From: a virus
IMG/VR virus record: IMGVR_UViG_3300038423_000085
Coordinates: 46,409-110,408 of that record
Strand: one strand, 5' to 3'
Length of the DNA: 64,000 bases
The notes under the pieces are model-generated. The model saw nothing but the letters and a program-made list of their open reading frames with translations, was not told the origin of the DNA and did not search any database. A program made the translations under genes and the position numbers. This document shows, one piece after another, positions 1 to 64,000 of the stretch (positions within the stretch are counted from its first letter, which is position 1; each line of letters opens with the position of its first letter).

Positions 1-2
1 GG

Positions 3-464
3 CTGGACAAACAAGGCAAGCATGGCCTTAAGTATGGCTGGTCCAAGTCTCTGGGCGGCCACTACAGGTTCTATCAGATTCCGTTCAAGGATCCCGAGGG
101 TGGAAAGGAAGAGAAGGATCGTTACAATGAGATTATCAGTCAGATCAAAAGATACACAGGTAACCACCCCATTCAAGCGGCATGTGCTGACGCCCTTAAG
201 ATGGCTGTCAGTAAGATCTATCTTGATCTCCGCGGGGGTCAATCCTCTGGCCCACTCGTTCACGAAGCACATTTCCTCCTTTTTGTCCACGATGAACTCG
301 TACTCACTTGTCCAGACAGCGAGGTCGATGCGGTCAACAAGATCATGGTGGACGGGATGCAGTGGGCATACAATCAGTTGATCCCGTCTGAGGGACAGAC
401 GAATCATGATCACATTATTCACAAGACGGACGTGACCGTTGCTGATTACTGGAAGAAAGGGTAA
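3..464 (+). CDS. polA: DNA polymerase I family A, C-terminal part (5' end outside window)
   Basis: The reading frame is already open at the window edge, so only about the last 153 residues are visible. Two polymerase-domain landmarks of family A can be read: the NHPIQAACADALKMA segment, matching the N-PIQ-x-x-A-x-D motif of the fingers/palm region, and FVHDELVL, the motif C VHDE that supplies a catalytic acidic residue. The protein therefore synthesises phage DNA. It ends ADYWKKG, as many phage family A polymerases end shortly after motif C. It heads the plus-strand replication arm. The family call is firm; exonuclease content cannot be judged because the N-terminus is missing. Confidence 0.93.
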   Translation: MDKQGKHGLKYGWSKSLGGHYRFYQIPFKDPEGGKEEKDRYNEIISQIKRYTGNHPIQAACADALKMAVSKIYLDLRGGQSSGPLVHEAHFLLFVHDELVLTCPDSEVDAVNKIMVDGMQWAYNQLIPSEGQTNHDHIIHKTDVTVADYWKKG

Positions 465-535
465 GCCTCCTAACTGGGCGTATTGGACGATCGTTAAGTT
501 CTGCGCACAGCAGAGAAGGTATTGGAGATGGAAGC

Positions 536-679
536 ATGGTCTGTAGAAACTGGAGTACCAATCCATTGGTGCGGGGACGAAGGTGGGTTATGAAAGCACC
601 TATCTCACAGTTGTTCCCCGGTTTGTGGTTGTTACGTCAGGGATTCTTCGTGAGATGGTCCCTAAGGCAGCCACTCTAA
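536..679 (+). CDS. small basic hypothetical protein upstream of HU
   Basis: A 47-codon frame fills the gap between the polymerase and the HU-like gene and ends TAATG, sharing bases with the next start. Two starts are possible: ATG 536, or ATG 590 giving 29 residues with a better Shine-Dalgarno (GAAGG at 579-583, 6 bases upstream). The product is rich in Arg, Trp and Leu and has no motif I recognise. The coupling to the next gene and the otherwise unexplained gap are the only support, so it may simply be a leader that couples HU translation. Confidence 0.4.
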   Translation: MVCRNWSTNPLVRGRRWVMKAPISQLFPGLWLLRQGFFVRWSLRQPL

Positions 680-1032
680 TGCCAGGTAAACTACGAGCTG
701 GTAAGGCTTTACTCGCACAACGCCTGGTCGATCAGCTTGGTTATTCCCAACGGAAAGCAGCTAAGCTGGTCGATCAGGTCGTAGAGGTATGGAAGAAGGC
801 CATCAAGGAAGGCCGAGATGTAGACGTCGAAGGACTGGGTACCTTGACGATCGTTAAGAGGAAGAAAGGCCATCGCTTTATCAATGGGTTGGCCGGTCCT
901 GCCAAGACGATCGTGGAAGCATACAAGTTCAACACAGTCCGGCTGAAGACCGATGTGAAGTTTGAGGAGGTTGAGAATGCCCGGGATGAGCAAGAACCCG
1001 TTCGGGGGCCAGAAGAGCCTCAACAATCTTGA
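679..1032 (+). CDS. HU/IHF-like DNA-binding protein
   Basis: A protein of 117 residues with the HU/IHF fold signature: an N-terminal helical pair (LAQRLVDQLGYSQRKAAKLV), then VEGLGTLTI and a basic beta-arm stretch (VKRKKGHR). HU-like proteins bind and bend DNA without strong sequence preference; in phages they help package or organise replicating DNA. Longer than bacterial HU (about 90) by an acidic C-terminal tail rich in E, P and Q. I chose ATG 679 over the upstream GTG 583 because 679 overlaps the stop of the preceding small frame (TAATG) and begins at the expected N-terminus of the fold. Confidence 0.8.
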   Translation: MPGKLRAGKALLAQRLVDQLGYSQRKAAKLVDQVVEVWKKAIKEGRDVDVEGLGTLTIVKRKKGHRFINGLAGPAKTIVEAYKFNTVRLKTDVKFEEVENARDEQEPVRGPEEPQQS

Positions 1033-1666
1033 CGACGATTTCATGGCATCGTTGTTCAAGGGAGAGTTAAATGTGGAACAAACTATCGCACTCAGAATCA
1101 TCAAGATGTCCGTCAGGGACTACTTATATTTTGGACTGGGGCGCAACGGGGTTACGCCCGAAAAGTTCCTCGAAGTTTACTATTACTTGTACCGGGCCCG
1201 CGGGAACGATTCCTGGACTTGGGGCGACCTGCGTACTACCCAGCGGTATCGGGGTGTGGATGGTAAACTCGTCTCTACTACGCGCTCGCTATCACCTAAG
1301 GAAGTCCTATGGCGCTGCTTCGACACGCATTATAGTCTATGTGCCTTGCCTGACGCATTGCCCATGAAGAAGTTCTTGGATCAAATCAAGGCGAAGAGAG
1401 AGGCAATCCTACAAGCCAATGAGAAGCAGGTACTTACGTATATGGATAAATACCGTGCACAGGAATGGAAACGGCTTAATCGGAGAAAAGGTAAGCATGC
1501 TTTCCCTCGGGTCAATCCTATTCCACTCCTTGTTGCTCCGGACGACGTCAAGGCGTTTGCGCAGCTCTATCTCTTCGGCCGAGCTCCTAAAAAGGAAGTG
1601 GTGGGCAAAATGCTTACGCGCGGAAAGCGAACGTACAAGTCTTTCCTGTTCACGGAGTTAGAATGA
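977..1666 (+). CDS. hypothetical protein
   Basis: A 229-residue protein of unknown function. ATG 977 is chosen because GAGGAGG lies 7 bases upstream; this overlaps the acidic tail of the HU-like gene by 56 bases in another frame. The middle is aromatic-rich (DYLYFGLGRNG, VYYYLYRARG) and the C-terminal third is basic (RLNRRKGKH, RGKRTYKS), which is compatible with nucleic-acid contact, but no domain is recognised. It ends in an ATGA overlap with the membrane protein that follows, so it belongs to the same transcript. Confidence 0.8.
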   Translation: MPGMSKNPFGGQKSLNNLDDDFMASLFKGELNVEQTIALRIIKMSVRDYLYFGLGRNGVTPEKFLEVYYYLYRARGNDSWTWGDLRTTQRYRGVDGKLVSTTRSLSPKEVLWRCFDTHYSLCALPDALPMKKFLDQIKAKREAILQANEKQVLTYMDKYRAQEWKRLNRRKGKHAFPRVNPIPLLVAPDDVKAFAQLYLFGRAPKKEVVGKMLTRGKRTYKSFLFTELE

Positions 1667-1848
1667 ACTATGTGAAATGGGGTTGGGTCGTTGGTGGGAT
1701 CATCATTGCATCCATCATCGATCTCGTCTACATGTTCTGGTCTCGTTCAAGCCCGGGACATAACTTCCATAGGGCCGGCTGGCAAGCTGGAACCCTAGGG
1801 AAGGGTCGGTATGATATCATGAAACTAGGGAAGGTTCTGCACCGATGA
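1663..1848 (+). CDS. small single-span membrane protein
   Basis: 61 residues. Residues 6-27 (WGWVVGGIIIASIIDLVYMFW) form one clear hydrophobic span with a short N-terminus and a basic C-terminal tail. Overlaps both neighbours by ATGA junctions. Function unknown; lysis-related small membrane proteins are possible but nothing specific supports that. Confidence 0.75.
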   Translation: MNYVKWGWVVGGIIIASIIDLVYMFWSRSSPGHNFHRAGWQAGTLGKGRYDIMKLGKVLHR

Positions 1849-4800
1849 AGAAAATCGAGTACGTAAATGCACTTGATTTCGATCTCGATGAGGTAGAAGT
1901 GGAACAGAATGATCAACAGTCCTCACCCGTACAGCCTTATGTTCCGCCCGCTCCGGTGGTTAAGAAAGCGAAGGTTCATAAAGCAGTGGTGCCCCTCGGA
2001 GTATCTGATCATCCATCCGTTACTCTTCACAAGGGTGGCGGCAAGATCGTCATTACACCGAACGACGTCCATGCCGCAGTTGCCCTTATCGAAATCAGAG
2101 AACGAATCGCCCAGCTTGCTAACCCGGTTCTTACGGCTACTCGGGAGAAGCTAGAGATTCAGTTGCTGCCGGATGTCCAGCCTATGGACTTTGCTCGGGC
2201 CACCAGGGCCTGGAGCTTGGTCAATGTGAAGCTGGACGAACATCCGATGGTAAGACTGCTCGCGCGCTATCACCTGGACGTGACAATCTCTCCATCGTTG
2301 GGTAACTGGGTCAAGAAGGAAGAGAAGCGCCTGGCTAAGGAGCTGACTCCTTTCCTGCTGCCCGACTTCAAGGATGAACGGTCTCTATTCGAGAAGGTAG
2401 AGGCTGGTATGGTCCTTGAATGTACCAAGAACTTTGACTTTGATAACCAAAGGATCTTTACCAAGGGCCAGCGGTATCAGGTGGTTGACACAGCCCGTGG
2501 CGGACAAGGTGGAGGCAACGCCGAGGACGCGAAGGAACACCAAGACGGCATGGTGAAGATCAGCAAGGTGGCTATTGCACCCGGCTGTAAGATTATCATG
2601 GCAGATGACACCGTCTTCCCGTGGACAGTGTTCAACGGCGATTTGGAGAACAACTTCCACTATGAAGAGAAAGTCATCTATGAACCTTCTAAGTGTGTAC
2701 CCGCCAAGTATCCCGGCCTCTTGGCTATGTACCAAAAGCGACTGGATGCGATGGGTCTCGAGCTGTACGACCACGTCAAAGTCGACGCTGTACAAGAAGC
2801 TCTTAAGCGTGGCACCCTCAATGGTAAACTCATGCGCATGGGAAAGACGTCGGAGTCTATCGTCTGTGCCATGTTTTGGGGCAGTAAGCGTGTGGCTATT
2901 GTTGCGCCACGCAATGCTCGCCTATTCACGGTCAAGGAGTTCGAGAGGCTCGGGCTCAAGAACTACGTCATTGTTGACAGCATGGAGGACCTCAAGAAAC
3001 CTGGAACGTTCTATCTCCTGACTTACAGCTGGATGAAGAAGACGTTCGATCCTCATCGTGTCTTCCGGCGCAAGGGCCAAAGCTATTTGCACCGGACATA
3101 CACGGAGAACAAGAAAGAGATCATCGTCGAGCACAAGTGTCCGTTCTGTAAGCGCTCGCTTGAACGCCTCGAGATTAAGAAGAACAAGACTGAAGGTGGG
3201 TTCCTAGTCGAGAAGACTGTTGGCTGGACCAAGGAACGCGGCTATATTTGCAGGAATCAACTTTGCGACTGCAAGGCCAAGTTCGCTTCTCGTACGGGCG
3301 CCCCGATTAATGGTGCAGCCTGGGGATATACGATCGACTCGACGACTCGCAAGATCAAGAGAGCGAAGCCGATAAAGCTCGGTGGTAAGACTGTTAACAT
3401 CACATCTTTCACCGGCGCTAAGGTCGATCAGATCGTCCAGAAGAAAGGCAAGGTCAAGAACGACGAAGGAAAGATGGTTGACGGTCTCATCGAAGAGACC
3501 ATAACCTTCCAGGATAACTACGTTGGTTGGATTGACTGGGGCCTGAAGTTCCACAAGGACTGCAAGGACAAGAATACCAAGGGCCGGTATTGCCACGAAT
3601 GCCACCAAGCAGACGCGGTCTGGATTCCGGCGCCCTACAAGCAGAGAATAACTACTGACCGTGGGAAGAAGGTCCATCTCAAGGACTACTTCACCGGAGC
3701 AATCATCGATGAGATACATACAATCAAATCATTGGACTCTGACACGGGGAAAGCAATACGCTCTATACGGGCCAAGCGCCGCATGGGCCTTACTGGGACC
3801 CTTATGCCCAATACTCCTGCGGACGCGTTTTGGCCGCTTCATTGGGTGTTTAAGGGAGGATCAGCGGCATTCCCGTACCATCAGAAAGATGGAGCCACAG
3901 AGTTCTACGATCGCTTCTGCGAATACATCAACATCAAGCGTGGGCACGGGCTGAAAGATAGTCGTAAGATGTTACCCTACTTGAAGAATCCAGTTGCCTT
4001 CTGGGAGCTGATGTCTTCAAAGATGGTCCGGAGGAACTACGAAGATGAACTCGTTAAAGCCTCTCTCGCAAAGGCCAATCGATACTACCCGAATGTTGAG
4101 TTTCATCGCGTGGAATCGGTTATGGATCCAAAGCAAGCGCAGCTCATGGTGGCTGCAATCAACCACTTCGAGTCGAACTTTAATCAGTACTCTGCTCAGG
4201 TACAACAGGCTGGGCATCTCCTCAACCAGGCAATGGTTGTCTCGCAAATGGTCTACCTCCGAATCGGAGCGACCTGCCCCGAGTACTTCAACGTTAAGCT
4301 GAAGAAGGTTGGGAAGGCAGCAGTATATGATGGACCCCTGGGTGGCGGCAAGATGGCTGATATTCAGAACATCTGTGCCACCAAGGTCGCGGCCAATGAA
4401 AAGGTCGTGGTCCTCACTGACTTTGTGGAGATGAGAAAATCACTGGCGAAGATGCTGTCGGAACATAATCCGATCGTCTTCGATGGTACATGGGATGACG
4501 ATGAGAGAAACGAGAACTTCGAGGCTTTCCTTGAAGACCCTACTCGGAAAATATTCATTGCAGGAACACGTCAGATTCGGGAAGGGACTAACCTGTCTGC
4601 CGCCAACACAGTTATTTGTTGCGATCTTTTGTGGGAGCCAGGCCTACAGCAACAGGCATGGTCTCGTGCGTTTACTCCTACCTCTGAGAATCGTACGTGC
4701 AATGTCTACGTCTTGATGGCGAAGAATAGCATCGACGAACATGTCTACAACACTTTTTATGCTAAAGTGGCGGCTGCTGAACAAGCACTTGATCGTAAGG

Positions 4801-4958
4801 TCATTAACCGTCGCGCTCACCAGATCGATTTGCGTTGGTTCGTTGACCGGGTGCTTAGCGATCGCGAAGGGCTACTCTCTTACCTTAAGGAAGAAGGAGA
4901 GAAAGGCATCTTCGTAACTGAGAAGACCTTCCAGATGATCGAGGATCGAGATGTCTAA
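1845..4958 (+). CDS. SNF2/superfamily 2 DNA helicase-like ATPase with zinc fingers
   Basis: A 1037-residue protein with the SF2 motif series: a P-loop-like KLMRMGKTSE near residue 329, the DEIH Walker B at about 620, GLTGTLMPN (motif III) near 648, and a second RecA-like domain ending in TRQIREGTNLSAANTV and QQQAWSRAF (motifs V and VI, about 908-943). The order resembles SNF2-type remodelling ATPases. Between the first motifs are cysteine clusters (CPFC at about 431 with CRNQLC, and CHECH), probable zinc-binding inserts. Such proteins use ATP to translocate on DNA in replication, recombination or transcription. The first 300 residues have no assignable domain. It ends EDRDV, part of a recurrent C-terminal motif in this genome, and its last codons overlap the next start. 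Confidence 0.88.
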   Translation: MKKIEYVNALDFDLDEVEVEQNDQQSSPVQPYVPPAPVVKKAKVHKAVVPLGVSDHPSVTLHKGGGKIVITPNDVHAAVALIEIRERIAQLANPVLTATREKLEIQLLPDVQPMDFARATRAWSLVNVKLDEHPMVRLLARYHLDVTISPSLGNWVKKEEKRLAKELTPFLLPDFKDERSLFEKVEAGMVLECTKNFDFDNQRIFTKGQRYQVVDTARGGQGGGNAEDAKEHQDGMVKISKVAIAPGCKIIMADDTVFPWTVFNGDLENNFHYEEKVIYEPSKCVPAKYPGLLAMYQKRLDAMGLELYDHVKVDAVQEALKRGTLNGKLMRMGKTSESIVCAMFWGSKRVAIVAPRNARLFTVKEFERLGLKNYVIVDSMEDLKKPGTFYLLTYSWMKKTFDPHRVFRRKGQSYLHRTYTENKKEIIVEHKCPFCKRSLERLEIKKNKTEGGFLVEKTVGWTKERGYICRNQLCDCKAKFASRTGAPINGAAWGYTIDSTTRKIKRAKPIKLGGKTVNITSFTGAKVDQIVQKKGKVKNDEGKMVDGLIEETITFQDNYVGWIDWGLKFHKDCKDKNTKGRYCHECHQADAVWIPAPYKQRITTDRGKKVHLKDYFTGAIIDEIHTIKSLDSDTGKAIRSIRAKRRMGLTGTLMPNTPADAFWPLHWVFKGGSAAFPYHQKDGATEFYDRFCEYINIKRGHGLKDSRKMLPYLKNPVAFWELMSSKMVRRNYEDELVKASLAKANRYYPNVEFHRVESVMDPKQAQLMVAAINHFESNFNQYSAQVQQAGHLLNQAMVVSQMVYLRIGATCPEYFNVKLKKVGKAAVYDGPLGGGKMADIQNICATKVAANEKVVVLTDFVEMRKSLAKMLSEHNPIVFDGTWDDDERNENFEAFLEDPTRKIFIAGTRQIREGTNLSAANTVICCDLLWEPGLQQQAWSRAFTPTSENRTCNVYVLMAKNSIDEHVYNTFYAKVAAAEQALDRKVINRRAHQIDLRWFVDRVLSDREGLLSYLKEEGEKGIFVTEKTFQMIEDRDV

Positions 4959-5478
4959 CTACGTTTGGATTGTTGAACATAGAGAGTGGCAGCCATGTCA
5001 TTGCATGGATTGCACTACCATCTACATTGGCTCCACTCTCCAGATAGCTGAGCATCTAATGAGGTTCAGCCCGGGATTGGATGACAAGAACTGCTGGTAT
5101 GCTATTTACCCGGAGGTTGTTGATCATCCTAACTTCGGAGATGTGCCCTATCCTCCAGAGGTAATGGAAGAGAATGGCCGTATGGTGCTCAACTTCTATG
5201 ATGAGCACTACAATCAGATTGAAAACCAACCGGAGGATCCATATCCGTATGTCGACGACACCACAAGCAATAACGAAGGAGCAGTTCCTGGAGCAGCTGG
5301 CGGAGAAGGCAGCCCAGAAAGTATTAGACGGGCTGGACGACACGTCCAGGAGACTGTTGCTGCCGGCGTGGACACGAATCATCAGGGAGGAAATGAAACC
5401 AATCCTCCAGCTGATCAAGTAAGTCCCCTCATGCAATGGTTCAAGCCCATCTGGAGAGACTTCTGTGGGCAATCATGA
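4951..5478 (+). CDS. hypothetical protein, 3' half of frame doubtful
   Basis: ATG 4951 overlaps the helicase stop. The first 100 residues look like real protein (HREWQPCHCMDCTTIYIG, CWYAIYPE, VLNFYDEHYN). From about 5249 on the frame turns into a low-complexity G, E, A and T-rich stretch while an overlapping frame shows a well-formed helical protein (5249-5422). Either two genes truly overlap, or the first gene suffered a frameshift and lost its original stop. CHCMDC suggests a metal site. Function unknown. Confidence 0.7.
   Translation: MSNYVWIVEHREWQPCHCMDCTTIYIGSTLQIAEHLMRFSPGLDDKNCWYAIYPEVVDHPNFGDVPYPPEVMEENGRMVLNFYDEHYNQIENQPEDPYPYVDDTTSNNEGAVPGAAGGEGSPESIRRAGRHVQETVAAGVDTNHQGGNETNPPADQVSPLMQWFKPIWRDFCGQS
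5249..5422 (+). CDS. small helical protein in an overlapping frame
   Basis: 57 residues in the +1 frame relative to the gene around it. Third codon positions are mostly G or C (GAG CAG TTC CTG GAG CAG CTG), and the peptide has an amphipathic helical pattern (KEQFLEQLAEKAAQKVL, REEMKPILQLIK), which is why I believe this frame more than the surrounding one. GGAGG lies 12 bases before ATG 5249. No known family. Confidence 0.55.
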   Translation: MSTTPQAITKEQFLEQLAEKAAQKVLDGLDDTSRRLLLPAWTRIIREEMKPILQLIK

Positions 5479-5941
5479 GGGGTATGTGGTTCTGATCAAG
5501 AAGCCTGGTGATCCTCTGTTGTATGGGCCGGTAGAATATTCGTTCAGTCTAGGTGTCCTGCCGAATGAGACGCAGTTGTTGTATGGGCCGGTAGAATATT
5601 CGTTCAGTCTAGGTGTCCTGCCGAATGAGACGCAGTATTGGTGGGGCGCCCTGAACTATTGGGGCCCAGGCAAGCACATAGATGGGCTGAAGAGGGCCCA
5701 GGATAGCTTGGACTACTGGAAGAAGGGTCATCCTGACTGGGAGTTCAAGATCTGGGACCTGAAAGATCCCATGTTGCCTATCATCATTGATTGGGCATTG
5801 TATGAGGATGCCGGGCAACCAGCACAAACGATTAGTGGGGTGAAGGATAAATACCATCGTAGAAATCTATCCTTTGCCATGAAGACTGGCCATGATTTTG
5901 CTGCCAGCGTCGCGGAGGCTACACGTGATCAAGCCAAGTAA
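5465..5941 (+). CDS. hypothetical protein with a perfect internal 20-residue duplication
   Basis: 158 residues. GTG 5465 is taken as start because GGAGA lies 8 bases upstream; it overlaps the previous frame by 14 bases. Residues 18-37 and 38-57 are identical (LLYGPVEYSFSLGVLPNETQ twice) because a 60-base unit is duplicated exactly. The remainder (YWWGALNYWGPGKHIDGLKRAQD) is aromatic. The family is unknown. The product without the duplication would be 138 residues. Confidence 0.78.
   Translation: MGNHEGYVVLIKKPGDPLLYGPVEYSFSLGVLPNETQLLYGPVEYSFSLGVLPNETQYWWGALNYWGPGKHIDGLKRAQDSLDYWKKGHPDWEFKIWDLKDPMLPIIIDWALYEDAGQPAQTISGVKDKYHRRNLSFAMKTGHDFAASVAEATRDQAK
5517..5636 (+). repeat. exact 2 x 60 bp in-frame tandem duplication
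   Basis: Bases 5517-5576 and 5577-5636 are identical without a mismatch and the unit is 20 codons, so the frame is kept. Perfect identity implies a recent slip or an ongoing variable repeat. It could equally be an assembly artefact. Confidence 0.95.
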
Positions 5942-6563
5942 GGATGGTACCAAGCTCTGGTTCCTCCCTTATGAGGGGAGCCATGAGCAAGAGATAGAGT
6001 TCCCTCTTGTCTATGCACATACCTGTCCCAAGTGTGGTAACCTGGTACAGGCCTTGTTCCTGACTGATAAGCGGGTCGATCCCAAGCCTTGGGAAGAGAT
6101 CCTGACTCACCAGCTGGAGAAGGATGGGAAGTACAAGAGGATTATACCTGGTCGGTCCGACAGGTTCCGTAGCCGTTACACGATCCAGACCATTGGACGA
6201 GGGTCCTCCGTCAACGCCGAGCTGATACGCTTCGGCGAACACTTTGAGCGGAGGGAGGACGTCATCAACGGTAACATCTGTAACTTCATGGCGATAAGCT
6301 CGACTATCCCCGAGTACCGGGTGTATGACATGCTTTTGGCTTTGGGCAAGAATCCTATACAATATGCTATAAAGGATGAGCACTACGAGGGCATCAAGAA
6401 TAGCCTATTGAATAAGTATGCAGGTAAGGATCAATACGCTTTCGAGCCGGCCGTCGGCAATGGCCCGGAGTTAGTGCTGATTTCGCGAACCGCATATGGA
6501 TGGTTCATGGACGAAGCATGCATCAAGTATTACAAGCCGTATCAACCCCCTGTGAAACCTTAA
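5925..6563 (+). CDS. hypothetical protein with CPKC
   Basis: 212 residues. GTG 5925 is preferred because GGAGG sits 7 bases upstream; it overlaps the preceding gene by 17 bases. A CPKC pair near residue 34 followed by GNLVQALF looks like half of a zinc ribbon, with no obvious second pair nearby. No family recognised. Confidence 0.75.
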   Translation: MIKPSKDGTKLWFLPYEGSHEQEIEFPLVYAHTCPKCGNLVQALFLTDKRVDPKPWEEILTHQLEKDGKYKRIIPGRSDRFRSRYTIQTIGRGSSVNAELIRFGEHFERREDVINGNICNFMAISSTIPEYRVYDMLLALGKNPIQYAIKDEHYEGIKNSLLNKYAGKDQYAFEPAVGNGPELVLISRTAYGWFMDEACIKYYKPYQPPVKP

Positions 6564-6573
6564 GGAGACACAC

Positions 6574-6996
6574 GTGAGTGCATATAACGAGATCGAAACA
6601 CAGTTCTCGGATCAAGACTGTCTAGTTGAAGCCCTGAAGGAGATGGGCTATCAACCGCAGGTCAGTGAGAAGCCCCAGAATCTGGAAGGCTATCACGGCG
6701 ACAAGCGCGAACAGAAGGCCGAGATCATCATTCCGCGGCGCCAGGTTGGCGGAGCGAGCAATGACGTCGGGTTCAAGAAGAATGCCGATGGGACGTTCAC
6801 TGCTATTATCAGCGACTATGATAAGAGCACGAACTTCAATCTGAAGAAACAGAAAGAACTCAAGGCGAAGTACGCCGAGAAAGTTGCCATGAAGCAGGCC
6901 AAGAGAAATGGTCTGAAGTTCATTGGCAAGAAACAGGTCACGGACCAGAAGACTGGCAAGCCTGTACAGCGCCTACAGTTCGTGACGACCCGATGA
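6574..6996 (+). CDS. DUF1257 (Ycf35-like) protein
   Basis: 140 residues, GTG start with AAGGAG 7 bases upstream. The N-terminus (ETQFSDQDCLVEALKEMGY) and the tail (TDQKTGKPVQRLQFVTTR) match my memory of the DUF1257/Ycf35 family of cyanobacteria, plastids and large phages. Its biochemical role is not known to me. Its significance comes from context: a DUF2997 protein (7486-7674) and an AAA ATPase (8441-10420) lie nearby, a trio known to co-occur, suggesting that DUF1257 and DUF2997 act with the ATPase. Ends in an ATGA overlap with the next gene. Confidence 0.8.
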   Translation: MSAYNEIETQFSDQDCLVEALKEMGYQPQVSEKPQNLEGYHGDKREQKAEIIIPRRQVGGASNDVGFKKNADGTFTAIISDYDKSTNFNLKKQKELKAKYAEKVAMKQAKRNGLKFIGKKQVTDQKTGKPVQRLQFVTTR

Positions 6997-7493
6997 GTAA
7001 CGGACGCTCGAGACCAAAGGTCTATCTTGCCGGCCCTATCTCCGGGCTGACTTATGACCAAGGTCAAGACTGGAGAGTGAAGGTAGCTGAATCGTTGGAC
7101 CAGCTAGGCATAGATGGTTATTCGCCTCTGCGCGCGAAGAGCTACCTCAAGAACTTCGGTACGTTGGAACAATCCTACCAGCTGAAAGACCAGCCTGTGG
7201 CTTGTCTTTCCTCTGACCGCGGGCTTATGACTCGCGATCGTTGGGATGTTACCACGTGCGATGCTATTCTCGTCAATCTTGTTGGTGCCACCCGCATTAG
7301 CGTAGGCACCATGATAGAAGTAGGTATGGCTGACATTCTGCGTAAGCCTCTCGTCCTTGTAATGGAGGAAGGCAATCCGCATGATCATCCAATGCTTCGG
7401 GAAGCCACTGGCTTCCGAGTGCCTGATCTGGGAACAGCAGTGGAAGTCCTGGACAGAATCCTGAATCCAAATATCGGAGGGAATCGTGGCTAA
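6993..7493 (+). CDS. nucleoside 2-deoxyribosyltransferase-like protein
   Basis: 166 residues. KVYLAGPISGLTY at the N-terminus and GTMIEVGMADILRKPLVLVME in the second half are the two signature blocks of the nucleoside 2-deoxyribosyltransferase / Rcl-like family, including the conserved E of the GT-x-x-E segment that acts as nucleophile or binds the ribose. Members transfer deoxyribose between bases or hydrolyse nucleotides at the glycosidic bond. With dUTPase, Tmk, dCMP deaminase, ThyX and RNR in the same genome, a role in deoxynucleotide salvage or in shaping the phage nucleotide pool is likely. Substrate unknown. Confidence 0.8.
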   Translation: MSNGRSRPKVYLAGPISGLTYDQGQDWRVKVAESLDQLGIDGYSPLRAKSYLKNFGTLEQSYQLKDQPVACLSSDRGLMTRDRWDVTTCDAILVNLVGATRISVGTMIEVGMADILRKPLVLVMEEGNPHDHPMLREATGFRVPDLGTAVEVLDRILNPNIGGNRG

Positions 7494-7674
7494 GACAGTC
7501 AACGTTGACATCGATGAAGAGGGAAATGTTTCCGTCGACATCATCGGAGCTATTGATGGGACCTGTAAGCACGTTGCTGATGCTTTCAAGAAGATCGGCA
7601 AGGTGACCAAGGACGTCAAGAAGCCCGAGTATTACAAGCAGCCGAACCAAAACGTGATTAAGACCGGTCGATAA
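7486..7674 (+). CDS. DUF2997-like small protein
   Basis: 62 residues, overlapping the previous gene by 8 bases. The pattern VNVDIDEEGNVSVDIIGAIDG followed by a C and a C-terminal K-rich KKPEYYKQ corresponds to the DUF2997 family, small proteins found next to DUF1257 and Ycf46-like AAA ATPases. No enzymatic motif; probably a partner or substrate adaptor of the ATPase. The family call is from memory and moderately sure. Confidence 0.7.
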   Translation: MAKTVNVDIDEEGNVSVDIIGAIDGTCKHVADAFKKIGKVTKDVKKPEYYKQPNQNVIKTGR

Positions 7675-7695
7675 CTCCGGCCGGCGGGAGGAGCG

Positions 7696-7881
7696 ATGGG
7701 GCTAGTGAGCTTGCTTCAAGGTAACACTGTTTACACCCGTCAGGGTACCGGTAAGGAAGAACTCGATCGCCTTATCGATATGCTTGATGAGCAAGAGATC
7801 GAGATTGCGATTGATTATCTGAGCAATCTTTTGCTGTCCCGAGCTCCTAAGATCCGGAACCATGCCCAACCAAGAAGTTAG
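7696..7881 (+). CDS. small hypothetical protein
   Basis: 61 residues with a strong GGGAGGAG Shine-Dalgarno. Acidic middle (ELDRLIDMLDEQEIEIAIDYL) predicted helical. No family recognised. Lies inside the DUF2997-AAA interval and may belong to that set. Confidence 0.7.
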   Translation: MGLVSLLQGNTVYTRQGTGKEELDRLIDMLDEQEIEIAIDYLSNLLLSRAPKIRNHAQPRS

Positions 7882-8197
7882 TGTCGTCGTTCGCGATGAC
7901 GGGACTGTGGTCTGCTTGGATCACCCTGAATGCAAATGCTTTAGGGAGATGGGATCTGTAAAGACTCGGAGAGCCAGCCATGTGGAACCGTATACGAGAG
8001 GCTATCGTATGAGCTTCCACCTACTGAGATGGATTTTCGGGGATCAAGGGCGAGTATCAGACTGGACCAGGAGTTGGGACGTACTATGGAGAGTGAATCT
8101 TACTCCTGTAGGTGGTCCTATTCTGCCTGGCGCCACGATCCTAAGGGAGGCAGCCCTCAGACGAGAAGTCGAGTGGCTGAATAAGAACCTAACATGA
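7862..8197 (+). CDS. hypothetical phage protein
   Basis: 111 residues. It resembles a widespread uncharacterised phage type with a DDGTVVCLDHPECKC start, SHVEP in the middle, and VGGPILPGATILREAALRREVEWL at the end; the family has no assigned function that I know. Overlaps the previous gene by 20 bases and the next by ATGA. Confidence 0.75.
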   Translation: MPNQEVSVVVRDDGTVVCLDHPECKCFREMGSVKTRRASHVEPYTRGYRMSFHLLRWIFGDQGRVSDWTRSWDVLWRVNLTPVGGPILPGATILREAALRREVEWLNKNLT

Positions 8198-8481
8198 ACG
8201 TTCCAATCGTAGATGTTTCATTTACGATCGTCGGCCGTGTCAAGTTGGACACTGACCGCGCAATGGAAGATCCCTGGTGGGACCAGTCCGTAAAGGGCTT
8301 GAACTTGGATGATAAGATCCAGTTCCAACAGGCGATCTCTAACTACATTTCGGCCTACTTACGACATGAGAATCTCCTGAGTGAGGTTCCTTGGTCTTGT
8401 GGGCCCGCTGATGTATACTCAGTCACAGTTGAGGTGAATAATGGCGGAAGCAACAACGCAGCCGACGAACGGAGCGTCTGA
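8194..8481 (+). CDS. hypothetical protein
   Basis: 95 residues, start by ATGA overlap. A beta-rich N-terminus (VSFTIVGRVKLDTD) and a central helix; no family recognised. Its last 41 bases overlap the AAA ATPase start, which suggests coupled translation with that gene. Confidence 0.72.
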   Translation: MNVPIVDVSFTIVGRVKLDTDRAMEDPWWDQSVKGLNLDDKIQFQQAISNYISAYLRHENLLSEVPWSCGPADVYSVTVEVNNGGSNNAADERSV

Positions 8482-10420
8482 ACATCCTGCATTCATTCAG
8501 ACTTTCTTCGATAGCTACCGGGCTAAGGAAGCTCACGTCTTCATTTTCCATGGAAACGTGAACGACTTCCCGAATAACTCCGGCCGGCGCGGTGATCTGC
8601 GCAGGGCTCTCGCTCTATCTTGCGATACTCCAACGATGATGCTGGAGTGCAAGGACGACGAGCAGAAGAAAGAAGTGAACAAGGTGGCTCGTATTCTGGC
8701 GTATTATACGATGTCCAATGGCCTTGAGTTCGCTAGCCCGGAGAGCAACAATCTCTGGCGCCAAGTCATGAAGCAGTACATCAAGGACATGATGCCCGCT
8801 ACGAGCGACACAGCCCTCGATGATCAGATCAAGGATCTGGAAAAGCCGTCGAACTTTGACATGGCTTTGAACACCTTGAACATCTGGTTCACTGCCTCCA
8901 AGAGATTGCATCAACACAATCAGAAGGTTGATGCCTCCAAGAAGGGGAGTAAGCTCCCTGATCCTCTGTTTACGATCGTGTTCTTCGATGGCGATGCTAT
9001 CTTCCCGGCCGGCCAGATGTCTCAGCTGGCTAGCGATCGCGCGTCCATTGTGAACATTCGAAGCTGGGCCCGTGATGAAGCGCTTGGTAACAAGAACCGT
9101 GTCATCATAGTGACCCGACATATCTCTGATATCCATGAGTCTATTCGCGGTGGCGAGTCTGGTGTCAGGGCCATCCTGATTCCCAAGCCCACCTTGAAAG
9201 ACCGTGAAGAGTGGTTGACCAACTTTGACGCCAGCTTGAAAGAGCGCGCCCAGAAGGGCTCTCCTCAGAAGCTGGGAGGCAAGGAAGTGACCTGTATTGA
9301 ATACGCGCCTGGGTTTGATGCCCATACGTTTAGCATTCAAGCGGCAGGGCTTTCGCGCAAGCAGATGGAAAACATCTTCATGCGTGCCCAGTTGGATCAT
9401 GAACCCATTGACTTCCCATTGGTCAGAGCTTTGAAGACCAAGGCACTGGAGGAAGAGTATGGTGGTCTCGTGGATTTCCGCGAACCCGAACACGGGTTTG
9501 ATAAAGTTGGGGGGCACGAACACCTCAAGCGCTACTTTCAGCGGAAGATTATTGCTCCGCTCAAGAAGGGTGACAAGAGGACTTGTTCCCGTGGGGTACT
9601 TCTCACTGGACCTCCGGGCACTGGAAAGACGGCCATCACTCTGGCTATGGCGAAGGAAGCTGGTGTAAACTTCATGATCGCGCACCTCGCGCGATTGTTC
9701 GGAGGTCTCGTTGGAGAGACAGAAAGTAACACTCAGAAGTTTATCGAGGCTGCTGACTCCGCGGCTCCCGTTATCGTATTTATTGATGAACTTGAGTCGG
9801 TGCTTTCGGCTGGCCGCACATCTGTCGGTGACTCGGGGACATCGTCTCGTGTATTCAACTCGATCATGACATGGTTGTCCGATGAATCCCGTTCGGGTCG
9901 TATCGTCGTTGTTGGCGCCACGAACCGTCCGGACCTATTGGACTCCGCCTTGATTCGTTCTGGTCGTTTCGATGCCATTCTGCCCGCGCTGCCACCCGCA
10001 GCTGGCGATGCCAAAGGGCGGTTGGAGATCTTAAAGGCCCTGACGAAGAAACAAGGATTCAAGTTTGCTCCTGAGCTCTCCAAGACTTTGGAGTCTCATG
10101 AGGAAGGTATTGGAAAGATGCTGCATGATCAACGGATATGGACTGGAGCTGAGATGGAGGTGGTCCTGAAAGAGGCCATCGACAACGCATGCTTCGACAA
10201 TCGTGGGGCCGTCGGCCTCGCCGATTGGAATCAGGCCTTCCATGACGTGCTGCCATCTACACGTGAAGTGGAAAAGATGATCGACCTGTCGCTTCTGTTC
10301 GTGAACCATCTGGGCTACTGTCCAGAAGATTGGCGTGAACGCGCGCAGAAGAAGGGTGAGATCATGAGCTCGATCAAATCGGGCTACGAAGACGGGACGA
10401 TCTCGGACAGAGACGTCTAA
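8441..10420 (+). CDS. AAA-family ATPase (Ycf46-like)
   Basis: 659 residues. The C-terminal half is a classical AAA module: Walker A GPPGTGKTA at about 391, Walker B VIVFIDELES near 444, sensor GATNRPDLLD near 492 and an arginine-finger RSGRFD near 506. The N-terminal 350 residues are unlike the module (HVFIFHGNVNDFPN, then KKLHQHN and DRASIVNIRSWA), resembling the degenerate first domain of Ycf46-type proteins. AAA proteins form hexamers that remodel proteins. Paired with DUF1257 and DUF2997, it is probably the motor of that set. Ends SDRDV although no gene starts within 45 bases, so that motif is not explained by a downstream ribosome site here. Confidence 0.87.
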   Translation: MAEATTQPTNGASEHPAFIQTFFDSYRAKEAHVFIFHGNVNDFPNNSGRRGDLRRALALSCDTPTMMLECKDDEQKKEVNKVARILAYYTMSNGLEFASPESNNLWRQVMKQYIKDMMPATSDTALDDQIKDLEKPSNFDMALNTLNIWFTASKRLHQHNQKVDASKKGSKLPDPLFTIVFFDGDAIFPAGQMSQLASDRASIVNIRSWARDEALGNKNRVIIVTRHISDIHESIRGGESGVRAILIPKPTLKDREEWLTNFDASLKERAQKGSPQKLGGKEVTCIEYAPGFDAHTFSIQAAGLSRKQMENIFMRAQLDHEPIDFPLVRALKTKALEEEYGGLVDFREPEHGFDKVGGHEHLKRYFQRKIIAPLKKGDKRTCSRGVLLTGPPGTGKTAITLAMAKEAGVNFMIAHLARLFGGLVGETESNTQKFIEAADSAAPVIVFIDELESVLSAGRTSVGDSGTSSRVFNSIMTWLSDESRSGRIVVVGATNRPDLLDSALIRSGRFDAILPALPPAAGDAKGRLEILKALTKKQGFKFAPELSKTLESHEEGIGKMLHDQRIWTGAEMEVVLKEAIDNACFDNRGAVGLADWNQAFHDVLPSTREVEKMIDLSLLFVNHLGYCPEDWRERAQKKGEIMSSIKSGYEDGTISDRDV

Positions 10421-10427
10421 TAGGAAA

Positions 10428-10457
10428 GGGGCCCAGGAAGAATCGAGCCTGGGCTCC
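10428..10457 (+). terminator. hairpin, possible terminator after AAA ATPase
   Basis: A 10 bp stem (GCCCAGG pairing CCTGGGC, extended by one G-U and two G-C pairs) with a 10-base loop lies 8 bases after the AAA stop. It is followed by TACTATTTA rather than a T run, so it may attenuate or process rather than terminate. Confidence 0.5.
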
Positions 10458-10465
10458 TACTATTT

Positions 10466-10774
10466 ATGTTCCTCATACACGGCGGTTGTAGTAGCAAAGA
10501 GAGCTTCGAGAGATATAAAAAGTGGATAGCTGATGCTTGTCCCAAGGATTATAAGTTCCATGAGACTTCTCATCCTGAAGATCCCACGTTTCCTTGTTTG
10601 GCTATCACTTTAGTGGATAACATTAACTTTCATCTGACATGGGATGTGAAGCACACAGTCGTGTCTAAGGATGCTTTGCTTACAGCCTTGGGTCTAAGTA
10701 CTCAAGAGCTAGAGGTAAAGCTCGGAATGGTTTCAGATCCCGCACTGGATGTAGTAGAATCGAGAGAGGTTTAA
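10466..10774 (+). CDS. hypothetical protein
   Basis: 102 residues. No Shine-Dalgarno is visible before ATG 10466, which sits just after a hairpin. AT-richer codons than its neighbours. Predicted mixed alpha-beta; no family. Ends ESREV, with GAGAGAGG in the last codons serving as ribosome site for the next gene. Confidence 0.7.
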   Translation: MFLIHGGCSSKESFERYKKWIADACPKDYKFHETSHPEDPTFPCLAITLVDNINFHLTWDVKHTVVSKDALLTALGLSTQELEVKLGMVSDPALDVVESREV

Positions 10775-11425
10775 ATGGTATTGCTCATTTCCAACATAGC
10801 AAACTGGAATGCTGCATGCAAGAAGTATAAGATCGTTACCTCAGTGCCTGGGCAGTTCCCGGTAATGATCAGCTTCACCAAGCCTGGCAGTGATACAGAT
10901 GATATAGATTACGAGCCGAATGCGACTAACATCTGTATTATGTATCCTGTCCATGCATGCAAGCTCCTGGCCGCCTGCTCCCAACAGCACTTGGGCGCCG
11001 CGGTAGATGGTATTACCCTGGTGAAAGCTGCTGCCTCTCTTAAGCCCTGGCATCAAGGCCTGGGTGGTATAGGCATGCAGAACGTTCAGAAGGCTCCGGC
11101 TGGTATCTCTGGTAAGCCGGCGTATGTGCTTGAGAACGAAGAGGATGGCACTAAGTCGACGATCACATCCGACAAAGAATACATGGTCGGTGATGTGGTT
11201 CTGGTTGACGGAGTCGAGTATACAGTCACGGAAATAACGAAGGTCTTGTCTGATGGTGTGACGCAAGTCAAAGAAGACAGTGACCTGGACATCATGCCAG
11301 AGAAGCCTGGCATGCCCGGCATGGAAGAAATGCCGATCGATCCTACTCTGTTGGACCAAGCCTCTACGAAGATCGCCGAGGTCGGAGATCAGGGACACGT
11401 ACTCGACGTCGAGAGAGACGTCTAA
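10775..11425 (+). CDS. hypothetical protein
   Basis: 216 residues. Sequence suggests two parts: a globular N-terminal half (MISFTKPGSD, ICIMYPVHACKLLAACSQ) and a beta-rich KOW/SH3-like stretch around 140-180 (EYMVGDVVLVDGVEYTVTEI) followed by an acidic, Met-Pro rich tail. Ends DVERDV with a TAATG junction. No family recognised. Confidence 0.75.
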   Translation: MVLLISNIANWNAACKKYKIVTSVPGQFPVMISFTKPGSDTDDIDYEPNATNICIMYPVHACKLLAACSQQHLGAAVDGITLVKAAASLKPWHQGLGGIGMQNVQKAPAGISGKPAYVLENEEDGTKSTITSDKEYMVGDVVLVDGVEYTVTEITKVLSDGVTQVKEDSDLDIMPEKPGMPGMEEMPIDPTLLDQASTKIAEVGDQGHVLDVERDV

Positions 11426-11637
11426 TGTATCCGCCTCTTGGGCCACCTATTCCAATGCCTGGTAATCCAAAGATGGGAGTGTTATATCAACACCCCACCG
11501 ATGGGGAAATAGGTTATTACGGAGAGTTAGGGAGATGGATCCCCTTGAATAAAGTAACTACTCCTATTCCCATGGATGCGTTGAGAGTTGAGGAAGTATT
11601 GCTCGACAGAGAACTCATTGAAGAGAGAGATGTCTAA
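11425..11637 (+). CDS. small Pro-rich hypothetical protein
   Basis: 70 residues starting in the stop of the previous gene (TAATG), with GAGAGA as ribosome site. Proline-rich N-terminus (YPPLGPPIPMPGNP), ends IEERDV. Function unknown. Confidence 0.7.
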   Translation: MYPPLGPPIPMPGNPKMGVLYQHPTDGEIGYYGELGRWIPLNKVTTPIPMDALRVEEVLLDRELIEERDV

Positions 11638-11966
11638 TGACAGACTGGCAACATTATGAGGGGAAGACCTGGAACCAGAAGTATTGGGAGACGTATGATG
11701 ATGTGCCTTTTGGTCCGCCTCCCAAGCCTAAGCCTCCAGGCGTTCCTAAGTTTCCACCTCCTCAGAAACCGGATCCAGATCTCGTAGAGAAGTACAAGAA
11801 GTATCTCGATGAGCTGGAGAAGAATACGGAGAAGTTTGTACCGTGGGTGCCGTCAAAGCCCAAGCCGAAACCGAAGCCTAAGCCTAAGAAGAAGCGGAAG
11901 CCAAAGGCAGAGAAAGTAGCGCCTCCTCCGCCTCATGATGATACAATAGAAGAGAGGCAAATATGA
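11637..11966 (+). CDS. Pro/Lys-rich low-complexity protein
   Basis: 109 residues, TAATG start. Dominated by PKPKPK runs and KKKRKPKAEK; disordered and strongly basic, with a coiled-coil-like EKYKKYLDELEKN patch in the middle. Such tails often bind nucleic acid or membranes, but nothing specific can be claimed. Ends IEERQI. Confidence 0.7.
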   Translation: MTDWQHYEGKTWNQKYWETYDDVPFGPPPKPKPPGVPKFPPPQKPDPDLVEKYKKYLDELEKNTEKFVPWVPSKPKPKPKPKPKKKRKPKAEKVAPPPPHDDTIEERQI

Positions 11967-12130
11967 GTCACTTCCCACACATATGCCACTATTGCCATAG
12001 GATTATCTGGCCGTGGCAGGCTATTACCTGGAATCCTCTGTGGAACATCTGGAACGTCTATGATTACTTCCACCGGCCGACGTGCTGGGAGAAGTGGTTG
12101 GACCAGCACGGAACCAAGGGGTCAGAATGA
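11963..12130 (+). CDS. small Trp-rich CxxC protein
   Basis: 55 residues between two ATGA overlaps (11963 and 12127), GAAGAGAGG upstream. Contains CHYCH at residues 8-12 and seven or more tryptophans (WPWQAITWNPLWNIW). The exact fit between neighbours argues it is translated. A single zinc knuckle is possible; role unknown. Confidence 0.65.
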   Translation: MSHFPHICHYCHRIIWPWQAITWNPLWNIWNVYDYFHRPTCWEKWLDQHGTKGSE

Positions 12131-13233
12131 TCCGTCTTTGCATGATGGTTAAGAACGAGTCCGAGAGGATTCGCCCGGCTTTGCAATCCGCCAAGCCTTT
12201 TATAGGGCGCTGGTTGATCATCGACACCGGGTCCACGGATGACACCAAGAACATTATCCTGGATGAGATGCATGGAATCCCGGGTAATCTTGTTGACCGG
12301 CCGTGGGTCGGTTGGACACACAATCGCAATGAGCTCATTGAGATTGCCAAGGAACCCAGTCCGGCGGACTTCCTAATGCTGCTGGATGGCGATCAAGTAA
12401 TCGTTCCGCAGACTACCGGCGAGTTGAAGTTGGATCCTGACGTAGCCTATTGGGCTATTCATCGCCAGGGAACCACAGAGTTCAAGAAGCCATTCATTAT
12501 ACCGGCCAAGTACAACTGGCATCATGTTGGTGCCACACATGAGTACTTGACGTGTGAACCGGATAAACCTAAGGTAGAGTTACTACCTATCGTTATCCAG
12601 GAGTCCGGCCGGCCAAAGACGACGGAGTATTTCCTGAACGACGCCAAGATCCTCGAGGCGGAGCTGGAGAAGGATCCGAACAACTCTCGGAATGTATTCT
12701 ACCTGGCTCAGAGCTATCGGGATGCCGGGTCCTACAGCAAAGCCATAGAGCTCTATCTGAAGAGGGCTACTATGGGTGGCTGGTACGAAGAAGTATGGTA
12801 TTCTTTGTATCAGGTCGCGGTCCTTGAGATGAAGAGAGGGGACACCTGGAACATAGTCATTGCAGATTTCCTGCATGCTTATGACTTCAATCCAAATAGG
12901 TCCGAGTCCTTGGGTGCCCTCGCGCGGTATTGCCGGGAGAAGAAGATGTACAACCTGGCATACATATTCGCCGAGAAGGCTTGTCAGATTCCCCTCGCAG
13001 ATGATAAGCTCTTCATGGATAAGAGCTTCTGTGAGTGGCGGAATCGAGATGAATATGCCTTGGCTGCTTTCTTCACCGGCCGATTTCATGAGGCAGCCAA
13101 CACGTGGGCATCTTTGTTAATGGGAGTGAAGGAAGGTCAACATCTTCCTGACTCTGAAAAGGAACGTGTTCAAAAGAACTATGAGTTCGCGCGCGAGAAA
13201 GTGTTCGCGAGCCCAAGCGTGGAGAAAGCATGA
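12127..13233 (+). CDS. family 2 glycosyltransferase with TPR-like C-terminus
   Basis: 368 residues. N-terminal GT-A features: CMMVKNESERIRPAL, IIDTGSTDDT at 37-46, RNELIEIA and the metal-binding LLDGDQ at about 84-89, close to SPbeta-type phage glycosyltransferases. The second half has repeated helix pairs (NVFYLAQSYRDAGSYSKAIELYLK and similar), a TPR-like scaffold. It would transfer a sugar from a nucleotide donor, to DNA, protein or host glycan; the acceptor is not evident. Start by ATGA overlap; the longer ATG 12082 is rejected because the upstream small gene accounts for that stretch. Confidence 0.85.
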   Translation: MIRLCMMVKNESERIRPALQSAKPFIGRWLIIDTGSTDDTKNIILDEMHGIPGNLVDRPWVGWTHNRNELIEIAKEPSPADFLMLLDGDQVIVPQTTGELKLDPDVAYWAIHRQGTTEFKKPFIIPAKYNWHHVGATHEYLTCEPDKPKVELLPIVIQESGRPKTTEYFLNDAKILEAELEKDPNNSRNVFYLAQSYRDAGSYSKAIELYLKRATMGGWYEEVWYSLYQVAVLEMKRGDTWNIVIADFLHAYDFNPNRSESLGALARYCREKKMYNLAYIFAEKACQIPLADDKLFMDKSFCEWRNRDEYALAAFFTGRFHEAANTWASLLMGVKEGQHLPDSEKERVQKNYEFAREKVFASPSVEKA

Positions 13234-13403
13234 CGGATATGGAAGACAAGAAGAAAGCGAAGAAGAAGAAGTTCAACATCGCCGGCAGTTCGAAGAGCCC
13301 TGGCAAGCAACTGATTCAAGCGAAGCAGATTACTACCAGTAAGGCCTCTCGTGGATTTAGCACGAAGAAGCCCGTGAAGACTCACTCTAGTTATCCTCTA
13401 TAA
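13230..13403 (+). CDS. small basic protein
   Basis: 57 residues, ATGA overlap with the glycosyltransferase and GGAGA 5 bases upstream. Very basic (KKKAKKKKFN) and Ser-rich; likely disordered. Unknown. Confidence 0.65.
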   Translation: MTDMEDKKKAKKKKFNIAGSSKSPGKQLIQAKQITTSKASRGFSTKKPVKTHSSYPL

Positions 13404-13413
13404 GGAGAGAATC

Positions 13414-13893
13414 ATGGAACTGTATGTCAAGAAACTACAGGAGCATGCGAAGCTGCCCCAGAGAGCGCATCCTGGGGATCTCGGGTTTGATCTTTTCGCC
13501 CTCGAGACGGTGGCTGTACAGCCCGGTCAAACTGTTGCGGTCAAGACAGGCATTGCTTGCGAGTTTCCGGAGGGCTGGGGCGGAATCATTAAAGCTCGTA
13601 GCTCACAAGGGAAGGCTGGCATCGATGTCTTCGGAGGCGTGGTTGACAGTGGTTACAGGGGTGAAATCACTGTCCTGTTGTACAACTCGAACGCGCCGAT
13701 AGAGTTCCGCGGTTCAGGAGGTCCACTTGGACCCAACGATTTCTATCAATATGACCCAACGGTCATTTACAACCATGGAGACAAGGTTGCTCAACTGGTA
13801 TTGGTTCCGGTGTTTCCCGGCACTATTCAGGAAGCTACCACTCTGGGTGAGAGTTCTCGGGGTACACAAGGCTTTGGCTCGACAGGGCGGTAA
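13414..13893 (+). CDS. dut: dUTP diphosphatase
   Basis: 159 residues, AAGGAGAG upstream. All five trimeric dUTPase motifs can be read: PGDLGFDLFA (1), ARSSQGKAG (2), GGVVDSGYRGEI (3, with the catalytic D), GDKVAQLVL (4) and RGTQGFGSTGR (5, the flexible C-terminal lid). A short insert between motifs 3 and 4 (residues 90-125) makes it slightly longer than average. It converts dUTP to dUMP, preventing uracil in DNA and feeding ThyX. Confidence 0.95.
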   Translation: MELYVKKLQEHAKLPQRAHPGDLGFDLFALETVAVQPGQTVAVKTGIACEFPEGWGGIIKARSSQGKAGIDVFGGVVDSGYRGEITVLLYNSNAPIEFRGSGGPLGPNDFYQYDPTVIYNHGDKVAQLVLVPVFPGTIQEATTLGESSRGTQGFGSTGR

Positions 13894-13932
13894 GGGTAAA
13901 CTGGTTTACATACAGCGGATCAGGAGAACGGA

Positions 13933-14649
13933 ATGAAAGGTCGATTGATTACGTTCGAAGGTGTTGACGGTACAGGCAAGACCACTCAAATGGAGATGCT
14001 TGGCGCCCGGATGAGGGAGGAAGGCTATGGAGTCGTCGTTACTAAGGAGCCTGGCAGCCCGGTGGATCCTACCGACCTGGGTAGTGCGATACGCCAGGTT
14101 CTGTTCCACACGGTTACGACTCACAACATGGCTCGGGGAGTGGCTGATTGCCTATTCCTCGCCGATCACATTCAGCATGTGGCAAAGGTGGTTGAGCCGG
14201 CCCTTGAAAAGGGTTTAGTGGTCCTGTCCGATCGCTATGCGGATTCTGAATGGGCTTACTCGACTGTGAAGAACACGCCAGGTGCTATCCTGGATGCCTT
14301 CCAGGCGTTCTTTGGCCCTATTCCGGACATCACTGTGCTCTTCGTAGCATCAGATGTGGATGCTTTCCTCGAGCGCGCGCGAGCACGCAGAGGGGACAAC
14401 AACAAGCAAGCTGGCAAGAAGTGGAATGACACGCAAGACCAGCTGCGCATCCAACAGGAGTATCTGAATAGACTCGTAGGTCAGGATCGCACGATCGTGA
14501 TCACCGTCTATCCGGACCAGACTCCTGGACAAGTATTCGAGATGGTCTGGGAAGCTATACAAGACCGTCTGCAGAAACCTGTGGAGTATATTGAAGGCGA
14601 GCAATCTCACGTTGTTGCTGTGAGCGACGCCGTTCCACAGGTCGACTGA
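13933..14649 (+). CDS. tmk: thymidylate kinase
   Basis: 238 residues. P-loop FEGVDGTGKTTQ at 8-19, DR of the LSDRYADS segment at about 100 and a lid region with ERARARRGDNN at 146-156 are diagnostic of dTMP kinase. It phosphorylates dTMP to dTDP, the step after ThyX. About 25 residues at the C-terminus (EYIEGEQSHVVAVSDAVPQVD) exceed the family norm. Neighbour of dUTPase, forming a thymidine-supply pair. Confidence 0.92.
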   Translation: MKGRLITFEGVDGTGKTTQMEMLGARMREEGYGVVVTKEPGSPVDPTDLGSAIRQVLFHTVTTHNMARGVADCLFLADHIQHVAKVVEPALEKGLVVLSDRYADSEWAYSTVKNTPGAILDAFQAFFGPIPDITVLFVASDVDAFLERARARRGDNNKQAGKKWNDTQDQLRIQQEYLNRLVGQDRTIVITVYPDQTPGQVFEMVWEAIQDRLQKPVEYIEGEQSHVVAVSDAVPQVD

Positions 14650-14651
14650 TA

Positions 14652-14790
14652 TTAGGGCAGCTGTAGGTGGGTTGGACACTGCAATGTCCATACTAATATG
14701 ATATCCGATTGCCCAGGAAGCGTCGGCACCTAGTTTAGTGGTGACAATACTAACTTTCGGACCGCTTTGGATCCACCCACCTTGCCCTAA
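14652..14790 (+). ncRNA. structured non-coding element downstream of tmk
   Basis: Bases 14652-14659 (TTAGGGCA) pair perfectly with 14783-14790, and after a 5-base bulge 14665-14672 (AGGTGGGT) pair perfectly with 14775-14782. These 16 closing pairs enclose about 100 bases holding smaller hairpins (CACC/GGTG near 14727, TCCG/CGGA near 14704 and 14757). No open frame of note. Could be a processed RNA, a riboswitch-like leader for 14907 or a decayed intron. Confidence 0.5.
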
Positions 14791-14798
14791 CTCTCTTT

Positions 14799-14898
14799 CC
14801 CTGAGTGGTGTATTGGTTTTTGGGCAATCATGCAGGCCGTCCATGGAGCACGTCGGTCCTGAATACCGAAGGGCAAGGTTCGAATCCTTGCTTGGGGA
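14799..14898 (+). tRNA. tRNA-like element, anticodon position TGA (Ser?), oversized D loop
   Basis: A cloverleaf can be drawn: acceptor CCCTGAG/CTTGGGG with two G-U pairs, D stem GTGT/GCAC, anticodon stem TCGGT/ACCGA with loop CCTGAAT, and T arm CAAGG-TTCGAAT-CCTTG. The D loop is 36 bases instead of 7-11, no CCA follows, and position 33 is C. The bases TGGGCAATC in the long loop can also pair with 14708-14716. It may be a tRNA broken by an insertion, or a tRNA-shaped regulatory element before 14907. Confidence 0.4.
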
Positions 14899-14906
14899 AT
14901 ATTCTT

Positions 14907-15173
14907 ATGCCATCACTAATAGCAAATCAACACGATTTACCAGGCCCTGAACCACAAGACTACACCAAGATGTTCTCCATTCCTTTGGAGGAACGTTGTG
15001 ATGCCTGTGAAGGCATGGGTTTAGTTAGGTGGCGCCATTCAATGAATGGCCTTGACTGGATGAAGTGCTGGATCTGTCATGGGTCTGGACGCGCGCCGGC
15101 CGAGATGCTGGAAGCAATGGCCAAAGATAGAGCTCACAAGGCCGAGGTTGGAGAAGATGACAGAGCAGTCTAA
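14907..15173 (+). CDS. small protein with DnaJ-type zinc motif
   Basis: 88 residues from ATG 14907 (GGGGA 9 bases upstream, within the tRNA-like acceptor). CDACEGMGLV and CWICHGSGRA are two CxxCxGxG repeats as in DnaJ zinc domains, so one zinc ion is probably bound. No J domain. Ends EDDRAV. A longer TTG/ATG 14805 start is rejected as it would run through the tRNA-like element. Confidence 0.75.
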   Translation: MPSLIANQHDLPGPEPQDYTKMFSIPLEERCDACEGMGLVRWRHSMNGLDWMKCWICHGSGRAPAEMLEAMAKDRAHKAEVGEDDRAV

Positions 15174-15303
15174 AGGCTGGTCGGAGCAAGAAGAAGCAAA
15201 GATCGCCGAGCTAATGAAGGAAGACAAGCTTACTCGCATCCAAGCTATCCATAAGATGCAGAGACTAAAGCAGGATAAGAAGTGGAGGCCTACCGATGCG
15301 TAA
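15157..15303 (+). CDS. small charged helical protein
   Basis: 48 residues from ATG 15157 (GGAGAAG upstream), overlapping the previous gene by 17 bases. Highly charged (SEQEEAKIAELMKEDKLTRIQAIHKMQRLKQD), reminiscent of a Myb/SANT-like or HTH helix pair, too short to decide. Confidence 0.65.
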   Translation: MTEQSKGWSEQEEAKIAELMKEDKLTRIQAIHKMQRLKQDKKWRPTDA

Positions 15304-15463
15304 ACTTTGGTGTCGTGTCTTCCACAAGCATGTCCGAATCCCTTTGCGTTTCGCAGGGATGTATGTTAGACTGTGTACCAGGTGTGAGCAAGATCAAATC
15401 AACGAGCTCTTTCGTATAGAGCACATTACCGGCGCCAAAGGAAACAATGTTCAAACTGTTTGA
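15296..15463 (+). CDS. small basic protein with CxxC
   Basis: 55 residues starting 8 bases inside the previous gene with GGAGG 8 bases upstream and ending 17 bases inside the nuclease gene. Basic N-terminus (MRKLWCRVFHKHVRIPLRF) and LCTRCEQDQ. Unknown function; spacing and overlaps support expression. Confidence 0.6.
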   Translation: MRKLWCRVFHKHVRIPLRFAGMYVRLCTRCEQDQINELFRIEHITGAKGNNVQTV

Positions 15464-16703
15464 GCACCTCGACAAAGCACTTGTAGGTATGGAGAAGCGT
15501 GATGACTGGACAAGCAAATCTGCCAGACTCTGGCCTTCGGAAAGTTCGGCTGTCCTGCTCGAACCCACAGTTGCGGGTTTTGCCGGGGGCTGTGGACGAA
15601 AGGTGTATTACAGGCTCACAGGGGAGAAGACTACCAGCCAAATGGACCCTGTCGGTGCGCGACGGGTTCGTACTGGAAAGGCTGTCGAAGAAGACACTAC
15701 GCTCCAGGCTATGGAGGCCGGTCTGCACGTTGCCTCTGGGGTCAGACACTACGTGCCAAACATTGATCTGGCCTTTGAGCTGGACCTTGTTGTCCTAGAT
15801 CCACAATCCAGCCAACCGGTGATATGTGAAAACAAATCGATCTACGGCTATATGGCCCAGAAGGAAATCATTGGTGGCCCTTATGCGAAGGGCAAACCAA
15901 AGCTCGAGCATGTTCTCCAGACACTCATTTATATCAACGAGATACGTTCTGGTGCCAACCTCAAGCAAATCATTGCAACTGCGCAAGCGGATAAACCAAC
16001 TAATCCGCGCAACCGAGTCCGGGTCACAGACGTGAACCTGGGGATGATCAAAGATGATGCGACCGTGTATGGCAAGATCTGCTACGAGACACGAGACACC
16101 TGCCTCACTGCGGAGTTCGATATCGAAATCTACGAGGATTATGATGGCCTCCACTATCCTCAAGTCAACGGCGATGTTTGGCGCATTTTCACGGTGGAGT
16201 CGATTTATGAACGCTTCGAACAGATCCAGGGTTACTTTAACCGATCACAGGCTGAAGCGATCCGGAGGCTCCAGGAGCAAGGGACAATCCGTCCAGCCTC
16301 CTTGCCCGCGGAAGCGTCGGAAGAGGCTGTAATCGCCTGGAAAGGCCAGGAAAAGGCCTTCTGGGAGAGGGTCGGGGAGGAGATGAGACGCCTACCGGTG
16401 TCCTACCTACCCCCAGCAGACTACCGCTACCGGTATACGGACATAGCCATCGAAAGCTTTGCTGAGAAGGGCTTTATCGGCAAGACCAAGTTCGCCGAAT
16501 GGAAGTCCTGGAAGAACGGCAAGAGCCGGAAGTGGAAGGAGTCCAAGATCGGACCTATCATTGGGGACTGGCAGTGTCGGTACTGCCCCTATAAGTTCCC
16601 TTGTATTGCTCTGGAGTACCCAGACCTGGCGCCCATGGTCAACGACGTCCTGGCCGCCCAGGCAGATGAAGAAGAGTCGGAAGACGCAGAGAGGAAAGTC
16701 TAA
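15447..16703 (+). CDS. Cas4/RecB-like PD-(D/E)XK exonuclease
   Basis: 418 residues. GGCGRKVYYRL near residue 48 gives the N-terminal cysteine; FELDLVV (about 110) and ICENKS (about 126-131) match the D and ExK of a PD-(D/E)XK core, and CRYCPYKFPC near 377-386 supplies three C-terminal cysteines. This four-cysteine layout is that of Cas4 and AddB-type iron-sulphur nucleases, which resect DNA ends. In a phage it probably works with the RecA-like protein in recombination or in host DNA breakdown. Ends DAERKV with a TAATG junction. Confidence 0.85.
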   Translation: MFKLFEHLDKALVGMEKRDDWTSKSARLWPSESSAVLLEPTVAGFAGGCGRKVYYRLTGEKTTSQMDPVGARRVRTGKAVEEDTTLQAMEAGLHVASGVRHYVPNIDLAFELDLVVLDPQSSQPVICENKSIYGYMAQKEIIGGPYAKGKPKLEHVLQTLIYINEIRSGANLKQIIATAQADKPTNPRNRVRVTDVNLGMIKDDATVYGKICYETRDTCLTAEFDIEIYEDYDGLHYPQVNGDVWRIFTVESIYERFEQIQGYFNRSQAEAIRRLQEQGTIRPASLPAEASEEAVIAWKGQEKAFWERVGEEMRRLPVSYLPPADYRYRYTDIAIESFAEKGFIGKTKFAEWKSWKNGKSRKWKESKIGPIIGDWQCRYCPYKFPCIALEYPDLAPMVNDVLAAQADEEESEDAERKV

Positions 16704-16990
16704 TGTCATTCAACGAACAGCAGTTCGAAGGCATCGTGGCCGAGCTCAAGAAAGAGCTGGAGTATGCCAACAATCTTTGGGGCACTGAGTTCGACGATAA
16801 GAACACAGCCAATGATTGGGCGGCCTACATCGGGATCTACACCGGCCGCGCAGTAGAGATGGATCGCACTACCCGCCTATTCAACCCTATCCGTTTCCGT
16901 AAGGATATGTTGAAGGTAGCTGGGCTAGCTATATCGGCTATCCAGACTTTGGATCGGCAAGGTATTGCTAAGCGGCACTACGATAAGTAA
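16703..16990 (+). CDS. hypothetical protein
   Basis: 95 residues; GAGAGG lies in the end of the nuclease gene, start in its stop. Helical (FEGIVAELKKELEYANNLWG, YIGIYTGRAVEM). The layout of an N-terminal helix with NLWG, then an ALQTLDRQ helix, is similar to the protein at 35057-35323, so the two may be distant paralogues. Function unknown. Confidence 0.72.
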   Translation: MSFNEQQFEGIVAELKKELEYANNLWGTEFDDKNTANDWAAYIGIYTGRAVEMDRTTRLFNPIRFRKDMLKVAGLAISAIQTLDRQGIAKRHYDK

Positions 16991-17133
16991 GCGTCCTCTC
17001 GCTGCTGTCTGCGGACTCGCGGTCTTCTCGCAGTCACTTCGCGGGCACCGCCGAATGCGTCGTTAACGGGCATTCGGCTTCTGCCCGCCCGCTCCTTTAG
17101 AAGACCTTAGTCCTTGACAGCGACTCGAGTCCC

Positions 17134-17274
17134 ATGAAAGAAGTCATTCGCGAGCTAACAGATAAACCGTATGCAATCAGGGAAAGATTTTGGGGATGTA
17201 TGACCAATATCTTCTCCTGGCATTGGTGGCTTAGGATGAGATCATGGCAGGCGCCCTACAGAAGAATGACCTAG
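17134..17274 (+). CDS. possible small protein in the intergenic region
   Basis: 46 codons from ATG 17134, basic and Trp-rich (FWGCMTNIFSWHWWLRMR). There is no good ribosome site. Listed because the codons are not obviously random, but it may be spurious. Confidence 0.25.
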   Translation: MKEVIRELTDKPYAIRERFWGCMTNIFSWHWWLRMRSWQAPYRRMT

Positions 17275-17551
17275 TACTTCGGACTCGCTACACGGCGTCC
17301 GCTTGGGTCGTCTTGTTATCACAAGACTCCCCTCGCTACCGCCCGTTCCGCCATTCCTCAGTGTGTCTACGGAAGTAGTCTGGCTGGGAATCGGCTCCGC
17401 TTTCATCTAGTAGTTCCATCCTCGCCCTGCTGCGCCGCAAACGACGTGAGCTTTTTGAACAAATCAAGGATTTGTTCAAAACGTTTGTGTGCTCGCCACG
17501 GGCTGCGACGCTTCGCCGATGTTACCCTTAGTCCATAGTTGTAATCAATAG

Positions 17552-17590
17552 CCCTGTGTTATCCATCGGATAACACAGGGTTTGCCTTTT
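17552..17590 (+). terminator. strong intrinsic terminator
   Basis: A perfect 13 bp stem (CCCTGTGTTATCC with GGATAACACAGGG), 3-base loop, followed by TTTGCCTTTT. It would stop transcription coming from the upstream block just before the gene at 17602. Confidence 0.88.
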
Positions 17591-17601
17591 AGGAGAGACT
17601 C

Positions 17602-17985
17602 ATGCCTGAAGTAACCAAGACGTATGTTGAGTTCATGTATCCAGGTGCTCTGTTTGCAGAGACCGAGGACAAAGAAGTGAAAGACCGGGACGTTAAGAAA
17701 GTCCTGAAGATCCTGCCGAAAGGAGCGTTCTGCTTTCGGTTCTATGATAGGACATCGAAAGATGTTACGATCGATGGAGAGAAGGAGACTGTCTATGGGA
17801 AGGAGAAGAACAAGTCGGGGAAGTACTACCCGGGAGCTACTCCTTATACCCTAGAACAAGTCAAGAAGATGGGGAAGGACTTCTCCATCCTGGCGAGTAA
17901 TATGGAGTGCAATAACTGGCCGAAGGTTATCAAGACTCGTCGTGGTAACTTCCAGCCGTTGGAGAAAGGAGATATCATTCTGTGA
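17602..17985 (+). CDS. hypothetical protein
   Basis: 127 residues, TTAGGAGAG upstream. Mixed alpha-beta (KTYVEFMYPGALFAETED, GAFCFRFYDRTSKDV), a layout seen in uncharacterised actinophage-type small proteins. First gene after the terminator, so its promoter must lie within the hairpin region. Confidence 0.75.
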   Translation: MPEVTKTYVEFMYPGALFAETEDKEVKDRDVKKVLKILPKGAFCFRFYDRTSKDVTIDGEKETVYGKEKNKSGKYYPGATPYTLEQVKKMGKDFSILASNMECNNWPKVIKTRRGNFQPLEKGDIIL

Positions 17986-18248
17986 GCGACTGGGTTGTTG
18001 TCAATGAAGGTAGTGATTATTACACTCGCTGCCGGCGAGTCAGTACTCACACTACCAAGATAGTGATTGTTGAGTGGCATCATCCCAATATGGGATGGTC
18101 TGACGCCGGCGTGTTTGTCCGGTTCGCCCACTCTCTGAGTGGCATCAACGGCTGGGAGCTATTGCATAGCGCCAGCTGGTTGGATGATACTAACGCTGCT
18201 GAGTTTGTGGATCAGTTCCCTAAGTTCAAGAAGCTATTTAGGGACTGA
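17982..18248 (+). CDS. hypothetical protein
   Basis: 88 residues, GTG start overlapping the previous stop, GGAGAAAGGAG upstream. Aromatic, beta-rich (KIVIVEWHHPNMGW). Unknown. Confidence 0.68.
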   Translation: MSDWVVVNEGSDYYTRCRRVSTHTTKIVIVEWHHPNMGWSDAGVFVRFAHSLSGINGWELLHSASWLDDTNAAEFVDQFPKFKKLFRD

Positions 18249-18249
18249 C

Positions 18250-18462
18250 ATGAAGCGGCTCTGCGTCTTTTATAAGCAAGCCAGCCAGTGGATTGGCAAT
18301 AAGAAAGTTGAGTGGATCATCTGCAAAGGATGTCAGAAGAAGCTGCGCAATGGCGTCCGCCTGAGGATTCATCTAGGCGGAGGCTTTCGAGATCACAGTG
18401 AACGCTGTCTCCAGTGTGGTGGTGATTGTATGTGTTATTCGTGGTGTCCTAACAGGGAGTAG
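18250..18462 (+). CDS. Cys-rich small zinc-binding-type protein
   Basis: 70 residues from ATG 18250. Eight cysteines arranged CKGC ... CLQCGGDCMCYSWC suggest one or two zinc sites. Basic N-terminal half. The longer upstream frame is a shadow of the previous gene. Unknown role. Confidence 0.68.
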   Translation: MKRLCVFYKQASQWIGNKKVEWIICKGCQKKLRNGVRLRIHLGGGFRDHSERCLQCGGDCMCYSWCPNRE

Positions 18463-18708
18463 ATGATGATTAAGATTCCTCGTATCAAGGTCGATCGTGT
18501 TGCACCTATTCTTGATTTGCCGGGCGCCTTTATGGTTCGTGTGAAGCATCCTTACTTCACATCCAAGAGCTACGGGCCGATGGAAGACAAGACATGGGCC
18601 ATTGCTGGACTCATTCGTACTGCTGTCCAGAAGGTCCTCGATAAGAAAGGAGGCAATACATGTCCTACCCATTCAGACCGAGTCAAGAAGCGGAAAGGCT
18701 CCATCTAA
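18463..18708 (+). CDS. hypothetical protein
   Basis: 81 residues; start ATG 18463 or 18466 immediately after the previous stop. Basic, with KIPRIKVDRVAPILDLPGAF at the start. Its end overlaps the next gene by 49 bases. Unknown. Confidence 0.65.
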   Translation: MMIKIPRIKVDRVAPILDLPGAFMVRVKHPYFTSKSYGPMEDKTWAIAGLIRTAVQKVLDKKGGNTCPTHSDRVKKRKGSI

Positions 18709-19058
18709 TATGGGAGATTTACAACTGGACTGGGAGCCAGGCCAGTGGTAAGTGCTACAACTCGGGTTCTTACGGGCATCCTAATCACCCTCTCAATAAG
18801 AATCGAGAGCTTCCTTTTGCTTGGGACCTGGCTCACATATTTGCCGCTATAGCCGGCGGCTACATCATAGAGCTCAGCCCTCACTACAAGGGAGTACAGT
18901 GTATCCGCAAGAACAAGGATCTGTGGGAGCGGGTATCTAAGTATGTCAAGCTCAAGATCGGTCAAGGATGTCTGCCGTACGATATCGGCAATGTCGGCGA
19001 GCGCTGGGAGCATATCAACAACGTCAGCTTTATGTCAGGAGATGCTCACAGTGCCTAA
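18660..19058 (+). CDS. hypothetical protein
   Basis: 132 residues, AAAGGAGG 8 bases before ATG 18660. Contains WDLAHIFAAIAGGYIIEL, moderately hydrophobic but short for a membrane span. No family recognised. Confidence 0.7.
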   Translation: MSYPFRPSQEAERLHLIWEIYNWTGSQASGKCYNSGSYGHPNHPLNKNRELPFAWDLAHIFAAIAGGYIIELSPHYKGVQCIRKNKDLWERVSKYVKLKIGQGCLPYDIGNVGERWEHINNVSFMSGDAHSA

Positions 19059-19482
19059 CTGGTGTGAGAATGAACTAACTATCCGCGGTAAGGGAGCGGA
19101 TAAAGTAGTTGAGTTCCTTAAGGGCAGCCAGGGCGCCTTGGATTTCAACAAGGTCGTCCGTCAAGTGAAAAGGTGGTGGCCTTTTAAGAAGCAAGACTAC
19201 TGGTACAACTGGCGTTGTACTTATTGGGGTACCAAATGGAACGTAGGTGAGGAAGTTCGGACGGTTCCGATGTCCAGGGGCGCTGTAAAGCTATGTTTCG
19301 ACACGGCTTGGGCGCCGCCAGCACCTATCGTTGGACGGTTATCTGACCGGTTCCCGAATAACACTTTCACTCTGAAATATTGGGAGGGTGGAATGGGTTT
19401 TCGTGGTAAACTAGTAGTGAAGGACGGAGAAGTTCTTGAGAACTCTTCTTCGGACTCATACAAAGGACATCGTGGAGGTTAG
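19051..19482 (+). CDS. DUF1281/YubB-like ferredoxin-fold protein
   Basis: 143 residues. Start GTG 19051 (AGGAG 9 bases upstream) gives MPNWCENELTIRG, the hallmark N-terminus of DUF1281/YubB-like plasmid and phage proteins; later DTAWAPP and FTLKYWEGGMGFRG match the family, in which a -tawsPP- and -y-e-g-F-G pattern recur. The function of the family is unknown; it is typical of mobile elements. An upstream ATG 19042 is only 2 bases from the ribosome site and less likely. Confidence 0.78.
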   Translation: MPNWCENELTIRGKGADKVVEFLKGSQGALDFNKVVRQVKRWWPFKKQDYWYNWRCTYWGTKWNVGEEVRTVPMSRGAVKLCFDTAWAPPAPIVGRLSDRFPNNTFTLKYWEGGMGFRGKLVVKDGEVLENSSSDSYKGHRGG

Positions 19483-19483
19483 T

Positions 19484-19939
19484 ATGCAAAGCATTAAAGA
19501 GATTTTCAAGATCAACTCAATCGAAGAGCTTACCGCTGCGCGCGATCAGTTCGAAGGAGAGATCAATGAGCGGATCAGCCCGCTGGTGGCTGCACTCGAG
19601 AAGAATGTTCTGTCCTCTGACGTGGCAAGCCTTGAACAGCATATGGCCTATGTTGAATCCTGGCGAGCAAGACTGGTTAGATTTCACTCTTTCGCATCCG
19701 CATTCACCGATCATGCGAAAGATAGCACTTTTCTGTCGTCAAAGACTACAGATATCACGGGCGAATCCAAGCGCATTCCAGAGATTGAAAGAGATGCGTA
19801 TCGCCGTAAACTGTCTGGAGGATTTTCAGCGATCCAGTCGTACTTGGAAGGCTTGATCGATTGCGTTGACTCGCGAGTCAACTTGGCTAAGAAGATGTTG
19901 GGCATCGAAGTCGACGCCCCGCGCAAGAAGACGGTCTAA
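19484..19939 (+). CDS. helical hypothetical protein
   Basis: 151 residues from ATG 19484 (GTGGAGG upstream). Almost all helical with heptad-like spacing (SIEELTAARDQFEGEINERISPLVAALEKN). Looks like a small coiled-coil protein that acts with a DNA enzyme; ends KKTV in a TAATG junction to the next gene. Unknown. Confidence 0.7.
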   Translation: MQSIKEIFKINSIEELTAARDQFEGEINERISPLVAALEKNVLSSDVASLEQHMAYVESWRARLVRFHSFASAFTDHAKDSTFLSSKTTDITGESKRIPEIERDAYRRKLSGGFSAIQSYLEGLIDCVDSRVNLAKKMLGIEVDAPRKKTV

Positions 19940-20487
19940 TGGCTAAGATTCCTAGCTCTAGGTTTCCCAAACCTTCTCATGTTGAGACTCCTCCGGTTGG
20001 AGATCTCACCCTTAAGGATGAAGACTTCCTCAAGATCTGGAAGAAGCATCTGTCGGTTATGAAGCAGCTCGAGGTCATCTTAGCACCCGCTACCGATGCC
20101 ATCAAGCAGCGCTTCTTCAAGCGACAGCCGGCGATTGTGAAGTGGGGCGACACCGAGCTTCATTCGAAGGACAACGTTAACTACAACGTTGTCATCACTG
20201 TAGAATGGTTCGAAGATCGGCGTGGTGAGATGGATGAGAATGCTTATACTATTCCATTACATGCGGCCCTCGCCGGCACGAAAGCGGTGAACGATTTCTT
20301 CGACGAAGAAGATCGGAAGCAACAGGAAGAAGCCAAGAGACTTGGTCTCCTGAAGGAAGCACGTGATAAAGATCAACGTCGTGAGCTCTACCTTAAGCTC
20401 AAAGCCGAGTTCGACAATGAAGAAAAACCAGAAGGAACCACGGACCTGGCCACACTGCGACCAGCGAGTGCTCCATGCACCCGGTGA
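19939..20487 (+). CDS. hypothetical protein
   Basis: 182 residues, TAATG start. Helical with a central beta segment (NYNVVITVEWFEDRRGEM) and a charged C-terminal helix (EEDRKQQEEAKRLGLLKEARDKD). The last 70 bases overlap the next gene in another frame, where the peptide loses its character. Located just upstream of the recombinase module. Confidence 0.68.
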   Translation: MAKIPSSRFPKPSHVETPPVGDLTLKDEDFLKIWKKHLSVMKQLEVILAPATDAIKQRFFKRQPAIVKWGDTELHSKDNVNYNVVITVEWFEDRRGEMDENAYTIPLHAALAGTKAVNDFFDEEDRKQQEEAKRLGLLKEARDKDQRRELYLKLKAEFDNEEKPEGTTDLATLRPASAPCTR

Positions 20488-20746
20488 GTGTGAGATCTGC
20501 GACGAGTACGCCCAGGATCTGCAAGAGATACGCGCAGCCTGGGGTATAAACTTCACTGGTCATCATGATTTAGAGACGGAGAATGGGACTCCTTTGCTCC
20601 CTTGTCCGGCCGAGGTGGCACGTCCACTCGATATCATCAACGCTTGGAGTCGCAATCGCGCGGCAACAAAAGAATCCCTTGAGCAGACAGCTAAAGATGT
20701 AGCTGAAGCGCTCAAGATGTTCAGAGGAGAAGCTAAAGGTGGTTAG
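20417..20746 (+). CDS. hypothetical protein with Cys pairs
   Basis: 109 residues from ATG 20417. WPHCDQRVLHAPGECEICDEYAQ holds three cysteines that could form a zinc ribbon with a histidine; the rest is helical. Overlaps both neighbours. Unknown. Confidence 0.65.
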   Translation: MKKNQKEPRTWPHCDQRVLHAPGECEICDEYAQDLQEIRAAWGINFTGHHDLETENGTPLLPCPAEVARPLDIINAWSRNRAATKESLEQTAKDVAEALKMFRGEAKGG

Positions 20747-21092
20747 AGGAATGAAAGCATTCCGCGTGGACAAGAACGGCAATCTCCGTTTCTTGTTCCA
20801 CACGTATGACGGGACGTCCATTGTGCCTTTAGATAGGTGGATTGAGACTACTCGCCCTTGGGTGACGGACGGTCAGCGACAGAAGATGTATCGCTCTGCC
20901 TTCCATTTCCTCCGAGATAAGGATCGGATCCGGAAGTTTGATGCACTGACAAAGGGGAAGTATGTTATACTTCCTATTAGGGCACAAGATGTCGAGCCTA
21001 AGCCCAGGACCAATGTTGGTTCTTGGCTGGCCAAGCGGATCTACATTTCATCTGCCGACGTCCGTAGTGCACTGCAAACAAAGGGGTTATGA
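20739..21092 (+). CDS. hypothetical protein
   Basis: 117 residues. GTG 20739 is taken as start because AGAGGAG lies 9-15 bases upstream; ATG 20751 is 4 codons later but has no proper spacing. Basic and aromatic (FRVDKNGNLRFLFHTYDG, MYRSAFHFLRDKDRI). Overlaps the recombinase start by ATGA. Confidence 0.68.
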   Translation: MVRGMKAFRVDKNGNLRFLFHTYDGTSIVPLDRWIETTRPWVTDGQRQKMYRSAFHFLRDKDRIRKFDALTKGKYVILPIRAQDVEPKPRTNVGSWLAKRIYISSADVRSALQTKGL

Positions 21093-22153
21093 TGGCTAAG
21101 AAAGAAGAGCAAGTGGACTTGAACGAGGAGTTGGAGACGGAGCTCGCACAGTACAACTTCGGCGATATGTTGGAACTCGCCGAGAACATTACAGACATGT
21201 CAGTCGAGTGTACTCCGACGGGATTTCCGCAGCTGGATAAGATCCTACATGCATCCCTCAACGGACTTCCACATGGACGTGACATCGAGATATTTTCTAA
21301 GGAACCTGAAGTAGGCAAGACATCTCTTGGCCTTCAGATTCTCCAGCATTGGCAGAGCATGGGTAAGAGAACACTCATCATTGACGTTGAACGGACAATC
21401 ACAATCGAGTTTCTCGCGCAACTGGGGATCGTTACGACGCCGGGCAACCCGGGAGTTATTCCAGTTCGTGTTTCCCGACCGCCTGATGCGTTTACTGCAG
21501 AGCAAGTCCTGGATCTGGTACGCGACGCCTCAAAAGTGTTCGACCTCGTTGTGGTGGACTCTATAGCCGCAATGGATATCAAGGCCAACCTTGAGAAGGA
21601 CACTGATGAGAGTGCCAAGATTGGAGCTGTAGCCCTATTGATGTCCAACTTCCTGCGCAAGAACGTTGCCAAGCGCGCTACTGTCATCTGGATCAACCAG
21701 ACCCGACAAGTAGTGGGTGGCTACAATCCCACAGGACAGATTCGATATCAGACTATGGGTGGCCGAGCGCTGCCTTTCTTCGGTACTATCCGGTTGGATA
21801 TCTCGATCATCGAGAAGCTGAAGAAGGAAGAGGATGGAGAAGAGACTGTCTACGCGTTGAAGACTAAGGTCTACACCACGAAGAACAAAGTCTCTCCACC
21901 GTACAAGCAGGCAATCCTGACTTACGTCCTGGGTGAAGGATTCTCAGTCCACTATGATTACTTCGAGCTGGGTTTGAAGCTGGGAGTAATCATCAAGAAG
22001 GGTGGCTGGTATCAGTTTGGCGACGCCAAGATACAAGGCGACCTGAACTTCTATAAAGCCATGAAGAAGAACGAAGAGCTCTTCAACGGAATCAAGAAAG
22101 CTATTGGTGAGGAGCTGGCCAGTCATGGCGCAGCCGCAATCACTGAAGGATAA
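21089..22153 (+). CDS. RecA/UvsX-like recombinase
   Basis: 354 residues. FSKEPEVGKTSLGLQIL near residue 70 is a RecA-type P-loop, with GKT kept but lacking the GPESS of bacterial RecA; TLIIDVERT follows, then DLVVVDSIAAM (Walker B, about 151) and VIWINQTRQ near 205, the L2-adjacent strand of RecA/UvsX. It would coat single-stranded DNA and drive strand exchange for recombination-dependent replication and repair. The nearby Cas4-like, Holliday-junction-type and RuvC-like nucleases complete such a pathway. ATG 21092 is an equally possible start. Confidence 0.88.
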   Translation: MMAKKEEQVDLNEELETELAQYNFGDMLELAENITDMSVECTPTGFPQLDKILHASLNGLPHGRDIEIFSKEPEVGKTSLGLQILQHWQSMGKRTLIIDVERTITIEFLAQLGIVTTPGNPGVIPVRVSRPPDAFTAEQVLDLVRDASKVFDLVVVDSIAAMDIKANLEKDTDESAKIGAVALLMSNFLRKNVAKRATVIWINQTRQVVGGYNPTGQIRYQTMGGRALPFFGTIRLDISIIEKLKKEEDGEETVYALKTKVYTTKNKVSPPYKQAILTYVLGEGFSVHYDYFELGLKLGVIIKKGGWYQFGDAKIQGDLNFYKAMKKNEELFNGIKKAIGEELASHGAAAITEG

Positions 22154-22748
22154 TCCACTCTCAGTCTTCGCTATAACAACTGAGCCTGTGGCATGCATCG
22201 AGGGGGAGAAGTGTGCAAACTCCCCCTCACATAGTTCCCATCCAGAATGTAATAACTGCAGGTTTTCGCCTGGGGCGCCGTACTTTATTCGTACGCACCA
22301 CTGGAAGCCTATGCTGGAGGGTTGGCACCATCGCAAGCTTGAAGAGGAGAAGCGTCATGCCAAGCGTCAGGCAGCCATTGCTCGTCAAGAGGCCAAAAAG
22401 GCGAAAGATCCCACCAAGCAGGCCCGTGTTCGCGCGGCCGCAAGGGCAGAACGCAAAACCAATGACCATATCATTAAGTCTACCCGGAACTCAGGGAGGG
22501 TAAACCGTGACGGTGATCATCTGTTGTTTGATTCTGTCGTGGTGGATACGAAACTGCAATCAACGGCCACGGAACCCGTGATTCATCTCAGGGAGTTGGA
22601 CAAGGTAAGACAAGATGCTAGACGAAATGGCAGGTGTTGCGGGGCTCTTTGCCTACAAAACAAGACTGGAAGAAGCGTTATTGTGGTTGACGCAGCCGAT
22701 TTTGCTGCGCTCACCCGCGGCCTCAATCTGGATCAAAAAGGCCTCTGA
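22125..22748 (+). CDS. putative PD-(D/E)XK resolvase-like protein
   Basis: 207 residues from ATG 22125. The C-terminal half (FDSVVVDTKLQ, then HLRELDKVRQDARRNGRCCGALCL and SVIVVDAADFAAL) follows the phage PDDEXK Holliday junction resolvase pattern of an acidic residue, a D-x-K strand, a helix with QA and a final -vv-df- strand. The N-terminus has four cysteines (CIEGEKC ... CNNC), probably zinc-binding, then a charged helix. Position right after the recombinase fits. The call rests on pattern, not on firm homology. Confidence 0.6.
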   Translation: MAQPQSLKDNPLSVFAITTEPVACIEGEKCANSPSHSSHPECNNCRFSPGAPYFIRTHHWKPMLEGWHHRKLEEEKRHAKRQAAIARQEAKKAKDPTKQARVRAAARAERKTNDHIIKSTRNSGRVNRDGDHLLFDSVVVDTKLQSTATEPVIHLRELDKVRQDARRNGRCCGALCLQNKTGRSVIVVDAADFAALTRGLNLDQKGL

Positions 22749-23013
22749 CGATCCCGATCGCTATTGGGCTCGGCGTATCGGTAGTCAGGATTGGTTTCCA
22801 GTGACGGCCGACTGGTTGTACAGTCGTGAGTATGTTTGGTTGTACAGTCGTGAGTATGTTGAGGTAGATAAACCGTATGCATCTACCTTAGAGTCGGCGC
22901 TCAGAGATGATGGAGCCTATACTCTGGCAGGAGAACCTATCAGCATGCCTGTGAAGGCTAAGGAAGCTACTCCTAAGTACATTCCACCTCTGTTCGAAGA
23001 GAGGGAAGTATGA
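22615..23013 (+). CDS. hypothetical protein with duplicated octapeptide
   Basis: 132 residues if ATG 22615 is used; this overlaps the previous gene by 134 bases and the first 45 residues look partly like a shadow, so a later start is possible. WLYSREYV occurs twice in tandem owing to an exact 24-base duplication. Ends FEEREV with an ATGA junction. Unknown. Confidence 0.6.
   Translation: MLDEMAGVAGLFAYKTRLEEALLWLTQPILLRSPAASIWIKKASDDPDRYWARRIGSQDWFPVTADWLYSREYVWLYSREYVEVDKPYASTLESALRDDGAYTLAGEPISMPVKAKEATPKYIPPLFEEREV
22813..22860 (+). repeat. exact 2 x 24 bp in-frame tandem duplication
   Basis: 22813-22836 equals 22837-22860. The unit is 8 codons, keeping the frame, like the 60-base duplication at 5517. 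Confidence 0.95.
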
Positions 23014-23483
23014 GCAACCCTCACATGGATCCGATTACTGGCGAGTTTTTAGTGGATGATAAGATCGGCGAGTATCAAGATCACCAGAAGATGAAGACCG
23101 AGGCGGATTTCAAATCGTATACAGAGCTGTATAAGAATGTTGAGTCATACGGTCTGACAGGTACGATTCCAGTGGGTGGTTTGACTGGGCCGGTGTTCCG
23201 GTGGCGCTGGATGCCTCATACTATCTACAAGTTAGGAGAAGTCGTTCTGGACTTCTTCAACAGGATGCAATCCTGTAACCAATATGGTGTATCCGGAATG
23301 TATGAGCCGATGTGGCACAACAACTACGGCTCTATTACGCATGATGGTGGTATTAACTGGATAGACTATGGACTTCCAGTCACATTCCAACAGCCGATCA
23401 TCAATATCCCTCCGAACTTGAGCTTCAAGAAGGAAGAGGAGTCGCAACCTATGACAGATTTCATCGAGGAGCGCGAGGTATGA
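23010..23483 (+). CDS. hypothetical protein
   Basis: 157 residues. Aromatic and Gly-rich core (FRWRWMPHTIYKLGEVVLDFF, MWHNNYGSITHDGGINWIDYG) of the kind found in carbohydrate-binding or virion-surface proteins, but it sits in the replication arm. Ends IEEREV, ATGA to the next gene. Confidence 0.7.
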   Translation: MSNPHMDPITGEFLVDDKIGEYQDHQKMKTEADFKSYTELYKNVESYGLTGTIPVGGLTGPVFRWRWMPHTIYKLGEVVLDFFNRMQSCNQYGVSGMYEPMWHNNYGSITHDGGINWIDYGLPVTFQQPIINIPPNLSFKKEEESQPMTDFIEEREV

Positions 23484-23821
23484 AGAAGGAAAAGGAACCT
23501 ATTCCTTTCAGGACAGACATCTTCGAAGCCGAAGATAAGCTTTTGCAAGAGCTCCAGAAGAGTGATAATATTGAAGATCAGCTCACCGCTATCTTGATGG
23601 AGCCTCATGTGCAGAAGACTCCTGAAGATAATGAGGATAGTGTGGGGTTGTGGTCTAACTGCGCGCGAGCAAAGGCACAACAGATCCTCAAGAGATTCGA
23701 ATGCAAACCAAAACAGTGGCAGTTAACCTTCATACGCAGCCTTATGATGTTTACATCGGCCGCGGATCGAAGTGGGGGAATCCCTATACCCACAAGAAGT
23801 CGGCGTTCAAAGATGTGGTGA
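23480..23821 (+). CDS. hypothetical protein, overlaps next gene
   Basis: 113 residues. The first 75 residues (KKEKEPIPFRTDIFEAEDKLLQELQ) look real; the last 40 run in another frame over the DUF4326 gene and are less protein-like. Function unknown. Confidence 0.6.
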   Translation: MKKEKEPIPFRTDIFEAEDKLLQELQKSDNIEDQLTAILMEPHVQKTPEDNEDSVGLWSNCARAKAQQILKRFECKPKQWQLTFIRSLMMFTSAADRSGGIPIPTRSRRSKMW

Positions 23822-24000
23822 TGGTGGCAACTCGAGAAGAAGCCATAGCCAGGTATCGCGAGTATATCAAGTCGAAGCCTGAGCTGATGGCCGCCCTGAA
23901 AGAACTGAAGGGCAAGAGATTGGGCTGCTTTTGCAAGCCCTTGTCGTGTCATGGAGACGTATTAGCGGAGCTAGCAGATGATAACCAAGTGGGATCGTAG
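23701..24000 (+). CDS. DUF4326 protein
   Basis: 99 residues. VYIGRGSKWGNPYTHKKSAF and LKELKGKRLGCFCKPLSCHGDVLAEL are the defining blocks of DUF4326, small phage proteins with a Cys-rich C-terminal signature. Biochemical role not established. A weak ribosome site (AAGAGA) precedes ATG 23701. Confidence 0.85.
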   Translation: MQTKTVAVNLHTQPYDVYIGRGSKWGNPYTHKKSAFKDVVMVATREEAIARYREYIKSKPELMAALKELKGKRLGCFCKPLSCHGDVLAELADDNQVGS

Positions 24001-24430
24001 ATACCTGGAGCTGGCCAGCCTCGTTGCGAGCTGGTCGAAGGACCCAAGCACCAAAGCCGGAGCGGTGATCATCCGCCCTGACCGCACAGTTGTGTCAGTG
24101 GGGTTCAATGGCTTTCCGAAGAACATGCCAGACAACCCAGAGTGGTACGCCAACAGGGAAGAGAAGTATTCCCGCGTGGTCCATTGTGAAATCAATGCGA
24201 TGATCCACTCGTATGAGAACCTGAAGGGTTATACCCTCTATACTTATCCCTTTGCTCCGTGCGACCGCTGTGTCGTGCAGATGCTGCAGGCTGGTATAGT
24301 GAGGTTCGTATTCCCGGAGCCGTCAGCAGACGCTCTTACTCGCTGGGCCGAGGCCTTCGTGAAGACGAAGAAGTACATTACAGAGTCCGGCGCCGAGTGG
24401 GAGGAAGTCCTTCGGGACTCAGTGAGCTAA
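23978..24430 (+). CDS. dCMP deaminase
   Basis: 150 residues. KDPSTKAGAVII, then HCEINAM (about 69-75, zinc ligand H and catalytic E) and PFAPCDRCVVQML (about 91, zinc ligands C-x-x-C) form the cytidine/deoxycytidylate deaminase core. It turns dCMP into dUMP, the ThyX substrate. Lies three genes before RNR and one before ThyX. Confidence 0.92.
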   Translation: MITKWDRRYLELASLVASWSKDPSTKAGAVIIRPDRTVVSVGFNGFPKNMPDNPEWYANREEKYSRVVHCEINAMIHSYENLKGYTLYTYPFAPCDRCVVQMLQAGIVRFVFPEPSADALTRWAEAFVKTKKYITESGAEWEEVLRDSVS

Positions 24431-24675
24431 TGGGAGCTCCAGCTCGGTATTCAGTCACAGATGTGACTCCAGAGAGTATTACTATCAAGGACTTAGGTCC
24501 TTGGAATAGACATCTGACCATAACCAACGACGCTGAAGGTGTAGTGAAACGGATGGTCCCTCATTTGAAGGGCCGCCGTTTGTTCTACATTGACAGCGAA
24601 GGCGAGACCGATGAGTTGGTGATCAAGAAGGGTCAGTTTGCTGGATTCAAACCGGGCCCAGGAAGGAAAGGATGA
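24430..24675 (+). CDS. hypothetical protein
   Basis: 81 residues, TAATG start at the stop of the deaminase gene and 4-base overlap with thyX. Beta-rich (YSVTDVTPESITIKDLG, RLFYIDSEGETDELVIKKG). Sitting between two dTMP-synthesis genes; unknown. Confidence 0.68.
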   Translation: MGAPARYSVTDVTPESITIKDLGPWNRHLTITNDAEGVVKRMVPHLKGRRLFYIDSEGETDELVIKKGQFAGFKPGPGRKG

Positions 24676-25325
24676 AGATCATAGAGCCTACCTTTGAGAT
24701 CCTAAACCCCCAAGACTTGCTAGATGGTATAGCCAAGCTGCAGTTCATAGAGAAGATGGCACGTATTAGCCATCGATCGGAAGATTTGCAGACAGATGAC
24801 AGCTATAAGAGATTTATCAAGTTTGTGGTGATGGAGAAAGGCGACTGGAGTGTGGTAGAACATGCTTATGCGACCGTTATCTTCCGCGTGGACCGTGGGG
24901 TTACTCACGAACTGGTTCGACACCGCCTCTTTAGCTTCACGCAAGAAAGTACTCGCTTCGTCAACTATGGCAAAAAGGGCGATATGGATTTCATCGTCCC
25001 AGTGGGAATCAATGCAAATGATCCCGACTTCCAGTTGGCCTATAAAAGTGCCGAAGCGGAATATCTTGCACAGCTTTCAGCTGGGAGACCGCCACAAGTT
25101 GCACGGGCTGTGCTACCTAATGGTCTTGCCTCCACAATCGCAGTGACTGGTAACCTTCGTAACTGGCGCCATATACTGATTATGCGCACTACGAAGGAGA
25201 CTCATCCGGACTTCAGGCGGGTAATGATTCCATTGCTCGCCGAAATGCAGCAACGCATTCCAATACTGTACGACGATATCATTCCAGAGCAGAAGCAGAG
25301 CGAAGCTCTATCTAAACCGAGGTAA
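24672..25325 (+). CDS. thyX: flavin-dependent thymidylate synthase
   Basis: 217 residues. The ThyX motif RHRxxSxxxxSxR is complete as RHRLFSFTQESTR near residue 83; NWRHILIMRTTKETHPDFR matches the C-terminal FAD/dUMP-binding block. It methylates dUMP to dTMP using FAD, NADPH and methylenetetrahydrofolate. Completes the route dCMP to dUMP to dTMP with deaminase, Dut and Tmk. Confidence 0.95.
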   Translation: MKIIEPTFEILNPQDLLDGIAKLQFIEKMARISHRSEDLQTDDSYKRFIKFVVMEKGDWSVVEHAYATVIFRVDRGVTHELVRHRLFSFTQESTRFVNYGKKGDMDFIVPVGINANDPDFQLAYKSAEAEYLAQLSAGRPPQVARAVLPNGLASTIAVTGNLRNWRHILIMRTTKETHPDFRRVMIPLLAEMQQRIPILYDDIIPEQKQSEALSKPR

Positions 25326-25331
25326 TCTACC

Positions 25332-27233
25332 ATGGGTCCAACCCCTGTTGTTGATGTAAGCCGTCTGTATTCAGATTTTGTGTACAAATCTCGTTATTCA
25401 AGGTGGCTTTATGACCTCGAGCGAAGGGAAAACTGGAGTGAAACTGTCGACAGGTATATTAAGTTCTTCGCAGTACGTATTCCGAAGCGGTTTCGTAAAG
25501 AGGTTTCGGAGGAACTGCGGGATGCGATCTTCAACTTCGAAGTCATGCCCTCCATGCGGGCGATAATGACCGCTGGAGAGGCACTCGAGAAGGATAACTG
25601 CGCAGGTTACAACTGTAGTTACATTGCTGTGAACAATCAGAGAGCCTTCGATGAGGCCATGTACATCTCGATGTGTGGCACGGGCGTTGGCTTCTCAGTA
25701 GAGAGGCAGTATGTCAACGAACTCCCCACTATCGCAGAAACCTTCTATCCTTCAGCAGTTACTCTTAAGGTCAAGGATAGCAAGATTGGCTGGGCGACAT
25801 CGTTTAAAGAGCTCATTGCGTTACTATATACTGGAATGGTCCCCAAGTGGGACCTTAGTGAGCTTCGTCCGGCGGGCGCCCCGCTCAAAACCTTCGGTGG
25901 AAGATCCTCTGGGCCGGCTCCTTTGGACGAACTCTTTAAGTTCACTGTCGAAACATTTAAACGAGCAGCTGGACGCAAGCTTACCTCGATCGAATGTCAC
26001 GACATCATGTGTAAGGTGGGGGACATCGTCGTCGTTGGAGGTGTCCGCCGGAGTGCTATGATCTCATTGTCCAATCTATCGGATGATCGTATGCGCGCGG
26101 CCAAGACTGGTGAGTGGTACAACAGTAACCCTCATCGGCGCCTGGCTAACAACTCCGCTGTCTATACCGAGCGCCCCGAAATGGGAATCTTCATGAAGGA
26201 GTGGCTATCACTGTATGACTCCAAAAGTGGTGAGCGAGGAATATTTAATAGACAGGCTGCAGTACTTAAAGCAAAAGCGTCTGGTAGACGAAAGACAGAG
26301 AAGATTGAGTTTGGTACGAATCCCTGTGGAGAAATCATCCTGCGTGATATGGGCTTTTGCAACCTTACTGAAGTTGTCATCCGTCCTGACGACACGCCGA
26401 GGTCTCTACGGAAGAAGGTACGTCTCGCTACGATACTCGGAACCCTACAGTCCACGCTGACTAACTTCCGATATCTGCGGGCAGGGTGGAAAAAGAATGC
26501 CGAAGAAGAAAGGCTCCTGGGTGTATCGCTTACCGGTATCATGGACAACCCGCTTACGGCTAATCCTCATGAGGCGTTTCTACGTTCGCTCAAGAAAGTG
26601 GCACTTGAAACGAATGCCGAATGGGCCAAGCGGCTTGGGATCAACCAGGCTGCGGCTGTCACTTGTGTTAAGCCGTCCGGAACGGTCTCGCAGCTGGTTA
26701 ACTCGAGCTCTGGGATACATCCGCGGTACGACACGTACTTCATACGCGCGGTCAGGCAAGATAAGCGAGATCCTATCTCCGCTCTTCTGAGAGACTCCAA
26801 GGTCCCCAATGAAAGTGATATTACGCAAACCAACGACGTGGATGTTTTCTACTTTCCACTTAAGAGTCCGGCGCATTCTGTCACGCGCCTGGAACTCACC
26901 GCAATACAGCAGCTTGAAATATACCTCAAGTATCGTCAATGGTGGTGTGAACATAATCCATCATGCACGGTCTACGTGAAGGAATCTGAATGGCTGTCTG
27001 TGGGTGCTTGGGTCTACGAGCACTTCAATGAGATCGGTGGGATTTCATTCCTGCCTTATAGCGATCACATCTATAAGCAGGCACCATATACGCCCATCAC
27101 TAAGGAAGACTACGACAAAGCGGTCGCTGCCTTCCCGAACATCGACTGGTTGCTTCTCACTAAGTATGAGAAGGACGACCGCACACTAGGCGCTCAAGAG
27201 CTTGCATGCACTGCAGGTTATTGTGAAGTATAG
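25332..27233 (+). CDS. nrdJ: adenosylcobalamin-dependent (class II) ribonucleoside-triphosphate reductase
   Basis: 633 residues. FEVMPSMRAIMTAG, NCAGYNCSYIAVN, GTGVGFSVERQYV, FGTNPCGEI (about 328) and the end LACTAGYCEV with paired cysteines match the monomeric class II reductases of the Lactobacillus leichmannii type. It reduces NTPs to dNTPs using vitamin B12 and thus works with or without oxygen. There is no small subunit gene nearby, as expected for class II. AGCCTTATT after the stop leads into a promoter-like motif. Confidence 0.92.
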   Translation: MGPTPVVDVSRLYSDFVYKSRYSRWLYDLERRENWSETVDRYIKFFAVRIPKRFRKEVSEELRDAIFNFEVMPSMRAIMTAGEALEKDNCAGYNCSYIAVNNQRAFDEAMYISMCGTGVGFSVERQYVNELPTIAETFYPSAVTLKVKDSKIGWATSFKELIALLYTGMVPKWDLSELRPAGAPLKTFGGRSSGPAPLDELFKFTVETFKRAAGRKLTSIECHDIMCKVGDIVVVGGVRRSAMISLSNLSDDRMRAAKTGEWYNSNPHRRLANNSAVYTERPEMGIFMKEWLSLYDSKSGERGIFNRQAAVLKAKASGRRKTEKIEFGTNPCGEIILRDMGFCNLTEVVIRPDDTPRSLRKKVRLATILGTLQSTLTNFRYLRAGWKKNAEEERLLGVSLTGIMDNPLTANPHEAFLRSLKKVALETNAEWAKRLGINQAAAVTCVKPSGTVSQLVNSSSGIHPRYDTYFIRAVRQDKRDPISALLRDSKVPNESDITQTNDVDVFYFPLKSPAHSVTRLELTAIQQLEIYLKYRQWWCEHNPSCTVYVKESEWLSVGAWVYEHFNEIGGISFLPYSDHIYKQAPYTPITKEDYDKAVAAFPNIDWLLLTKYEKDDRTLGAQELACTAGYCEV

Positions 27234-27265
27234 CCTTATTTTATGCGGTTGAGCGGTCGCTAATG

Positions 27266-27274
27266 TGTTATACT
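27266..27274 (+). promoter_or_regulatory. extended -10 promoter-like motif before primase-helicase
   Basis: TG-T-TATACT followed by AATCAG, in the gap between RNR and the primase-helicase. A weak -35 (TTGAGC) lies 14 bases upstream. The same TATACTAATCAG string recurs at 38820 and 43922 and, with two extra bases, at 40470. Confidence 0.55.
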
Positions 27275-27290
27275 AATCAGAAGGAAACCC

Positions 27291-29945
27291 ATGACAAACA
27301 GTATCCTAAGCAAGTATAACGTAGCCAAGGATCAGCTACGCGAGTATCTTGTTCAGTACCTTGAATCACAGGGCCGCCACATCAAGAGCGGCAAACTGTT
27401 CACCTGTTTGAACCCTGAGCATTCAGATGATGATCCCTCCTGCGGTATCGTTCCTGATTCGCAGGGTCGTTACTTTCATTGCTTCGGCTGCGGTTGCACC
27501 GGGGATATCTTTACCGCGGCCTACTTCCTAGAACAGCGGGCGCTATCCGGCGCCGGCTTCATCCATGACAACCTGAAGTATCTCGCTGACACGTTTGGGG
27601 TTGAGGTGCCTATTGAGGAACCAAATCCCGAAGAGCAGTATGAGATGGATACGTATCGCGCTTACCGCGACGCTGCGCAGATCCTTCTCTTCTCGAAGTT
27701 TAGCGATCGCGTAGAAGCGAAGCTTGCTGACTACGGCTGGTCGAAAGAGACGCGCATGGCACTTGGCGTCGGCTCGGTGGAATCGTATGACAAGTTCATT
27801 GAGCGTATGAAGAAACAGCACGGCTGGACAGACGCCTTCATGAAGGAAGTCGATCTGCACCGTAGGAGTATGTTCAATGAAAACAATCTCGTCTTTACTG
27901 TTAAGGATGAGAATGCCAACCCAGTTGGTTTTGCATGTCGCAACCTGTTATACGAAGAAGAAGCCAAACAGTACGAATCTGCTAAGGCCAATGTACTGGC
28001 TACGACTGCGGAGGATAGCGACGAGCGTAAGCTGGGACTATTGGAACTCAAACGGCCAGCGAAGTACATAAACTCAATGGAGTATGCTGGTGAAGAAACA
28101 GCCATTCGGAATCGAATATACCAGAAGTCGAAAAGACTATTCGGCCTGCACAGGGCCCGGAAGTATACTCCTCCGCTGTACGTCTTTGAGGGGTATTCCG
28201 ATTGCGTCACAGCTGTCAACGCAGGACTACAGAACAGCTGTTCGATTGGGTCGACGTCGTTCACGCGAGACCATCTCGAACTTATTCTCGGCCTTGGTAT
28301 CAAGCACATTGTCTTTGTGCTCGACGCTGACGACGCAGGAGAAGCTGGCACTGATCGGTTTGTCAAGCTTTTGGAGGAGTCTGTTGGAGGAAACATTGGC
28401 CTCCGCGTTGAAATCGTAGCGATGCCGGAAGGCACAGATGATCCCGATAACTATATTAGAAAGATGGGCGGTCTCAAAGCTTTTCGTACCTTGGAAAAGG
28501 TCGATATTTTTGGCTGGTCATTACATAAAGCCGTCAAGATGGGTGAGGATCCGACGTCTCTCGCTGAGAGAATGGTCCCCCTTATCGTCAATGATCAATC
28601 AAACTTTGTCCGGCTCCGTAAAGCAGAGCAGCTAGCTAAAGCTACTGGCATTGCCCAGGATGTAGTCTGGCGCGAGGTTACAAGGCTAGTTGACAGTGAG
28701 GTAGCTCAGGTTAATGAGGAGACTACCCTGCTGGCACAGCAGGCAGCTAAGCAGCTCCAACTAAAGCCGTTAGAAGCTCTGACGGTATTGTCTACCACTA
28801 TGGAGAAGATCGAGAAGGCTCAACAGCGTAGGGCTGGTTATAGTGTATCAGCTACGATGCGCTATCTCGATGAGATCAAGACCATCCAGGAAAGTGACGC
28901 TAATATGGTTGAGCTTTCCGTTGGTAATGATTGGCCTCTCTTCAACAAGTGGATCGGTGGCATTCCGCGGTCGGAGTGCTTTGTTACCATCCCGGGCAAG
29001 ATGAACCAGGGCAAGTCTTCATTTCTTGCTAACCTGGCGTGGCGCCTGATTGATAACAATCCGAACGAATGCATGGTTCTCTACCATACGGTAGATGATT
29101 CCCTGCCTATCTTCCTGCCTCGGCTGTGGGGATCCAAGTTCGAGCAGGTTAGCTACTGTGATGCCAAGCTCAATGACGACGGACATAAGTCCGGCTGGTA
29201 TTCGAATGACTTCAAGAAGGCTGGCTATGCGTTAGATCGCTGGCCGGAGTTCCAGGAAGTCTACCAGCAAGCCATGGCTTGGACCCAGGAGAAGATCGAG
29301 CGTGAGCTATTCATCCCAGAGGACGTTTCGACACTGGCTGCTTCGCTGCCGGCTCTGGAGAACCGCATTAAGGCACTACGTCAGAAGTTTCCCGAGCGAA
29401 AGCTCGTTGTCATCGGAGACAACTTTCATCTTTATGATTTTCCAGGCTTTCAGGACGGAGAGGCTAAGACACGCCACATGTCGTCTTTTGTTAAGGGTCT
29501 TGCGAACAAGTACCACGCGACCATTATCATGACCATGGAGCTGCCTAAGACGTCTCTTCAGCCGGGCGTTCGTCCGCGCGTGCGGAACATCAAAGGTACC
29601 GGTGGTATCTCATACGATTCATCCCTAAACATCGGTGTTTACAACGACATCAAGGACTTTGGGGATGATGCTACGCTGGTGGATCCGGATCAAGATCACA
29701 AGGATCCTATCACCAACGCTCCACCTTATCGTAAGCCTGTCTTGGAACTGGTATTCGATAAGTCGAAGATCAACTCCTTTGACGGCACGATCTATTACAG
29801 ATTTGAGCCCCGATCAGGGCGAATGGATGAGTGTAGTCTGGACGACCAGGCTAAATATCATAAGCTCGCCAATGAATACAAGGCTACCGCCAAGAATACT
29901 GACCCTACAATAAGTAGCCAAGCGGCTCACAAAGAACCGTTCTAA
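27291..29945 (+). CDS. bifunctional DNA primase-helicase
   Basis: 884 residues, AAGGAAA upstream. N-terminal CHC2-type zinc finger (CLNPEH at about 38, HCFGCGCTGDIF at about 63), a TOPRIM core (YVFEGYSDC near 299; VFVLDADDAGEAG near 342) and a C-terminal RecA-like helicase with P-loop PGKMNQGKSS near 569 and LVVIGDNFHLYD (Walker B, about 708). The layout equals T7 gp4: primer synthesis and 5'-3' unwinding in one protein. With the family A polymerase this forms the replisome core. A long linker (about 370-520) separates the two halves. Confidence 0.93.
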   Translation: MTNSILSKYNVAKDQLREYLVQYLESQGRHIKSGKLFTCLNPEHSDDDPSCGIVPDSQGRYFHCFGCGCTGDIFTAAYFLEQRALSGAGFIHDNLKYLADTFGVEVPIEEPNPEEQYEMDTYRAYRDAAQILLFSKFSDRVEAKLADYGWSKETRMALGVGSVESYDKFIERMKKQHGWTDAFMKEVDLHRRSMFNENNLVFTVKDENANPVGFACRNLLYEEEAKQYESAKANVLATTAEDSDERKLGLLELKRPAKYINSMEYAGEETAIRNRIYQKSKRLFGLHRARKYTPPLYVFEGYSDCVTAVNAGLQNSCSIGSTSFTRDHLELILGLGIKHIVFVLDADDAGEAGTDRFVKLLEESVGGNIGLRVEIVAMPEGTDDPDNYIRKMGGLKAFRTLEKVDIFGWSLHKAVKMGEDPTSLAERMVPLIVNDQSNFVRLRKAEQLAKATGIAQDVVWREVTRLVDSEVAQVNEETTLLAQQAAKQLQLKPLEALTVLSTTMEKIEKAQQRRAGYSVSATMRYLDEIKTIQESDANMVELSVGNDWPLFNKWIGGIPRSECFVTIPGKMNQGKSSFLANLAWRLIDNNPNECMVLYHTVDDSLPIFLPRLWGSKFEQVSYCDAKLNDDGHKSGWYSNDFKKAGYALDRWPEFQEVYQQAMAWTQEKIERELFIPEDVSTLAASLPALENRIKALRQKFPERKLVVIGDNFHLYDFPGFQDGEAKTRHMSSFVKGLANKYHATIIMTMELPKTSLQPGVRPRVRNIKGTGGISYDSSLNIGVYNDIKDFGDDATLVDPDQDHKDPITNAPPYRKPVLELVFDKSKINSFDGTIYYRFEPRSGRMDECSLDDQAKYHKLANEYKATAKNTDPTISSQAAHKEPF

Positions 29946-29954
29946 TGGTATAAT
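29946..29954 (+). promoter_or_regulatory. extended -10 promoter-like motif
   Basis: TGGTATAAT immediately after the primase-helicase stop. No convincing -35. Would drive the short genes from 29970. Confidence 0.5.
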
Positions 29955-29969
29955 GAGGTAGGTGGCAAT

Positions 29970-30233
29970 ATGACCGGCGACGAAATGGAAATCATTCACC
30001 CCGAAACGGGGAAGAACAAAGGGTTTGTGGACTCTGAAAACAAAGTCCACGAAGCGCACGAATGTGAGTTTCACGGCGACCATTCAAAAGGTCTGGACGT
30101 GGACGACAAGTGCGTAATATGTGGAAAGACTCTGGGCGATTTTATCGCTGAGGACTTCGATCCCACGAGGGTCCATATCCCCATAATCATCGATCCCGAG
30201 GAGGACGATAATCATGAGCAACAGTCCAAGTAA
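29970..30233 (+). CDS. small acidic protein with Cys/His motif
   Basis: 87 residues. Acidic, with HECEFHGDH and KCVICGK suggesting one zinc site. Overlaps the next gene by 20 bases. Unknown. Confidence 0.7.
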   Translation: MTGDEMEIIHPETGKNKGFVDSENKVHEAHECEFHGDHSKGLDVDDKCVICGKTLGDFIAEDFDPTRVHIPIIIDPEEDDNHEQQSK

Positions 30234-30675
30234 CGCTGCTGCGCGAATACAAGCCCAGCAACGAGCGATGGCAGGCAAAGATGTTGTCTGCGAACGTTGT
30301 GGTGGATCTCACTTCTATGAAGTGCAGGTTACCAAGTATCTAGCTGGAGGGTCCGGTTCTGTTGAAATCCTGGCAGATCCAAATGAACAAGTGTTCCCTC
30401 TTTTGATCTGCCCGTGTGGTTTCCCGACGCTTCCCAAGCCGGCAGTTGGTCGCCGTGCTGGTGGCATCTACGAGACTTCACACAAGCTGATGCGTGACTC
30501 CGTCACGAAGGCTCAGGCCTATCTGAATAGTCAGACCACGAACGCTGTCAAGGGTGAAGTGCTCGAGTCTGCTGCTGGCAAGTTCGTCGAGACCCGCGTC
30601 GAGGACGTCACGAAGCGCGTGGATAAGATCGAAAGCGATCTTTACAGCAAGGCCAATGCAAAAACAGGAAGTTAA
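30214..30675 (+). CDS. zinc-ribbon protein
   Basis: 153 residues. CERCGGSHFYEV and LLICPCGFP form a two-pair zinc ribbon in the first half; the C-terminal half is a long helix (KAQAYLNSQTTNAVKGEVLESAA, RVDKIESDLYSK). Looks like a virion or replication accessory protein of unknown role. Confidence 0.75.
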   Translation: MSNSPSNAAARIQAQQRAMAGKDVVCERCGGSHFYEVQVTKYLAGGSGSVEILADPNEQVFPLLICPCGFPTLPKPAVGRRAGGIYETSHKLMRDSVTKAQAYLNSQTTNAVKGEVLESAAGKFVETRVEDVTKRVDKIESDLYSKANAKTGS

Positions 30676-31123
30676 TCTCAACCCACTCCTGGCCGGTCGG
30701 AAGATCGACCAGGAGTTTCTGTCTCAACTCGAGGTGACGGATGAGCGTCAATATCCTATGCCCGGCGCGATCTGCAAGAACCCGGGAGATCTTCGTATCA
30801 ATCTGGCTTCCACGGTTGCGAAACCGAGTAATGAACTCGTGCTTGCAGAGCATCTCGCAACTATCCGTCACAAAGCATCCGGCCGTGTATTCATCGTTTA
30901 CCGGGACACAGTCGATGCCCTTTTCCTTGAGAGTCAAGACATAAAGAAATATCCTAAGTGGTTGATGGACGACCCGCGCAAGCAAAATGAGAGGTCGATT
31001 CGCATCAATGAGATGTTAAGGGCTCCCGCAGACAAGTATGATCGTGCTTGGCTTGGCGGGGACCTCGATGACAAAACATACGATACCTTAGCTTACTTCT
31101 TGTACCAACTTAGAACAAGCTAA
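30656..31123 (+). CDS. hypothetical protein
   Basis: 155 residues from ATG 30656. The first part (QKQEVNLNPLLAGRKIDQEFL) is helical, the middle beta (GRVFIVYRDTVDALFLE). No family recognised. Overlaps the zinc-ribbon gene by 20 bases. Confidence 0.7.
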   Translation: MQKQEVNLNPLLAGRKIDQEFLSQLEVTDERQYPMPGAICKNPGDLRINLASTVAKPSNELVLAEHLATIRHKASGRVFIVYRDTVDALFLESQDIKKYPKWLMDDPRKQNERSIRINEMLRAPADKYDRAWLGGDLDDKTYDTLAYFLYQLRTS

Positions 31124-31134
31124 GAGGAGGCTAC

Positions 31135-32418
31135 ATGTCGAAAGGCATGAATAAGGACGAAGCTATCTTCAACCTAAAGCAGAACTGGGATGAAATGCAT
31201 CCCAAGACTAAGAAGGACCTGGTATATTCCCTACTGGGCCATCGAATGAAGTTCACGGAGATCGCAGAAAAGGTCGGCCGTTCGGTTGAAGAAGTGAAGG
31301 AAGCGTGGAAGGGAATCATAGTCGAGGTTGCTCCTCCGGAACCTCAGACTAACTCCGTCCTCCCAGAGGATTGTGGCAGTTCACATACCTATCAAGGCAT
31401 GGTGGCGCCAACCTGTTGTGGTGGATCTGGTTGTAAGAAGTGCTGGGATATCTTCAGCACGGTGAACAACATGGATACAAGTGTTGTGAGCCCTAAAGTG
31501 GTTGAAGTATCTCCCATGAAGACGATGTACGCCAAGAACTTTGATGAGATCCTGGCGGAGTATCGTGATTGGGTAGGCTGGCATAGCTGGCCGGCCGGCA
31601 CTGAAACAGGTAAGGGCCCTGGGAATCCTGATTACCTAGAAGGTTTGATCGTTAGCGACATCCATGCTCCATTCCACGATGAAGCTCGCTTCGATAAGAT
31701 GATCGCTGACACCGCTGGCAAGGTAGATATCTGCATCCTCGCTGGTGACGGCCCTGATTATCATAACTACAGCAAGTACATGAAGTATGGGCAGCACTTC
31801 TCTGTTCGAGAAGAGCACAAGGCCTTCTTGCTGATTCTCAAGAAGCTTTCTGCAGCTTATCCCGAAGTCATTATGATGCCCGGGAACCATGATGAGCGCA
31901 CTCGAAAGAAGTTCGCTCAGCTATTGCCCGCGGATCTCTATCAGAGTCTATTGGACTTCCATGGACCTGATGCTTTTGACTTCGCCGAGCTGCAAACCAA
32001 GCAGTTTGAGAACATAGTCATTCCTGAAGTGCCTACGGATGGCTTCGCCGAGTATCGATTCGTCTATCAGTGTGGCGATATCGTCATCGGTCATCCAGAA
32101 CTCTACTCGCGCATTCCCAACAAGAGTGTCGGTGGGTTCATTGATTGGGTCTACAAGAAAGCTATCCCAGTAGGCCTGGTTCATCTTCCCGTCTCTGCGG
32201 CCGTAATGGGTCATACCCACATGGCTGGCAAGACCTGGAACGATTATCAGGTTATTGGCATTGAGAATGGCTGTATGTGTCTGACTCCAGACTATGACGC
32301 TGGTCCCAAGCTTGCCGGGGCGCCACGTCCTTTGACCCGCGGTTACACCTTGTTCCGTACGAACAAGAAGACGGGTCTCACCGCAACGAATGACATCAAC
32401 TTCGTTGAGGTTGCATAA
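31135..32418 (+). CDS. metallophosphoesterase with N-terminal HTH-like region
   Basis: 427 residues, AAGAGGAGG upstream. The calcineurin-type metal motifs can be followed: SDIHAPFH (about 174), GDGPDYHN (about 204), GNHDER (about 249), GHPE (about 319) and GHTH (about 359). Residues 1-60 resemble a helix-turn-helix (FTEIAEKVGRSVEEVKEAW). CCGGSGCKKC near 98 adds a possible zinc site. Phage enzymes of this fold act as nucleases or nucleotide phosphatases; which applies here is unknown. Confidence 0.82.
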   Translation: MSKGMNKDEAIFNLKQNWDEMHPKTKKDLVYSLLGHRMKFTEIAEKVGRSVEEVKEAWKGIIVEVAPPEPQTNSVLPEDCGSSHTYQGMVAPTCCGGSGCKKCWDIFSTVNNMDTSVVSPKVVEVSPMKTMYAKNFDEILAEYRDWVGWHSWPAGTETGKGPGNPDYLEGLIVSDIHAPFHDEARFDKMIADTAGKVDICILAGDGPDYHNYSKYMKYGQHFSVREEHKAFLLILKKLSAAYPEVIMMPGNHDERTRKKFAQLLPADLYQSLLDFHGPDAFDFAELQTKQFENIVIPEVPTDGFAEYRFVYQCGDIVIGHPELYSRIPNKSVGGFIDWVYKKAIPVGLVHLPVSAAVMGHTHMAGKTWNDYQVIGIENGCMCLTPDYDAGPKLAGAPRPLTRGYTLFRTNKKTGLTATNDINFVEVA

Positions 32419-32432
32419 CTTGTAAGCCGGGA

Positions 32433-32466
32433 GAGGGTAGACTTCCTATATCGGAGCTCTGCCCTC
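32433..32466 (+). terminator. hairpin after metallophosphoesterase
   Basis: GAGGGTAGA (32433-32441) pairs over nine bases, including one G-U, with TCTGCCCTC (32458-32466). It is followed by CTTCCC rather than T residues. Together with the promoter-like motif at 32489 it probably marks a transcript boundary. Confidence 0.5.
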
Positions 32467-32488
32467 CTTCCCAATAGTCTCTCTTCTG

Positions 32489-32497
32489 TGGTATACT
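32489..32497 (+). promoter_or_regulatory. extended -10 promoter-like motif
   Basis: TGGTATACT 24 bases before the start at 32521; no clear -35. Confidence 0.5.
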
Positions 32498-32520
32498 AGG
32501 TATAAGAATGTGAGGGGCTT

Positions 32521-33336
32521 ATGTCTTTAGTTAGGCCAAAGATGTCAGAATGGTTGGAATGGGATCTTATTGAACAGAGTCCTCTCAATCTAACATATTG
32601 GTGGATGGCATTCAGCTGTTTTGATTGTATTCATCAAGGTAAGCGGGTAATGTTTCTGCTCCCGCGGCTGTCGCTGGTTGACTACATAAATAAAGAGATA
32701 GCCAGGCCGAAAGGTCAAAAGAAACTGCACTGTAATAAAGTGCCTGGTCTTCGTAATGGTAAGACTTACGTACGAGCATGGGGATACAGTATTAATCCCT
32801 TTGATATCGATGGACGTATTGTAGTACCATTCACTGAGGACATGGAGGATTGCTACCAGAAGTGTAAGGCGATGCTCGGTAACGATCCTATGGATGAAAC
32901 CTGGCTGGGAGACACTGGAGAGAAGGTAGCTCGTGTTTACTTCTCTAAGAACCTAAAGCTTCAAGTCTCCAAGAAAGACCCTACTCTTGATCAAGAGTAT
33001 AAAGGACATGATTTTTATGTTGAGGATTCAAAGTGGGGTATCATCCAGGCCAAGTGCCGCGCGGAAGATCAATCTTATGTGCTTTCAGTAAACGGTGGTC
33101 CCACTAAGTTACCTTCAAAGGTAGCTACTGTTGTTGATTCGCAAGGCGACATGATACCAATGATCTTCTTGCAAATGTACGAACGAAATAAAGAAGGGAT
33201 CAGTTCCAAAGGAAAGAAACATGACGGAAAAAAGAATCATAATGCCGGGGGATCCGGAGTGGAACACACAGTTGTCACCGGATCAGGAATACTCGACCCA
33301 GTCGCAGCAGATTATGCCGTCGCAAAAGCTGCCTGA
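32521..33336 (+). CDS. hypothetical protein
   Basis: 271 residues with GTGAGGGG upstream. Contains FSCFDCIHQGKRVMFLLPRL; the middle and C-terminus have mixed motifs of no known family. Codons are AT-richer than neighbours, suggesting separate acquisition. The last 39 residues run over the next gene and are low-complexity. Confidence 0.68.
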   Translation: MSLVRPKMSEWLEWDLIEQSPLNLTYWWMAFSCFDCIHQGKRVMFLLPRLSLVDYINKEIARPKGQKKLHCNKVPGLRNGKTYVRAWGYSINPFDIDGRIVVPFTEDMEDCYQKCKAMLGNDPMDETWLGDTGEKVARVYFSKNLKLQVSKKDPTLDQEYKGHDFYVEDSKWGIIQAKCRAEDQSYVLSVNGGPTKLPSKVATVVDSQGDMIPMIFLQMYERNKEGISSKGKKHDGKKNHNAGGSGVEHTVVTGSGILDPVAADYAVAKAA

Positions 33337-33847
33337 TGAAGTCTTAGAGGCGGCATTCCAAGAGGCTGTGCAAGAAGTAAAAGAAAAGCTTGAAGTAGCA
33401 CAAGAAGCACCGCCGGAAGCCCCTACGCCAGGGCCCCCGACGGCCAGTTATCGGTTCCACCGGCCGGCAAGGCAGAAATCCTTTTCGATTCCTGTGCCGA
33501 AGGCCATAGACGCTACTCTATTGGAGGACTTGCCGCGGAGATGGGAACGCCAGTGCTACGTGGGCGATGTGGAATACGTATCGGTAGAAGGTAGTGAGTT
33601 CAAGATGCGTGTTCGTCGCCCAGGATTTAAGAAGGGTGAGCATATCACCCTGGATTCAATGACGTTTTACCCTGGGATAGGAGCGCTGTATGGATTCGCC
33701 GAAGGAAAGCGTGGATCGTTTGCTGTCCGTCCGGACCAGGTTAGCTTTCAGATGCCTGAGAACCCTCCAGTGGCGCCGGAAGTGGCGAGCGTACAAGAAA
33801 AAGAGGTGAGCGATGCAACCGTGGATGGACAAGACCCTCAAGTATAA
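33221..33847 (+). CDS. hypothetical protein
   Basis: 208 residues, AAAGGAAA 5 bases before ATG 33221. N-terminal half is disordered and Q/E/P-rich (EAAFQEAVQEVKEKLEVAQ); from about residue 85 a globular beta-rich domain begins (WERQCYVGDVEYVSVEGSEF). The tail overlaps the next gene. Function unknown. Confidence 0.7.
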   Translation: MTEKRIIMPGDPEWNTQLSPDQEYSTQSQQIMPSQKLPDEVLEAAFQEAVQEVKEKLEVAQEAPPEAPTPGPPTASYRFHRPARQKSFSIPVPKAIDATLLEDLPRRWERQCYVGDVEYVSVEGSEFKMRVRRPGFKKGEHITLDSMTFYPGIGALYGFAEGKRGSFAVRPDQVSFQMPENPPVAPEVASVQEKEVSDATVDGQDPQV

Positions 33848-34517
33848 CCAACATGGCCGGCCAATAACTGATAACCCGAAGGACAAGCTCTACGTCGTTA
33901 GTTCTGACGTGGATGGTGTTCTATGCAACTGGGTGACCGGGTTCTTGGGAGTCTTCAACGAACTGAATGGCACTCAGCTGACTGAAGATCAGTGGGTGAA
34001 TGATGAGCCCTGGAAGGCTGACAATCCAATCATGACGAAGGAGCAGTTCGAGACTGCCTTCGATGCTATGCTTAAGATCCCGGAGTTCTATTTGAACCTC
34101 GAGCCTTATCATAACGTAGACTTCGTCGCTATTAACAACGATTTGGACGATGCATTGTACAACATGTACGCTGTCACCGTCCGTGTTAATCTCCTAGCCA
34201 AGGAGGGTATTCAGGATACCACTCAGCTCCTTTCGCGTTGGATTCGCAACCAAGGAGTGCCCCTGATTACCGGCTGCAACGCCGGCGGAGACGACCGTCC
34301 TGCCCTCCTTGAGCAGCTGGGAGTGGATTACCACTTGGATGATTTCCACAAGCAAGTGAAGGAGATCAACAAGCACGGCAAGACCAAGGCCTATCTTATG
34401 GACCGGCCGTGGAATAGGCAGTACACGGAACTCGATGATGTGCGCTGCACATCGTTCGATGATTTCCTGATGAAGACCATATTCGCAGATAGAGAGGTAG
34501 AAGCACGGAGTGAGTAA
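33813..34517 (+). CDS. HAD-type 5'(3')-deoxyribonucleotidase-like protein
   Basis: 234 residues. VVSSDVDGVLCNWVTGF near 27-43 is a HAD motif I (DxDGVL) as in NT5C-type nucleotidases; PLITGCNAGGDDRPALLEQLG (motif II region) and AYLMDRPWNRQY near 202 match the motif III/IV region of that family. It would dephosphorylate nucleoside monophosphates, perhaps removing unwanted host nucleotides. GAGGTG upstream, start inside the preceding gene. Confidence 0.75.
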   Translation: MQPWMDKTLKYNQHGRPITDNPKDKLYVVSSDVDGVLCNWVTGFLGVFNELNGTQLTEDQWVNDEPWKADNPIMTKEQFETAFDAMLKIPEFYLNLEPYHNVDFVAINNDLDDALYNMYAVTVRVNLLAKEGIQDTTQLLSRWIRNQGVPLITGCNAGGDDRPALLEQLGVDYHLDDFHKQVKEINKHGKTKAYLMDRPWNRQYTELDDVRCTSFDDFLMKTIFADREVEARSE

Positions 34518-34819
34518 TGCTACCAGCTCAGCTGATAGTGGACGTGTTTAGTTGTTTGGCTGACCTCCTGATTGTGGTATTCTTTATCATAGAGCTGCGG
34601 GATAGCTTCGCGCACGCTCGAGAAGAAAGGATTCGACATAAGGAAGCCAAGGAACAGTCGAAGAAGATGATTGAAGTGCTGGAAGCGCTTCATAAAGTCT
34701 TGGCCGCTAAGGCCGAGCAAGAAATAGAAGTACTAGAAGATGTGCATGCTGAGCTGAGTGAGATCAATGATCAGCAACAGGAAATGCTCAGCGAAGAACC
34801 AGACGCAACCCCCGCCTAA
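34517..34819 (+). CDS. membrane-anchored coiled-coil protein
   Basis: 100 residues, TAATG start. One hydrophobic span at 5-28 (QLIVDVFSCLADLLIVVFFI) and then a long charged helix (EERIRHKEAKEQSKKMIEVLEALHK). Layout resembles spanin-like or membrane-tethering proteins, but no lysis neighbours are present, so the role stays open. Confidence 0.7.
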   Translation: MLPAQLIVDVFSCLADLLIVVFFIIELRDSFAHAREERIRHKEAKEQSKKMIEVLEALHKVLAAKAEQEIEVLEDVHAELSEINDQQQEMLSEEPDATPA

Positions 34820-34831
34820 AAGGAGGTCCTC

Positions 34832-35047
34832 GTGGCCGACAAACCAAAGAAACTACAAACCTATTGCATCCAGGCCAAACTGAACTTGATGGTCTCAATC
34901 GAGGTCTCGGCTCACGACCTGGATGAAGCTCTCGCTATGTCGAAGGAGAAAGAAGTATCCGACTTCGTCGACATTCACGGCGACTACATTGATGGCAACA
35001 TGCGCGTCACTGGTGTTTACATAGCAGATTGGGATTTGGGGAAATAA
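34832..35047 (+). CDS. hypothetical protein
   Basis: 71 residues, GTG start with AAAAGGAGG 9 bases upstream. Beta strands separated by a helix (YCIQAKLNLMVSIEVSAHDLDEALAMSKE). Unknown. Confidence 0.7.
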   Translation: MADKPKKLQTYCIQAKLNLMVSIEVSAHDLDEALAMSKEKEVSDFVDIHGDYIDGNMRVTGVYIADWDLGK

Positions 35048-35056
35048 GGAGGAACC

Positions 35057-35323
35057 GTGGCCCTAACACGAGAACAGGTTTTCAAGATCATCGATACCGA
35101 GCGGCAATATCAAGACAACTTGTGGCCGCCACACGATGGTCACAAGAACTCAGAGCATTGTCTAGCTCTGGCTCAGTGCTATGTGCGCAAGGCTGAAGAT
35201 GCGTGGCTCAATGCCCGCGACGAAGTCTCCACATGGCAGCAACTGGCTAAGCTCGCCGCTATTATCACGCGCGCTCTGGAAGTTGGCAACGAAACCGAGG
35301 CGCTCCTAAACGGATTGCGCTAA
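35057..35323 (+). CDS. hypothetical helical protein
   Basis: 88 residues, GTG start with AGGAGG. Helical: EQVFKIIDTERQYQDNLWPP, then LALAQCYVRKAEDAWLN and LAKLAAIITRALEVGNETEALL. The pattern (E-rich first helix followed by a helix with E-D near the middle) is like MazG-type/NTP-PPase folds but too short to be sure. Similar in form to 16703-16990. Confidence 0.7.
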   Translation: MALTREQVFKIIDTERQYQDNLWPPHDGHKNSEHCLALAQCYVRKAEDAWLNARDEVSTWQQLAKLAAIITRALEVGNETEALLNGLR

Positions 35324-35327
35324 GAAC

Positions 35328-35522
35328 ATGGAAAGAAAGACGTTCGAAAAGAAAGATGGAACTCCTGTGCTGATGCAGGATCTGAAGCTCGGTGACATCT
35401 TTCACTGCATAGACCCAACGGAAGATCAGACCTGGGTCATGGCAACTGGAACTCCTTATGTCGTCATGCAGGATGCTGTTGGTGACGTCTGGGGTATTCC
35501 GGTCGAGAAAGCACCGGAGTAA
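35328..35522 (+). CDS. hypothetical protein
   Basis: 64 residues, ATG four bases after the preceding stop. Beta-rich (LKLGDIFHCIDPTEDQTWVMATG). No family recognised. Confidence 0.65.
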   Translation: MERKTFEKKDGTPVLMQDLKLGDIFHCIDPTEDQTWVMATGTPYVVMQDAVGDVWGIPVEKAPE

Positions 35523-35524
35523 TC

Positions 35525-36160
35525 ATGGCTTACCTTACTTACACAGGTCAGAAAGTCACCCCAGAAGGTGGCGTTCCGATCCTGGAAGACATTGCCTGGC
35601 AGCTCCTGCACGTTTGCCGATATGCAGGAGCATGCCGCGTCAACTACACTGTCGGAATCCACTCTATGTTGGTGGCCGACTTTGTAGCACACACTCACCC
35701 TGAGCTCGAGTTCCCTGCGCTAATGCATGATGGGACCGAGTCTTGTGTGGGTGACATACCTAAACCCTTTAAATCCCAGGAGATGCGGCAGATAGAAGAC
35801 ATTCTGGGAGATAGGATTTGGGAGCAGTTCGGATTGCCACAGCTTGATGAAGCAGCTCATGTCATCATCAAGCGTGCAGATATTCGAGCACTCTGTGCAG
35901 AAGCCGCCTTAATAGGCCCTCCGGGGCTCGTAGAGGACGGAACGAAGAACGGCTGGTATGAACATAGGCCGGAAGACGTAGAGAAGCTCAAAGGCTATCT
36001 CTCCAAGTATGGAGTTCATGCTTGGGGGATTCAAGAAGGAGACCTCGCCCAGTGGGATTTCACTGCCCGCGCGCGAGCCTGCCTCGAGTATAATAAGACC
36101 CATGCGGTATCTAAGAAAGGGGAGTATCATCCCAAAGTTGTCTACACTAAAGTCGCCTAA
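35525..36160 (+). CDS. HD-domain hydrolase (YfbR-like)
   Basis: 211 residues. YTVGIHSMLVADFV (H near 45) and ALMHDGTESCVGDIPKPFK (HD at about 67-68, second D near 76) form the HD metal site, as in YfbR-type 5'-deoxynucleotidases. Probably dephosphorylates dNMPs in the nucleotide pathway. Preceded by the NT5C-like gene, so the phage has two candidate nucleotidases. Confidence 0.8.
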   Translation: MAYLTYTGQKVTPEGGVPILEDIAWQLLHVCRYAGACRVNYTVGIHSMLVADFVAHTHPELEFPALMHDGTESCVGDIPKPFKSQEMRQIEDILGDRIWEQFGLPQLDEAAHVIIKRADIRALCAEAALIGPPGLVEDGTKNGWYEHRPEDVEKLKGYLSKYGVHAWGIQEGDLAQWDFTARARACLEYNKTHAVSKKGEYHPKVVYTKVA

Positions 36161-36161
36161 T

Positions 36162-36695
36162 ATGGTCTTAGGCATCACAGGGCATCGGCCTAATAAACTA
36201 GGTGGATACAACGATGCAACGAATCGATCGACAGCTATCAAAGCTGTCCTGAGAATGCTTTATGCTCAAGGACAGCCTAACTGTGTCGTTTCGGGCATGG
36301 CCCTGGGTGTCGACCAGTGGGCTGCGGAAGTAGCCCTCGAGATGGGAATCAAAGTTCTTGCGTTGATCCCTTGCGCAGGCCAGGATGCTATGTGGCCTGA
36401 GGAATCCAAGAAGAAGTACGCTGAGCTGCTAGCTCGTATTGCGCAGGCCAACGGGTCTGTTGAATACGTGAGCACTCAGTCGTACAAACCTGAACTTCAG
36501 CAGATGCAGAAGCGCAATCAAGCGATTGTAGACTACTCTACGCACATATTCGCTGTCTGGGATAGGTCTTGGGGTGGAACAGGGAGTTGTGTACGTCTGG
36601 CTAAGAAGGCCTCCAGGCCAATAACTATCCTCCATCCCACCACTATGGGGCTGGTCACTCTTGAGCCACCCGATTATAAGGAGCCGGAGGTTTAA
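36162..36695 (+). CDS. SLOG-family (DprA/YpsA-like) protein
   Basis: 177 residues from ATG 36162. GITGHRPNKLGGYN at the N-terminus and VVSGMALGVDQWAAEVAL near 45 are the SLOG-fold nucleotide-binding blocks; IFAVWDRSWGGTGSCVRLA follows as in YpsA-like proteins. SLOG domains sense or process NAD-like or nucleotide ligands and occur in phage and in defence systems. Ends KEPEV, with GGAGG of the last codons as ribosome site for the next gene. Confidence 0.8.
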   Translation: MVLGITGHRPNKLGGYNDATNRSTAIKAVLRMLYAQGQPNCVVSGMALGVDQWAAEVALEMGIKVLALIPCAGQDAMWPEESKKKYAELLARIAQANGSVEYVSTQSYKPELQQMQKRNQAIVDYSTHIFAVWDRSWGGTGSCVRLAKKASRPITILHPTTMGLVTLEPPDYKEPEV

Positions 36696-36696
36696 C

Positions 36697-37143
36697 ATGA
36701 CAAAACCAGATCCTCTTTGGGTCCATGGACAATGTGATAGGATACTCTACACCCTCATTCGATGGGCGTGGAACTATCATAAAGGTAAGGTGTCCGCCAC
36801 AGGCAAGTATTTGACGAAACCTGGGGAGTTGGGCCCGTCGCCACAAGAGATAGATAAACCTACACGCTATGCTAATGAAATAGCTTGGCGCAAAGATGAT
36901 CTGGAATGTCTTACGAAGATACTGGAAGCTAAAGTGCCTGACTGGCCTGTGACATGGGATTTCCGTACTAATCTTCCTCGGTGGAGGAACGGTATTATAA
37001 CCAAAGATGGCGCTAGAGTGGTTACCATGGACCTATACTTCCAGAATCTGGTGGAGATCATTCGGCTGTTGGAGGCAATGAGAGATGGCAAAACAAAAGA
37101 AAGCAGAGAAGACCTCGCTGGTATTGACCTCTCCAAATACTAA
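36697..37143 (+). CDS. hypothetical protein
   Basis: 148 residues from ATG 36697. Basic, Trp-rich N-terminus (PDPLWVHGQCDRILYTLIRW), otherwise helical. The end overlaps the RuvC-like gene by 59 bases. No family recognised. Confidence 0.7.
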   Translation: MTKPDPLWVHGQCDRILYTLIRWAWNYHKGKVSATGKYLTKPGELGPSPQEIDKPTRYANEIAWRKDDLECLTKILEAKVPDWPVTWDFRTNLPRWRNGIITKDGARVVTMDLYFQNLVEIIRLLEAMRDGKTKESREDLAGIDLSKY

Positions 37144-37666
37144 GCGCATTCTGGGCTTGGATTTGAGCTTGACTGGCACCGGGTGGGTCCTGTGGACATC
37201 GGATTACACCTGGGATTCTGGTCTCATCGACACTGATGGGATGTCCGATCTGACTCGTATGGATCACATCCTAACGGAGATCTCGAATAAGATCCCTGTC
37301 AATGAACTCAAGCAGAGTGATACTCTGGTTGTCATGGAGGACTTCTCCTTCGCAAGTAAAGGAGCGTCTCTGTTTCAGATCGCCGGCCTGGGCTTCCTCA
37401 TCCGTCATTGGTTGTGGAAGCACGACGTTCAGTTCGTTCTCGTGCCGCCTACAGTACTGAAGAAGTTCGTTGGTGGCGCCGGCAACATAGACAAGAACCT
37501 CATGCTCCTGAAGACCTACAAGCTCTGGGGTCAGGAGTTCAGTGACGACAACATCTGTGATGCGTACGGTCTGTCTCGTATCGGCCGCGCGCTCCTGTCC
37601 TGGGATAACGATCTTACGGCTTATCAGCACGATGCTCTTAAGCAGCTAGGGAAGAGTAAAGAGTAA
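37085..37666 (+). CDS. RuvC-like Holliday junction resolvase
   Basis: 193 residues. RILGLDLSLTGTGWVLW gives the first catalytic D near 25, VVMEDFSF the E near 83, and DAYGLSRIG the last acidic near 158: the RNase H-fold nuclease layout of RuvC and phage relatives. It would cut four-way junctions left by recombination before packaging. Starts inside the previous gene. Confidence 0.85.
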   Translation: MAKQKKAEKTSLVLTSPNTKRILGLDLSLTGTGWVLWTSDYTWDSGLIDTDGMSDLTRMDHILTEISNKIPVNELKQSDTLVVMEDFSFASKGASLFQIAGLGFLIRHWLWKHDVQFVLVPPTVLKKFVGGAGNIDKNLMLLKTYKLWGQEFSDDNICDAYGLSRIGRALLSWDNDLTAYQHDALKQLGKSKE

Positions 37667-37674
37667 GGTACAGC

Positions 37675-37696
37675 ATCCTAAATGGGGATTTAGGAT
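37675..37696 (+). promoter_or_regulatory. hairpin sequestering the ribosome binding site of the sigma-like gene
   Basis: ATCCTAAAT (37675-37683) pairs perfectly with ATTTAGGAT (37688-37696) across a GGGG loop. The 3' strand contains TTTAGGA, the only Shine-Dalgarno for ATG 37702. Formation of the 9 bp stem would block initiation. Placement suggests control by temperature, a binding protein or transcript context. Confidence 0.6.
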
Positions 37697-37701
37697 ACTA
37701 A

Positions 37702-38838
37702 ATGCCAAATACAATCAGCATTGATAGGGCTCACTATGCGTCTAACTGGGCGCTACCAAAAGATAGTGAGTTCAACGACCTACAGGTCGTCAATCAGGCG
37801 GGAATAGACTATGCATTCATGCCTGATGGGCCCGAGAAAGAAGACAAGCTTCTCGAGCTGGTAAAGTACTTTCACGGCTATGTGTACAAGTACACTGATC
37901 TCATTGTGGCCGGGCACCTCCCGCAAATGCACTACTACAATGGGGATACACGCCGCTTCCTTAAGTACTTTCTCCCCAAGACAGAGACTCCGGATAAACA
38001 AGCCTTCGCCAGGGTGGCAAAGCACTTGCACCTGGCATTCCCACAACACACAGCAACGGACGTCTACGACGTTCTGAACACGTTGCTCCTTCGATGCATC
38101 AAGAAGTACGATCCGAGCTACGTCGACAAGATCAAAGAGATCGTACAGGTGATCAACAAGCTCAAGAAGAACAAGCACATTACTCTCGATCAGATCCAGA
38201 AGAAGGTCAAGTATGACCCAACTGGTTCTGTTCGATTGCTCGCGCGGAAGGGCTACATCCATGCCATCCGCGGCGCCGGCAAGAAGCTGATCGGATACCA
38301 GACCACTGAACAGTGGCCACCAAGTAAAGAGTTCCTTTCTTCAGGTCCGATCGGCTTCGTATACTTCGTCCAGACATGGTTCCGTTACTATCTGCAGGAA
38401 CACATCGATGAACAGATGAAGACTCTTGAAGCGCGCGCGTGGGAGAAGATGCTCCAACTCGAGCATCGGACCGCGGGCGGAGAAGATATGGACTACACTG
38501 GTGATGTTCCTCATGCAGATGGTGATCTCACTGATGGTAGTGGTCATTCCTGGGCGGCTGACATGTCTATGGTAACAAAGTGTTTGGACCTGTCTGCCAT
38601 CACGCCGGCTTGGGTAGAAGGTACAACAGATCCTCTATTTGCCAACATGACCTATAGAGAAAGACATCTGATCTACTTGTACTACGTACAGGAAATGCCC
38701 TGGAAGCAGATCTCCGAGACCATGAAGATGTCAATCAACCAGGTACAACGGATCCATAACGACATTCTTCAGTTCCTGAAGTCCAAGTTTAAGGTCCCTG
38801 TGCCAACCCCAGCGCCTGCTATACTAATCAGCTCTTGA
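37702..38838 (+). CDS. sigma-70-like RNA polymerase sigma factor
   Basis: 378 residues. The C-terminal part (TYRERHLIYLYYVQEMPWKQISETM, then SINQVQRIHNDILQFLK, about 315-364) is a region 4 helix-turn-helix; YFHGYVYKYTDLIVAG near 52 resembles the start of region 2, and a KYDPSYVDKIKEI segment follows. The middle (180-290) is diverged. It would direct host RNA polymerase to phage promoters, possibly the recurrent TATACTAATCAG motif. A DNA-binding regulator other than sigma is possible, as the -10-binding region is hard to recognise. Confidence 0.72.
   Translation: MPNTISIDRAHYASNWALPKDSEFNDLQVVNQAGIDYAFMPDGPEKEDKLLELVKYFHGYVYKYTDLIVAGHLPQMHYYNGDTRRFLKYFLPKTETPDKQAFARVAKHLHLAFPQHTATDVYDVLNTLLLRCIKKYDPSYVDKIKEIVQVINKLKKNKHITLDQIQKKVKYDPTGSVRLLARKGYIHAIRGAGKKLIGYQTTEQWPPSKEFLSSGPIGFVYFVQTWFRYYLQEHIDEQMKTLEARAWEKMLQLEHRTAGGEDMDYTGDVPHADGDLTDGSGHSWAADMSMVTKCLDLSAITPAWVEGTTDPLFANMTYRERHLIYLYYVQEMPWKQISETMKMSINQVQRIHNDILQFLKSKFKVPVPTPAPAILISS
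38817..38825 (+). promoter_or_regulatory. extended -10 promoter-like motif at end of sigma gene
   Basis: TGCTATACT followed by AATCAG, lying in the last codons of the sigma-like gene and 26 bases before the next start. Confidence 0.5.
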
Positions 38839-38850
38839 GGACATAGCCCG

Positions 38851-39990
38851 ATGACTAACATGAAGGTAATCACCAAGAAAGTCGTCCAGATGACAGACGA
38901 TCCTGCTGTCTATCTTCCTGTATCTGAGGACTCTTACCAGTATTCTGGTCCTGTTGAGTTGGCTGTGGGTTATACCGTTTCCGGAACCATTGTTGACGGC
39001 AGTACCAACCCGATCTCAGGTGTCACAGTTGCTTGCACAGGTCAAACAAGTGCAACCACAGGCGCACCTGGAACTTTCAGTTTCGGCGGCCTCACAGGCA
39101 CCGTCACTGTAACACCAACCAAGACTGGCTGGACATTTGTCCCAGTCAACATAGTAGAGACAACTACTGATCTTGCATGCAACTTCGTTGGGACACAATC
39201 ATCTTTGGCCACACCGACGTTTAGTCCTGTTGCCGGGCTGTACGCTGGAACACAGACAGTAACTCTTACCAGTGCCAATGCAACTCATTTCTTTTATTCG
39301 GTTGATGGCACCACTCCTACTGAAGTAGGTGGTGTAGCTGGCCCAAGCACCTTCAAAATACTGGCTGCGACTACAGTTCAAGTACCACACGGTCTTACTC
39401 TGAAAGCCCTTGCTTATGACAGCACGGCTACTTATTTGGATAGTGCTGTAGGCTCCGCGGTATACAAGATCCTCGCGATCTCTGCTATCAGCCCATCCAG
39501 CGCACAGATCGATGAAGCTGGACAGACATTACTGCTTGCTGGTGGCGTGGTCACCGGCGGCACGACCAACGTAACAGATTGGTCTTCTTCGGTCACAGGT
39601 GTTGCAACTGTTGGAGCTCACACAGGACTGGTCACAGCAGTAGCACCTGGCTTGACAGTGATAACGGCCGCATCAGATGAAGTAGGCACCCTTACCACTA
39701 CAGCAACGATTCAAGTAGGTTCGGTCGCAGCAGCAGATGTCACTTTCATATCGAACTTCTTCCTTGGTTTGATCAAAGGCGTGGCTTCACCATTTGAAGC
39801 CACTCAACAGACAGCGATCCAAACGGCGGTGGCCCACATGCAAACAGGGACCCTGACGACGGCTGATTTGAACTTGCTACAAAGTATCTTGAACGTGCAG
39901 TACCAGCAGTTGAATACAGCAGGACCGTACCAAGCCGGCCAGTTGGCAGCAGTAAAGCAAGCCTTGGCGGACATACGATCTCTGTTATAA
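38851..39990 (+). CDS. Ig-like/carboxypeptidase-regulatory-like domain protein
   Basis: 379 residues. Three beta domains can be seen: a carboxypeptidase-regulatory-like domain (YTVSGTIVDGSTNPISGVTV), a chitobiase-type C-terminal domain (HFFYSVDGTTPTE at about 150) and a Big2-type bacterial Ig domain (AQIDEAGQTLLLAGGVVTGGT, then VAPGLTVITAAS at about 260). A helical tail ends it. Such domains decorate phage heads or tails and help stick to surfaces. It is in the replication arm, far from the structural genes. The stop codon is part of a promoter. Confidence 0.78.
   Translation: MTNMKVITKKVVQMTDDPAVYLPVSEDSYQYSGPVELAVGYTVSGTIVDGSTNPISGVTVACTGQTSATTGAPGTFSFGGLTGTVTVTPTKTGWTFVPVNIVETTTDLACNFVGTQSSLATPTFSPVAGLYAGTQTVTLTSANATHFFYSVDGTTPTEVGGVAGPSTFKILAATTVQVPHGLTLKALAYDSTATYLDSAVGSAVYKILAISAISPSSAQIDEAGQTLLLAGGVVTGGTTNVTDWSSSVTGVATVGAHTGLVTAVAPGLTVITAASDEVGTLTTTATIQVGSVAAADVTFISNFFLGLIKGVASPFEATQQTAIQTAVAHMQTGTLTTADLNLLQSILNVQYQQLNTAGPYQAGQLAAVKQALADIRSLL
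39963..39990 (+). promoter_or_regulatory. sigma-70-type promoter leading into the RNA region
   Basis: TTGGCG, 16-base spacer, then TG-T-TATAAT, the best promoter in the window. The -10 coincides with the stop of the Ig-like gene. It points at the tRNA and ncRNA region, the likely start of that transcript. Confidence 0.7.
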
Positions 39991-40004
39991 TAGGACTTAG
40001 GGGA

Positions 40005-40024
40005 TAGAGGGCCCCAAGGTCCTC
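40005..40024 (+). terminator. short hairpin
   Basis: AGAGG and CCTCT close a 10-base loop. No T run follows. May stabilise the 5' end of the transcript from the promoter just upstream rather than terminate. Confidence 0.35.
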
Positions 40025-40091
40025 TCTAGACCCAGCGTAGTTAGGCCTTGGATGCCCTTCCTGGGCGCGCTGAGCGACAAAGGTCTGGAGA

Positions 40092-40559
40092 TTGACCTTG
40101 AAGCCATCCTGCAATGGTTGGGGCCTCCCAAAGGCCCACAGTAAGGACGAGCTGATTAAGCTTGTGAAGCAGACGTTATCCTTACAGCCAGACTACTCAG
40201 TTATTGATCTGGACCTCCCCTCTAATCAACATGCCTGCCCACCTGACTCCGATCTCGGAGTCTGGTTGGATACATGGCATCTATTTGTAGACATCCTAGG
40301 CTCGAGTGATGACGCAGAAGTTGGCATTCGGGCAGCTAGGCTTTTCCTCTTTGAGATTAGCACAAAGTGTGCTAGTATGTTATTCAGTGCCGATGCTAGT
40401 AAGCCGCCTCTGGATCAGTTTGGCTCGCCAGGCAAGTGCCTAGAGCTGCTGTTCAATGAGAGCTCGTGTTATACTAATATCAGGCCCATTGCTATTTACA
40501 AGGGTCGAAAAGTTTACCTGGGCACGGAGCCCTCATCAACAAAGTCTTACATTCCTTAA
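40092..40559 (+). CDS. hypothetical protein, start uncertain
   Basis: Up to 155 residues (TTG 40092); GTG 40164 gives 132. Neither start has a proper ribosome site. The coding character from 40170 on is good (YSVIDLDLPSNQHACPPD, VWLDTWHLFVDILG). Unknown function. Confidence 0.6.
   Translation: MTLKPSCNGWGLPKAHSKDELIKLVKQTLSLQPDYSVIDLDLPSNQHACPPDSDLGVWLDTWHLFVDILGSSDDAEVGIRAARLFLFEISTKCASMLFSADASKPPLDQFGSPGKCLELLFNESSCYTNIRPIAIYKGRKVYLGTEPSSTKSYIP
40467..40475 (+). promoter_or_regulatory. extended -10 promoter-like motif
   Basis: TGTTATACT, followed by AATATCAG, inside the end of 40092-40559 and 100 bases upstream of the next gene. Variant of the recurring motif. Confidence 0.45.
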
Positions 40560-40575
40560 GGAGGAACGAGATCAA

Positions 40576-40797
40576 ATGATTACTTTAGGAGTTTTCGTAG
40601 CAGTAGCAGTTGCAGAGCTCGCAGTATTCTGCGGCGGTTTCTACGCTGGTGTGAAGTTGGGCATCGGTGAGCCGGAGAAGCTGTTGGCCGAACTTAAGAA
40701 CGATGTTCTCGTTCTTCATACCAAGGCTACGGCAGATGTCGAAGTTGCCAAGACTTGGGTTCTCGCTGAGGTCGCAAAGATCAAGGCAAAGTTGTAA
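40576..40797 (+). CDS. small membrane protein with helical tail
   Basis: 73 residues from ATG 40576 (AAGGAGG about 11 bases upstream). One span at 3-26 (TLGVFVAVAVAELAVFCGGFY) then a helical tail. Last protein gene before the structured RNA. Confidence 0.7.
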   Translation: MITLGVFVAVAVAELAVFCGGFYAGVKLGIGEPEKLLAELKNDVLVLHTKATADVEVAKTWVLAEVAKIKAKL

Positions 40798-40805
40798 ATC
40801 GTAAT

Positions 40806-41159
40806 CCCCTCCAGCAGGCGCTCCCGCCTGTCGATGGAGGGAAATGGCCGCGACCTTAAGACGCGGCAACAGTGGAGCAGCGTAGAGGTCATTCCTCTCT
40901 GTGAACCACTCGAAATGAACGTGGCGGAATAGTTCGTCCTAGCTATACAATAACGTCGGCAAGGCCCGGGCGGTAGCCTTAAAAAGCGCTGTCCGGTTGA
41001 ATCAGGGCCGGGGTCAAGGCTGGGGGAAGTAAACGCGCGGGGATAAAGCGGGCTGGCCTTATGGTCAGTACTCATCGGAACCCGTGACCGTCGGTTGAGA
41101 AAAGGTCATTGCGTGGTGGAGACGGGAATCCACGCCGTTCATTTCATTTCATTTTCTGT
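40806..41159 (+). ncRNA. large structured non-coding RNA candidate
   Basis: About 350 bases with no credible gene but a dense series of hairpins read in order: CCCTCCA/TGGAGGG enclosing CAGGCG/CGCCTG, then GCCGCG/CGCGGC, AGTGG/CCACT enclosing AGAGG/CCTCT, AAGGC/GCCTT, CTGGCC/GGTCAG, TGACC/GGTCA and GCGTGG/CCACGC. It is bounded by a membrane protein gene and the first tRNA. It lacks the RNase P landmarks I know. GOLLD and ROOL RNAs are large structured RNAs next to phage tRNAs, but they are longer; identity is open. Confidence 0.6.
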
Positions 41160-41248
41160 TGCGGGGTCGACTAGTCAGGCCGATGTCGCCAGTCTCATAA
41201 ACTGGAACCGAAAGGGCACCGTGGGTTCGAATCCCACCTCCGCTACCA
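41160..41248 (+). tRNA. tRNA-Met(CAT), unusual variable region
   Basis: Acceptor TGCGGGG/CTCCGCT with a T1-T72 mismatch (initiator tRNAs also have a 1-72 mismatch), anticodon loop CTCATAA, T arm GTGGG-TTCGAAT-CCCAC, encoded CCA. The variable region is 15 bases with a CC-GAAA-GG mini-hairpin, longer than normal for Met or Ile. Could be fMet-like, elongator or Ile2. Confidence 0.8.
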
Positions 41249-41349
41249 TCTTAGTTGTAAGCCTAGGGGTAGCTTAAGATCGAAAGCCCCGGATAGTACC
41301 GGGAGATACCGGACCGAGACCGGGCCCCTAAACCTTTAAGGAGACGACC

Positions 41350-41547
41350 ATGAAACGAGTCGCAACTGTAGTTGCTAATGATGGAAACACACGTACGAAA
41401 ATCACGATCGAAGTGAACAACAAGGGACGTGATTTGACGCGCGACGAAGTGAAGCATGTAGTTGATCGCCTCACTGGTGACGTCTTCGCCGCGGTACAGA
41501 AGACTCCATACAGCAACTATCCCGTCACCGAAATCAAGGTGAAATAA
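41350..41547 (+). CDS. small hypothetical protein
   Basis: 65 residues, AAGGAGACG upstream. Charged beta-alpha pattern (ATVVANDGNTRTKITIEVNN, LTRDEVKHVVDRL). Unknown. Confidence 0.7.
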   Translation: MKRVATVVANDGNTRTKITIEVNNKGRDLTRDEVKHVVDRLTGDVFAAVQKTPYSNYPVTEIKVK

Positions 41548-41559
41548 GTTCTGCAGGCC

Positions 41560-41629
41560 GTAGGGTTGGTGCAATGGTTAGAATACCGGCTTTGGACCGG
41601 AGATATCCGTTCGATTCGGATACCCTGCA
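41560..41629 (+). tRNA. tRNA-Gln(TTG)
   Basis: Acceptor GTAGGGT/ACCCTGC, D stem GTG/TAC, anticodon loop CTTTGGA read as TTG, T arm ATCCG-TTCGATT-CGGAT. CCA is not encoded, unlike most tRNAs here. G37 is atypical for Gln. Confidence 0.8.
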
Positions 41630-41700
41630 ATGAGATTAGTGCCGACAGCTGTCCCAGTGCAACATTGGCGGCCGTTCTGGGGTCGGCCTTGGATTTATGT

Positions 41701-41778
41701 GCCGTGTTAACTCAGTCCGGTCAGAGTGCCTCTCTTACAAAGAGGAAGTCCGAGGTTCAAATCCTTGACGCGGTACCA
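41701..41778 (+). tRNA. tRNA-Val(TAC)
   Basis: Acceptor GCCGTGT/ACGCGGT, D stem ACTC/GAGT, anticodon stem CCTCT/AGAGG with loop CTTACAA, T arm CGAGG-TTCAAAT-CCTTG, encoded CCA. Confidence 0.9.
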
Positions 41779-41794
41779 GATTTAAAGAGGGCAG

Positions 41795-42136
41795 ATGTTA
41801 GAGACCCCAAAAGAAGTGCTCGGTGAGGGATATCCTCTGCCAACAGAGCAGGCGCGTAAGGAAACAGCGCCCATCTGGGAACGAGCATTTGAGATACATG
41901 CGACGGCACATGTAGGTGATAGTCGCTTCCACGAAGGGAGCATGCTCCCAGTGAGAGGAGATGAGTATCACAACGGTACTCCCTACTGTGACTGTTACAT
42001 GCGAGCCTGGCTGGAGTTTCATGATCCTGTAAAGATAGCAGAACCCCAGGCTATAGTGCGTGAGAAAGAACGACTACGCGAGCTAGAAGAAGAGAGACAG
42101 AAGTTCGCGATAGAATACTTTGAGAGAGTTGTATGA
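41795..42136 (+). CDS. hypothetical protein
   Basis: 113 residues, GAGGG upstream. DEYHNGTPYCDCYMRAWLEFH is a Cys/His-containing block; the C-terminus is a long charged helix (REKERLRELEEERQKFA). Overlaps the next gene by ATGA. Unknown. Confidence 0.72.
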   Translation: MLETPKEVLGEGYPLPTEQARKETAPIWERAFEIHATAHVGDSRFHEGSMLPVRGDEYHNGTPYCDCYMRAWLEFHDPVKIAEPQAIVREKERLRELEEERQKFAIEYFERVV

Positions 42137-43032
42137 TCATCGAGCAGGGTGAATGCAATCTTAAGGATTGGATCAAAGAGGTCGGCATGTCCGGCCGTAT
42201 GCAGTCTGTCCTTATTGCTTCTTTCCGCGGCGCTGATTCAGACGACTCACCGGAAGTAAAGAGAGTCGTACGTTGGATCCGTAAGCAGTGCATCAAGCTG
42301 AACAATCCAAGATCTCATTTCATGAGAGACACGGAGTTCATTGATATTAAAGCTCTTATGGATCAAGATGCCTGGCAATGGGATCGTTTGAAGACACACT
42401 TCTACGATCACCTGAAGCAGGCATTGGCAGTCATAGCATTCTTTCATCCTGATGAGTGGGTGCAGGCAAAAGCACTTAAGGCCTACCACGATCTGACAGA
42501 GCACGAGAGCATTGTGCCCGAGGACCGTGTAGACTTGGTCTCGCGATTGGCAGATACTAAACCGATCGCGCGCGGTGAATGGGTAGTGCAGGACTGGGTC
42601 CTGCAGTTGAGTGGTAAGATGCAATCAGCTTTGTTCTGCGCTATGCGCGGATCCGATATCTCTACGGAAGATGAAGTCCGAAGATTAACACGCTGGCTGC
42701 GTTGGGTAGTCATGAGAGATGTAATGCCAGAGTCGCATTACATGAAAGACAGAGAGTTTATGAGCTTAAAGGTCAGATTCGAAATGTATCCATCGGAGTG
42801 GGGTAACCTGCCGATTCACTTCCGGCACCACACCCGAGAAGCGCTCGAGATCGTGGGATACATGCATCCGGATAAAGACATCCGTGAACGCGCTCTGGCC
42901 GCGTATGAAGATATTTGTAAGAAGTCTAAGGGCAAGCCAGAAACAAAGTCCATCCTGGTAAATCGTATGAAAGATGAGCCGGGCAGGACTGCTGATCCAA
43001 ATCAGCAACGAACCAACCTTCCGGTAGCTTAA
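42133..43032 (+). CDS. two-repeat hypothetical protein
   Basis: 299 residues made of two similar halves. Repeat 1 has GRMQSVLIASFRG, SHFMRDTEFIDIKAL and FFHPDEWVQAKALKAY; repeat 2 has GKMQSALFCAMRG, SHYMKDREFMSLKVR and YMHPDKDIRERALAAY. Repeats are about 120 residues. Proteins with this unit are common in phage genomes but I know no function. A basic tail follows. Confidence 0.8.
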   Translation: MIIEQGECNLKDWIKEVGMSGRMQSVLIASFRGADSDDSPEVKRVVRWIRKQCIKLNNPRSHFMRDTEFIDIKALMDQDAWQWDRLKTHFYDHLKQALAVIAFFHPDEWVQAKALKAYHDLTEHESIVPEDRVDLVSRLADTKPIARGEWVVQDWVLQLSGKMQSALFCAMRGSDISTEDEVRRLTRWLRWVVMRDVMPESHYMKDREFMSLKVRFEMYPSEWGNLPIHFRHHTREALEIVGYMHPDKDIRERALAAYEDICKKSKGKPETKSILVNRMKDEPGRTADPNQQRTNLPVA

Positions 43033-43035
43033 CAC

Positions 43036-43111
43036 TGGTAGGTGGTGCAAATGGTAGTCACGCCGGGCCTTGAACCCGGAGATCCTGGTTCGAATCCAGG
43101 CCTACCAACCA
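43036..43111 (+). tRNA. tRNA-Gln(TTG), C33
   Basis: Acceptor TGGTAGG/CCTACCA, anticodon stem CCGGG/CCCGG, loop CCTTGAA giving TTG with C at position 33, T arm CCTGG-TTCGAAT-CCAGG, encoded CCA. Confidence 0.85.
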
Positions 43112-43112
43112 T

Positions 43113-43187
43113 GGGTTCGTAGCTTAAAGGTAGAGCAACCGCCTTTTAAGCGGTGGAATGCTGGTTCAAATCCAGCCGGACCCACCA
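43113..43187 (+). tRNA. tRNA-Lys(TTT)
   Basis: Acceptor GGGTTCG/CGGACCC, D stem GCT/AGC, anticodon stem ACCGC/GCGGT, loop CTTTTAA, T arm GCTGG-TTCAAAT-CCAGC, encoded CCA. Confidence 0.92.
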
Positions 43188-43188
43188 C

Positions 43189-43268
43189 GCTCCATTAGCT
43201 CAGCGGAAACCAAGAGCACTCGGCTACGGACCGAGGGGTCGGGAGTTCGAATCTCTCATGGAGCACCA
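43189..43268 (+). tRNA. tRNA-Arg(ACG)
   Basis: Acceptor GCTCCAT/ATGGAGC, D stem GCTC/GAGC, anticodon stem CTCGG/CCGAG, loop CTACGGA, T arm GGGAG-TTCGAAT-CTCTC, encoded CCA. An A34 anticodon normally needs deamination to inosine to read CGN fully. Confidence 0.9.
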
Positions 43269-43276
43269 AGTTTCGC

Positions 43277-43352
43277 GGGCTTGTAGCTCAGACGGAAGAG
43301 CAGCGGAGTTCTAACCCGCAGGCAGAGAGTTCGAATCTCTCCAAGCTCGCCA
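43277..43352 (+). tRNA. tRNA-Arg(TCT)
   Basis: Acceptor GGGCTTG/CAAGCTC, D stem GCTC/GAGC, anticodon loop GTTCTAA, stem with one A-C mismatch, T arm GAGAG-TTCGAAT-CTCTC, encoded CCA. Reads AGA/AGG. Confidence 0.88.
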
Positions 43353-43362
43353 AGATTTACGT

Positions 43363-43437
43363 TGCCTACTCGTTTAACTGGTAGGACGCCAGCCTCTGGA
43401 GCTGGATATGAAGGTTCGAGTCCTTCGAAGGCAACCA
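43363..43437 (+). tRNA. tRNA-Gln(CTG)
   Basis: Acceptor TGCCTAC/GAAGGCA (one mismatch), anticodon stem CCAGC/GCTGG, loop CTCTGGA read as CTG, T arm GAAGG-TTCGAGT-CCTTC, encoded CCA. G37 as in the tRNA at 41560. Confidence 0.82.
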
Positions 43438-43448
43438 CATATTTACTA

Positions 43449-43523
43449 GCCATGGTAGCTCCAATGTAGAGCTGCGCACCTGTAATGCGCGGGTTGGGGG
43501 TTCAAGTCCCTCCCATGGCTCCA
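43449..43523 (+). tRNA. tRNA-Thr(TGT), C33
   Basis: Acceptor GCCATGG/CCATGGC, D stem GCTC/GAGC with a short 7-base loop, anticodon stem GCGCA/TGCGC, loop CCTGTAA with C33, T arm GGGGG-TTCAAGT-CCCTC, encoded CCA. Confidence 0.88.
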
Positions 43524-43533
43524 CGAGGTCACA

Positions 43534-43746
43534 ATGAACCAAGGAAGACCAGCACCGAAGCAATGCCCGTCAGTGGGTCAAGGTGTCACCTTGGTTGCAG
43601 GCTACACCCAGATGATGCTGGGCGCCAGGGTGAACAAGACGTGGAACCCAACTACAAGACAGTGGGAGTTCATGAGCCGGCCGGCCCTCACAGAAGGAAC
43701 CAACGGCGGCAAGAGATTCGCATTTGGGCCATCTAAGCTGATCTAA
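43534..43746 (+). CDS. small hypothetical protein
   Basis: 70 residues from ATG 43534, GAGG upstream. Basic, Gly- and Thr-rich (VNKTWNPTTRQWEFMSRPALTEG). Unknown; sits between tRNAs. Confidence 0.65.
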   Translation: MNQGRPAPKQCPSVGQGVTLVAGYTQMMLGARVNKTWNPTTRQWEFMSRPALTEGTNGGKRFAFGPSKLI

Positions 43747-43749
43747 GTA

Positions 43750-43758
43750 TGGTATAAT
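43750..43758 (+). promoter_or_regulatory. extended -10 promoter-like motif
   Basis: TGGTATAAT right after the stop at 43746, no good -35. Would restart transcription inside the tRNA array. Confidence 0.5.
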
Positions 43759-43764
43759 GGGTTT

Positions 43765-43929
43765 GTGTTCAACCCAATCTATCCGACCTGCTCTAAGTGG
43801 TGGCGCGCTGTTTTCCGGCTGCGCACCATAGAAAGAGATGGAAGCTTTCAGATACGCTGTAGATTGGTGAAATCAGATAAGTGTTGTCGGTTCTATTGGT
43901 TAGTTATACGTAGGCAACTACTATACTAA
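43765..43929 (+). CDS. possible small basic protein
   Basis: 54 codons from GTG 43765, just 7 bases after the TATAAT, so any message from that promoter would be nearly leaderless. Product is basic and Cys-containing. It ends in TATACTAA of another promoter-like motif. Weakly supported. Confidence 0.3.
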   Translation: MFNPIYPTCSKWWRAVFRLRTIERDGSFQIRCRLVKSDKCCRFYWLVIRRQLLY

Positions 43930-43941
43930 TCAGGGGTACGA

Positions 43942-44015
43942 GCGAGGTTGGTATAGTGGTAGCACGTGACCTTGCCAAGGTCGAGGCACCGGTTCGAATC
44001 CGGTACTTCGCTCCA
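43942..44015 (+). tRNA. tRNA-Gly(GCC)
   Basis: Acceptor GCGAGGT/ACTTCGC, anticodon loop TTGCCAA, T arm ACCGG-TTCGAAT-CCGGT, discriminator T, encoded CCA. Confidence 0.9.
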
Positions 44016-44022
44016 GGATCTT

Positions 44023-44145
44023 ATGCTAGCTTATGCAATAACTTGCACTGTTCTAATGGCTGCTGTTTACTTCGCGCCATTCTGCAAGAAAGGGTTTCGA
44101 CCCGACCAATCACCAAAGTACACGGTGGGTCCTCTTAAGGGATAA
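44023..44145 (+). CDS. small membrane protein
   Basis: 40 residues from ATG 44023 (AGGA upstream). Hydrophobic first half with two cysteines (MLAYAITCTVLMAAVYFAPFC) and a basic tail. Squeezed between two tRNAs; plausible membrane or lipoprotein-like peptide. Confidence 0.45.
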   Translation: MLAYAITCTVLMAAVYFAPFCKKGFRPDQSPKYTVGPLKG

Positions 44146-44154
44146 TCGGGACCA

Positions 44155-44230
44155 GCGGCTGTGATGTTAACGGCCAGCATGTCTGCCTTCCAAGCAGAAT
44201 GTATCGGTTCGAATCCGATTAGCCGCTCCA
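44155..44230 (+). tRNA. tRNA-Gly(TCC)
   Basis: Acceptor GCGGCTG/TAGCCGC, D stem ATG/CAT, anticodon stem TCTGC/GCAGA, loop CTTCCAA, T arm ATCGG-TTCGAAT-CCGAT, encoded CCA. Confidence 0.92.
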
Positions 44231-44237
44231 AGCTCTC

Positions 44238-44322
44238 GAAGCACGGTAAGGGTCATGGCCCTACACGGACGCATACGGATGATGTACCATGAGCCGTCCG
44301 GCGCAGCCGCATTACGTGCTTC
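44238..44322 (+). ncRNA. three-way-junction RNA element
   Basis: GAAGCACG (44238-44245) pairs perfectly with CGTGCTTC (44315-44322). Inside are two hairpins: GTA-GGG/CCC-TAC (46-64) and CGGACG/CGTCCG (66-71 with 95-100). tRNA-sized but without a T loop or an anticodon arm. A processed ncRNA or tRNA-derived element. Confidence 0.45.
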
Positions 44323-44326
44323 CCGG

Positions 44327-44403
44327 GCCTCCGTAGCTCAGCCTAGCAGAGCACCGGGCATCTAACCCGGGGGTCATCCGCGAAACACGGATCGGGGGCT
44401 CCA
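44327..44403 (+). tRNA. tRNA-Arg-like (TCT), abnormal T loop and A33
   Basis: Acceptor GCCTCCG/CGGGGGC, D stem GCTC/GAGC, anticodon stem CCGGG/CCCGG with loop CATCTAA, T stem ATCCG/CGGAT, encoded CCA. The T loop is CGAAACA instead of TTCRANY and position 33 is A. Stems are intact, so it is not plainly decayed. Confidence 0.65.
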
Positions 44404-44408
44404 CGATC

Positions 44409-44612
44409 TTGCCTCTGGCTCCTCGTAAGAGGGGTAGTTCAAAGCTCACAGGGGCGCCAAGTGTAGTAGATGTAATCCGAGTCGCCGATCTTGACGACCT
44501 TCAAAGTGAGGTACACCGATGTTCAAACAACATCGGCACCGCCATCTTCATCATCGCCACTACGGAAGAGGGCTATATCTTCTACTGGAGTGGGAAGGTG
44601 ACGGAGTGGTAG
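44409..44612 (+). CDS. small hypothetical protein
   Basis: 67 residues if TTG 44409 is the start; no ribosome site is visible. The C-terminal part (CSNNIGTAIFIIATTEEGYIFYWSGKVTEW) looks like a genuine beta-rich peptide. Between a tRNA and the next gene. Uncertain. Confidence 0.5.
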   Translation: MPLAPRKRGSSKLTGAPSVVDVIRVADLDDLQSEVHRCSNNIGTAIFIIATTEEGYIFYWSGKVTEW

Positions 44613-44635
44613 TGTCTTCCTTAGGAGGAACGTTA

Positions 44636-45016
44636 ATGATTCAAGTATCAGACAGTTTGCTTTCAAATCTCGCGTTGGCACTCGTTGACCAGCTCGGTTT
44701 CCCAGCCAATCTGGATGGCGTAACTGCAGTATGGTCGATCGACAACGCGAATGTTGGTTCCATTGTGGGCAACAACTTCGCAGCTGTGTTCACACCTGGA
44801 ACAGATTTGACCGACGTCGGAACCATCACAGCAGCCGTGAGCATCAATGGCACGTTTGCTTTCAATGTAACCGTCCAGGTCCAGGTTGTATCTGGTGCAC
44901 CAGTGAGTGGTACAATCACACTGAGTGGCACTTCTCCTCTGCCGGCCGCTGCACCCGCAGCCCCAGCAGCTCCAGCAGCCCCTGCAGCCCCAGCGGCAAC
45001 AGGCGCAACAGCCTAA
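44636..45016 (+). CDS. Ig-like domain protein with Ala-Pro tail
   Basis: 126 residues, AGGAGG 8 bases before ATG 44636. LDGVTAVWSIDNANVGSIVG and DVGTITAAVSINGTF are a Big2/cadherin-like beta domain similar in style to the C-terminal domain of 38851-39990; the tail is repeats of AAPAAP. Probably a surface or virion decoration protein. Confidence 0.72.
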   Translation: MIQVSDSLLSNLALALVDQLGFPANLDGVTAVWSIDNANVGSIVGNNFAAVFTPGTDLTDVGTITAAVSINGTFAFNVTVQVQVVSGAPVSGTITLSGTSPLPAAAPAAPAAPAAPAAPAATGATA

Positions 45017-45029
45017 AGTAGTCCTAAGT

Positions 45030-45056
45030 CCTGAGGGGTGAGTAAGGCCCCTCAGG
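45030..45056 (+). terminator. hairpin terminator candidate
   Basis: CCTGAGGGG pairs perfectly over nine bases with CCCCTCAGG across a 9-base loop, 14 bases after the stop. No T run. The following 170 bases (to 45228) hold no gene I can support, only more short hairpins. Confidence 0.5.
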
Positions 45057-45228
45057 CAGAGATTAGAAGTATAAGATTGGTAGCGCGAAAAGCGACAGGT
45101 AGCCCCTCTGTATACCGAGGGCAGGTGCTGAATCGTCCCAGACGTGGGGTGATTTGGAAGTTGGTCCACCGGAAGGCCAGCGCGGTTGTCGTGTAAGCCG
45201 TGCGCTATTGATATTCCAAGAGGTTGCT

Positions 45229-45360
45229 ATGTGCACAATGAAGTGTCCTGTGTGCGGTAAGCAGGTTAGCAAACCTCAGCCTAAAGACGAGTTCGTCTGC
45301 CCATGTGGTTGGCGATCGGAAGCAAAAAAGAACAACGGAGAACATCATGAAGAACAGTAA
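45229..45360 (+). CDS. small zinc-ribbon protein
   Basis: 43 residues from ATG 45229 (AGAGG upstream). CPVCGK and CPCGWRS form a typical two-knuckle zinc ribbon. Unknown partner. Overlaps the next gene by 14 bases. Confidence 0.72.
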   Translation: MCTMKCPVCGKQVSKPQPKDEFVCPCGWRSEAKKNNGEHHEEQ

Positions 45361-45502
45361 CGGGTCTAAGACACCTCCAGCACAACTTAGCAAGACCCCG
45401 TATATCGGCGACCCGATCTTCGCGTCACCGACCACACACAAGGCAAAGGCCATCAAGCCTACTCAGCCGAAGGTGGCAAACTCGGGCGTCAAAAAGGGCT
45501 AA
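45347..45502 (+). CDS. small hypothetical protein
   Basis: 51 residues from ATG 45347 (ACGGAG upstream). Lys/Pro/Thr-rich and disordered. Unknown. Confidence 0.6.
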   Translation: MKNSNGSKTPPAQLSKTPYIGDPIFASPTTHKAKAIKPTQPKVANSGVKKG

Positions 45503-45515
45503 GCCGGCAACGGTA

Positions 45516-45638
45516 ATGGCCCTCAGAAAGAAAGCGAAGAAGGCCTCATGGTTTAACCATGGGGCCACTCGACTAGCCGCGGCTACAGTACAAATGTACA
45601 AGCCGCAGAAGCCATTACCGCAACCCAAAGCAAAGTAA
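45516..45638 (+). CDS. small basic peptide
   Basis: 40 residues, ATG 45516. MALRKKAKKASWFNHGATRL is strongly basic and could bind nucleic acid. Weak ribosome site. Confidence 0.5.
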   Translation: MALRKKAKKASWFNHGATRLAAATVQMYKPQKPLPQPKAK

Positions 45639-45649
45639 TACTCCCACCT

Positions 45650-45677
45650 TTGGCTTGCCGTCCTGGCAGGCTATAAT
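45650..45677 (+). promoter_or_regulatory. sigma-70-type promoter before tRNA-Asn
   Basis: TTGGCT, 16-base spacer, TATAAT, 19 bases upstream of tRNA-Asn. Second good promoter of the RNA region. Confidence 0.6.
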
Positions 45678-45695
45678 ACAACATAGAGATTCTAC

Positions 45696-45771
45696 TGGAG
45701 TGTGGCTCAACCGGTACAGCATCTGGCCGTTAACCAGACACTTGGGGGTTCGAGTCCCTCTGCTCCAGCCA
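45696..45771 (+). tRNA. tRNA-Asn(GTT), C33
   Basis: Acceptor TGGAGTG/TGCTCCA, D stem GCT/AGC, anticodon stem TCTGG/CCAGA, loop CCGTTAA with C33, T arm GGGGG-TTCGAGT-CCCTC, discriminator G, encoded CCA. Confidence 0.88.
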
Positions 45772-45776
45772 AGCTT

Positions 45777-46175
45777 ATGAAAGAGACGCCCAAAGTAGAG
45801 AAGCGCATATACGTTGTCCTCCCTTCATTCGTCATATCACCGACGATGTTCCTAAGAGAGGTCATTCCGATGTCCTGCGGCCGCTGTATAGCACAGGCAT
45901 GTCATGTGGTATCGAAGCTGAAGCTGAGACTTAAACTGGATCCCGATGAAGAACACACAACCATCGTCCTCAAAGTCGTTGACAGCGACGAGCTGGAAAA
46001 AGTCCGTGATAAGATCTCACGCTCGCGTCTTCCGTGGGAAGAGTTTCGCGATACCAACCCCGGGTACTATAAGACTGAAAAGTCCATCCTAACCGCGGTT
46101 GCTGTTTGTTGTTCGAGAAAGAAAGGTAAGTCACTGTTCCATGGCTACGATGCCTGGCAGTGTGATGTGGAGTAA
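45777..46175 (+). CDS. Pth2-like peptidyl-tRNA hydrolase
   Basis: 132 residues from ATG 45777, 6 bases after tRNA-Asn. MSCGRCIAQACHVVSKL near 32-48 resembles the G-K-x-A-x-Q-x-x-H-A helix of Pth2, and HTTIVLKVVDSDELEKVRDKI, then LPWEEFRDTNPGYY and LTAVAV follow in the Pth2 order. Pth2 frees tRNA from peptidyl-tRNA dropped by ribosomes. With 27 tRNAs and a tmRNA around, a role in recycling tRNA is natural. The longer upstream frame runs through the tRNA and is rejected. Confidence 0.72.
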   Translation: MKETPKVEKRIYVVLPSFVISPTMFLREVIPMSCGRCIAQACHVVSKLKLRLKLDPDEEHTTIVLKVVDSDELEKVRDKISRSRLPWEEFRDTNPGYYKTEKSILTAVAVCCSRKKGKSLFHGYDAWQCDVE

Positions 46176-46273
46176 ACTCGTGAAGAACGATACAATGGGC
46201 GGATGCATTCGATTGCTAGGCCTGCTTAGTTAGCAGGCCCGCGGACTGCCGTCCCCGGACCTTGTAGTTCAAG

Positions 46274-46352
46274 GCGCTGGTGGACAAAATGGCAAAGCCG
46301 CCTCGTTCAGACCGAGGAGATTTTGTGGGTTCGAATCCCACCCAGCGCACCA
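46274..46352 (+). tRNA. tRNA-Leu(CAG)
   Basis: Acceptor GCGCTGG/CCAGCGC, anticodon stem CCTCG/CGAGG, loop TTCAGAC, T arm GTGGG-TTCGAAT-CCCAC, encoded CCA. The variable region is only 7 bases, short for Leu, and the D stem is imperfect. Confidence 0.82.
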
Positions 46353-46365
46353 AGTTTATCGATGT

Positions 46366-46454
46366 GCTGGAGTGGCGTAACTGGCAGCCGCGCAGGGCTC
46401 AAGCCCCTGTGGCCCTAGAAAGCCGTGAGAGTTCGAATCTCTCCTTCAGCACCA
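46366..46454 (+). tRNA. tRNA-Leu(CAA)
   Basis: Acceptor GCTGGAG/CTTCAGC, D stem GCG/CGC, anticodon stem CAGGG/CCCTG, loop CTCAAGC, long variable arm closed by GGC/GCC, T arm GAGAG-TTCGAAT-CTCTC, encoded CCA. Confidence 0.9.
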
Positions 46455-46455
46455 A

Positions 46456-46540
46456 GTACCTGTGCTGAAACTGGTAGCCAGCCGCGGTTGAGAGCCGCGT
46501 GCCGCAAGGCGTGGAGGTTCGAATCCTCTCAGGTACACCA
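46456..46540 (+). tRNA. tRNA-Leu(GAG)
   Basis: Acceptor GTACCTG/CAGGTAC, D stem CTG/CAG, anticodon stem CGCGG/CCGCG, loop TTGAGAG, variable arm GCC-GCAA-GGC, T arm GGAGG-TTCGAAT-CCTCT, encoded CCA. Confidence 0.9.
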
Positions 46541-46545
46541 AGATT

Positions 46546-46863
46546 ATGATACCAACGCTTCTCAAGATCGCAGTGGGTATTCTGATTCCGGCCGCAACAG
46601 CAGACGGAGTCAGCACAGCTCACTTTCTGAGGAAAGGTTACACTGAAGCAGATCGAATCATGATCTGGATCTACGGCACCGATGATCCTTCAGTGAAGAG
46701 GATGTGGGTTCGTAGCAGCATTGCCGTAGCACTCGAGGTCCTTGTAGCAGGTATTGCAGCGCATTACTGGACACCTGCAGGATACGGATTTGGAGTTGGG
46801 TATCTGTGCCAGGCAGCTTATCACGTCTACTGTACAGTGAACAACTATAGGAACGTGCCATGA
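46546..46863 (+). CDS. small multi-span membrane protein
   Basis: 105 residues. Spans near 5-20, 58-76 and 79-97. TADGVSTAHFLRKGYTEAD and VALEVLVAGIAAHYW correspond in position to GDTYYTGVGLAKGLKEMNP and EAAAITVVGGVFMAY of 47046-47399, so the two are probably paralogues of a DUF5658-like family. Function unknown. Confidence 0.72.
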   Translation: MIPTLLKIAVGILIPAATADGVSTAHFLRKGYTEADRIMIWIYGTDDPSVKRMWVRSSIAVALEVLVAGIAAHYWTPAGYGFGVGYLCQAAYHVYCTVNNYRNVP

Positions 46864-46913
46864 AAGGCGGACAGAGCAGCGGAGTCGGTTATCGTAGCGC
46901 TTAATGAGCGCAC

Positions 46914-47021
46914 GGAGAGGTGCGCTTCCATGGAGGCGCAGCAGAGACGGGGATCTGCACTTGGCCGTAACCCAAGGTCCCAACGGGACTAGAGAAGGTT
47001 CAAATCCTTCCGTCTCCACCA
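46914..47021 (+). tRNA. tRNA-Tyr(GTA), C33, with an extra hairpin
   Basis: Acceptor GGAGAGG/CGTCTCC (6 of 7 pairs), D arm CGC/GCG, then an additional perfect hairpin GCAGA-GACGGGGA-TCTGC (46941-46958), then anticodon stem CTTGG/CCAAG with loop CCGTAAC, long variable arm GTCCC-AAC-GGGAC, T arm GAAGG-TTCAAAT-CCTTC, encoded CCA. The extra hairpin makes it 108 bases. Confidence 0.72.
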
Positions 47022-47045
47022 AGTTTAGAAGTACAAGGAGCAAAT

Positions 47046-47399
47046 ATGTTTGATCCATCGACAGATCCAAGAACGTGGCCCAATCAACCGGGCTTCTGGG
47101 AATCACTCGGTATCTTCGTTCTGTATGCTTACATGCTCGTTGCTATCCTGGGCGACACGTATTACACAGGGGTCGGACTGGCAAAGGGATTGAAGGAAAT
47201 GAATCCTATCAATCGCTGGCTCTTCCCCAAGTTGGGTCAAGCATTGACTTGTTTTGTTGAAGCCGCGGCAATCACAGTAGTAGGTGGAGTCTTCATGGCC
47301 TATAGTATGCCGCTGGCTTATGGTTATTGGGGACTCATCGCAGCCCTCGAAACCTGGATGGTTTATCGTAATCGCAAGATCCTAGGATTGAGTTTGTAA
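47046..47399 (+). CDS. small multi-span membrane protein
   Basis: 117 residues, AAGGAG upstream. Spans near 21-38, 66-85 and 90-105. GDTYYTGVGLAKGLKEMNPINRWL resembles DUF5658-like proteins. Likely paralogue of 46546-46863. Confidence 0.75.
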   Translation: MFDPSTDPRTWPNQPGFWESLGIFVLYAYMLVAILGDTYYTGVGLAKGLKEMNPINRWLFPKLGQALTCFVEAAAITVVGGVFMAYSMPLAYGYWGLIAALETWMVYRNRKILGLSL

Positions 47400-47445
47400 T
47401 GACGCGCGCACTAGAGCCACGACCCGAACGACCGTAAAAGGTCAC

Positions 47446-47519
47446 CGGGGTGTGTTCTAGTGGTAGGATCCATGCGTCGGAAGCATGGGGCGGAGGTTCG
47501 ATTCCTCCCACCCCGACCA
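47446..47519 (+). tRNA. tRNA-Pro(CGG)
   Basis: Acceptor CGGGGTG/CACCCCG, anticodon stem CATGC/GCATG, loop GTCGGAA, T arm GGAGG-TTCGATT-CCTCC, encoded CCA. Confidence 0.92.
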
Positions 47520-47528
47520 GATTTCCGT

Positions 47529-47603
47529 GGGGCAGTGGCGCAACGGGAGCGCAGATGCTTTGCAAGCATAAGGTTGTGGGTTCGATTCCCATCTGCTCCA
47601 CCA
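47529..47603 (+). tRNA. tRNA-Ala(TGC)
   Basis: Acceptor GGGGCAG/CTGCTCC, D stem GCGC/GCGC, anticodon loop TTTGCAA, T arm GTGGG-TTCGATT-CCCAT, encoded CCA. Confidence 0.92.
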
Positions 47604-47613
47604 AGGATTGACA

Positions 47614-47826
47614 ATGATCATCGAATCATACGTAACTGAAGTAGTAGATACCGACACGAAGCAGAAGAGAGCTTTTGTCGGTGTAGTTGGTGGCGAAGTA
47701 CTGTTGGATGTTCCCTTCAAGGATACCGATAACGAGAATCTGATCAAGACTCTCGTATGCGCTATCAGGGTTCTCGAACAGAAGCTGGTAGATGCTGGCC
47801 AGCCGCCATTTGGTGGTATAGTTTAA
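47614..47826 (+). CDS. small hypothetical protein
   Basis: 70 residues from ATG 47614 (AAGGA 6 bases upstream). Beta-rich first half (IESYVTEVVDTDTKQKRAFVG) and a helix. Unknown. Confidence 0.68.
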   Translation: MIIESYVTEVVDTDTKQKRAFVGVVGGEVLLDVPFKDTDNENLIKTLVCAIRVLEQKLVDAGQPPFGGIV

Positions 47827-47829
47827 CGC

Positions 47830-47907
47830 AGGCCGGTCGTTTAGCCCGGTCCAGGACCTCGGTCTCCAAAACCGATGACGGTGGTTCAAATCCATCCTGG
47901 CCTGCCA
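47830..47907 (+). tRNA. tRNA-Trp(CCA)
   Basis: Acceptor AGGCCGG/CTGGCCT, anticodon stem TCGGT/ACCGA, loop CTCCAAA, T arm GGTGG-TTCAAAT-CCATC, discriminator G, encoded CCA. Confidence 0.92.
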
Positions 47908-47916
47908 AAGGATTTG

Positions 47917-47925
47917 TGGTATAAT
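47917..47925 (+). promoter_or_regulatory. extended -10 promoter-like motif
   Basis: TGGTATAAT between tRNA-Trp and tRNA-Ser; no clear -35. Confidence 0.5.
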
Positions 47926-47988
47926 AAAAACATGAACGATACAGCCAACTCGAGTAGTAGAAGCTCATCACGATCTACCCGTGTATAC

Positions 47989-48078
47989 GGAGGGTTGGCT
48001 GAGTTTGGAAAGGCGCCAGGTTGCTAACCTGAGGCCTGGTGAAAGCCAGCGTAGGTTCAAATCCTACACCCTCCGCCA
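47989..48078 (+). tRNA. tRNA-Ser(GCT)
   Basis: Acceptor GGAGGGT/ACCCTCC, anticodon loop TTGCTAA, long variable arm, T arm GTAGG-TTCAAAT-CCTAC, discriminator G, encoded CCA. Confidence 0.92.
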
Positions 48079-48084
48079 AGTTTA

Positions 48085-48173
48085 GGAGGGCAGCGCTGAA
48101 TGGTCGGCAACGGTCCCGAAAACCGAGACTCGTCGAAAGGCGAGACAGAGTTCGATTCTCTGGCCCTCCTCCA
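48085..48173 (+). tRNA. tRNA-Ser(CGA), C33
   Basis: Acceptor GGAGGGC/GCCCTCC, anticodon stem CGGT/ACCG, loop CCCGAAA with C33, variable arm CTCG/CGAG, T arm CAGAG-TTCGATT-CTCTG, encoded CCA. Confidence 0.87.
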
Positions 48174-48175
48174 AA

Positions 48176-48249
48176 CCCGCGGTCGTTCAATGGTAGGACC
48201 CCTGACTGAAGATCAGGAGATGATGGTTCGAATCCATCCCAAGGGACCA
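48176..48249 (+). tRNA. tRNA-Phe(GAA)
   Basis: D stem GTTC/GGAC, anticodon stem CCTGA/TCAGG, loop CTGAAGA, T arm GATGG-TTCGAAT-CCATC, encoded CCA. The acceptor CCCGCGG/CCAAGGG has two mismatches in the middle. Confidence 0.82.
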
Positions 48250-48256
48250 CAAGTTT

Positions 48257-48427
48257 ATGAGTAGTACAGAAGATCTGATTTACAGGCTGCGCAAGCGCGC
48301 TGAGATACGAAGGCAGATAACTACACGCAAGAGCGTACAAGAAGGAAAGCCTGATCGTATCGCCGATCTTCTGGAAGAAGCAGCCAATGAGCTGCAAAGA
48401 TTATTGGATTTGACCTGTAGTAGATGA
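48257..48427 (+). CDS. small helical phage protein
   Basis: 56 residues. DLIYRLRKRAEIRRQ and RIADLLEEAANELQRLL match a short helical protein type that recurs in many phages, role unknown to me. Starts seven bases after tRNA-Phe. Confidence 0.72.
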   Translation: MSSTEDLIYRLRKRAEIRRQITTRKSVQEGKPDRIADLLEEAANELQRLLDLTCSR

Positions 48428-48657
48428 GTAGTCCTTGTATTCTGGCTCTGCCATTCGGAAATAGCAGAGCGCGTCAATCGGCACGGTGTTGTACAATCCG
48501 TGGTGGCGCTCACGGATTACAACGAGACTAATCATCTAGGTCAGTTGTTCTTAGGTCTGCAGGAGCTGTAGTCACCACTGCATAAGCTGGTGCCCCCACA
48601 TTACGGGGGAGAGCTGGCGTCGCCTTTGAGTGCTACAGTTAGACCTTCGTATTTCGC
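48428..48657 (+). other. structured intergenic stretch, no gene
   Basis: No convincing frame. Three perfect hairpins: GCTCTGC/GCAGAGC, AATCCGTG/CACGGATT and CCCCC/GGGGG. Probably a non-coding RNA or processing region between two tRNAs. Confidence 0.45.
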
Positions 48658-48736
48658 GGTGATATGGGACAGTCTGGCCTACTCCGCTCCCCTGTCACGG
48701 GAAACCTCGCCGGTTCAAATCCGGCTATCACCGCCA
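48658..48736 (+). tRNA. tRNA-Asp(GTC)
   Basis: Acceptor GGTGATA/TATCACC, D stem GGA/TCC, anticodon loop CTGTCAC, T arm GCCGG-TTCAAAT-CCGGC, discriminator G, encoded CCA. Confidence 0.9.
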
Positions 48737-48737
48737 A

Positions 48738-48812
48738 GGCCCTATCGTCTATGGGATAGGACTCCGGCTTCTCAAGCCGGCAACCCGGGTTCGATTCCCG
48801 GTGGGGTCACCA
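48738..48812 (+). tRNA. tRNA-Glu(CTC)
   Basis: Acceptor GGCCCTA/TGGGGTC, D stem GTC/GAC, anticodon stem CCGGC/GCCGG, loop TTCTCAA, T arm CCGGG-TTCGATT-CCCGG, encoded CCA. Confidence 0.92.
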
Positions 48813-48846
48813 GTTTAACTTAGTCAAGGTCGGAGGACCAAGTACT

Positions 48847-49293
48847 ATGAGTAATGAAAAGAAAGACGCTACGCTTGGTATGTCACACGGTACGGCTACA
48901 AATAGATTACGTAAGCAGATAATGTTTAGATTACTGCAACGTTTGAATGAGAACTTTTGCTTTCGTTGTGGATGTGAAATACAATCAGTAGATGATCTAA
49001 GCATCGAACATAAGCAGCCTTGGGAAGGTATCAGTGCTGACTTATTCTGGGATGAAGAGAACATTGCCTTTTCTCACTTGCGATGCAATAGACCAGATAG
49101 ACCAAGCGGTAGAAATGCGAATGCCAAGATTCCACCAATAGAAGGTGTATGCTGGTGCGTTCCTGGCGATCATTTTGCTCCAGTCGATAACTTCTACAAG
49201 AATGAAAGTAGACCGACAGGATTACAGAACTGGTGCAAGGATCATAGACCTCCTCGATTAGGAGGCTACCACAAGTTTGCGATGCTCTGTTAG
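48847..49293 (+). CDS. HNH endonuclease
   Basis: 148 residues. CFRCGCEI near 37, SIEHKQPWEG (the HH/EH core near 58) and AFSHLRCNRPDR (N and zinc C near 79-83) form an HNH domain; a second Cys cluster (CWCVPGDH, WCKDH) follows. GMSHGTATNRLRKQI at the N-terminus is typical of phage homing HNH enzymes. Codons are AT-rich compared with neighbours, consistent with a mobile gene inserted in the tRNA array. Confidence 0.85.
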   Translation: MSNEKKDATLGMSHGTATNRLRKQIMFRLLQRLNENFCFRCGCEIQSVDDLSIEHKQPWEGISADLFWDEENIAFSHLRCNRPDRPSGRNANAKIPPIEGVCWCVPGDHFAPVDNFYKNESRPTGLQNWCKDHRPPRLGGYHKFAMLC

Positions 49294-49585
49294 TCAGCCG
49301 TGTATACGGAACATCATCGCCGATACGGTGACGTTAATCAACAGGAGTGTAACGAGCCTCGAAAACTCGTTTCGTCTGAAAAACCTCCGACCCTTGAGTT
49401 TAGATGTGTCGAGCGAGGACACATCGCATGGCTATCTGGGCGCCTCGAGCCGAAGGGTAGCCAGAGTTTAGCGGGACTAAGTAGCTAGTGCTTTCCCCAT
49501 CGGCTGCTACCTTGCCGTCGGCGGCATGGCCAGGGGAAAGGATCCTGTTCGCGACTGGATCTCACCCGCGGGTTTAGGAGACACA
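49294..49585 (+). ncRNA. structured region after HNH gene
   Basis: About 290 bases with strong perfect stems: GATGTGTC/GACACATC (near 49403-49425), GGCTA/TAGCC and CTTTCCCC/GGGGAAAG (49491-49540) enclosing TGCCG/CGGCA. Short frames here (for example GTG 49300) look random. Next to a homing-type nuclease, a group I intron remnant or another mobile RNA is possible. Confidence 0.45.
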
Positions 49586-49744
49586 ATGTTTACACTTCTC
49601 AAGGTTGTAGTGGAAGGGATTCTTACCCTTCTTGTTTTCTTTGGCGGCATGAAGTTCCAGCAACACTACCCTAACTTCATTGCGCGCGTTGATAGTATCC
49701 TAGCATGGATCAAGAACATCCTGCCAGGTACAACGAAGTCTTAA
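49586..49744 (+). CDS. small membrane protein
   Basis: 52 residues from ATG 49586 (AGGAG upstream). One span at 3-22 (TLLKVVVEGILTLLVFFGGM) and an amphipathic tail. Holin-like size, but no lysis genes adjoin. Confidence 0.65.
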   Translation: MFTLLKVVVEGILTLLVFFGGMKFQQHYPNFIARVDSILAWIKNILPGTTKS

Positions 49745-49746
49745 GT

Positions 49747-49821
49747 GCCCAAGTCGTACATGGGTTAGGATCCCAATCTTTCAAGTTGGGGAACAGAGTT
49801 CGAGTCTCTGCTCGGGTACCA
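49747..49821 (+). tRNA. tRNA-Glu(TTC)
   Basis: Acceptor GCCCAAG/CTCGGGT (one mismatch), anticodon stem CCAAT/GTTGG, loop CTTTCAA, T arm CAGAG-TTCGAGT-CTCTG, encoded CCA. Confidence 0.9.
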
Positions 49822-49822
49822 A

Positions 49823-49972
49823 ATGAACTTCAAGCGAAAGCGACCAAAGAACGCACGCAGTGGCTGCCTAATGTGCAAGCCACATAAGATGAATGGAATC
49901 AAACATACTTACCATGTCAAAGGTATCAGAGGCAAGGTGAACATCAAGGATTTAGAACGGAGAGTGGCCTAG
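49823..49972 (+). CDS. small basic phage protein with CxxC
   Basis: 49 residues. MNFKRKRPKNARSGCLMCKPHKMNG is like a short phage protein type with C-x-x-C-K-P-H/Q-K-x-N-G. The gene starts just after tRNA-Glu and its stop lies inside the next tRNA acceptor, so the two overlap by 15 bases. Confidence 0.65.
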   Translation: MNFKRKRPKNARSGCLMCKPHKMNGIKHTYHVKGIRGKVNIKDLERRVA

Positions 49973-50036
49973 TCCGGTTTAAGGCGCGTGCCTTGGGCGC
50001 ACGAGATCGAGAGTTCAAATCTCTCCTCTCCGACCA
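49958..50036 (+). tRNA. tRNA-Pro(TGG)
   Basis: Acceptor CGGAGAG/CTCTCCG, D stem GCCT/AGGC, anticodon stem CGTGC/GCACG, loop CTTGGGC, T arm GAGAG-TTCAAAT-CTCTC, encoded CCA. Confidence 0.92.
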
Positions 50037-50051
50037 TTTTGGAGCAACACA

Positions 50052-50480
50052 ATGATGGATCTATTGCATAAGTTCTTACTGGGTGGCGAGATCTTCGCCG
50101 GCGCCGTAGCAAGCCTGGTATTTGTTTCTGTAGCAATAGGATCCATTAGACACTGGGTGGACAAGGGCGCCAAGCCATTTGTCTATCCTGATGACGTACC
50201 TCTGGCAGAAGCCAAGGCAGCAGCAGAACCATACTGGCACAGAGCGCTGGTAGCTTTGGACATCTTCCTGAACGTGGTAGTCTTGTTTGGAGCCCAGGAT
50301 GAGACGATGTCGACTCATGCCTGGCGCGCGGCGGTAGCCGGCAAGCTCTGGGGCAAGCTCATGAACCTGTGGCTCAATGGTTTTCAGCCTCAGCATGGCC
50401 CTCAGGCAGCTTCCGGCGATCTCGAACGAGCATTGGCTCGTGTTGCAGTACTCATGAAAGCTTTGGGCTTATCTAAGTAA
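50052..50480 (+). CDS. membrane protein common in phages
   Basis: 142 residues. Two hydrophobic segments (about 10-30, LLGGEIFAGAVASLVFVSVAIG, and 68-80, LVALDIFLNVVVLFG) and a conserved-looking ETMSTHAWRAAVAGKLWGKLMNLWL stretch found in many phage membrane proteins whose role is unsettled. ATG 50052 or 50055. TAATG junction with the next gene. Confidence 0.68.
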   Translation: MMDLLHKFLLGGEIFAGAVASLVFVSVAIGSIRHWVDKGAKPFVYPDDVPLAEAKAAAEPYWHRALVALDIFLNVVVLFGAQDETMSTHAWRAAVAGKLWGKLMNLWLNGFQPQHGPQAASGDLERALARVAVLMKALGLSK

Positions 50481-50683
50481 TGCTGGCCTTCTGGAAGTAC
50501 GTGCATCGCTGCACGAACAAAGAACGAACCCGAATCATCATCGGGTATCCTTCAGCAGTCTGCAGTATGCACAGCGAAACAGACTACGGCCAGATGTCTA
50601 TCAGCGGATTGTTCTATAGGCTAACAAGATCCAAGAAGATCTTTAAGCCTGCTGTTCCGGACTTTGCAACTAGTCCTTTTTGA
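50480..50683 (+). CDS. small hypothetical protein
   Basis: 67 residues, TAATG start. Cationic N-terminus with Cys (WKYVHRCTNKERTRIIIGYPSA). Ends 4 bases before the tmRNA. Unknown. Confidence 0.6.
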   Translation: MLAFWKYVHRCTNKERTRIIIGYPSAVCSMHSETDYGQMSISGLFYRLTRSKKIFKPAVPDFATSPF

Positions 50684-50687
50684 TCTT

Positions 50688-51033
50688 GGGGACGTCCCGG
50701 TTTCGACAGATAGCGGAACGACCTGAATGCATGCCGGTGCCTGACGACCGTAACTGTTGGAAAACTTTAACTGCAGAGTTTGAAGAACTGCCGTTGGCTG
50801 CTTAAAGCAGCCACGTCCTACCTGACGATGCCTATTGATTGGGCTAGGGCGTAAACTAGTGGGCTAAGCTTCCCGGGTCAGCTCCCTGCGAGCCGGGCGG
50901 ATGAAAACCAAGAAGGGATACTGGGACCTCACTTGTCCGGTCTGTAGGCCCCTGAGAAACCGAACGGAATAAGCATGTAGTATTCATAAGTAATGCTTTC
51001 TGGACACGGGTTCAACTCCCGTCGTCTCCACCA
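50688..51033 (+). ncRNA. ssrA: transfer-messenger RNA (tmRNA)
   Basis: The 5' end GGGGACGTCCCGGTTTCGACAG and the 3' end (CACGGGTTCAACTCCCG, then CGTCTCC-ACCA) are the tRNA-like ends of tmRNA; GGGGACG pairs with CGTCTCC. The tag frame resumes at GCA near 50774 after TTTAACT and reads AEFEELPLAA then TAA, ending in the LAA degron seen in bacterial tags. It rescues stalled ribosomes and marks the peptide for proteolysis. 346 bases; encoded on the same strand as the tRNAs. Confidence 0.93.
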
Positions 51034-51052
51034 AGTGTAAAGGAAGGAAGAA

Positions 51053-51808
51053 GTGGCTCTCATAGCATTCGTTGGTGATACACACTACAGGTTCTATGAG
51101 ATGTATGCTGCGTTGGCTGCCTGGCAACTACGTACAGGCAACCTGTTAGACGCGATCATCCACGTAGGTGATTTTGGAGTTGATAAGTTCAATCCCCAGT
51201 GGGCTCACCTCTGGGAACGCGACAAGCAAGTTCCAATAGAGACTTATGTAAACATGGGCAACCATGAGAATCATGAGTCTATCAAAAAGTGGCAAGCCGA
51301 GCCTAATAGAATAGCTCGCTTGCACCTCCTGCCAGATGGCGGTGTCACTGACATCGCTGGTGTAAAGGTTGCATCCGTCTGGGGAAACTACAGTCCCCGG
51401 AGCTGGATGAATCCTGATATAGTTAAGTGCGCAAGGAATCACTCGGTTCCAGGTAGTTTGAAAGCACTGCATATCTATCGTCCTCACGTTCTTGAGCTTC
51501 TCAGGTACGATGGGCCGGTGGATGTCTTAGTTACACATGATTGTTCGACAGCTGTTGTGCCATGGAAGTTCGCAGGCAAACCAGTACCAGAAGGTCTGCG
51601 CGCAGTCCTGGGACTAGATCACGATGAGACAGTACCTCCAGGATGTCCTGGATTTACGCAGCTGCTCAACAAGTTCAAACCTACATACCATTTCTACGGA
51701 CACATGCATCTGAAAGACGTTCAGGAAAGGGAAGGAACCAAGGTTATCTGCCTAAATGCATTCGACTTCAATCAAAACGAAGCAGTTGAGATTGTGGCTT
51801 TCAAATAA
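51053..51808 (+). CDS. metallophosphoesterase, Dbr1-like
   Basis: 251 residues, GTG 51053 with AAGGAAGG upstream. Metal motifs GDTHY (8), GDFG (about 38), GNHENH (about 69), THDCS (about 161) and GHMH (about 216). DGGVTDIAGVKVASVWGNYSP is close to RNA lariat debranching enzyme (Dbr1) and related bacterial phosphoesterases. It may cleave RNA 2'-5' linkages or nucleotides. First protein gene after the tmRNA and the last on the plus strand. Confidence 0.82.
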   Translation: MALIAFVGDTHYRFYEMYAALAAWQLRTGNLLDAIIHVGDFGVDKFNPQWAHLWERDKQVPIETYVNMGNHENHESIKKWQAEPNRIARLHLLPDGGVTDIAGVKVASVWGNYSPRSWMNPDIVKCARNHSVPGSLKALHIYRPHVLELLRYDGPVDVLVTHDCSTAVVPWKFAGKPVPEGLRAVLGLDHDETVPPGCPGFTQLLNKFKPTYHFYGHMHLKDVQEREGTKVICLNAFDFNQNEAVEIVAFK

Positions 51809-52000
51809 TACTACATGTGACTGCGCATGGGTGCGACTGATTACGGGTTGCATCTGGCGCAGAAACGTAATACTATACGACGGCCGTGCTAACCCAAGCA
51901 TCCAACTACAACGGCAGGAGCTATAGAAGATCTTCAAGAGAGCATTCAGCTTGTTGGTCTCGTGGGAAAGCAAACCTAACATAGATATTAAACAAACAAA
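51809..52000 (+). other. convergent intergenic region, no gene
   Basis: About 190 bases between the last plus-strand gene and the terminator. No credible frame. Nothing else recognised. Confidence 0.6.
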
Positions 52001-52035
52001 GGGCCCAAGAGGAAGTTCTCTTGGGCCCCTTTTTT
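52001..52035. terminator. strong bidirectional terminator between the two arms
   Basis: GGGCCCAAGAG pairs perfectly with CTCTTGGGCCC (11 bp) across a 6-base loop and is followed by CTTTTTT on the plus strand and preceded by A-rich sequence (AACAAACAAA) for the minus strand. Lies at the point where the plus-strand and minus-strand genes meet. Confidence 0.93.
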
Positions 52036-52052
52036 ATCTGTATAAGACTCGG

Positions 52053-52253
52053 TTATGGAATGAGCACCACCGAGGAACCATCATCAGTCAGTTGAAGTCT
52101 CTGACCTGGCTTCAGTGTAACTCCTGCTGCTGTAGCCAAAAAGTTCACATAAGCTGTGTGAGCTGTATGTGCATTTTGCTGTGCAGCTGCAAAAGTCGCC
52201 TTGAGAGCAAGAGCCTGCGTCTGCTGTACTGTTGTTAATGTTACTGACTTCAT
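52053..52253 (-). CDS. small hypothetical protein
   Basis: 66 residues; AAGGAGAAAC precedes the start on the minus strand. Helical, Ala/Gln/Thr-rich (VQQTQALALKATFAAAQQNAHTAHTA) with a beta tail. Last gene of the structural arm; possibly a small virion or fibre chaperone-like protein. Confidence 0.68.
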   Translation of the reverse strand: MKSVTLTTVQQTQALALKATFAAAQQNAHTAHTAYVNFLATAAGVTLKPGQRLQLTDDGSSVVLIP

Positions 52254-52294
52254 TGTGTTTCTCCTTGTCGGAACCGCTTTGCTCCGAGATTAGA

Positions 52295-53593
52295 TTAGAG
52301 AGCTTCTAGCCTGATATGCAGGGCAAACTTCATAGCATTAGGACTGTTCGAGGCATATCCGGTTGTATTGTAGCTCAGACCACCACCACCCTTCGCATGG
52401 ATCACCGCACTCCCTTGCAAGATCGTATTGAATACGTCTCCCGAGTTGGTCGGCGTCAAAGCCAACCATCCTACCGCTGTATTTGTGTCAGGGTCAGCCC
52501 ATTGAATCTGGACAGACGGAAGTGTTGATGATACACCATCGACCGTGGTCAGAACAATGTAGGCCGATACACGATACATTCCGGTCGTGACATTGTACAA
52601 AGAAGTACCAGGAATATCAGCGCTCTGAGTGGCTAGATCCACGGCCGCAATCTGTGAAGGAACACCTTTGCCCACTGTAACGATGTTGTCGTACTTGGTG
52701 ATAGTCCCAACGAGCTCCACTCCAGAACTGGTCTTCAGACCATTGGTAGCGTTTAGAACACCTGTTGGATCCACATAAAGAGGCGCCGCTCCAGAAACAC
52801 CATTAGCATACCACTCGGTGATGTTGGCAGCACCTGTCCCACCATGGAAAGCAACTACAGTACCTCCATTATAAACATCGAAGACGGCACCTGAATCTCC
52901 GCTAACGATCAACTGACCTGGGCTCAAGGAAGACGATACTCCAGGACCGTAGAAACTGAATCCGCTAGCATCAATACTTGCAGTATACGTAAATGAGTTA
53001 GTGCTTATATAGATGTAGGCACTACCATCAAAGTTATCTGCTATTGTAAACTGTCCAGTGGCATCACTACTAAACGGCACTAGACTCAGCATATAATCGC
53101 CATTGGAGTCACCGTTGACAGTGACACCAACTCCACTTGGGTTGGTGACAATCAACCCACCAGTCAGAGTTCCGCCGGCCAGGTCCAAGTAAAACGAAGA
53201 GTAGTCACTATCCTGTGCTGTGACTGCATTCGTACGGCCGAAGACCGATGATACAGCACCCCCACCACCTCCAAAAGCAGCTTGAGCAAAGTGACCGGTA
53301 GTAGCATCATACGATACCAGAGCCTCTCCAGTGATGCCTGGAGTTGTTATAGGTACTATACCTGGTATACCACCAGCGATCTCATTGACCGTTGCCTGGA
53401 GGGTGGCAACCTGCTGGGTTACCTCATTCAGCTGGGCTTGGATCGTCAGGGTTACCTGGCTGATAGTCGTATGGATGCCATTCAGATCCGCTTCGATCGT
53501 TGGGACGGCCGCGGCAGAAGGAATAGGCGAAGTGATACCATCCAGAGCTGTAAGTCTGTTCAGGATTGCGTTTATTTGTGCTGGTGAAGCCAT
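52295..53593 (-). CDS. tail-fibre-like protein with collagen-like/beta modules
   Basis: 432 residues. N-terminal coiled coil (ISQVTLTIQAQLNEVTQQVATLQATVNEI), then FGGGGGAVSSVFGRTNAVTAQDSDYSSFYLDLAGGTLTGGL, a common phage fibre motif, and the repeat ITEWYANGVSGAAPLYVDPTG shared with 54885-56810. C-terminal half is a globular beta domain. It probably forms part of a receptor-binding fibre. Confidence 0.8.
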   Translation of the reverse strand: MASPAQINAILNRLTALDGITSPIPSAAAVPTIEADLNGIHTTISQVTLTIQAQLNEVTQQVATLQATVNEIAGGIPGIVPITTPGITGEALVSYDATTGHFAQAAFGGGGGAVSSVFGRTNAVTAQDSDYSSFYLDLAGGTLTGGLIVTNPSGVGVTVNGDSNGDYMLSLVPFSSDATGQFTIADNFDGSAYIYISTNSFTYTASIDASGFSFYGPGVSSSLSPGQLIVSGDSGAVFDVYNGGTVVAFHGGTGAANITEWYANGVSGAAPLYVDPTGVLNATNGLKTSSGVELVGTITKYDNIVTVGKGVPSQIAAVDLATQSADIPGTSLYNVTTGMYRVSAYIVLTTVDGVSSTLPSVQIQWADPDTNTAVGWLALTPTNSGDVFNTILQGSAVIHAKGGGGLSYNTTGYASNSPNAMKFALHIRLEAL

Positions 53594-53603
53594 TGTATTC
53601 CCC

Positions 53604-54158
53604 TTATTGAGCCATGAAGGCCGCTTCCTGGCCGAGCCATTGGCGCGCGTTCATCAAAGATGCTGACATCTCTCGAGCAGCCACCTGCCTCATCGTATGA
53701 GCAGTAGCTGTATCTCTATAATCTCCACCGAAGTTAACTCTCCGTTGGTTGGTGCCGAAGTCCACGAGAGGTTGGATTGCTCCTTGGAACATCCTATCCA
53801 TAGTCGGCTGGACCATAGCCTGCAAAGCCAGGTCCGTAAGCATAGGAGGCAAGCCTGTAAGAGCACTAACTCCAACAGATAGAGCAGTTGTCACTCCGAT
53901 CGATAACCCAGTTGCCAGGCCAGAGGACAGCTTCTGGTGCCGCGGCGCCATGATAGCAGACTGAACACCAAAGCCGAGAGCAAAAGGAAACGACCCCTTG
54001 CCTACAGATCCCCAGGCCTTAGGTAGGCGCGCGGCCGGAGTCAAACTAGCATAGCTCTTCCAGCCCCTCATTGTCGACATGGCTTTGTTACGGCCCCAGT
54101 TGACAGGACTGAACGGCATAGGTGCAGGCATGGTATCCGCTACGTTGATTCTAATCAT
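53604..54158 (-). CDS. virion-associated hypothetical protein
   Basis: 184 residues. Gly/Ser/Ala/Leu-rich, membrane-like central stretch (GLATGLSIGVTTALSVGVSALTGL, about 80-105) and an amphipathic tail. In the structural block, so perhaps a tail or internal protein. Unknown. Confidence 0.68.
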   Translation of the reverse strand: MIRINVADTMPAPMPFSPVNWGRNKAMSTMRGWKSYASLTPAARLPKAWGSVGKGSFPFALGFGVQSAIMAPRHQKLSSGLATGLSIGVTTALSVGVSALTGLPPMLTDLALQAMVQPTMDRMFQGAIQPLVDFGTNQRRVNFGGDYRDTATAHTMRQVAAREMSASLMNARQWLGQEAAFMAQ

Positions 54159-54538
54159 TTCACAGTCTCCGCGTACTTACGCAGAGTCTCTCTTGTCTCA
54201 TCCGGATGGTTGAGGATGTCACACTCCCATAAGATGAGTAGTTTGAAGCCTTTACGCCCCAGGTACTGATACCTATGGATGTCCTGGAATCGTTTCATCT
54301 GTTGCTTCCGAGTCTTCTTTGGATAGCAACGGTGGCAGCAGTGCCAGTAGCAGCCATTCAACTCTACGGCGCCCTTCTTGCCTATCACAATATCGATATG
54401 ACAGCGCCCACATCTCACCTCAGTACGATAAGGAATCCCATCGGCATCTAACCAAGCAGCCACCAGCTTCTCGATCGAAGTCTTAGGACGCTTGCGATTA
54501 TGCTTTCGTGCGGCCGATCGCGGGATTCCTTTTCTCAT
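54155..54538 (-). CDS. Vsr-like/restriction-fold endonuclease
   Basis: 127 residues. EVRCGRCHIDIVIGKKGAVELNGCYWHCC with RFQDIHRYQYLGRKGFKLLILWECDI is the very-short-patch-repair/type II-like nuclease pattern (D near 50, E near 58, K downstream). Basic N-terminus. Overlaps neighbours by ATGA. Could act in DNA repair, in packaging-related cutting or as a homing-type nuclease. Confidence 0.75.
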   Translation of the reverse strand: MRKGIPRSAARKHNRKRPKTSIEKLVAAWLDADGIPYRTEVRCGRCHIDIVIGKKGAVELNGCYWHCCHRCYPKKTRKQQMKRFQDIHRYQYLGRKGFKLLILWECDILNHPDETRETLRKYAETVK

Positions 54539-54723
54539 ACCTTGAATGTCCCCACAAATGGCGGGTTGCGCCAGCTGGGAGCCATCGGATCCGGGAAACC
54601 TAGATTGACTACCTTCCCTTTCTTCGTACGCATCTTCCCCGCGGGCGAAGAAGGCTGGGCCATCACGGCGCCAGGCTTGAACTTCGTCACCTTACGGTTC
54701 GTATGTGTACGCTTAGCAGCCAT
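54535..54723 (-). CDS. small basic protein
   Basis: 62 residues, Lys/Arg/Pro-rich (MAAKRTHTNRKVTKFKPGAV). Joined by overlaps to genes on both sides. May be a DNA-binding virion protein. Confidence 0.65.
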   Translation of the reverse strand: MAAKRTHTNRKVTKFKPGAVMAQPSSPAGKMRTKKGKVVNLGFPDPMAPSWRNPPFVGTFKV

Positions 54724-54866
54724 TACTTACCTTTCTTGGCCGGCGGGAACAGGCTAGTGTTCTGTGTTACAGCGAAGTTGACAGGCTGAGGTGGGATCAC
54801 CTTAGGTGTCGGCTTCGTGCCATTCGATCCCTTAATGTAGGGAGCTTTGGTTGGTGCTTTTGCCAT
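54723..54866 (-). CDS. small basic protein
   Basis: 47 residues, strong minus-strand AAGGAGAAAC before the start. Pro/Lys/Thr-rich (MAKAPTKAPYIKGSNGTKPT). Its TAA overlaps the next ATG. Similar in style to 54535-54723. Confidence 0.65.
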   Translation of the reverse strand: MAKAPTKAPYIKGSNGTKPTPKVIPPQPVNFAVTQNTSLFPPAKKGK

Positions 54867-54884
54867 GGTCGTTTCTCCTTGATA

Positions 54885-56810
54885 TTAGAAAGTTTCAATC
54901 GTATAGACTACAATGATTTCCACTGTACCATCACCACCAGTTAACCCAGCCGAAGTACCTACAAGAAAGACTCCGATGTCCTTTCCAAGTACGTTCGTAG
55001 TAGACACAGCAGATGTAGTCGGAAGTGATGCCATTTGTGTACTCATAAAAAAGAGACCACTACCAGGACCGTCTACAAAACCGTGCGCTGGAAAATGATA
55101 GATAGGTTCAGGACTACCAACTCCGTAACGAATCTCTAACTGATTATCGTTATTACCAACCGTATAACCAGTTGTATTGGCAATATATCTCATATTGACC
55201 GAGATAATATTGTAGAAGCTTGTGCCTGTCAAGCTTGGAAGAAGTTGAACTTCAGCCGATGCCAAGTTCAACAAGTCCGATTGAAGCAAAGTAACGGAGA
55301 CCCTAGATAGACCCCCATTAGGAGCAGCCCAAGCTACAGAACGATTTATACCTATCATCTGGCTAGTAAGAACTTGTCCATCCGTTCCAAGACTAGTGTT
55401 ACCGTCCTTGATGCCTTTAAGTGGCGAGATATAACCAGCGTTCGCTATCAGATTGGCATAGCGATCTACCTGGAGATCTGCTTGACCAGTATGACCATTT
55501 ATGAACCAGTCTTGAATATCTGAACCGTAGACATTGCCGCCGACCGCAAGGGAAGCATCGAAGCCATTATCTTGAACCCACAGTTTGCATCCCGGACTGG
55601 GATAGTTGACCGCAATCCCAGTATCACCAGTGAAGGTTCCACCATTATTGTATTGAACGGATCCAGTTGGTCCACCCGGAGATCCGCCTCCACCACCACT
55701 AACCCACAGAACTCCCGACCCTGTGCTAGAGAGAACTTGACCAGCAGTACCTGCTGAGTAAGCAGAATCATAAAGAAGCGTGCCGGTAGCAGACAGATAC
55801 AAAGCAGCATACGCACCAAAAGTCAGATCTCCATAAGCATCAACCGACAAGACAGGAGCTCCAGGAGCACCATTCTGATACCACTCCTGAATGTTATTGC
55901 TAGAAGCATCACCAGTAATAGTAAGTGCTGCTTGAACAAGACTACTTGGGTTTGGCGGAGCTACAGAAATCATCCCATTTGTAAAATCAACGAGAGTACC
56001 TGCTATACCACCAAAAGCTCCAGCATTATTACCCTGTATAGATCCAATAGGAGATCCAGGAGTTACGCCAGGAGCAGCCGTCAGATCTATATTGCTTCCA
56101 GCCGGCGTAATCGTCACCGAACTATCCGAGCTAGTTAGTGTCAGTACCCCAGACAAGCCAGCAAGGCTAGTCACCACCGTAACAGGTGTAACAGCAATCG
56201 TAACTGTACCACCAGCACCAGGTGTAAGCTCAATCCCAGAACCAGATATCAGATTCAGGATATTCTGTGTGCCATTTGCCACATTGTCAGTCAGAAATGA
56301 TACAGAGATGGCTGCTATAGCTTGGGTGTTGGCGACCGTCTGGGCCGTCAAGGACTGCAAAGCAGCAGCGAAGTTCTGTAGGGCTTGAGCTACATCGTTC
56401 TGGTTAGTACTGGACAGCGCTGTTTGAAGACCCGAGACTTCTACACTCAGACTATTGATCGTTGTCTGGGTAGTCTCGACGATACCTTCAATCACTCGAA
56501 GAGCATCCGCGATAGAGTTCGAAGTACCAGCCAAGCTATTGAAGAAGACCTGGCTATTGTCTGTTGTGTCCGCGTAGATGAAACGACCTTCCAATCCGTA
56601 CGGAGCATTGCTGGGGTTCGGCTGAATAGTCGAAATCAACCCATTCAACATAGGAATGAGAATGTCATCGATGAAGCCGGCCAGAGCAGCAAGGTCAGCC
56701 AGAGACTCCGTCCAGGAATCATTGTAGTCCTGTGAGCTGGGAGATCCGTTCAGCGGCGCCGCGCGCAGCGTCGAGACCAGTTCTACCGTTGATAGATCGA
56801 GATTTGCCAT
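54885..56810 (-). CDS. tail-fibre protein A (paralogue pair)
   Basis: 641 residues. The first 200 (TVELVSTLRAAPLNG, SQDYNDSWTESLADLA, ADTTDNSQVFFNSL) are strongly similar to the protein at 59581-60801, then comes a fibre-type repeat GTQNILNLISGSGIELTPG and two IQ-x-W-x-x-NG modules (EWYQNGAPGAPVL, DWFINGHTGQADL). The C-terminal domain differs. It suggests a common N-terminal attachment to the tail and a distinct receptor-binding tip. Confidence 0.83.
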   Translation of the reverse strand: MANLDLSTVELVSTLRAAPLNGSPSSQDYNDSWTESLADLAALAGFIDDILIPMLNGLISTIQPNPSNAPYGLEGRFIYADTTDNSQVFFNSLAGTSNSIADALRVIEGIVETTQTTINSLSVEVSGLQTALSSTNQNDVAQALQNFAAALQSLTAQTVANTQAIAAISVSFLTDNVANGTQNILNLISGSGIELTPGAGGTVTIAVTPVTVVTSLAGLSGVLTLTSSDSSVTITPAGSNIDLTAAPGVTPGSPIGSIQGNNAGAFGGIAGTLVDFTNGMISVAPPNPSSLVQAALTITGDASSNNIQEWYQNGAPGAPVLSVDAYGDLTFGAYAALYLSATGTLLYDSAYSAGTAGQVLSSTGSGVLWVSGGGGGSPGGPTGSVQYNNGGTFTGDTGIAVNYPSPGCKLWVQDNGFDASLAVGGNVYGSDIQDWFINGHTGQADLQVDRYANLIANAGYISPLKGIKDGNTSLGTDGQVLTSQMIGINRSVAWAAPNGGLSRVSVTLLQSDLLNLASAEVQLLPSLTGTSFYNIISVNMRYIANTTGYTVGNNDNQLEIRYGVGSPEPIYHFPAHGFVDGPGSGLFFMSTQMASLPTTSAVSTTNVLGKDIGVFLVGTSAGLTGGDGTVEIIVVYTIETF

Positions 56811-56818
56811 AGATTACC

Positions 56819-59581
56819 TTATTGAAAGAATGTCGGGATCACAACAAAACCTGACAGCAAAGGAGCCAGCAAGGGAGTGATTTCTGCAACCCAACCTTGA
56901 ATCTCCGGATGCCCCGGGAAGTAATAATAAGGAGGTCCACCACCATCGTAGTTATACGCATACTGCGTGTGGACTTCTACCGGACCACCCACAATGTCCT
57001 GTGCAATATAGAGATACACAGCATTTGAATAGAAACCATAGTTAACATCGTTATTCGGATTGTTAACTACCCCCAGCAACTGATAAGCATTGTTCTGTGA
57101 ATCCCAAATACTGATGGGAGGTGCAAACGTAAAGTTTGTCTGCGCTATCGTGAGACCAAGAATAAGCGCATTCCCTGGTGTAGTGTCATTAAAACTTGTA
57201 GAACCACCGCCCTGTCCACCTGGATTAGCCCCTTGTATCACTGTCGGTTGAGTATAGAACATAGCCAACGTTGCAGCCCAGTTGGCTGTGTGGGTTCCAA
57301 TAGTTGAAACAGCCGTTACAGGAACAGGAGAAGCTTGATCCAACCATGCCATTATCCCTGCATAAAGCGCCGGCCCGTTAGGAAACGCTGTGAAGCCCGA
57401 AGGCACACTGTTGTCTTGATTAGAGTTCTGACCAGAACCAAGGTAGATTAACCACTCACTCCCTTGTGCTGGTGTTCCTGTAATCGAGATCGGAGCCGTC
57501 CCTTGCTGTCCAAGATCCGGTCCAATCGTGCCAGCCGGCGACACAGCCGTCACAATCTTCTCTACAATCTTTGGTATAGTAGGTACCTTCAAACCAGAGA
57601 CTTCATAGATAGACCAAGTACCAGTGAATCCTCCACCACTAGGACCATCAAATGCCATTACGTCAAGCGTCTGAGTTCCACTCAGCGGCGAGGGACACCA
57701 CCACACAAATACAGATGCTGAGTGTGCTGGTATAGCACCCAAGTTTGTGTTCGGCGCTATCCCGACCTGATACCACTGATTAGTATCGTCGACTGGATTG
57801 GCCCACAATAAACCACCATGAACAGCATCGCTTATCGTCAGCACACCAATCACACCGTTACTGGTTGAGACAGGGCTGGTGAAAACTGCTCTCCATCCAA
57901 ATCCAGCATTAGCACCTGTAATAGGAGTAGCACTTGAAGCACTCTGAATGATGGCCGGCGTGCTAGCAGTAGGGATAAGAGCTATCGTTGCTGATGCAGA
58001 AACATTTGGAGTTCCCAGAGTGACTACAGCTCCAATCGGAGCGATAGCACTAACAGTTTGAGCGAATACACCTTGACCTGCAGCTGTAGGACCTATACTT
58101 GTCCAGTTTCCAAGTCCAGGCACGATATTTGAAACTTCAAAGACCCAGCCGTTAGCTGAAGAACCTCCCGCAGATATACCAGACAGAATAGTTATACTTA
58201 CAGTTAGTGTACTTGGGTTAGGTGCGAAGCAAGCCCACACTCCGGTAGCTGCACCGTCTACCCCACCAGTCTGAGTAAAACCTACCTGCGTCCAGACATT
58301 GCCATATGTATCTGTAACAGTGGCAGTAGTAATCGACCCTACGAATGTGTCATTTGTTGAAACGACAGCAATCAAAGTACTGCCTGGAGTTAAAGCACTA
58401 CCAAATGTAGGAGTAACAGTACCAAAAGCTCCACCACCTTGCGCTGTTTGCAAGATAGCAGGTGTACTTCCATTGGTCTGGAATAGTGCCAGGACTCCCG
58501 CGCCAGGGTGACCAAAAGTCGTAAGAGTTGCTGCTGCTGTAATCGGGGATACACTAGGCAAATATCTTGTGTAGATATCTTGACCTATATATCCATTAGC
58601 TAACAATGTCCAGCCAGGACCAGGATCGAAATCAACCAGCTGATTGTAAGAAGCATAGGTAAAGAAGGCCCACTCATTTGGATGCGCTGGCGTCAGCGTA
58701 GCAGTGATAGCAATACAACTACTATTCTCATACGTAGCTGCCTGTACAGTCTCTAGTGGGAGATCATGAATACTTTGTCCCTGCGCAGCATAAGCAAACA
58801 CAGCGTACATATCCGCTGTGTCAGGCATAAGAGCAGCCTCAATAACTGGGTTTGTAGCTCCACCTACAACATCTACGTGGTAGCTGGTTAGCTGATAAGG
58901 TGGCTCCACAGTCGACGGTAGAGAAGCATCCCCATAAAAAGTAGTCAGCTGAATATCAGCATTGTTGCTACCAATCCCCATCTGTGCTGTATAGCCAGTC
59001 TGGATGGAACTGACTATCTGATAGCCCATCTGACCGAACCAGTCAGGACCACCCGTCCACTCTATATTCGCCAGCAGACTCATCGGAGCGATGACGGTTC
59101 CACCAGCACCTCCTGGATAACCAGCACCAGCAATACATCCAAATGAAATCAGTAACTCATGAGCATAGCGCGTAGTTACTGGGTTAGAAGTGTTCGTATG
59201 TAATGGGGAAGATGTAGCGCCGTATTGGGTTATCGGCACAGTAATCTGATCTATACCAACGATACCCGAGAACTCAGCCAGGGCTACTCCACCATATGAG
59301 TTATTAGCCCCAGAAACTGTAACTGTATTCGCACCCGACGCATTGGCAAAAGTATACCAAGCGTTACTTTGCTGGCCAGAGGAGCTGCTTAAAGTAGCAT
59401 AGATAGGAATCCAAGCATTACCAAGCGTATCTACAATGGTCAGTTTACGAGAATAAGTCCACTGTCCTTCGTACTGAGCAATCAACAGATTCCCAACCGT
59501 GACAGAGGAAGTAAAAGTGTTGGAGACAACACTACTACTTACCATTGTAGCATTGACGGCTTGGACGAGGGCTATACTCAT
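56819..59581 (-). CDS. long repeat-containing virion protein
   Basis: 920 residues with a repeated unit of roughly 150 residues containing D-x-x-GN-x-W (DTLGNAWIPI, DTYGNVWTQV, DSQNNAYQLL) and an E-x-SG(I/L/V) or equivalent segment. Almost all beta and Thr/Gly/Ala rich. Typical of fibre or baseplate-decoration proteins. Located between the two paralogous fibres. Confidence 0.78.
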   Translation of the reverse strand: MSIALVQAVNATMVSSSVVSNTFTSSVTVGNLLIAQYEGQWTYSRKLTIVDTLGNAWIPIYATLSSSSGQQSNAWYTFANASGANTVTVSGANNSYGGVALAEFSGIVGIDQITVPITQYGATSSPLHTNTSNPVTTRYAHELLISFGCIAGAGYPGGAGGTVIAPMSLLANIEWTGGPDWFGQMGYQIVSSIQTGYTAQMGIGSNNADIQLTTFYGDASLPSTVEPPYQLTSYHVDVVGGATNPVIEAALMPDTADMYAVFAYAAQGQSIHDLPLETVQAATYENSSCIAITATLTPAHPNEWAFFTYASYNQLVDFDPGPGWTLLANGYIGQDIYTRYLPSVSPITAAATLTTFGHPGAGVLALFQTNGSTPAILQTAQGGGAFGTVTPTFGSALTPGSTLIAVVSTNDTFVGSITTATVTDTYGNVWTQVGFTQTGGVDGAATGVWACFAPNPSTLTVSITILSGISAGGSSANGWVFEVSNIVPGLGNWTSIGPTAAGQGVFAQTVSAIAPIGAVVTLGTPNVSASATIALIPTASTPAIIQSASSATPITGANAGFGWRAVFTSPVSTSNGVIGVLTISDAVHGGLLWANPVDDTNQWYQVGIAPNTNLGAIPAHSASVFVWWCPSPLSGTQTLDVMAFDGPSGGGFTGTWSIYEVSGLKVPTIPKIVEKIVTAVSPAGTIGPDLGQQGTAPISITGTPAQGSEWLIYLGSGQNSNQDNSVPSGFTAFPNGPALYAGIMAWLDQASPVPVTAVSTIGTHTANWAATLAMFYTQPTVIQGANPGGQGGGSTSFNDTTPGNALILGLTIAQTNFTFAPPISIWDSQNNAYQLLGVVNNPNNDVNYGFYSNAVYLYIAQDIVGGPVEVHTQYAYNYDGGGPPYYYFPGHPEIQGWVAEITPLLAPLLSGFVVIPTFFQ

Positions 59582-60801
59582 TAGCTTGTTCTATATCCCC
59601 ATAGCACGATGCCTACATCAGCAAGAGTTGTGTCTGGGGTGGCAGGTCCGTCGATCTCCAGAAGATCTCCAGGAGCAAAAGCTTGATTAGATGCTTGCGT
59701 AAAGACCCCGGTAGAGGAACCAAGAGCAAAGTTCACAGTGGCAAAAGGAGTACCAGCATGAGAGAAAGTAAAAGTCGTACTTGCTGCTGCAACTGCAGAT
59801 GCTGTAGCAAAAGAACTAGCAGCACCAGCAGGAAACAATACATTGCGCGCGATCGGAATACGCAAGAGCTTCTGATTGGCAGAACCTAAGCCAGGAGCAA
59901 AAGCAGGCACATCAAAAGGAGGATGCAGCAAAGCCAGTGTAACTGTACCTGCGGCTTCCGAAGCATGAATCCCAAGCCCATCAGCTATGTTCAATAGAGC
60001 TTGAGTTGAGTTAGGAGAGCCGTTGGTTTCTAGATTCAGGGTGCCGCCCGAGCCCGTATAGGCAATCGTAACTGTACCAGCACTTTCAACCAATGCAATG
60101 TCCAACCCACCAGTCAAGTTCAGCAAAGTCTGAGTAGAGTTCGGAACAGAGTTAGTTCTAAGTGAGGCTAAGGTTAATGTATTACCTATCGTTACCACAC
60201 CACCGGCACCAGAAACAAGAGAAATACCCGTGCCAGCAGTAAGATTCAAGATGTTCTGAGTACCGTTAGGTACGCTGTCAGTCAAGAAGGTGATCGAGAT
60301 CGCCGCGATAGCAGCTGTGTTCGCATTCACCTGAGCTGTCAAGCTCTCCAATGCGGCCGCAAAGTTCTGCAACGCCTGAGCTACGTCATTCTGATTGGTG
60401 GAAGACAGCGCCGTCTGCAGCGCAGTGACTTCAATATTCAGGTTACCAACTGTTGTCTGTACGGCGTTAACGATTCCCTGCAGTACTCGCAATGAGTCCG
60501 CGATCGTATTTGGTGTATTAGATAGATTGTCAAAGAAGACCTGAGAAGTGTCTGTCGTATCACTAAAGATGAATCGACCTTCGATTCCATTAGGTGTAGC
60601 AACCAGCGTCGGCTGAATGCTCGAGCTCAACCCATTGAGCATCGGAATCAAGATGTCATTGATGAATCCAGCCAGTGAAGCCAGATCTGCCAGCGACTCG
60701 GTCCATGAGTCGTTATAGTCTTGCGAACTTGCGGCGCCATTCAAAGGAGCGGCGCGAAGCGTCGAGACTAGTTCTACCGTAGGTACGTTAAGTTGGGCCA
60801 C
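59581..60801 (-). CDS. tail-fibre protein B (paralogue pair)
   Basis: 406 residues. N-terminal 200 residues parallel those of 54885-56810 almost throughout. Then three tandem units of the form (S)VPNxTQxLLNLxxGxxIxL (VPNGTQNILNL, VPNSTQTLLNL, SPNSTQALLNI). The tail is a beta domain ending at WGYRTS. Ends by ATGA-type overlap with the preceding gene on the minus strand. Confidence 0.83.
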   Translation of the reverse strand: MAQLNVPTVELVSTLRAAPLNGAASSQDYNDSWTESLADLASLAGFINDILIPMLNGLSSSIQPTLVATPNGIEGRFIFSDTTDTSQVFFDNLSNTPNTIADSLRVLQGIVNAVQTTVGNLNIEVTALQTALSSTNQNDVAQALQNFAAALESLTAQVNANTAAIAAISITFLTDSVPNGTQNILNLTAGTGISLVSGAGGVVTIGNTLTLASLRTNSVPNSTQTLLNLTGGLDIALVESAGTVTIAYTGSGGTLNLETNGSPNSTQALLNIADGLGIHASEAAGTVTLALLHPPFDVPAFAPGLGSANQKLLRIPIARNVLFPAGAASSFATASAVAAASTTFTFSHAGTPFATVNFALGSSTGVFTQASNQAFAPGDLLEIDGPATPDTTLADVGIVLWGYRTS

Positions 60802-60802
60802 T

Positions 60803-62104
60803 TTATACCTCTACAAGCTGGGCGCCAGAGTAAACGGGCGTAGTGTTAAGATCGGAAGTCGTGAGTTGTACATGCAGCTGAGCCCCAAGTTGTGATGGCC
60901 CAGTCGTATAAGACACATCAAAGATGCGCGCGCTGTCATGCAGAGCGACGTATGTCACCAGATACATATTGCCAGACGTATCCAGCGTAAAGTATTGATT
61001 CGAAGGGGGTGTAGCCGCCGCAGACAACCCAGGAGCGATTCGCATTTCAAAAGGTGTTGCCGGGTTTGTTACGTCAGTTATCACCAAGGAAGACGAATAT
61101 GCATTGGCTGGCAACTGATAGGTCACAGCCGGGCTAGGAAGCTGAAGTTGACCTGTGACGGAGTCCAGTGGTACTGACGTTGAGTTGACCACCGTGGCGC
61201 CAGGGACTGGTACTATGGCGCCTGGGAATACTTCGAGGGCAGGGTTACCTCCCAAGGACAGGAAGTAAGTGATGCCTGGAACGGTCTCCGTCTCGAACTC
61301 CACGAAGGCAGTCCGCGGGGTCATCTGTATCTGATTAGTATAAACATCTGACTGCAGATGGTATTGGACCGAGAAGGCATGGAAGTCCGTCAGGCCGAAT
61401 GTAAAGACATCCCCACCCAGGACATCTGGGAGGGCTGGGGTAATAGCCAGGCGAATATACTGTGTCTCAGCCGGCGCGAACCAGGCAGCCAGACGGTACC
61501 CGTTCTGGGTCTGGCTAACGGCCGGAGCGAAGTTGATCCCATTCAAAGAGATGTAGGGCTGGACAGTTGGACCCGCGGGCATATCCATCATGTCGAAGAT
61601 GATCAACCCGGTTGTGACAGGGCTCAGAAGCTGGATATCGAAGGTGCCTACCGGTACAGCCCCATTCTGGGTGGCGACCCTGTAGAGGGCTCCTAGATTG
61701 CCCGTAGAACCCGTCTGGGGGACCTGTAGAGCCTGGATCGTACCCTGGCTGGCAGAGAACCTTACCTGGGAGACGATCGCCTCTCCTGGCGCCTGGCGTT
61801 CACGAAGGGTAATATTGCCGGCGTCGCAGCGGAGGGTAGCTGTGGTAATAGGCTGATTGAAGTCTTTATCATCCGTGGTCAGGAACTTGACATCTATTCC
61901 GATCTCGGGCAGGCGATTAGCACGGACCTTCTTCCCATTCAGTTCGGCCAGGGCATTGTTAAACAGAAGCAAAGTGTTCTCACGCAGAACGACGCACTTG
62001 TTTATGGCGGCCTGGCCTTGGTTTATCAGGACGTCAAAGTTTGACTGGACCGCGGATGCGCTCCCAGTTGTGCCGTCTACGAGAGGTGTGATTGAGGTAG
62101 CCAT
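60803..62104 (-). CDS. structural (tail/baseplate) protein
   Basis: 433 residues. N-terminal coiled coil or helical part (SAVQSNFDVLINQGQAAINKCV), followed by beta domains (GNITLRERQAPGEAIVSQVRF, VQPYISLNGINF). No family I can name; context makes it a virion protein. Confidence 0.72.
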   Translation of the reverse strand: MATSITPLVDGTTGSASAVQSNFDVLINQGQAAINKCVVLRENTLLLFNNALAELNGKKVRANRLPEIGIDVKFLTTDDKDFNQPITTATLRCDAGNITLRERQAPGEAIVSQVRFSASQGTIQALQVPQTGSTGNLGALYRVATQNGAVPVGTFDIQLLSPVTTGLIIFDMMDMPAGPTVQPYISLNGINFAPAVSQTQNGYRLAAWFAPAETQYIRLAITPALPDVLGGDVFTFGLTDFHAFSVQYHLQSDVYTNQIQMTPRTAFVEFETETVPGITYFLSLGGNPALEVFPGAIVPVPGATVVNSTSVPLDSVTGQLQLPSPAVTYQLPANAYSSSLVITDVTNPATPFEMRIAPGLSAAATPPSNQYFTLDTSGNMYLVTYVALHDSARIFDVSYTTGPSQLGAQLHVQLTTSDLNTTPVYSGAQLVEV

Positions 62105-63618
62105 TATGCTTGCTCGAATGATGCTTGGAATAGATAGGGAGTAAAGTTGTTCTGCAGGGATGCTAGACCTGCAGTACCGAACGTTGATGTTTGGTAGCGA
62201 ACTGTCACATTGCTCTGCGGCAGTGAAGCCAGAGTAAGTGTATTGTTTGTAAATACATAAGCCGAAGCGGGTTGCAGAGTAGAACCATAGTATACAGCCA
62301 ATGTATTAGGGATCGGGGTCTCATTCAGGACGATCGGGCCGGTCACCGAGGTGAACACGATGTTGCGTTGTAACACCCCACCGTTGAGATTCGTGCTGGT
62401 AATGTTCCCCAGAGTGTAGTTCGGGGAGATTCCCGGGTCTCCATTTCCTTGGGCCAGCGGGCTTGCGGCCGAGCTGAAGGCTGCAGTCACGACGTCTAGC
62501 TGCGCGCGGTACCAGAACGGGGAACTAACCAGGGAGATAGACTGCCCAGGCTGGATCACCGAGAAGTGGACTCCGTCATAAGAGAGCTGGTGAGTGATCT
62601 GTGTCAGCTGATTGTAGATACGCTGTACAGTTGCGAAGTTCACGAGGCCAGTTGGAGTGTATATAGGCTTGGAGGTAAACTGACCCGAAGAGGCGAAGAC
62701 ACGCTGATGTGTTTCGATGCCACGGAGAGCGACGAAACCCTGGCCAATCAAATCAGCAATCACAATCTTCATCACACTGACCGTGCGCGGGTTGAAATCA
62801 ATAATAGCATCACCGCTATACTTGCCAGACTTGGCATCCAATGTTAGATCATCAGGGAAGAGCTCTGCATCAATCTTATCGAAGTAGATCCCATCTGGAG
62901 AACTAGTCAGGCTGATGATCTCCAGGCCCTCATAGTTATCCTGGTGTATAATCAATCGATTCAACGGAGTAGGAGTAGAGAACTGTAGCTGCAGCTCGAG
63001 CTGAGACCCATTCCAAACCACCACGTTTGTTACAGAGTGTGTAGGGTTCAACAGCTGCATCGGATCATAGTTAGCATTGGCTGTAGCAGTTGAGCTAATG
63101 CTCGACGGACCTGTAATGATGGTATTCGGATTTACCGTGGTGTCCGATGTCAGTGGGCAGGTAGCTACACCAGCATTGAAGTCTAGGTTTGCAGTATAGC
63201 CCGGCTGCATTTGAGCGTCATTGACGAATGCCTCAATATACTGGCTGGCGATTGAGCCGTATACTTGTTCGCGGACTTTCTGACGCAGGGTATTCTGAAC
63301 TCCAGCAGACAAGTTGTAGTACTGGGCAATCTGTGTCTCGATCGAAGTTACTTCCGCAGCGATGTCATTACCGTCGTTGTTCAAGTTCCCCAGATAGGTA
63401 GTGATATCTCCCACGATGGCCGGCGTCTGGCCAGCAAAGAAAGCAGGAGGAGTCATCTTGTTTCCAAGATTCAACACACCATTCACCTGGCTATAGACTT
63501 CTGCTTGGTAATCAACCTGAGTGTAAGCTACGAATGAACGCAGTTGATTAGCAATGCGCGCGATCCTGTTAAGGATGAGCTGGCTTGTTTGAACGGAATC
63601 GAAGACGGGGTTAAACAT
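62104..63618 (-). CDS. structural protein with discoidin-like domain
   Basis: 504 residues. Helical first 140 residues (QTSQLILNRIARIANQLRSFVAY), then a discoidin/galactose-binding-like stretch at about 190-310 (VVVWNGSQLELQLQFSTPTPLNRLIIHQDNYEGLEI). Probably part of the tail/baseplate that contacts carbohydrate. ATGA-type overlaps with both neighbours. Confidence 0.74.
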   Translation of the reverse strand: MFNPVFDSVQTSQLILNRIARIANQLRSFVAYTQVDYQAEVYSQVNGVLNLGNKMTPPAFFAGQTPAIVGDITTYLGNLNNDGNDIAAEVTSIETQIAQYYNLSAGVQNTLRQKVREQVYGSIASQYIEAFVNDAQMQPGYTANLDFNAGVATCPLTSDTTVNPNTIITGPSSISSTATANANYDPMQLLNPTHSVTNVVVWNGSQLELQLQFSTPTPLNRLIIHQDNYEGLEIISLTSSPDGIYFDKIDAELFPDDLTLDAKSGKYSGDAIIDFNPRTVSVMKIVIADLIGQGFVALRGIETHQRVFASSGQFTSKPIYTPTGLVNFATVQRIYNQLTQITHQLSYDGVHFSVIQPGQSISLVSSPFWYRAQLDVVTAAFSSAASPLAQGNGDPGISPNYTLGNITSTNLNGGVLQRNIVFTSVTGPIVLNETPIPNTLAVYYGSTLQPASAYVFTNNTLTLASLPQSNVTVRYQTSTFGTAGLASLQNNFTPYLFQASFEQA

Positions 63619-64000
63619 TAGCGTGTAGTAACCTGTAACTGTAGGGCTTGGGCCACAGACAGTTCATTACGGAACACAAACTTCACGAAGAAGTCGACGT
63701 GATCGGCGACAAAAGCACCTGGATACAGAATCGTAGTTCCAGGTGTGAATGCAATCTCGTTCTGCTCGAGGACTGCATCATTCGCATCGTATGAGATATA
63801 ACCAAGGTAGACTGCATTCGTCGACATATTTGTCAGTTCACAGTCTAGGCGAATGACTTCCGGTGTGCCTTGGACAAGATAAGGTCCGCTACTAAACACA
63901 CCAGGGAGATTAGGGAGGTCATCATACGCTGCAATGTTTTGAACACCGAACTCATAAAGAGCTCCTTCAAAGTGCTGAGGAATACCAGGCTGTGGACGTT
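63618..64000 (-). CDS. structural protein, N-terminal part outside window
   Basis: The frame is open to the window edge, so at least 126 residues are visible (from RPQPGIPQHFEGALY to LQLQVTTR). GTG 63899 is in frame but reading continues upstream without a stop. Beta-rich (EVIRLDCELTNMSTNAVYLGYI, FFVKFVFRNEL). Unknown virion function. Confidence 0.7.
   Translation of the reverse strand, partial: RPQPGIPQHFEGALYEFGVQNIAAYDDLPNLPGVFSSGPYLVQGTPEVIRLDCELTNMSTNAVYLGYISYDANDAVLEQNEIAFTPGTTILYPGAFVADHVDFFVKFVFRNELSVAQALQLQVTTR

Follow-up and report, generated by a model that had tools for sequence, protein, structure and literature searches.

Six of the 32 tRNAs of a phage of about 215 kb carry C33 where a functional elongator tRNA (RF00005) has U33, one of the most constant of all tRNA bases. 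Our best explanation, which we regard as evenly balanced between right and wrong, is that the majority function as phage tRNAs with a recurrent, function-compatible change from U33 to C33, reflecting mainly a pyrimidine constraint at this position and partly GC bias. Five of the six lie in the window, the 64,000-nucleotide stretch of DNA analysed here (positions 46,409 to 110,408 of IMG/VR record IMGVR_UViG_3300038423_000085), and one lies outside it:

43036..43111, plus strand: tRNA-Gln(UUG), loop CCTTGAA, C33; rest canonical, CCA encoded; ARAGORN, Rfam 57.7 bits
43449..43523, plus strand: tRNA-Thr(UGU), loop CCTGTAA, C33; C14 and a short D loop without G18G19; ARAGORN, Rfam 53.7 bits
45696..45771, plus strand: tRNA-Asn(GUU), loop CCGTTAA, C33; rest canonical; ARAGORN, Rfam 50.9 bits
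46932..47021, plus strand: tRNA-Tyr(GUA), class II, loop CCGTAAC, C33; C8; complete cloverleaf by fold
48085..48173, plus strand: tRNA-Ser(CGA), class II, loop CCCGAAA, C33; A8; 4 of 5 bp in the anticodon stem, by fold
G000:13606 (= G001:205087), outside the window: tRNA-Ile(GAU), loop TCGATAA, C33; rest canonical

C33 in the five window tRNAs had been proposed in a first-pass annotation. For Gln, Thr and Asn this was borne out: ARAGORN places a C directly before the anticodon, each has a 5-bp anticodon stem and CCA, and all three exceeded the Rfam RF00005 gathering score in the scan of the window, as did Ile and Tyr in searches of the whole record. The folds of Tyr and Ser(CGA) likewise give the loops listed above. 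A C33 tRNA-Tyr is indeed present, but its folded cloverleaf starts about 18 nt downstream of position 46914, the start first given for it. It was absent from the ARAGORN output and from the Rfam scan of the window, and scored 39 bits, above the Rfam cut-off, in the whole-record searches (G000:93340-93426 and G001:69382-69468). tRNA-Ser(CGA) was absent from the ARAGORN output and from the Rfam lists for the window and both whole records, and its identification is less secure than that of the other four.

The phage has a tRNA set that covers all 20 amino acids, together with a tmRNA and relatives of the T4 tRNA-repair enzymes Pnkp and Rnl1. Record IMGVR_UViG_3300018004_000004 (215,395 bp) contains the same tRNA array at 100% identity. 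The array and other elements of the window are as follows:

41160..50036, plus strand: tRNA array, 26 tRNAs and an Arg-like element with small ORFs in between
41560..41629, plus strand: second tRNA-Gln(UUG), T33, without CCA, poorly paired; ARAGORN
44327..44403, plus strand: Arg(UCU)-like element, loop CATCTAA (A33), aberrant T loop CGAAACA
50688..51033, plus strand: tmRNA, tag AEFEELPLAA; ARAGORN, Rfam 150 bits
14839..14898 (= G000:61247-61306), plus strand: tRNA-like stretch, loop CCTGAAT, UGA anticodon, C33, no CCA, 23.5 bits

As the earlier annotation had it, the remaining array tRNAs keep T33 (21 of 21 other plus-strand ARAGORN tRNAs in the window), with the Arg-like element as the exception, its base 33 being A. 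The C33 that it had read in a tRNA-like element at 14799 was also found, in a stretch that scores below the Rfam cut-off. Both the second tRNA-Gln and the Arg-like element are probably degenerate.

Such neighbours raise the question of whether the C33 tRNAs are themselves degenerate genes on their way out, which we consider quite unlikely. Thr, Tyr and Ser(CGA) do show further core oddities, giving 3/6 for the C33 tRNAs against 3/26 for the T33 tRNAs of this phage (P = 0.06); Ile, Gln and Asn, however, are canonical apart from base 33. The codons read by the C33 tRNAs are used by the phage (AAC and ATC, for example, at 25.9 and 30.3 per 1000). The phage has no second gene for Ile, Thr, Asn or Tyr besides the one with C33, and hence nothing of its own to compensate for a weakened tRNA, which counts against our best explanation.

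The wider virus sample also argues against degeneration. A loop-blind scan for class I cloverleaves among non-Asn tRNAs of viral contigs, taken from the matches listed, gave 738 with T33, 37 with C33 and none with A33 or G33, and the C33 tRNAs showed no extra damage. Their cores were as sound as those of the T33 tRNAs (n = 37 and 738, respectively): U8 was present in 0.89 and 0.94, A14 in 0.92 and 0.91, a 7-bp acceptor stem in 0.89 and 0.89, and the D-loop GG in 1.0 and 0.99. Since the change is nearly always to C and not to A or G, a working variant seems likelier than decay. Purines at position 33 do occur in ARAGORN calls, as in the G33 of a Phe(AAA) call in contig L172. The original view that C33 does not represent decay is thus upheld by the wider sample and is weaker within this phage, where half of the C33 tRNAs have core oddities.

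Among the IMG/VR matches listed, C33 was present in about 1% of phage tRNA-Asn. Of at least 120 Asn rows, 80 taken in scan order comprised 78 loci from the T33 scan, some of them not well formed, together with a well-formed C33 (L161) and an off-register C33 (L160); in the T33 scan, 102 of the 122 matches listed, in 120 loci, were well formed. C33 in other isotypes was found in 13/578 tRNAs of contigs with a normal Asn and in 26/340 of contigs with C33-Asn (P = 1.4e-4, among the matches listed). Against these two sets, which come from contigs among the matches listed, at least six C33 among 32 tRNAs is unexpected for phages in general (P ~7e-5) and also for phages already carrying C33-Asn (P = 0.03). 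tRNAs that failed the cloverleaf filter and duplicates were dropped before counting, and a copy of this phage (L188) was left out of the background, loop-blind, GC/U8 and within-contig counts.

The change arose repeatedly in phages. An Asn tree of 185 tips, 73 of which have C33, was built with base 33 removed and required at least 43 changes of state, a count made without a shuffled control. In two related C33-rich phages, the state of base 33 was kept in 31/31 matched tRNAs of 67–100% identity. Across different phages, the C33 forms of Thr(UGU) and Pro(UGG) were mostly mutual nearest relatives (3/4 each, P = 0.002), while the grouping was weak for Asn and Met (P = 0.02 and 0.04, respectively); pairs between the related contigs L196 and L261 were left out. 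This grouping suggests spread or retention of C33 tRNAs.

Bacteria showed little of this. The C33-Asn pattern matched 2/299 Pseudomonadota genomes, neither match being well formed, against 39/40 for the T33 pattern, and C33 occurred in 0/88 tRNAs of a small bacterial sample. Contigs from genome collections held at least 17 well-formed C33-Asn (120 matches in 118 stretches, among the matches listed), and some of these are situated in tRNA arrays, seven of the 17 stretches having at least nine tRNAs. For L424 and L518, binned with an Asgard archaeon, no clear phage hallmark was found among 10 ORFs.

Comparison with named phages gave a 33-base match to Tunturi_5 and remote terminase and portal matches. 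In a strain of 93–94% identity, represented by short contigs only, no tRNA match was found in G024, G025 or G026. Distant relatives (portal ~35%) have T33 almost throughout their ARAGORN calls (8/8 in G014, 23/24 in G004, 2/2 in G012 and 1/1 in G013), the exception in G004 being G33 in an Ile(AAU) call. The single weak Lys call of G007 has C33. In Tunturi_5, ARAGORN calls have T33 except for a Pro-like call with A33 and a 3-bp stem, and a C33 tRNA with a CUA anticodon is present in Acinetobacter phage ME3.

C33 was commoner in GC-rich phages (GC medians 0.51 and 0.42, P = 9e-8). The effect of GC persisted given the Asn state (P = 9e-4), as did that of the Asn state, i.e., the clustering of C33 within phages, given GC (P = 0.008). 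Plain drift does not predict such clustering unless constraint differs among phages. Associations within contigs were measured over 42 contigs with 417 non-Asn tRNAs, 69 of them C33; L261 (a relative of L196), L424 (a copy of L518), the second tRNA-Gln at 41560 and the Arg-like element were left out. Here a purine at position 35 accompanied C33 in 46 cases compared to 34.3 expected (P = 0.001), a trend that was one of nine features in the test and had first been spotted on overlapping data; three of the six C33 tRNAs of this phage, moreover, have U35 and run counter to it.

These correlates suggest how C33 might be tolerated. Selection on phage tRNAs may be weaker than on host tRNAs; U8 deviated in 42/557 phage tRNAs and in 0/24 of the bacterial sample. 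C33 would merely weaken the U-turn, through loss of the bond from U33 N3-H to phosphate 36, and would be tolerated if something else stabilizes the loop, such as the bond between 2'-OH(33) and N7(35), which is available when position 35 is a purine. Purines at 33 would be purged, and a T-to-C bias in GC-rich phages would supply the mutations. In tRNAs that read ANN codons (Ile, Thr and Asn here), t6A37 formation should be impeded as well, since C33 is reported to act as an anti-determinant for the bacterial TsaD-TsaB-TsaE enzymes (PMC9654439).

A related alternative, in our estimation unlikely, is that C33 frees the tRNA from A37 modification. Unmodified A37 can pair with U33, closing the loop, but not with C33, so that a C33 tRNA made fast in late infection would work without t6A or i6A; or C33 may be kept to prevent t6A. 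That t6A prevents U33–A37 pairing, like the anti-determinant role of C33, comes from PMC9654439. A37 is present in all six of the C33 tRNAs in this phage and U36 in three of them, and A37 was mildly enriched with C33 within contigs (60 observed, 55.2 expected, P = 0.056). However, neither U36 (24 observed, 22.3 expected, P = 0.35) nor A36 (10 observed, 13.7 expected) was enriched in the same test.

C-to-U editing, which would restore U33 in the mature tRNA, is very improbable. Deviations from U33 are usually to C, and a Pfam scan of 43 of the 63 smaller window ORFs found one that matches the cytidine/deoxycytidylate deaminase family; a motif search aimed at pinpointing the member found nothing. 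However, the same scan gave matches to dUTPase, Thy1 and thymidylate kinase, so that the ORF is likelier a dCMP deaminase, and an editor would be required in many different phages.

The strongest rival to our best explanation, which we consider possible but doubtful, is escape from anticodon nucleases, the reading put forward in the first-pass annotation: C33 would remove a contact or cleavage determinant, and the phage tRNAs would survive host cutting of Gln, Thr, Asn, Tyr, Ile and Ser tRNAs. The setting fits, because the phage has a T4-type Pnkp and an Rnl1-family ligase. The full-length Pnkp (phrog_505, E 3e-65, 2-293/295; PDB 1ltq, E 7e-28, query 45-333) is, as predicted from its sequence, a bifunctional kinase-phosphatase of the kind used in T4-type tRNA repair. 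The ligase (phrog_562, E 2e-55) is an Rnl1 (RnlA) candidate (PDB 2c5u, E 3e-11), with 51 bits against the 242 required by the NCBIfam equivalog cut-off. A second RNA ligase, a Thg1-type enzyme and the full set of tRNAs point the same way, as does the clustering of C33 within phages beyond GC. Several of the isotypes are known targets of defence systems: Thr-UGU and Asn-GUU of PARIS AriB (PMC12409363), Gln-UUG and Thr-UGU of Cas13a (PMC11042736), and Tyr of retron-Eco7 (PMC11555353).

Other observations do not favour escape. AriB cuts at 40|41 (PMC12409363), and the phage version of Lys-UUU, the main AriB target, has T33. A word search of the available text of the Cas13a paper (PMC11042736) found no mention of U33, and no U33-dependent nuclease is described in the available text of the defence papers cited here. 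The isotypes with C33 differ among C33-rich phages, isoacceptors of one amino acid did not significantly co-vary in C33 (4 pairs, 2.4 expected, P = 0.21), and C33 tracks GC content. Full-length Pnkp was no commoner with C33 (5/23 C33-Asn and 2/13 T33-scan contigs, P = 1) in a small test that counted contigs of at least 100 kb. Its input was 42 of the 84 C33-Asn contigs among the matches listed plus L196 and L261, and 50 of 120 T33-scan loci unfiltered for form, with long contigs favoured in both sets. L196 and L261, the most C33-rich related pair, had no Pnkp match in their two records.

T4 answers PrrC by tRNA repair with Pnkp and Rnl1, not by C33; the present phage has predicted relatives of both enzymes. 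The phage tRNA arrays of van den Berg et al. 2023 (PMC10264068) resemble this one in having anticodon-loop bases unlike the usual bacterial ones and in probably facing tRNA cleavage. In that study, mutations were matched to known cleavage sites in known hosts, whereas here base 33 is changed in many isotypes; a word search for U33 in its available text found nothing. T5 tRNAs facing AriB (PMC12409363) offer another likeness, with the Thr-UGU and Asn-GUU kinds changed near the anticodon. In T5, however, changes at 39 and 41 of tRNA-Lys stop or reduce cleavage, with further distal determinants inferred, whereas in the present phage base 33 is the one altered and tRNA-Lys(UUU) has T33. Functional C33 tRNAs are described for mammalian initiator tRNA-Met (PMC8080527) and Sulfolobales tRNA-Cys (PMC7668247). 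Those are single, special cellular tRNAs, unlike the several elongator isotypes in one phage and the repeated origins across phages seen here. In the part of the literature covered, no title or abstract was found that describes C33/U33 variation in phage tRNAs.

In some phages, evasion of host defences or avoidance of A37 modification possibly adds to the retention of C33. The blunting of an anticodon nuclease may be a further reason for keeping C33 in certain phages, possibly including the present one, which carries repair genes. In its most general form, which we offer tentatively, C33 would be a shield: unrelated phages would trade a little decoding efficiency for tRNAs unusable by nucleases that read U33 or by U33-dependent modifiers of A37, paired here with Pnkp/Rnl1 as a second layer of counter-defence. 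A recurrent, nearly pyrimidine-only exception to U33 that is rare in the bacteria sampled provides a natural experiment on the role of U33 in decoding, in A37 modification and in recognition by tRNA-cutting defences. The combination of C33 with a purine at 35 is a pattern testable in an ordinary laboratory phage, e.g., T4 or T5, and C33 is a sequence marker for phages whose tRNAs may resist defence enzymes.

The source of the window is a 110,408-base virus record in IMG/VR. A second record, IMGVR_UViG_3300018004_000004 (G001; 215,395 bases), is the same phage, with a tRNA array 100% identical to that of the window record, and the coordinate offsets between the two imply a circle of ~215.4 kb. 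The whole genome encodes a tmRNA, an Arg-like relic and 32 tRNAs that between them serve all 20 amino acids. C lies directly 5' of the anticodon (C33), in place of the near-universal U33 (T33 in DNA), in six of these tRNAs: Gln-UUG, Thr-UGU, Asn-GUU, Tyr-GUA and Ser-CGA in the window, all five as read in the first-pass annotation, and Ile-GAU outside it. The phage has no second gene beside the C33 one for Ile, Thr, Asn or Tyr. Ile, Gln and Asn are canonical apart from base 33; tRNA-Thr lacks G18G19 and A14, tRNA-Tyr has C8, and tRNA-Ser-CGA has A8 and an anticodon stem of 4 bp. Neither Tyr nor Ser-CGA was called by ARAGORN or matched in an Rfam scan of the window; Rfam searches of both whole records recovered tRNA-Tyr and did not find Ser-CGA in either. 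A CAU-anticodon tRNA at 41160-41248, whose variable region is 15 nt long and which has a T1-T72 mismatch, may be a class II-like Met, Ile2 or initiator tRNA, alongside a normal elongator-like Met at position 16194 of the window's source record. ARAGORN also calls a minus-strand tRNA-Arg at 43052-43124, overlapping the genes for Gln and Lys in antisense; this call is most likely spurious.

In non-Asn viral tRNAs, a loop-blind scanner limited to class I tRNAs found T at position 33 in 738 cases and C in 37, with no A or G. ARAGORN made three purine-33 calls elsewhere: Phe(AAA) in viral contig L172, and Ile(AAU) in G004 and a Pro-like tRNA in Tunturi_5, both distant relatives of the phage. C33 and T33 tRNAs differed little in U8, A14, the D-loop GG and acceptor pairing. 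Deviants at position 8 of T33 tRNAs were mostly transversions (A 31, G 11, C 6), in contrast to position 33. Because the loop-blind scan held no purine at 33 and the C33 tRNAs were as sound as the T33 tRNAs, C33 looks like a working state, with the pyrimidine under constraint. The earlier view that C33 is not decay is supported by this wide viral sample, where deviants carried only C and no extra core damage.

A class I tRNA-Asn pattern with C33 matched at least 119 stretches in viral contigs, 85 of them well formed among the matches listed. With either C33 or T33 allowed, the 80 of 120 rows inspected held 1 well-formed C33, 1 off-register C33 and 78 T33 loci; the C33 share among viral tRNA-Asn is roughly 1% among the matches listed. 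In samples chosen via Asn patterns and CCA ends, and leaving out the studied phage, C33 occurred in 13/578 non-Asn tRNAs of T33-Asn contigs vs 26/340 in C33-Asn contigs (Fisher P = 1.4e-4). Against these, 6/32 gives P = 7e-5 and P = 0.03, respectively; even by phage standards, this genome carries many C33 tRNAs. Other multi-C33 phages include L196 (9/31 ARAGORN calls) and L261 (10/33), some calls not being well formed; these are related phages of ~160 kb, and their C33 calls include three Ser isoacceptors. Acinetobacter phage ME3 has a CUA (amber-reading) tRNA with C33 (L112:149-222, loop CCCTAAA), and four viral contigs (L132, L134, L152, L154) have GUU-anticodon tRNAs with a long variable arm and C33. 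The Tunturiibacter phage Tunturi_5 record (L001, L071) has 38 tRNA matches (E up to 0.001), and the feature tables of its two displayed stretches show only CDS features.

The C33-Asn pattern matched 2/299 Pseudomonadota genomes, and the T33 control matched 39/40, this pattern-based control covering one phylum and one isotype. One match, in G046 (Collimonas), the genome used as centre, fails the stem test; the second, in G383, was judged by eye to be an off-register sequence as in the Vibrio-type hits. Genome contigs without C33-Asn had no base 33 deviants among 88 well-formed tRNAs. By contrast, bacterial and archaeal genome contigs yielded 17 well-formed C33-Asn among at least 120 matches, and the contigs bearing C33-Asn, which may be viral, also had C33 in 13/65 well-formed non-Asn tRNAs. 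One contig from the bin of a Candidatus Sigynarchaeum genome (L518:13066-14836; G032:C108) has 20 ARAGORN tRNA calls; of the first nine, eight carry C33 (Gly, Gly, Glu, His, Gln, Gln, Trp, Asn), some not well formed, and 10 ORFs showed no phage hallmark.

GC content was higher in C33-Asn contigs (0.51 vs 0.42, P = 9e-8), and a joint model showed an effect of GC (P = 9e-4) as well as of Asn state (P = 0.008). Within contigs, C33 favoured a purine at 35 (46 observed vs 34.3 expected, P = 0.001), in a test of nine features with the trend first noticed in overlapping data. There was a slight preference for C32 (P = 0.03) and A37 (P = 0.056), no association with U36, A36, A38 or base 34, and no significant excess of isoacceptor pairs sharing C33 (4 vs 2.4 expected, P = 0.21). 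Purine 35 is a possible acceptor for the 2'-OH of residue 33. Such a bond would steady a U-turn deprived of the U33 N3-H bond, which is described in the cited passage (PMC8080527).

In published work, mutation of base 33 reportedly causes a marked loss of translational efficiency (PMC3664417), C33 is described as an anti-determinant for the bacterial t6A-forming enzymes TsaD-TsaB-TsaE, and t6A is said to keep U33 from pairing with A37 (PMC9654439). Two candidate repair genes were identified by sequence match:

L014:3787-4794 (G001:187787-188794), full-length T4-type polynucleotide kinase-phosphatase (Pnkp)
G001:198737-199954, Rnl1-family ligase

A second RNA ligase is nearest the DRB0094 type, under that model's cut-off, and a Thg1-type enzyme and a SpoU-type methylase are encoded nearby. 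All five genes lie outside the window, within ~14 kb (G001:187787-201466), in a region that also holds tRNA-His (G001:189594); a peptidyl-tRNA hydrolase (PTH2) match was found among the window ORFs. This tRNA-maintenance gene set suggests that hosts of the phage damage tRNA. Escape from anticodon nucleases via C33 is plausible for single isotypes, given the published targets: in the passages cited, AriB acts on Lys-UUU, Thr-UGU and Asn-GUU, and changes at 39 and 41 of Lys affect its action (PMC12409363), the preferred targets of Cas13a are Lys-UUU, Glu-UUC, Gln-UUG and Thr-UGU (PMC11042736), and retron-Eco7 depletes tRNA-Tyr (PMC11555353). However, none of these nucleases, as there described, covers the full C33 set, and those passages show no dependence on U33. 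In contigs of at least 100 kb, full-length Pnkp was not associated with C33-Asn (5/23 C33-Asn vs 2/13 T33-scan contigs, P = 1). In PADLOC-DB, an AAA ATPase encoded in the window (8441-10420) resembles the defence-system protein IetA (E 2e-21), and a helicase (1845-4958) has ZorD/DpdE-like matches that are weaker.

Paired by anticodon and similarity, all 31 tRNAs shared by L196 and L261 keep their state (9 C33, 22 T33; identity 67-100%). Keeping all nine C33 at this divergence is not strong evidence by itself, and the two phages form a natural pair for tests of C33. A tRNA-Asn tree that leaves out base 33, a poor tree of short genes with no shuffled control, gave at least 43 state changes over 185 tips; C33 in tRNA-Asn very likely had many separate origins. 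C33 tRNAs clustered by similarity for Thr-UGU and Pro-UGG (3/4 each, P = 0.002), and for 10 of the 15 anticodons tested no C33 tRNA had a C33 nearest neighbour in another contig. The best-supported reading is a U-to-C change that recurs and is compatible with function, at a position constrained mainly to a pyrimidine, in which GC-biased mutation would supply the changes and the loop context would permit C33. The clustering of C33 within phages shows that phages differ in how far they allow or favour it.
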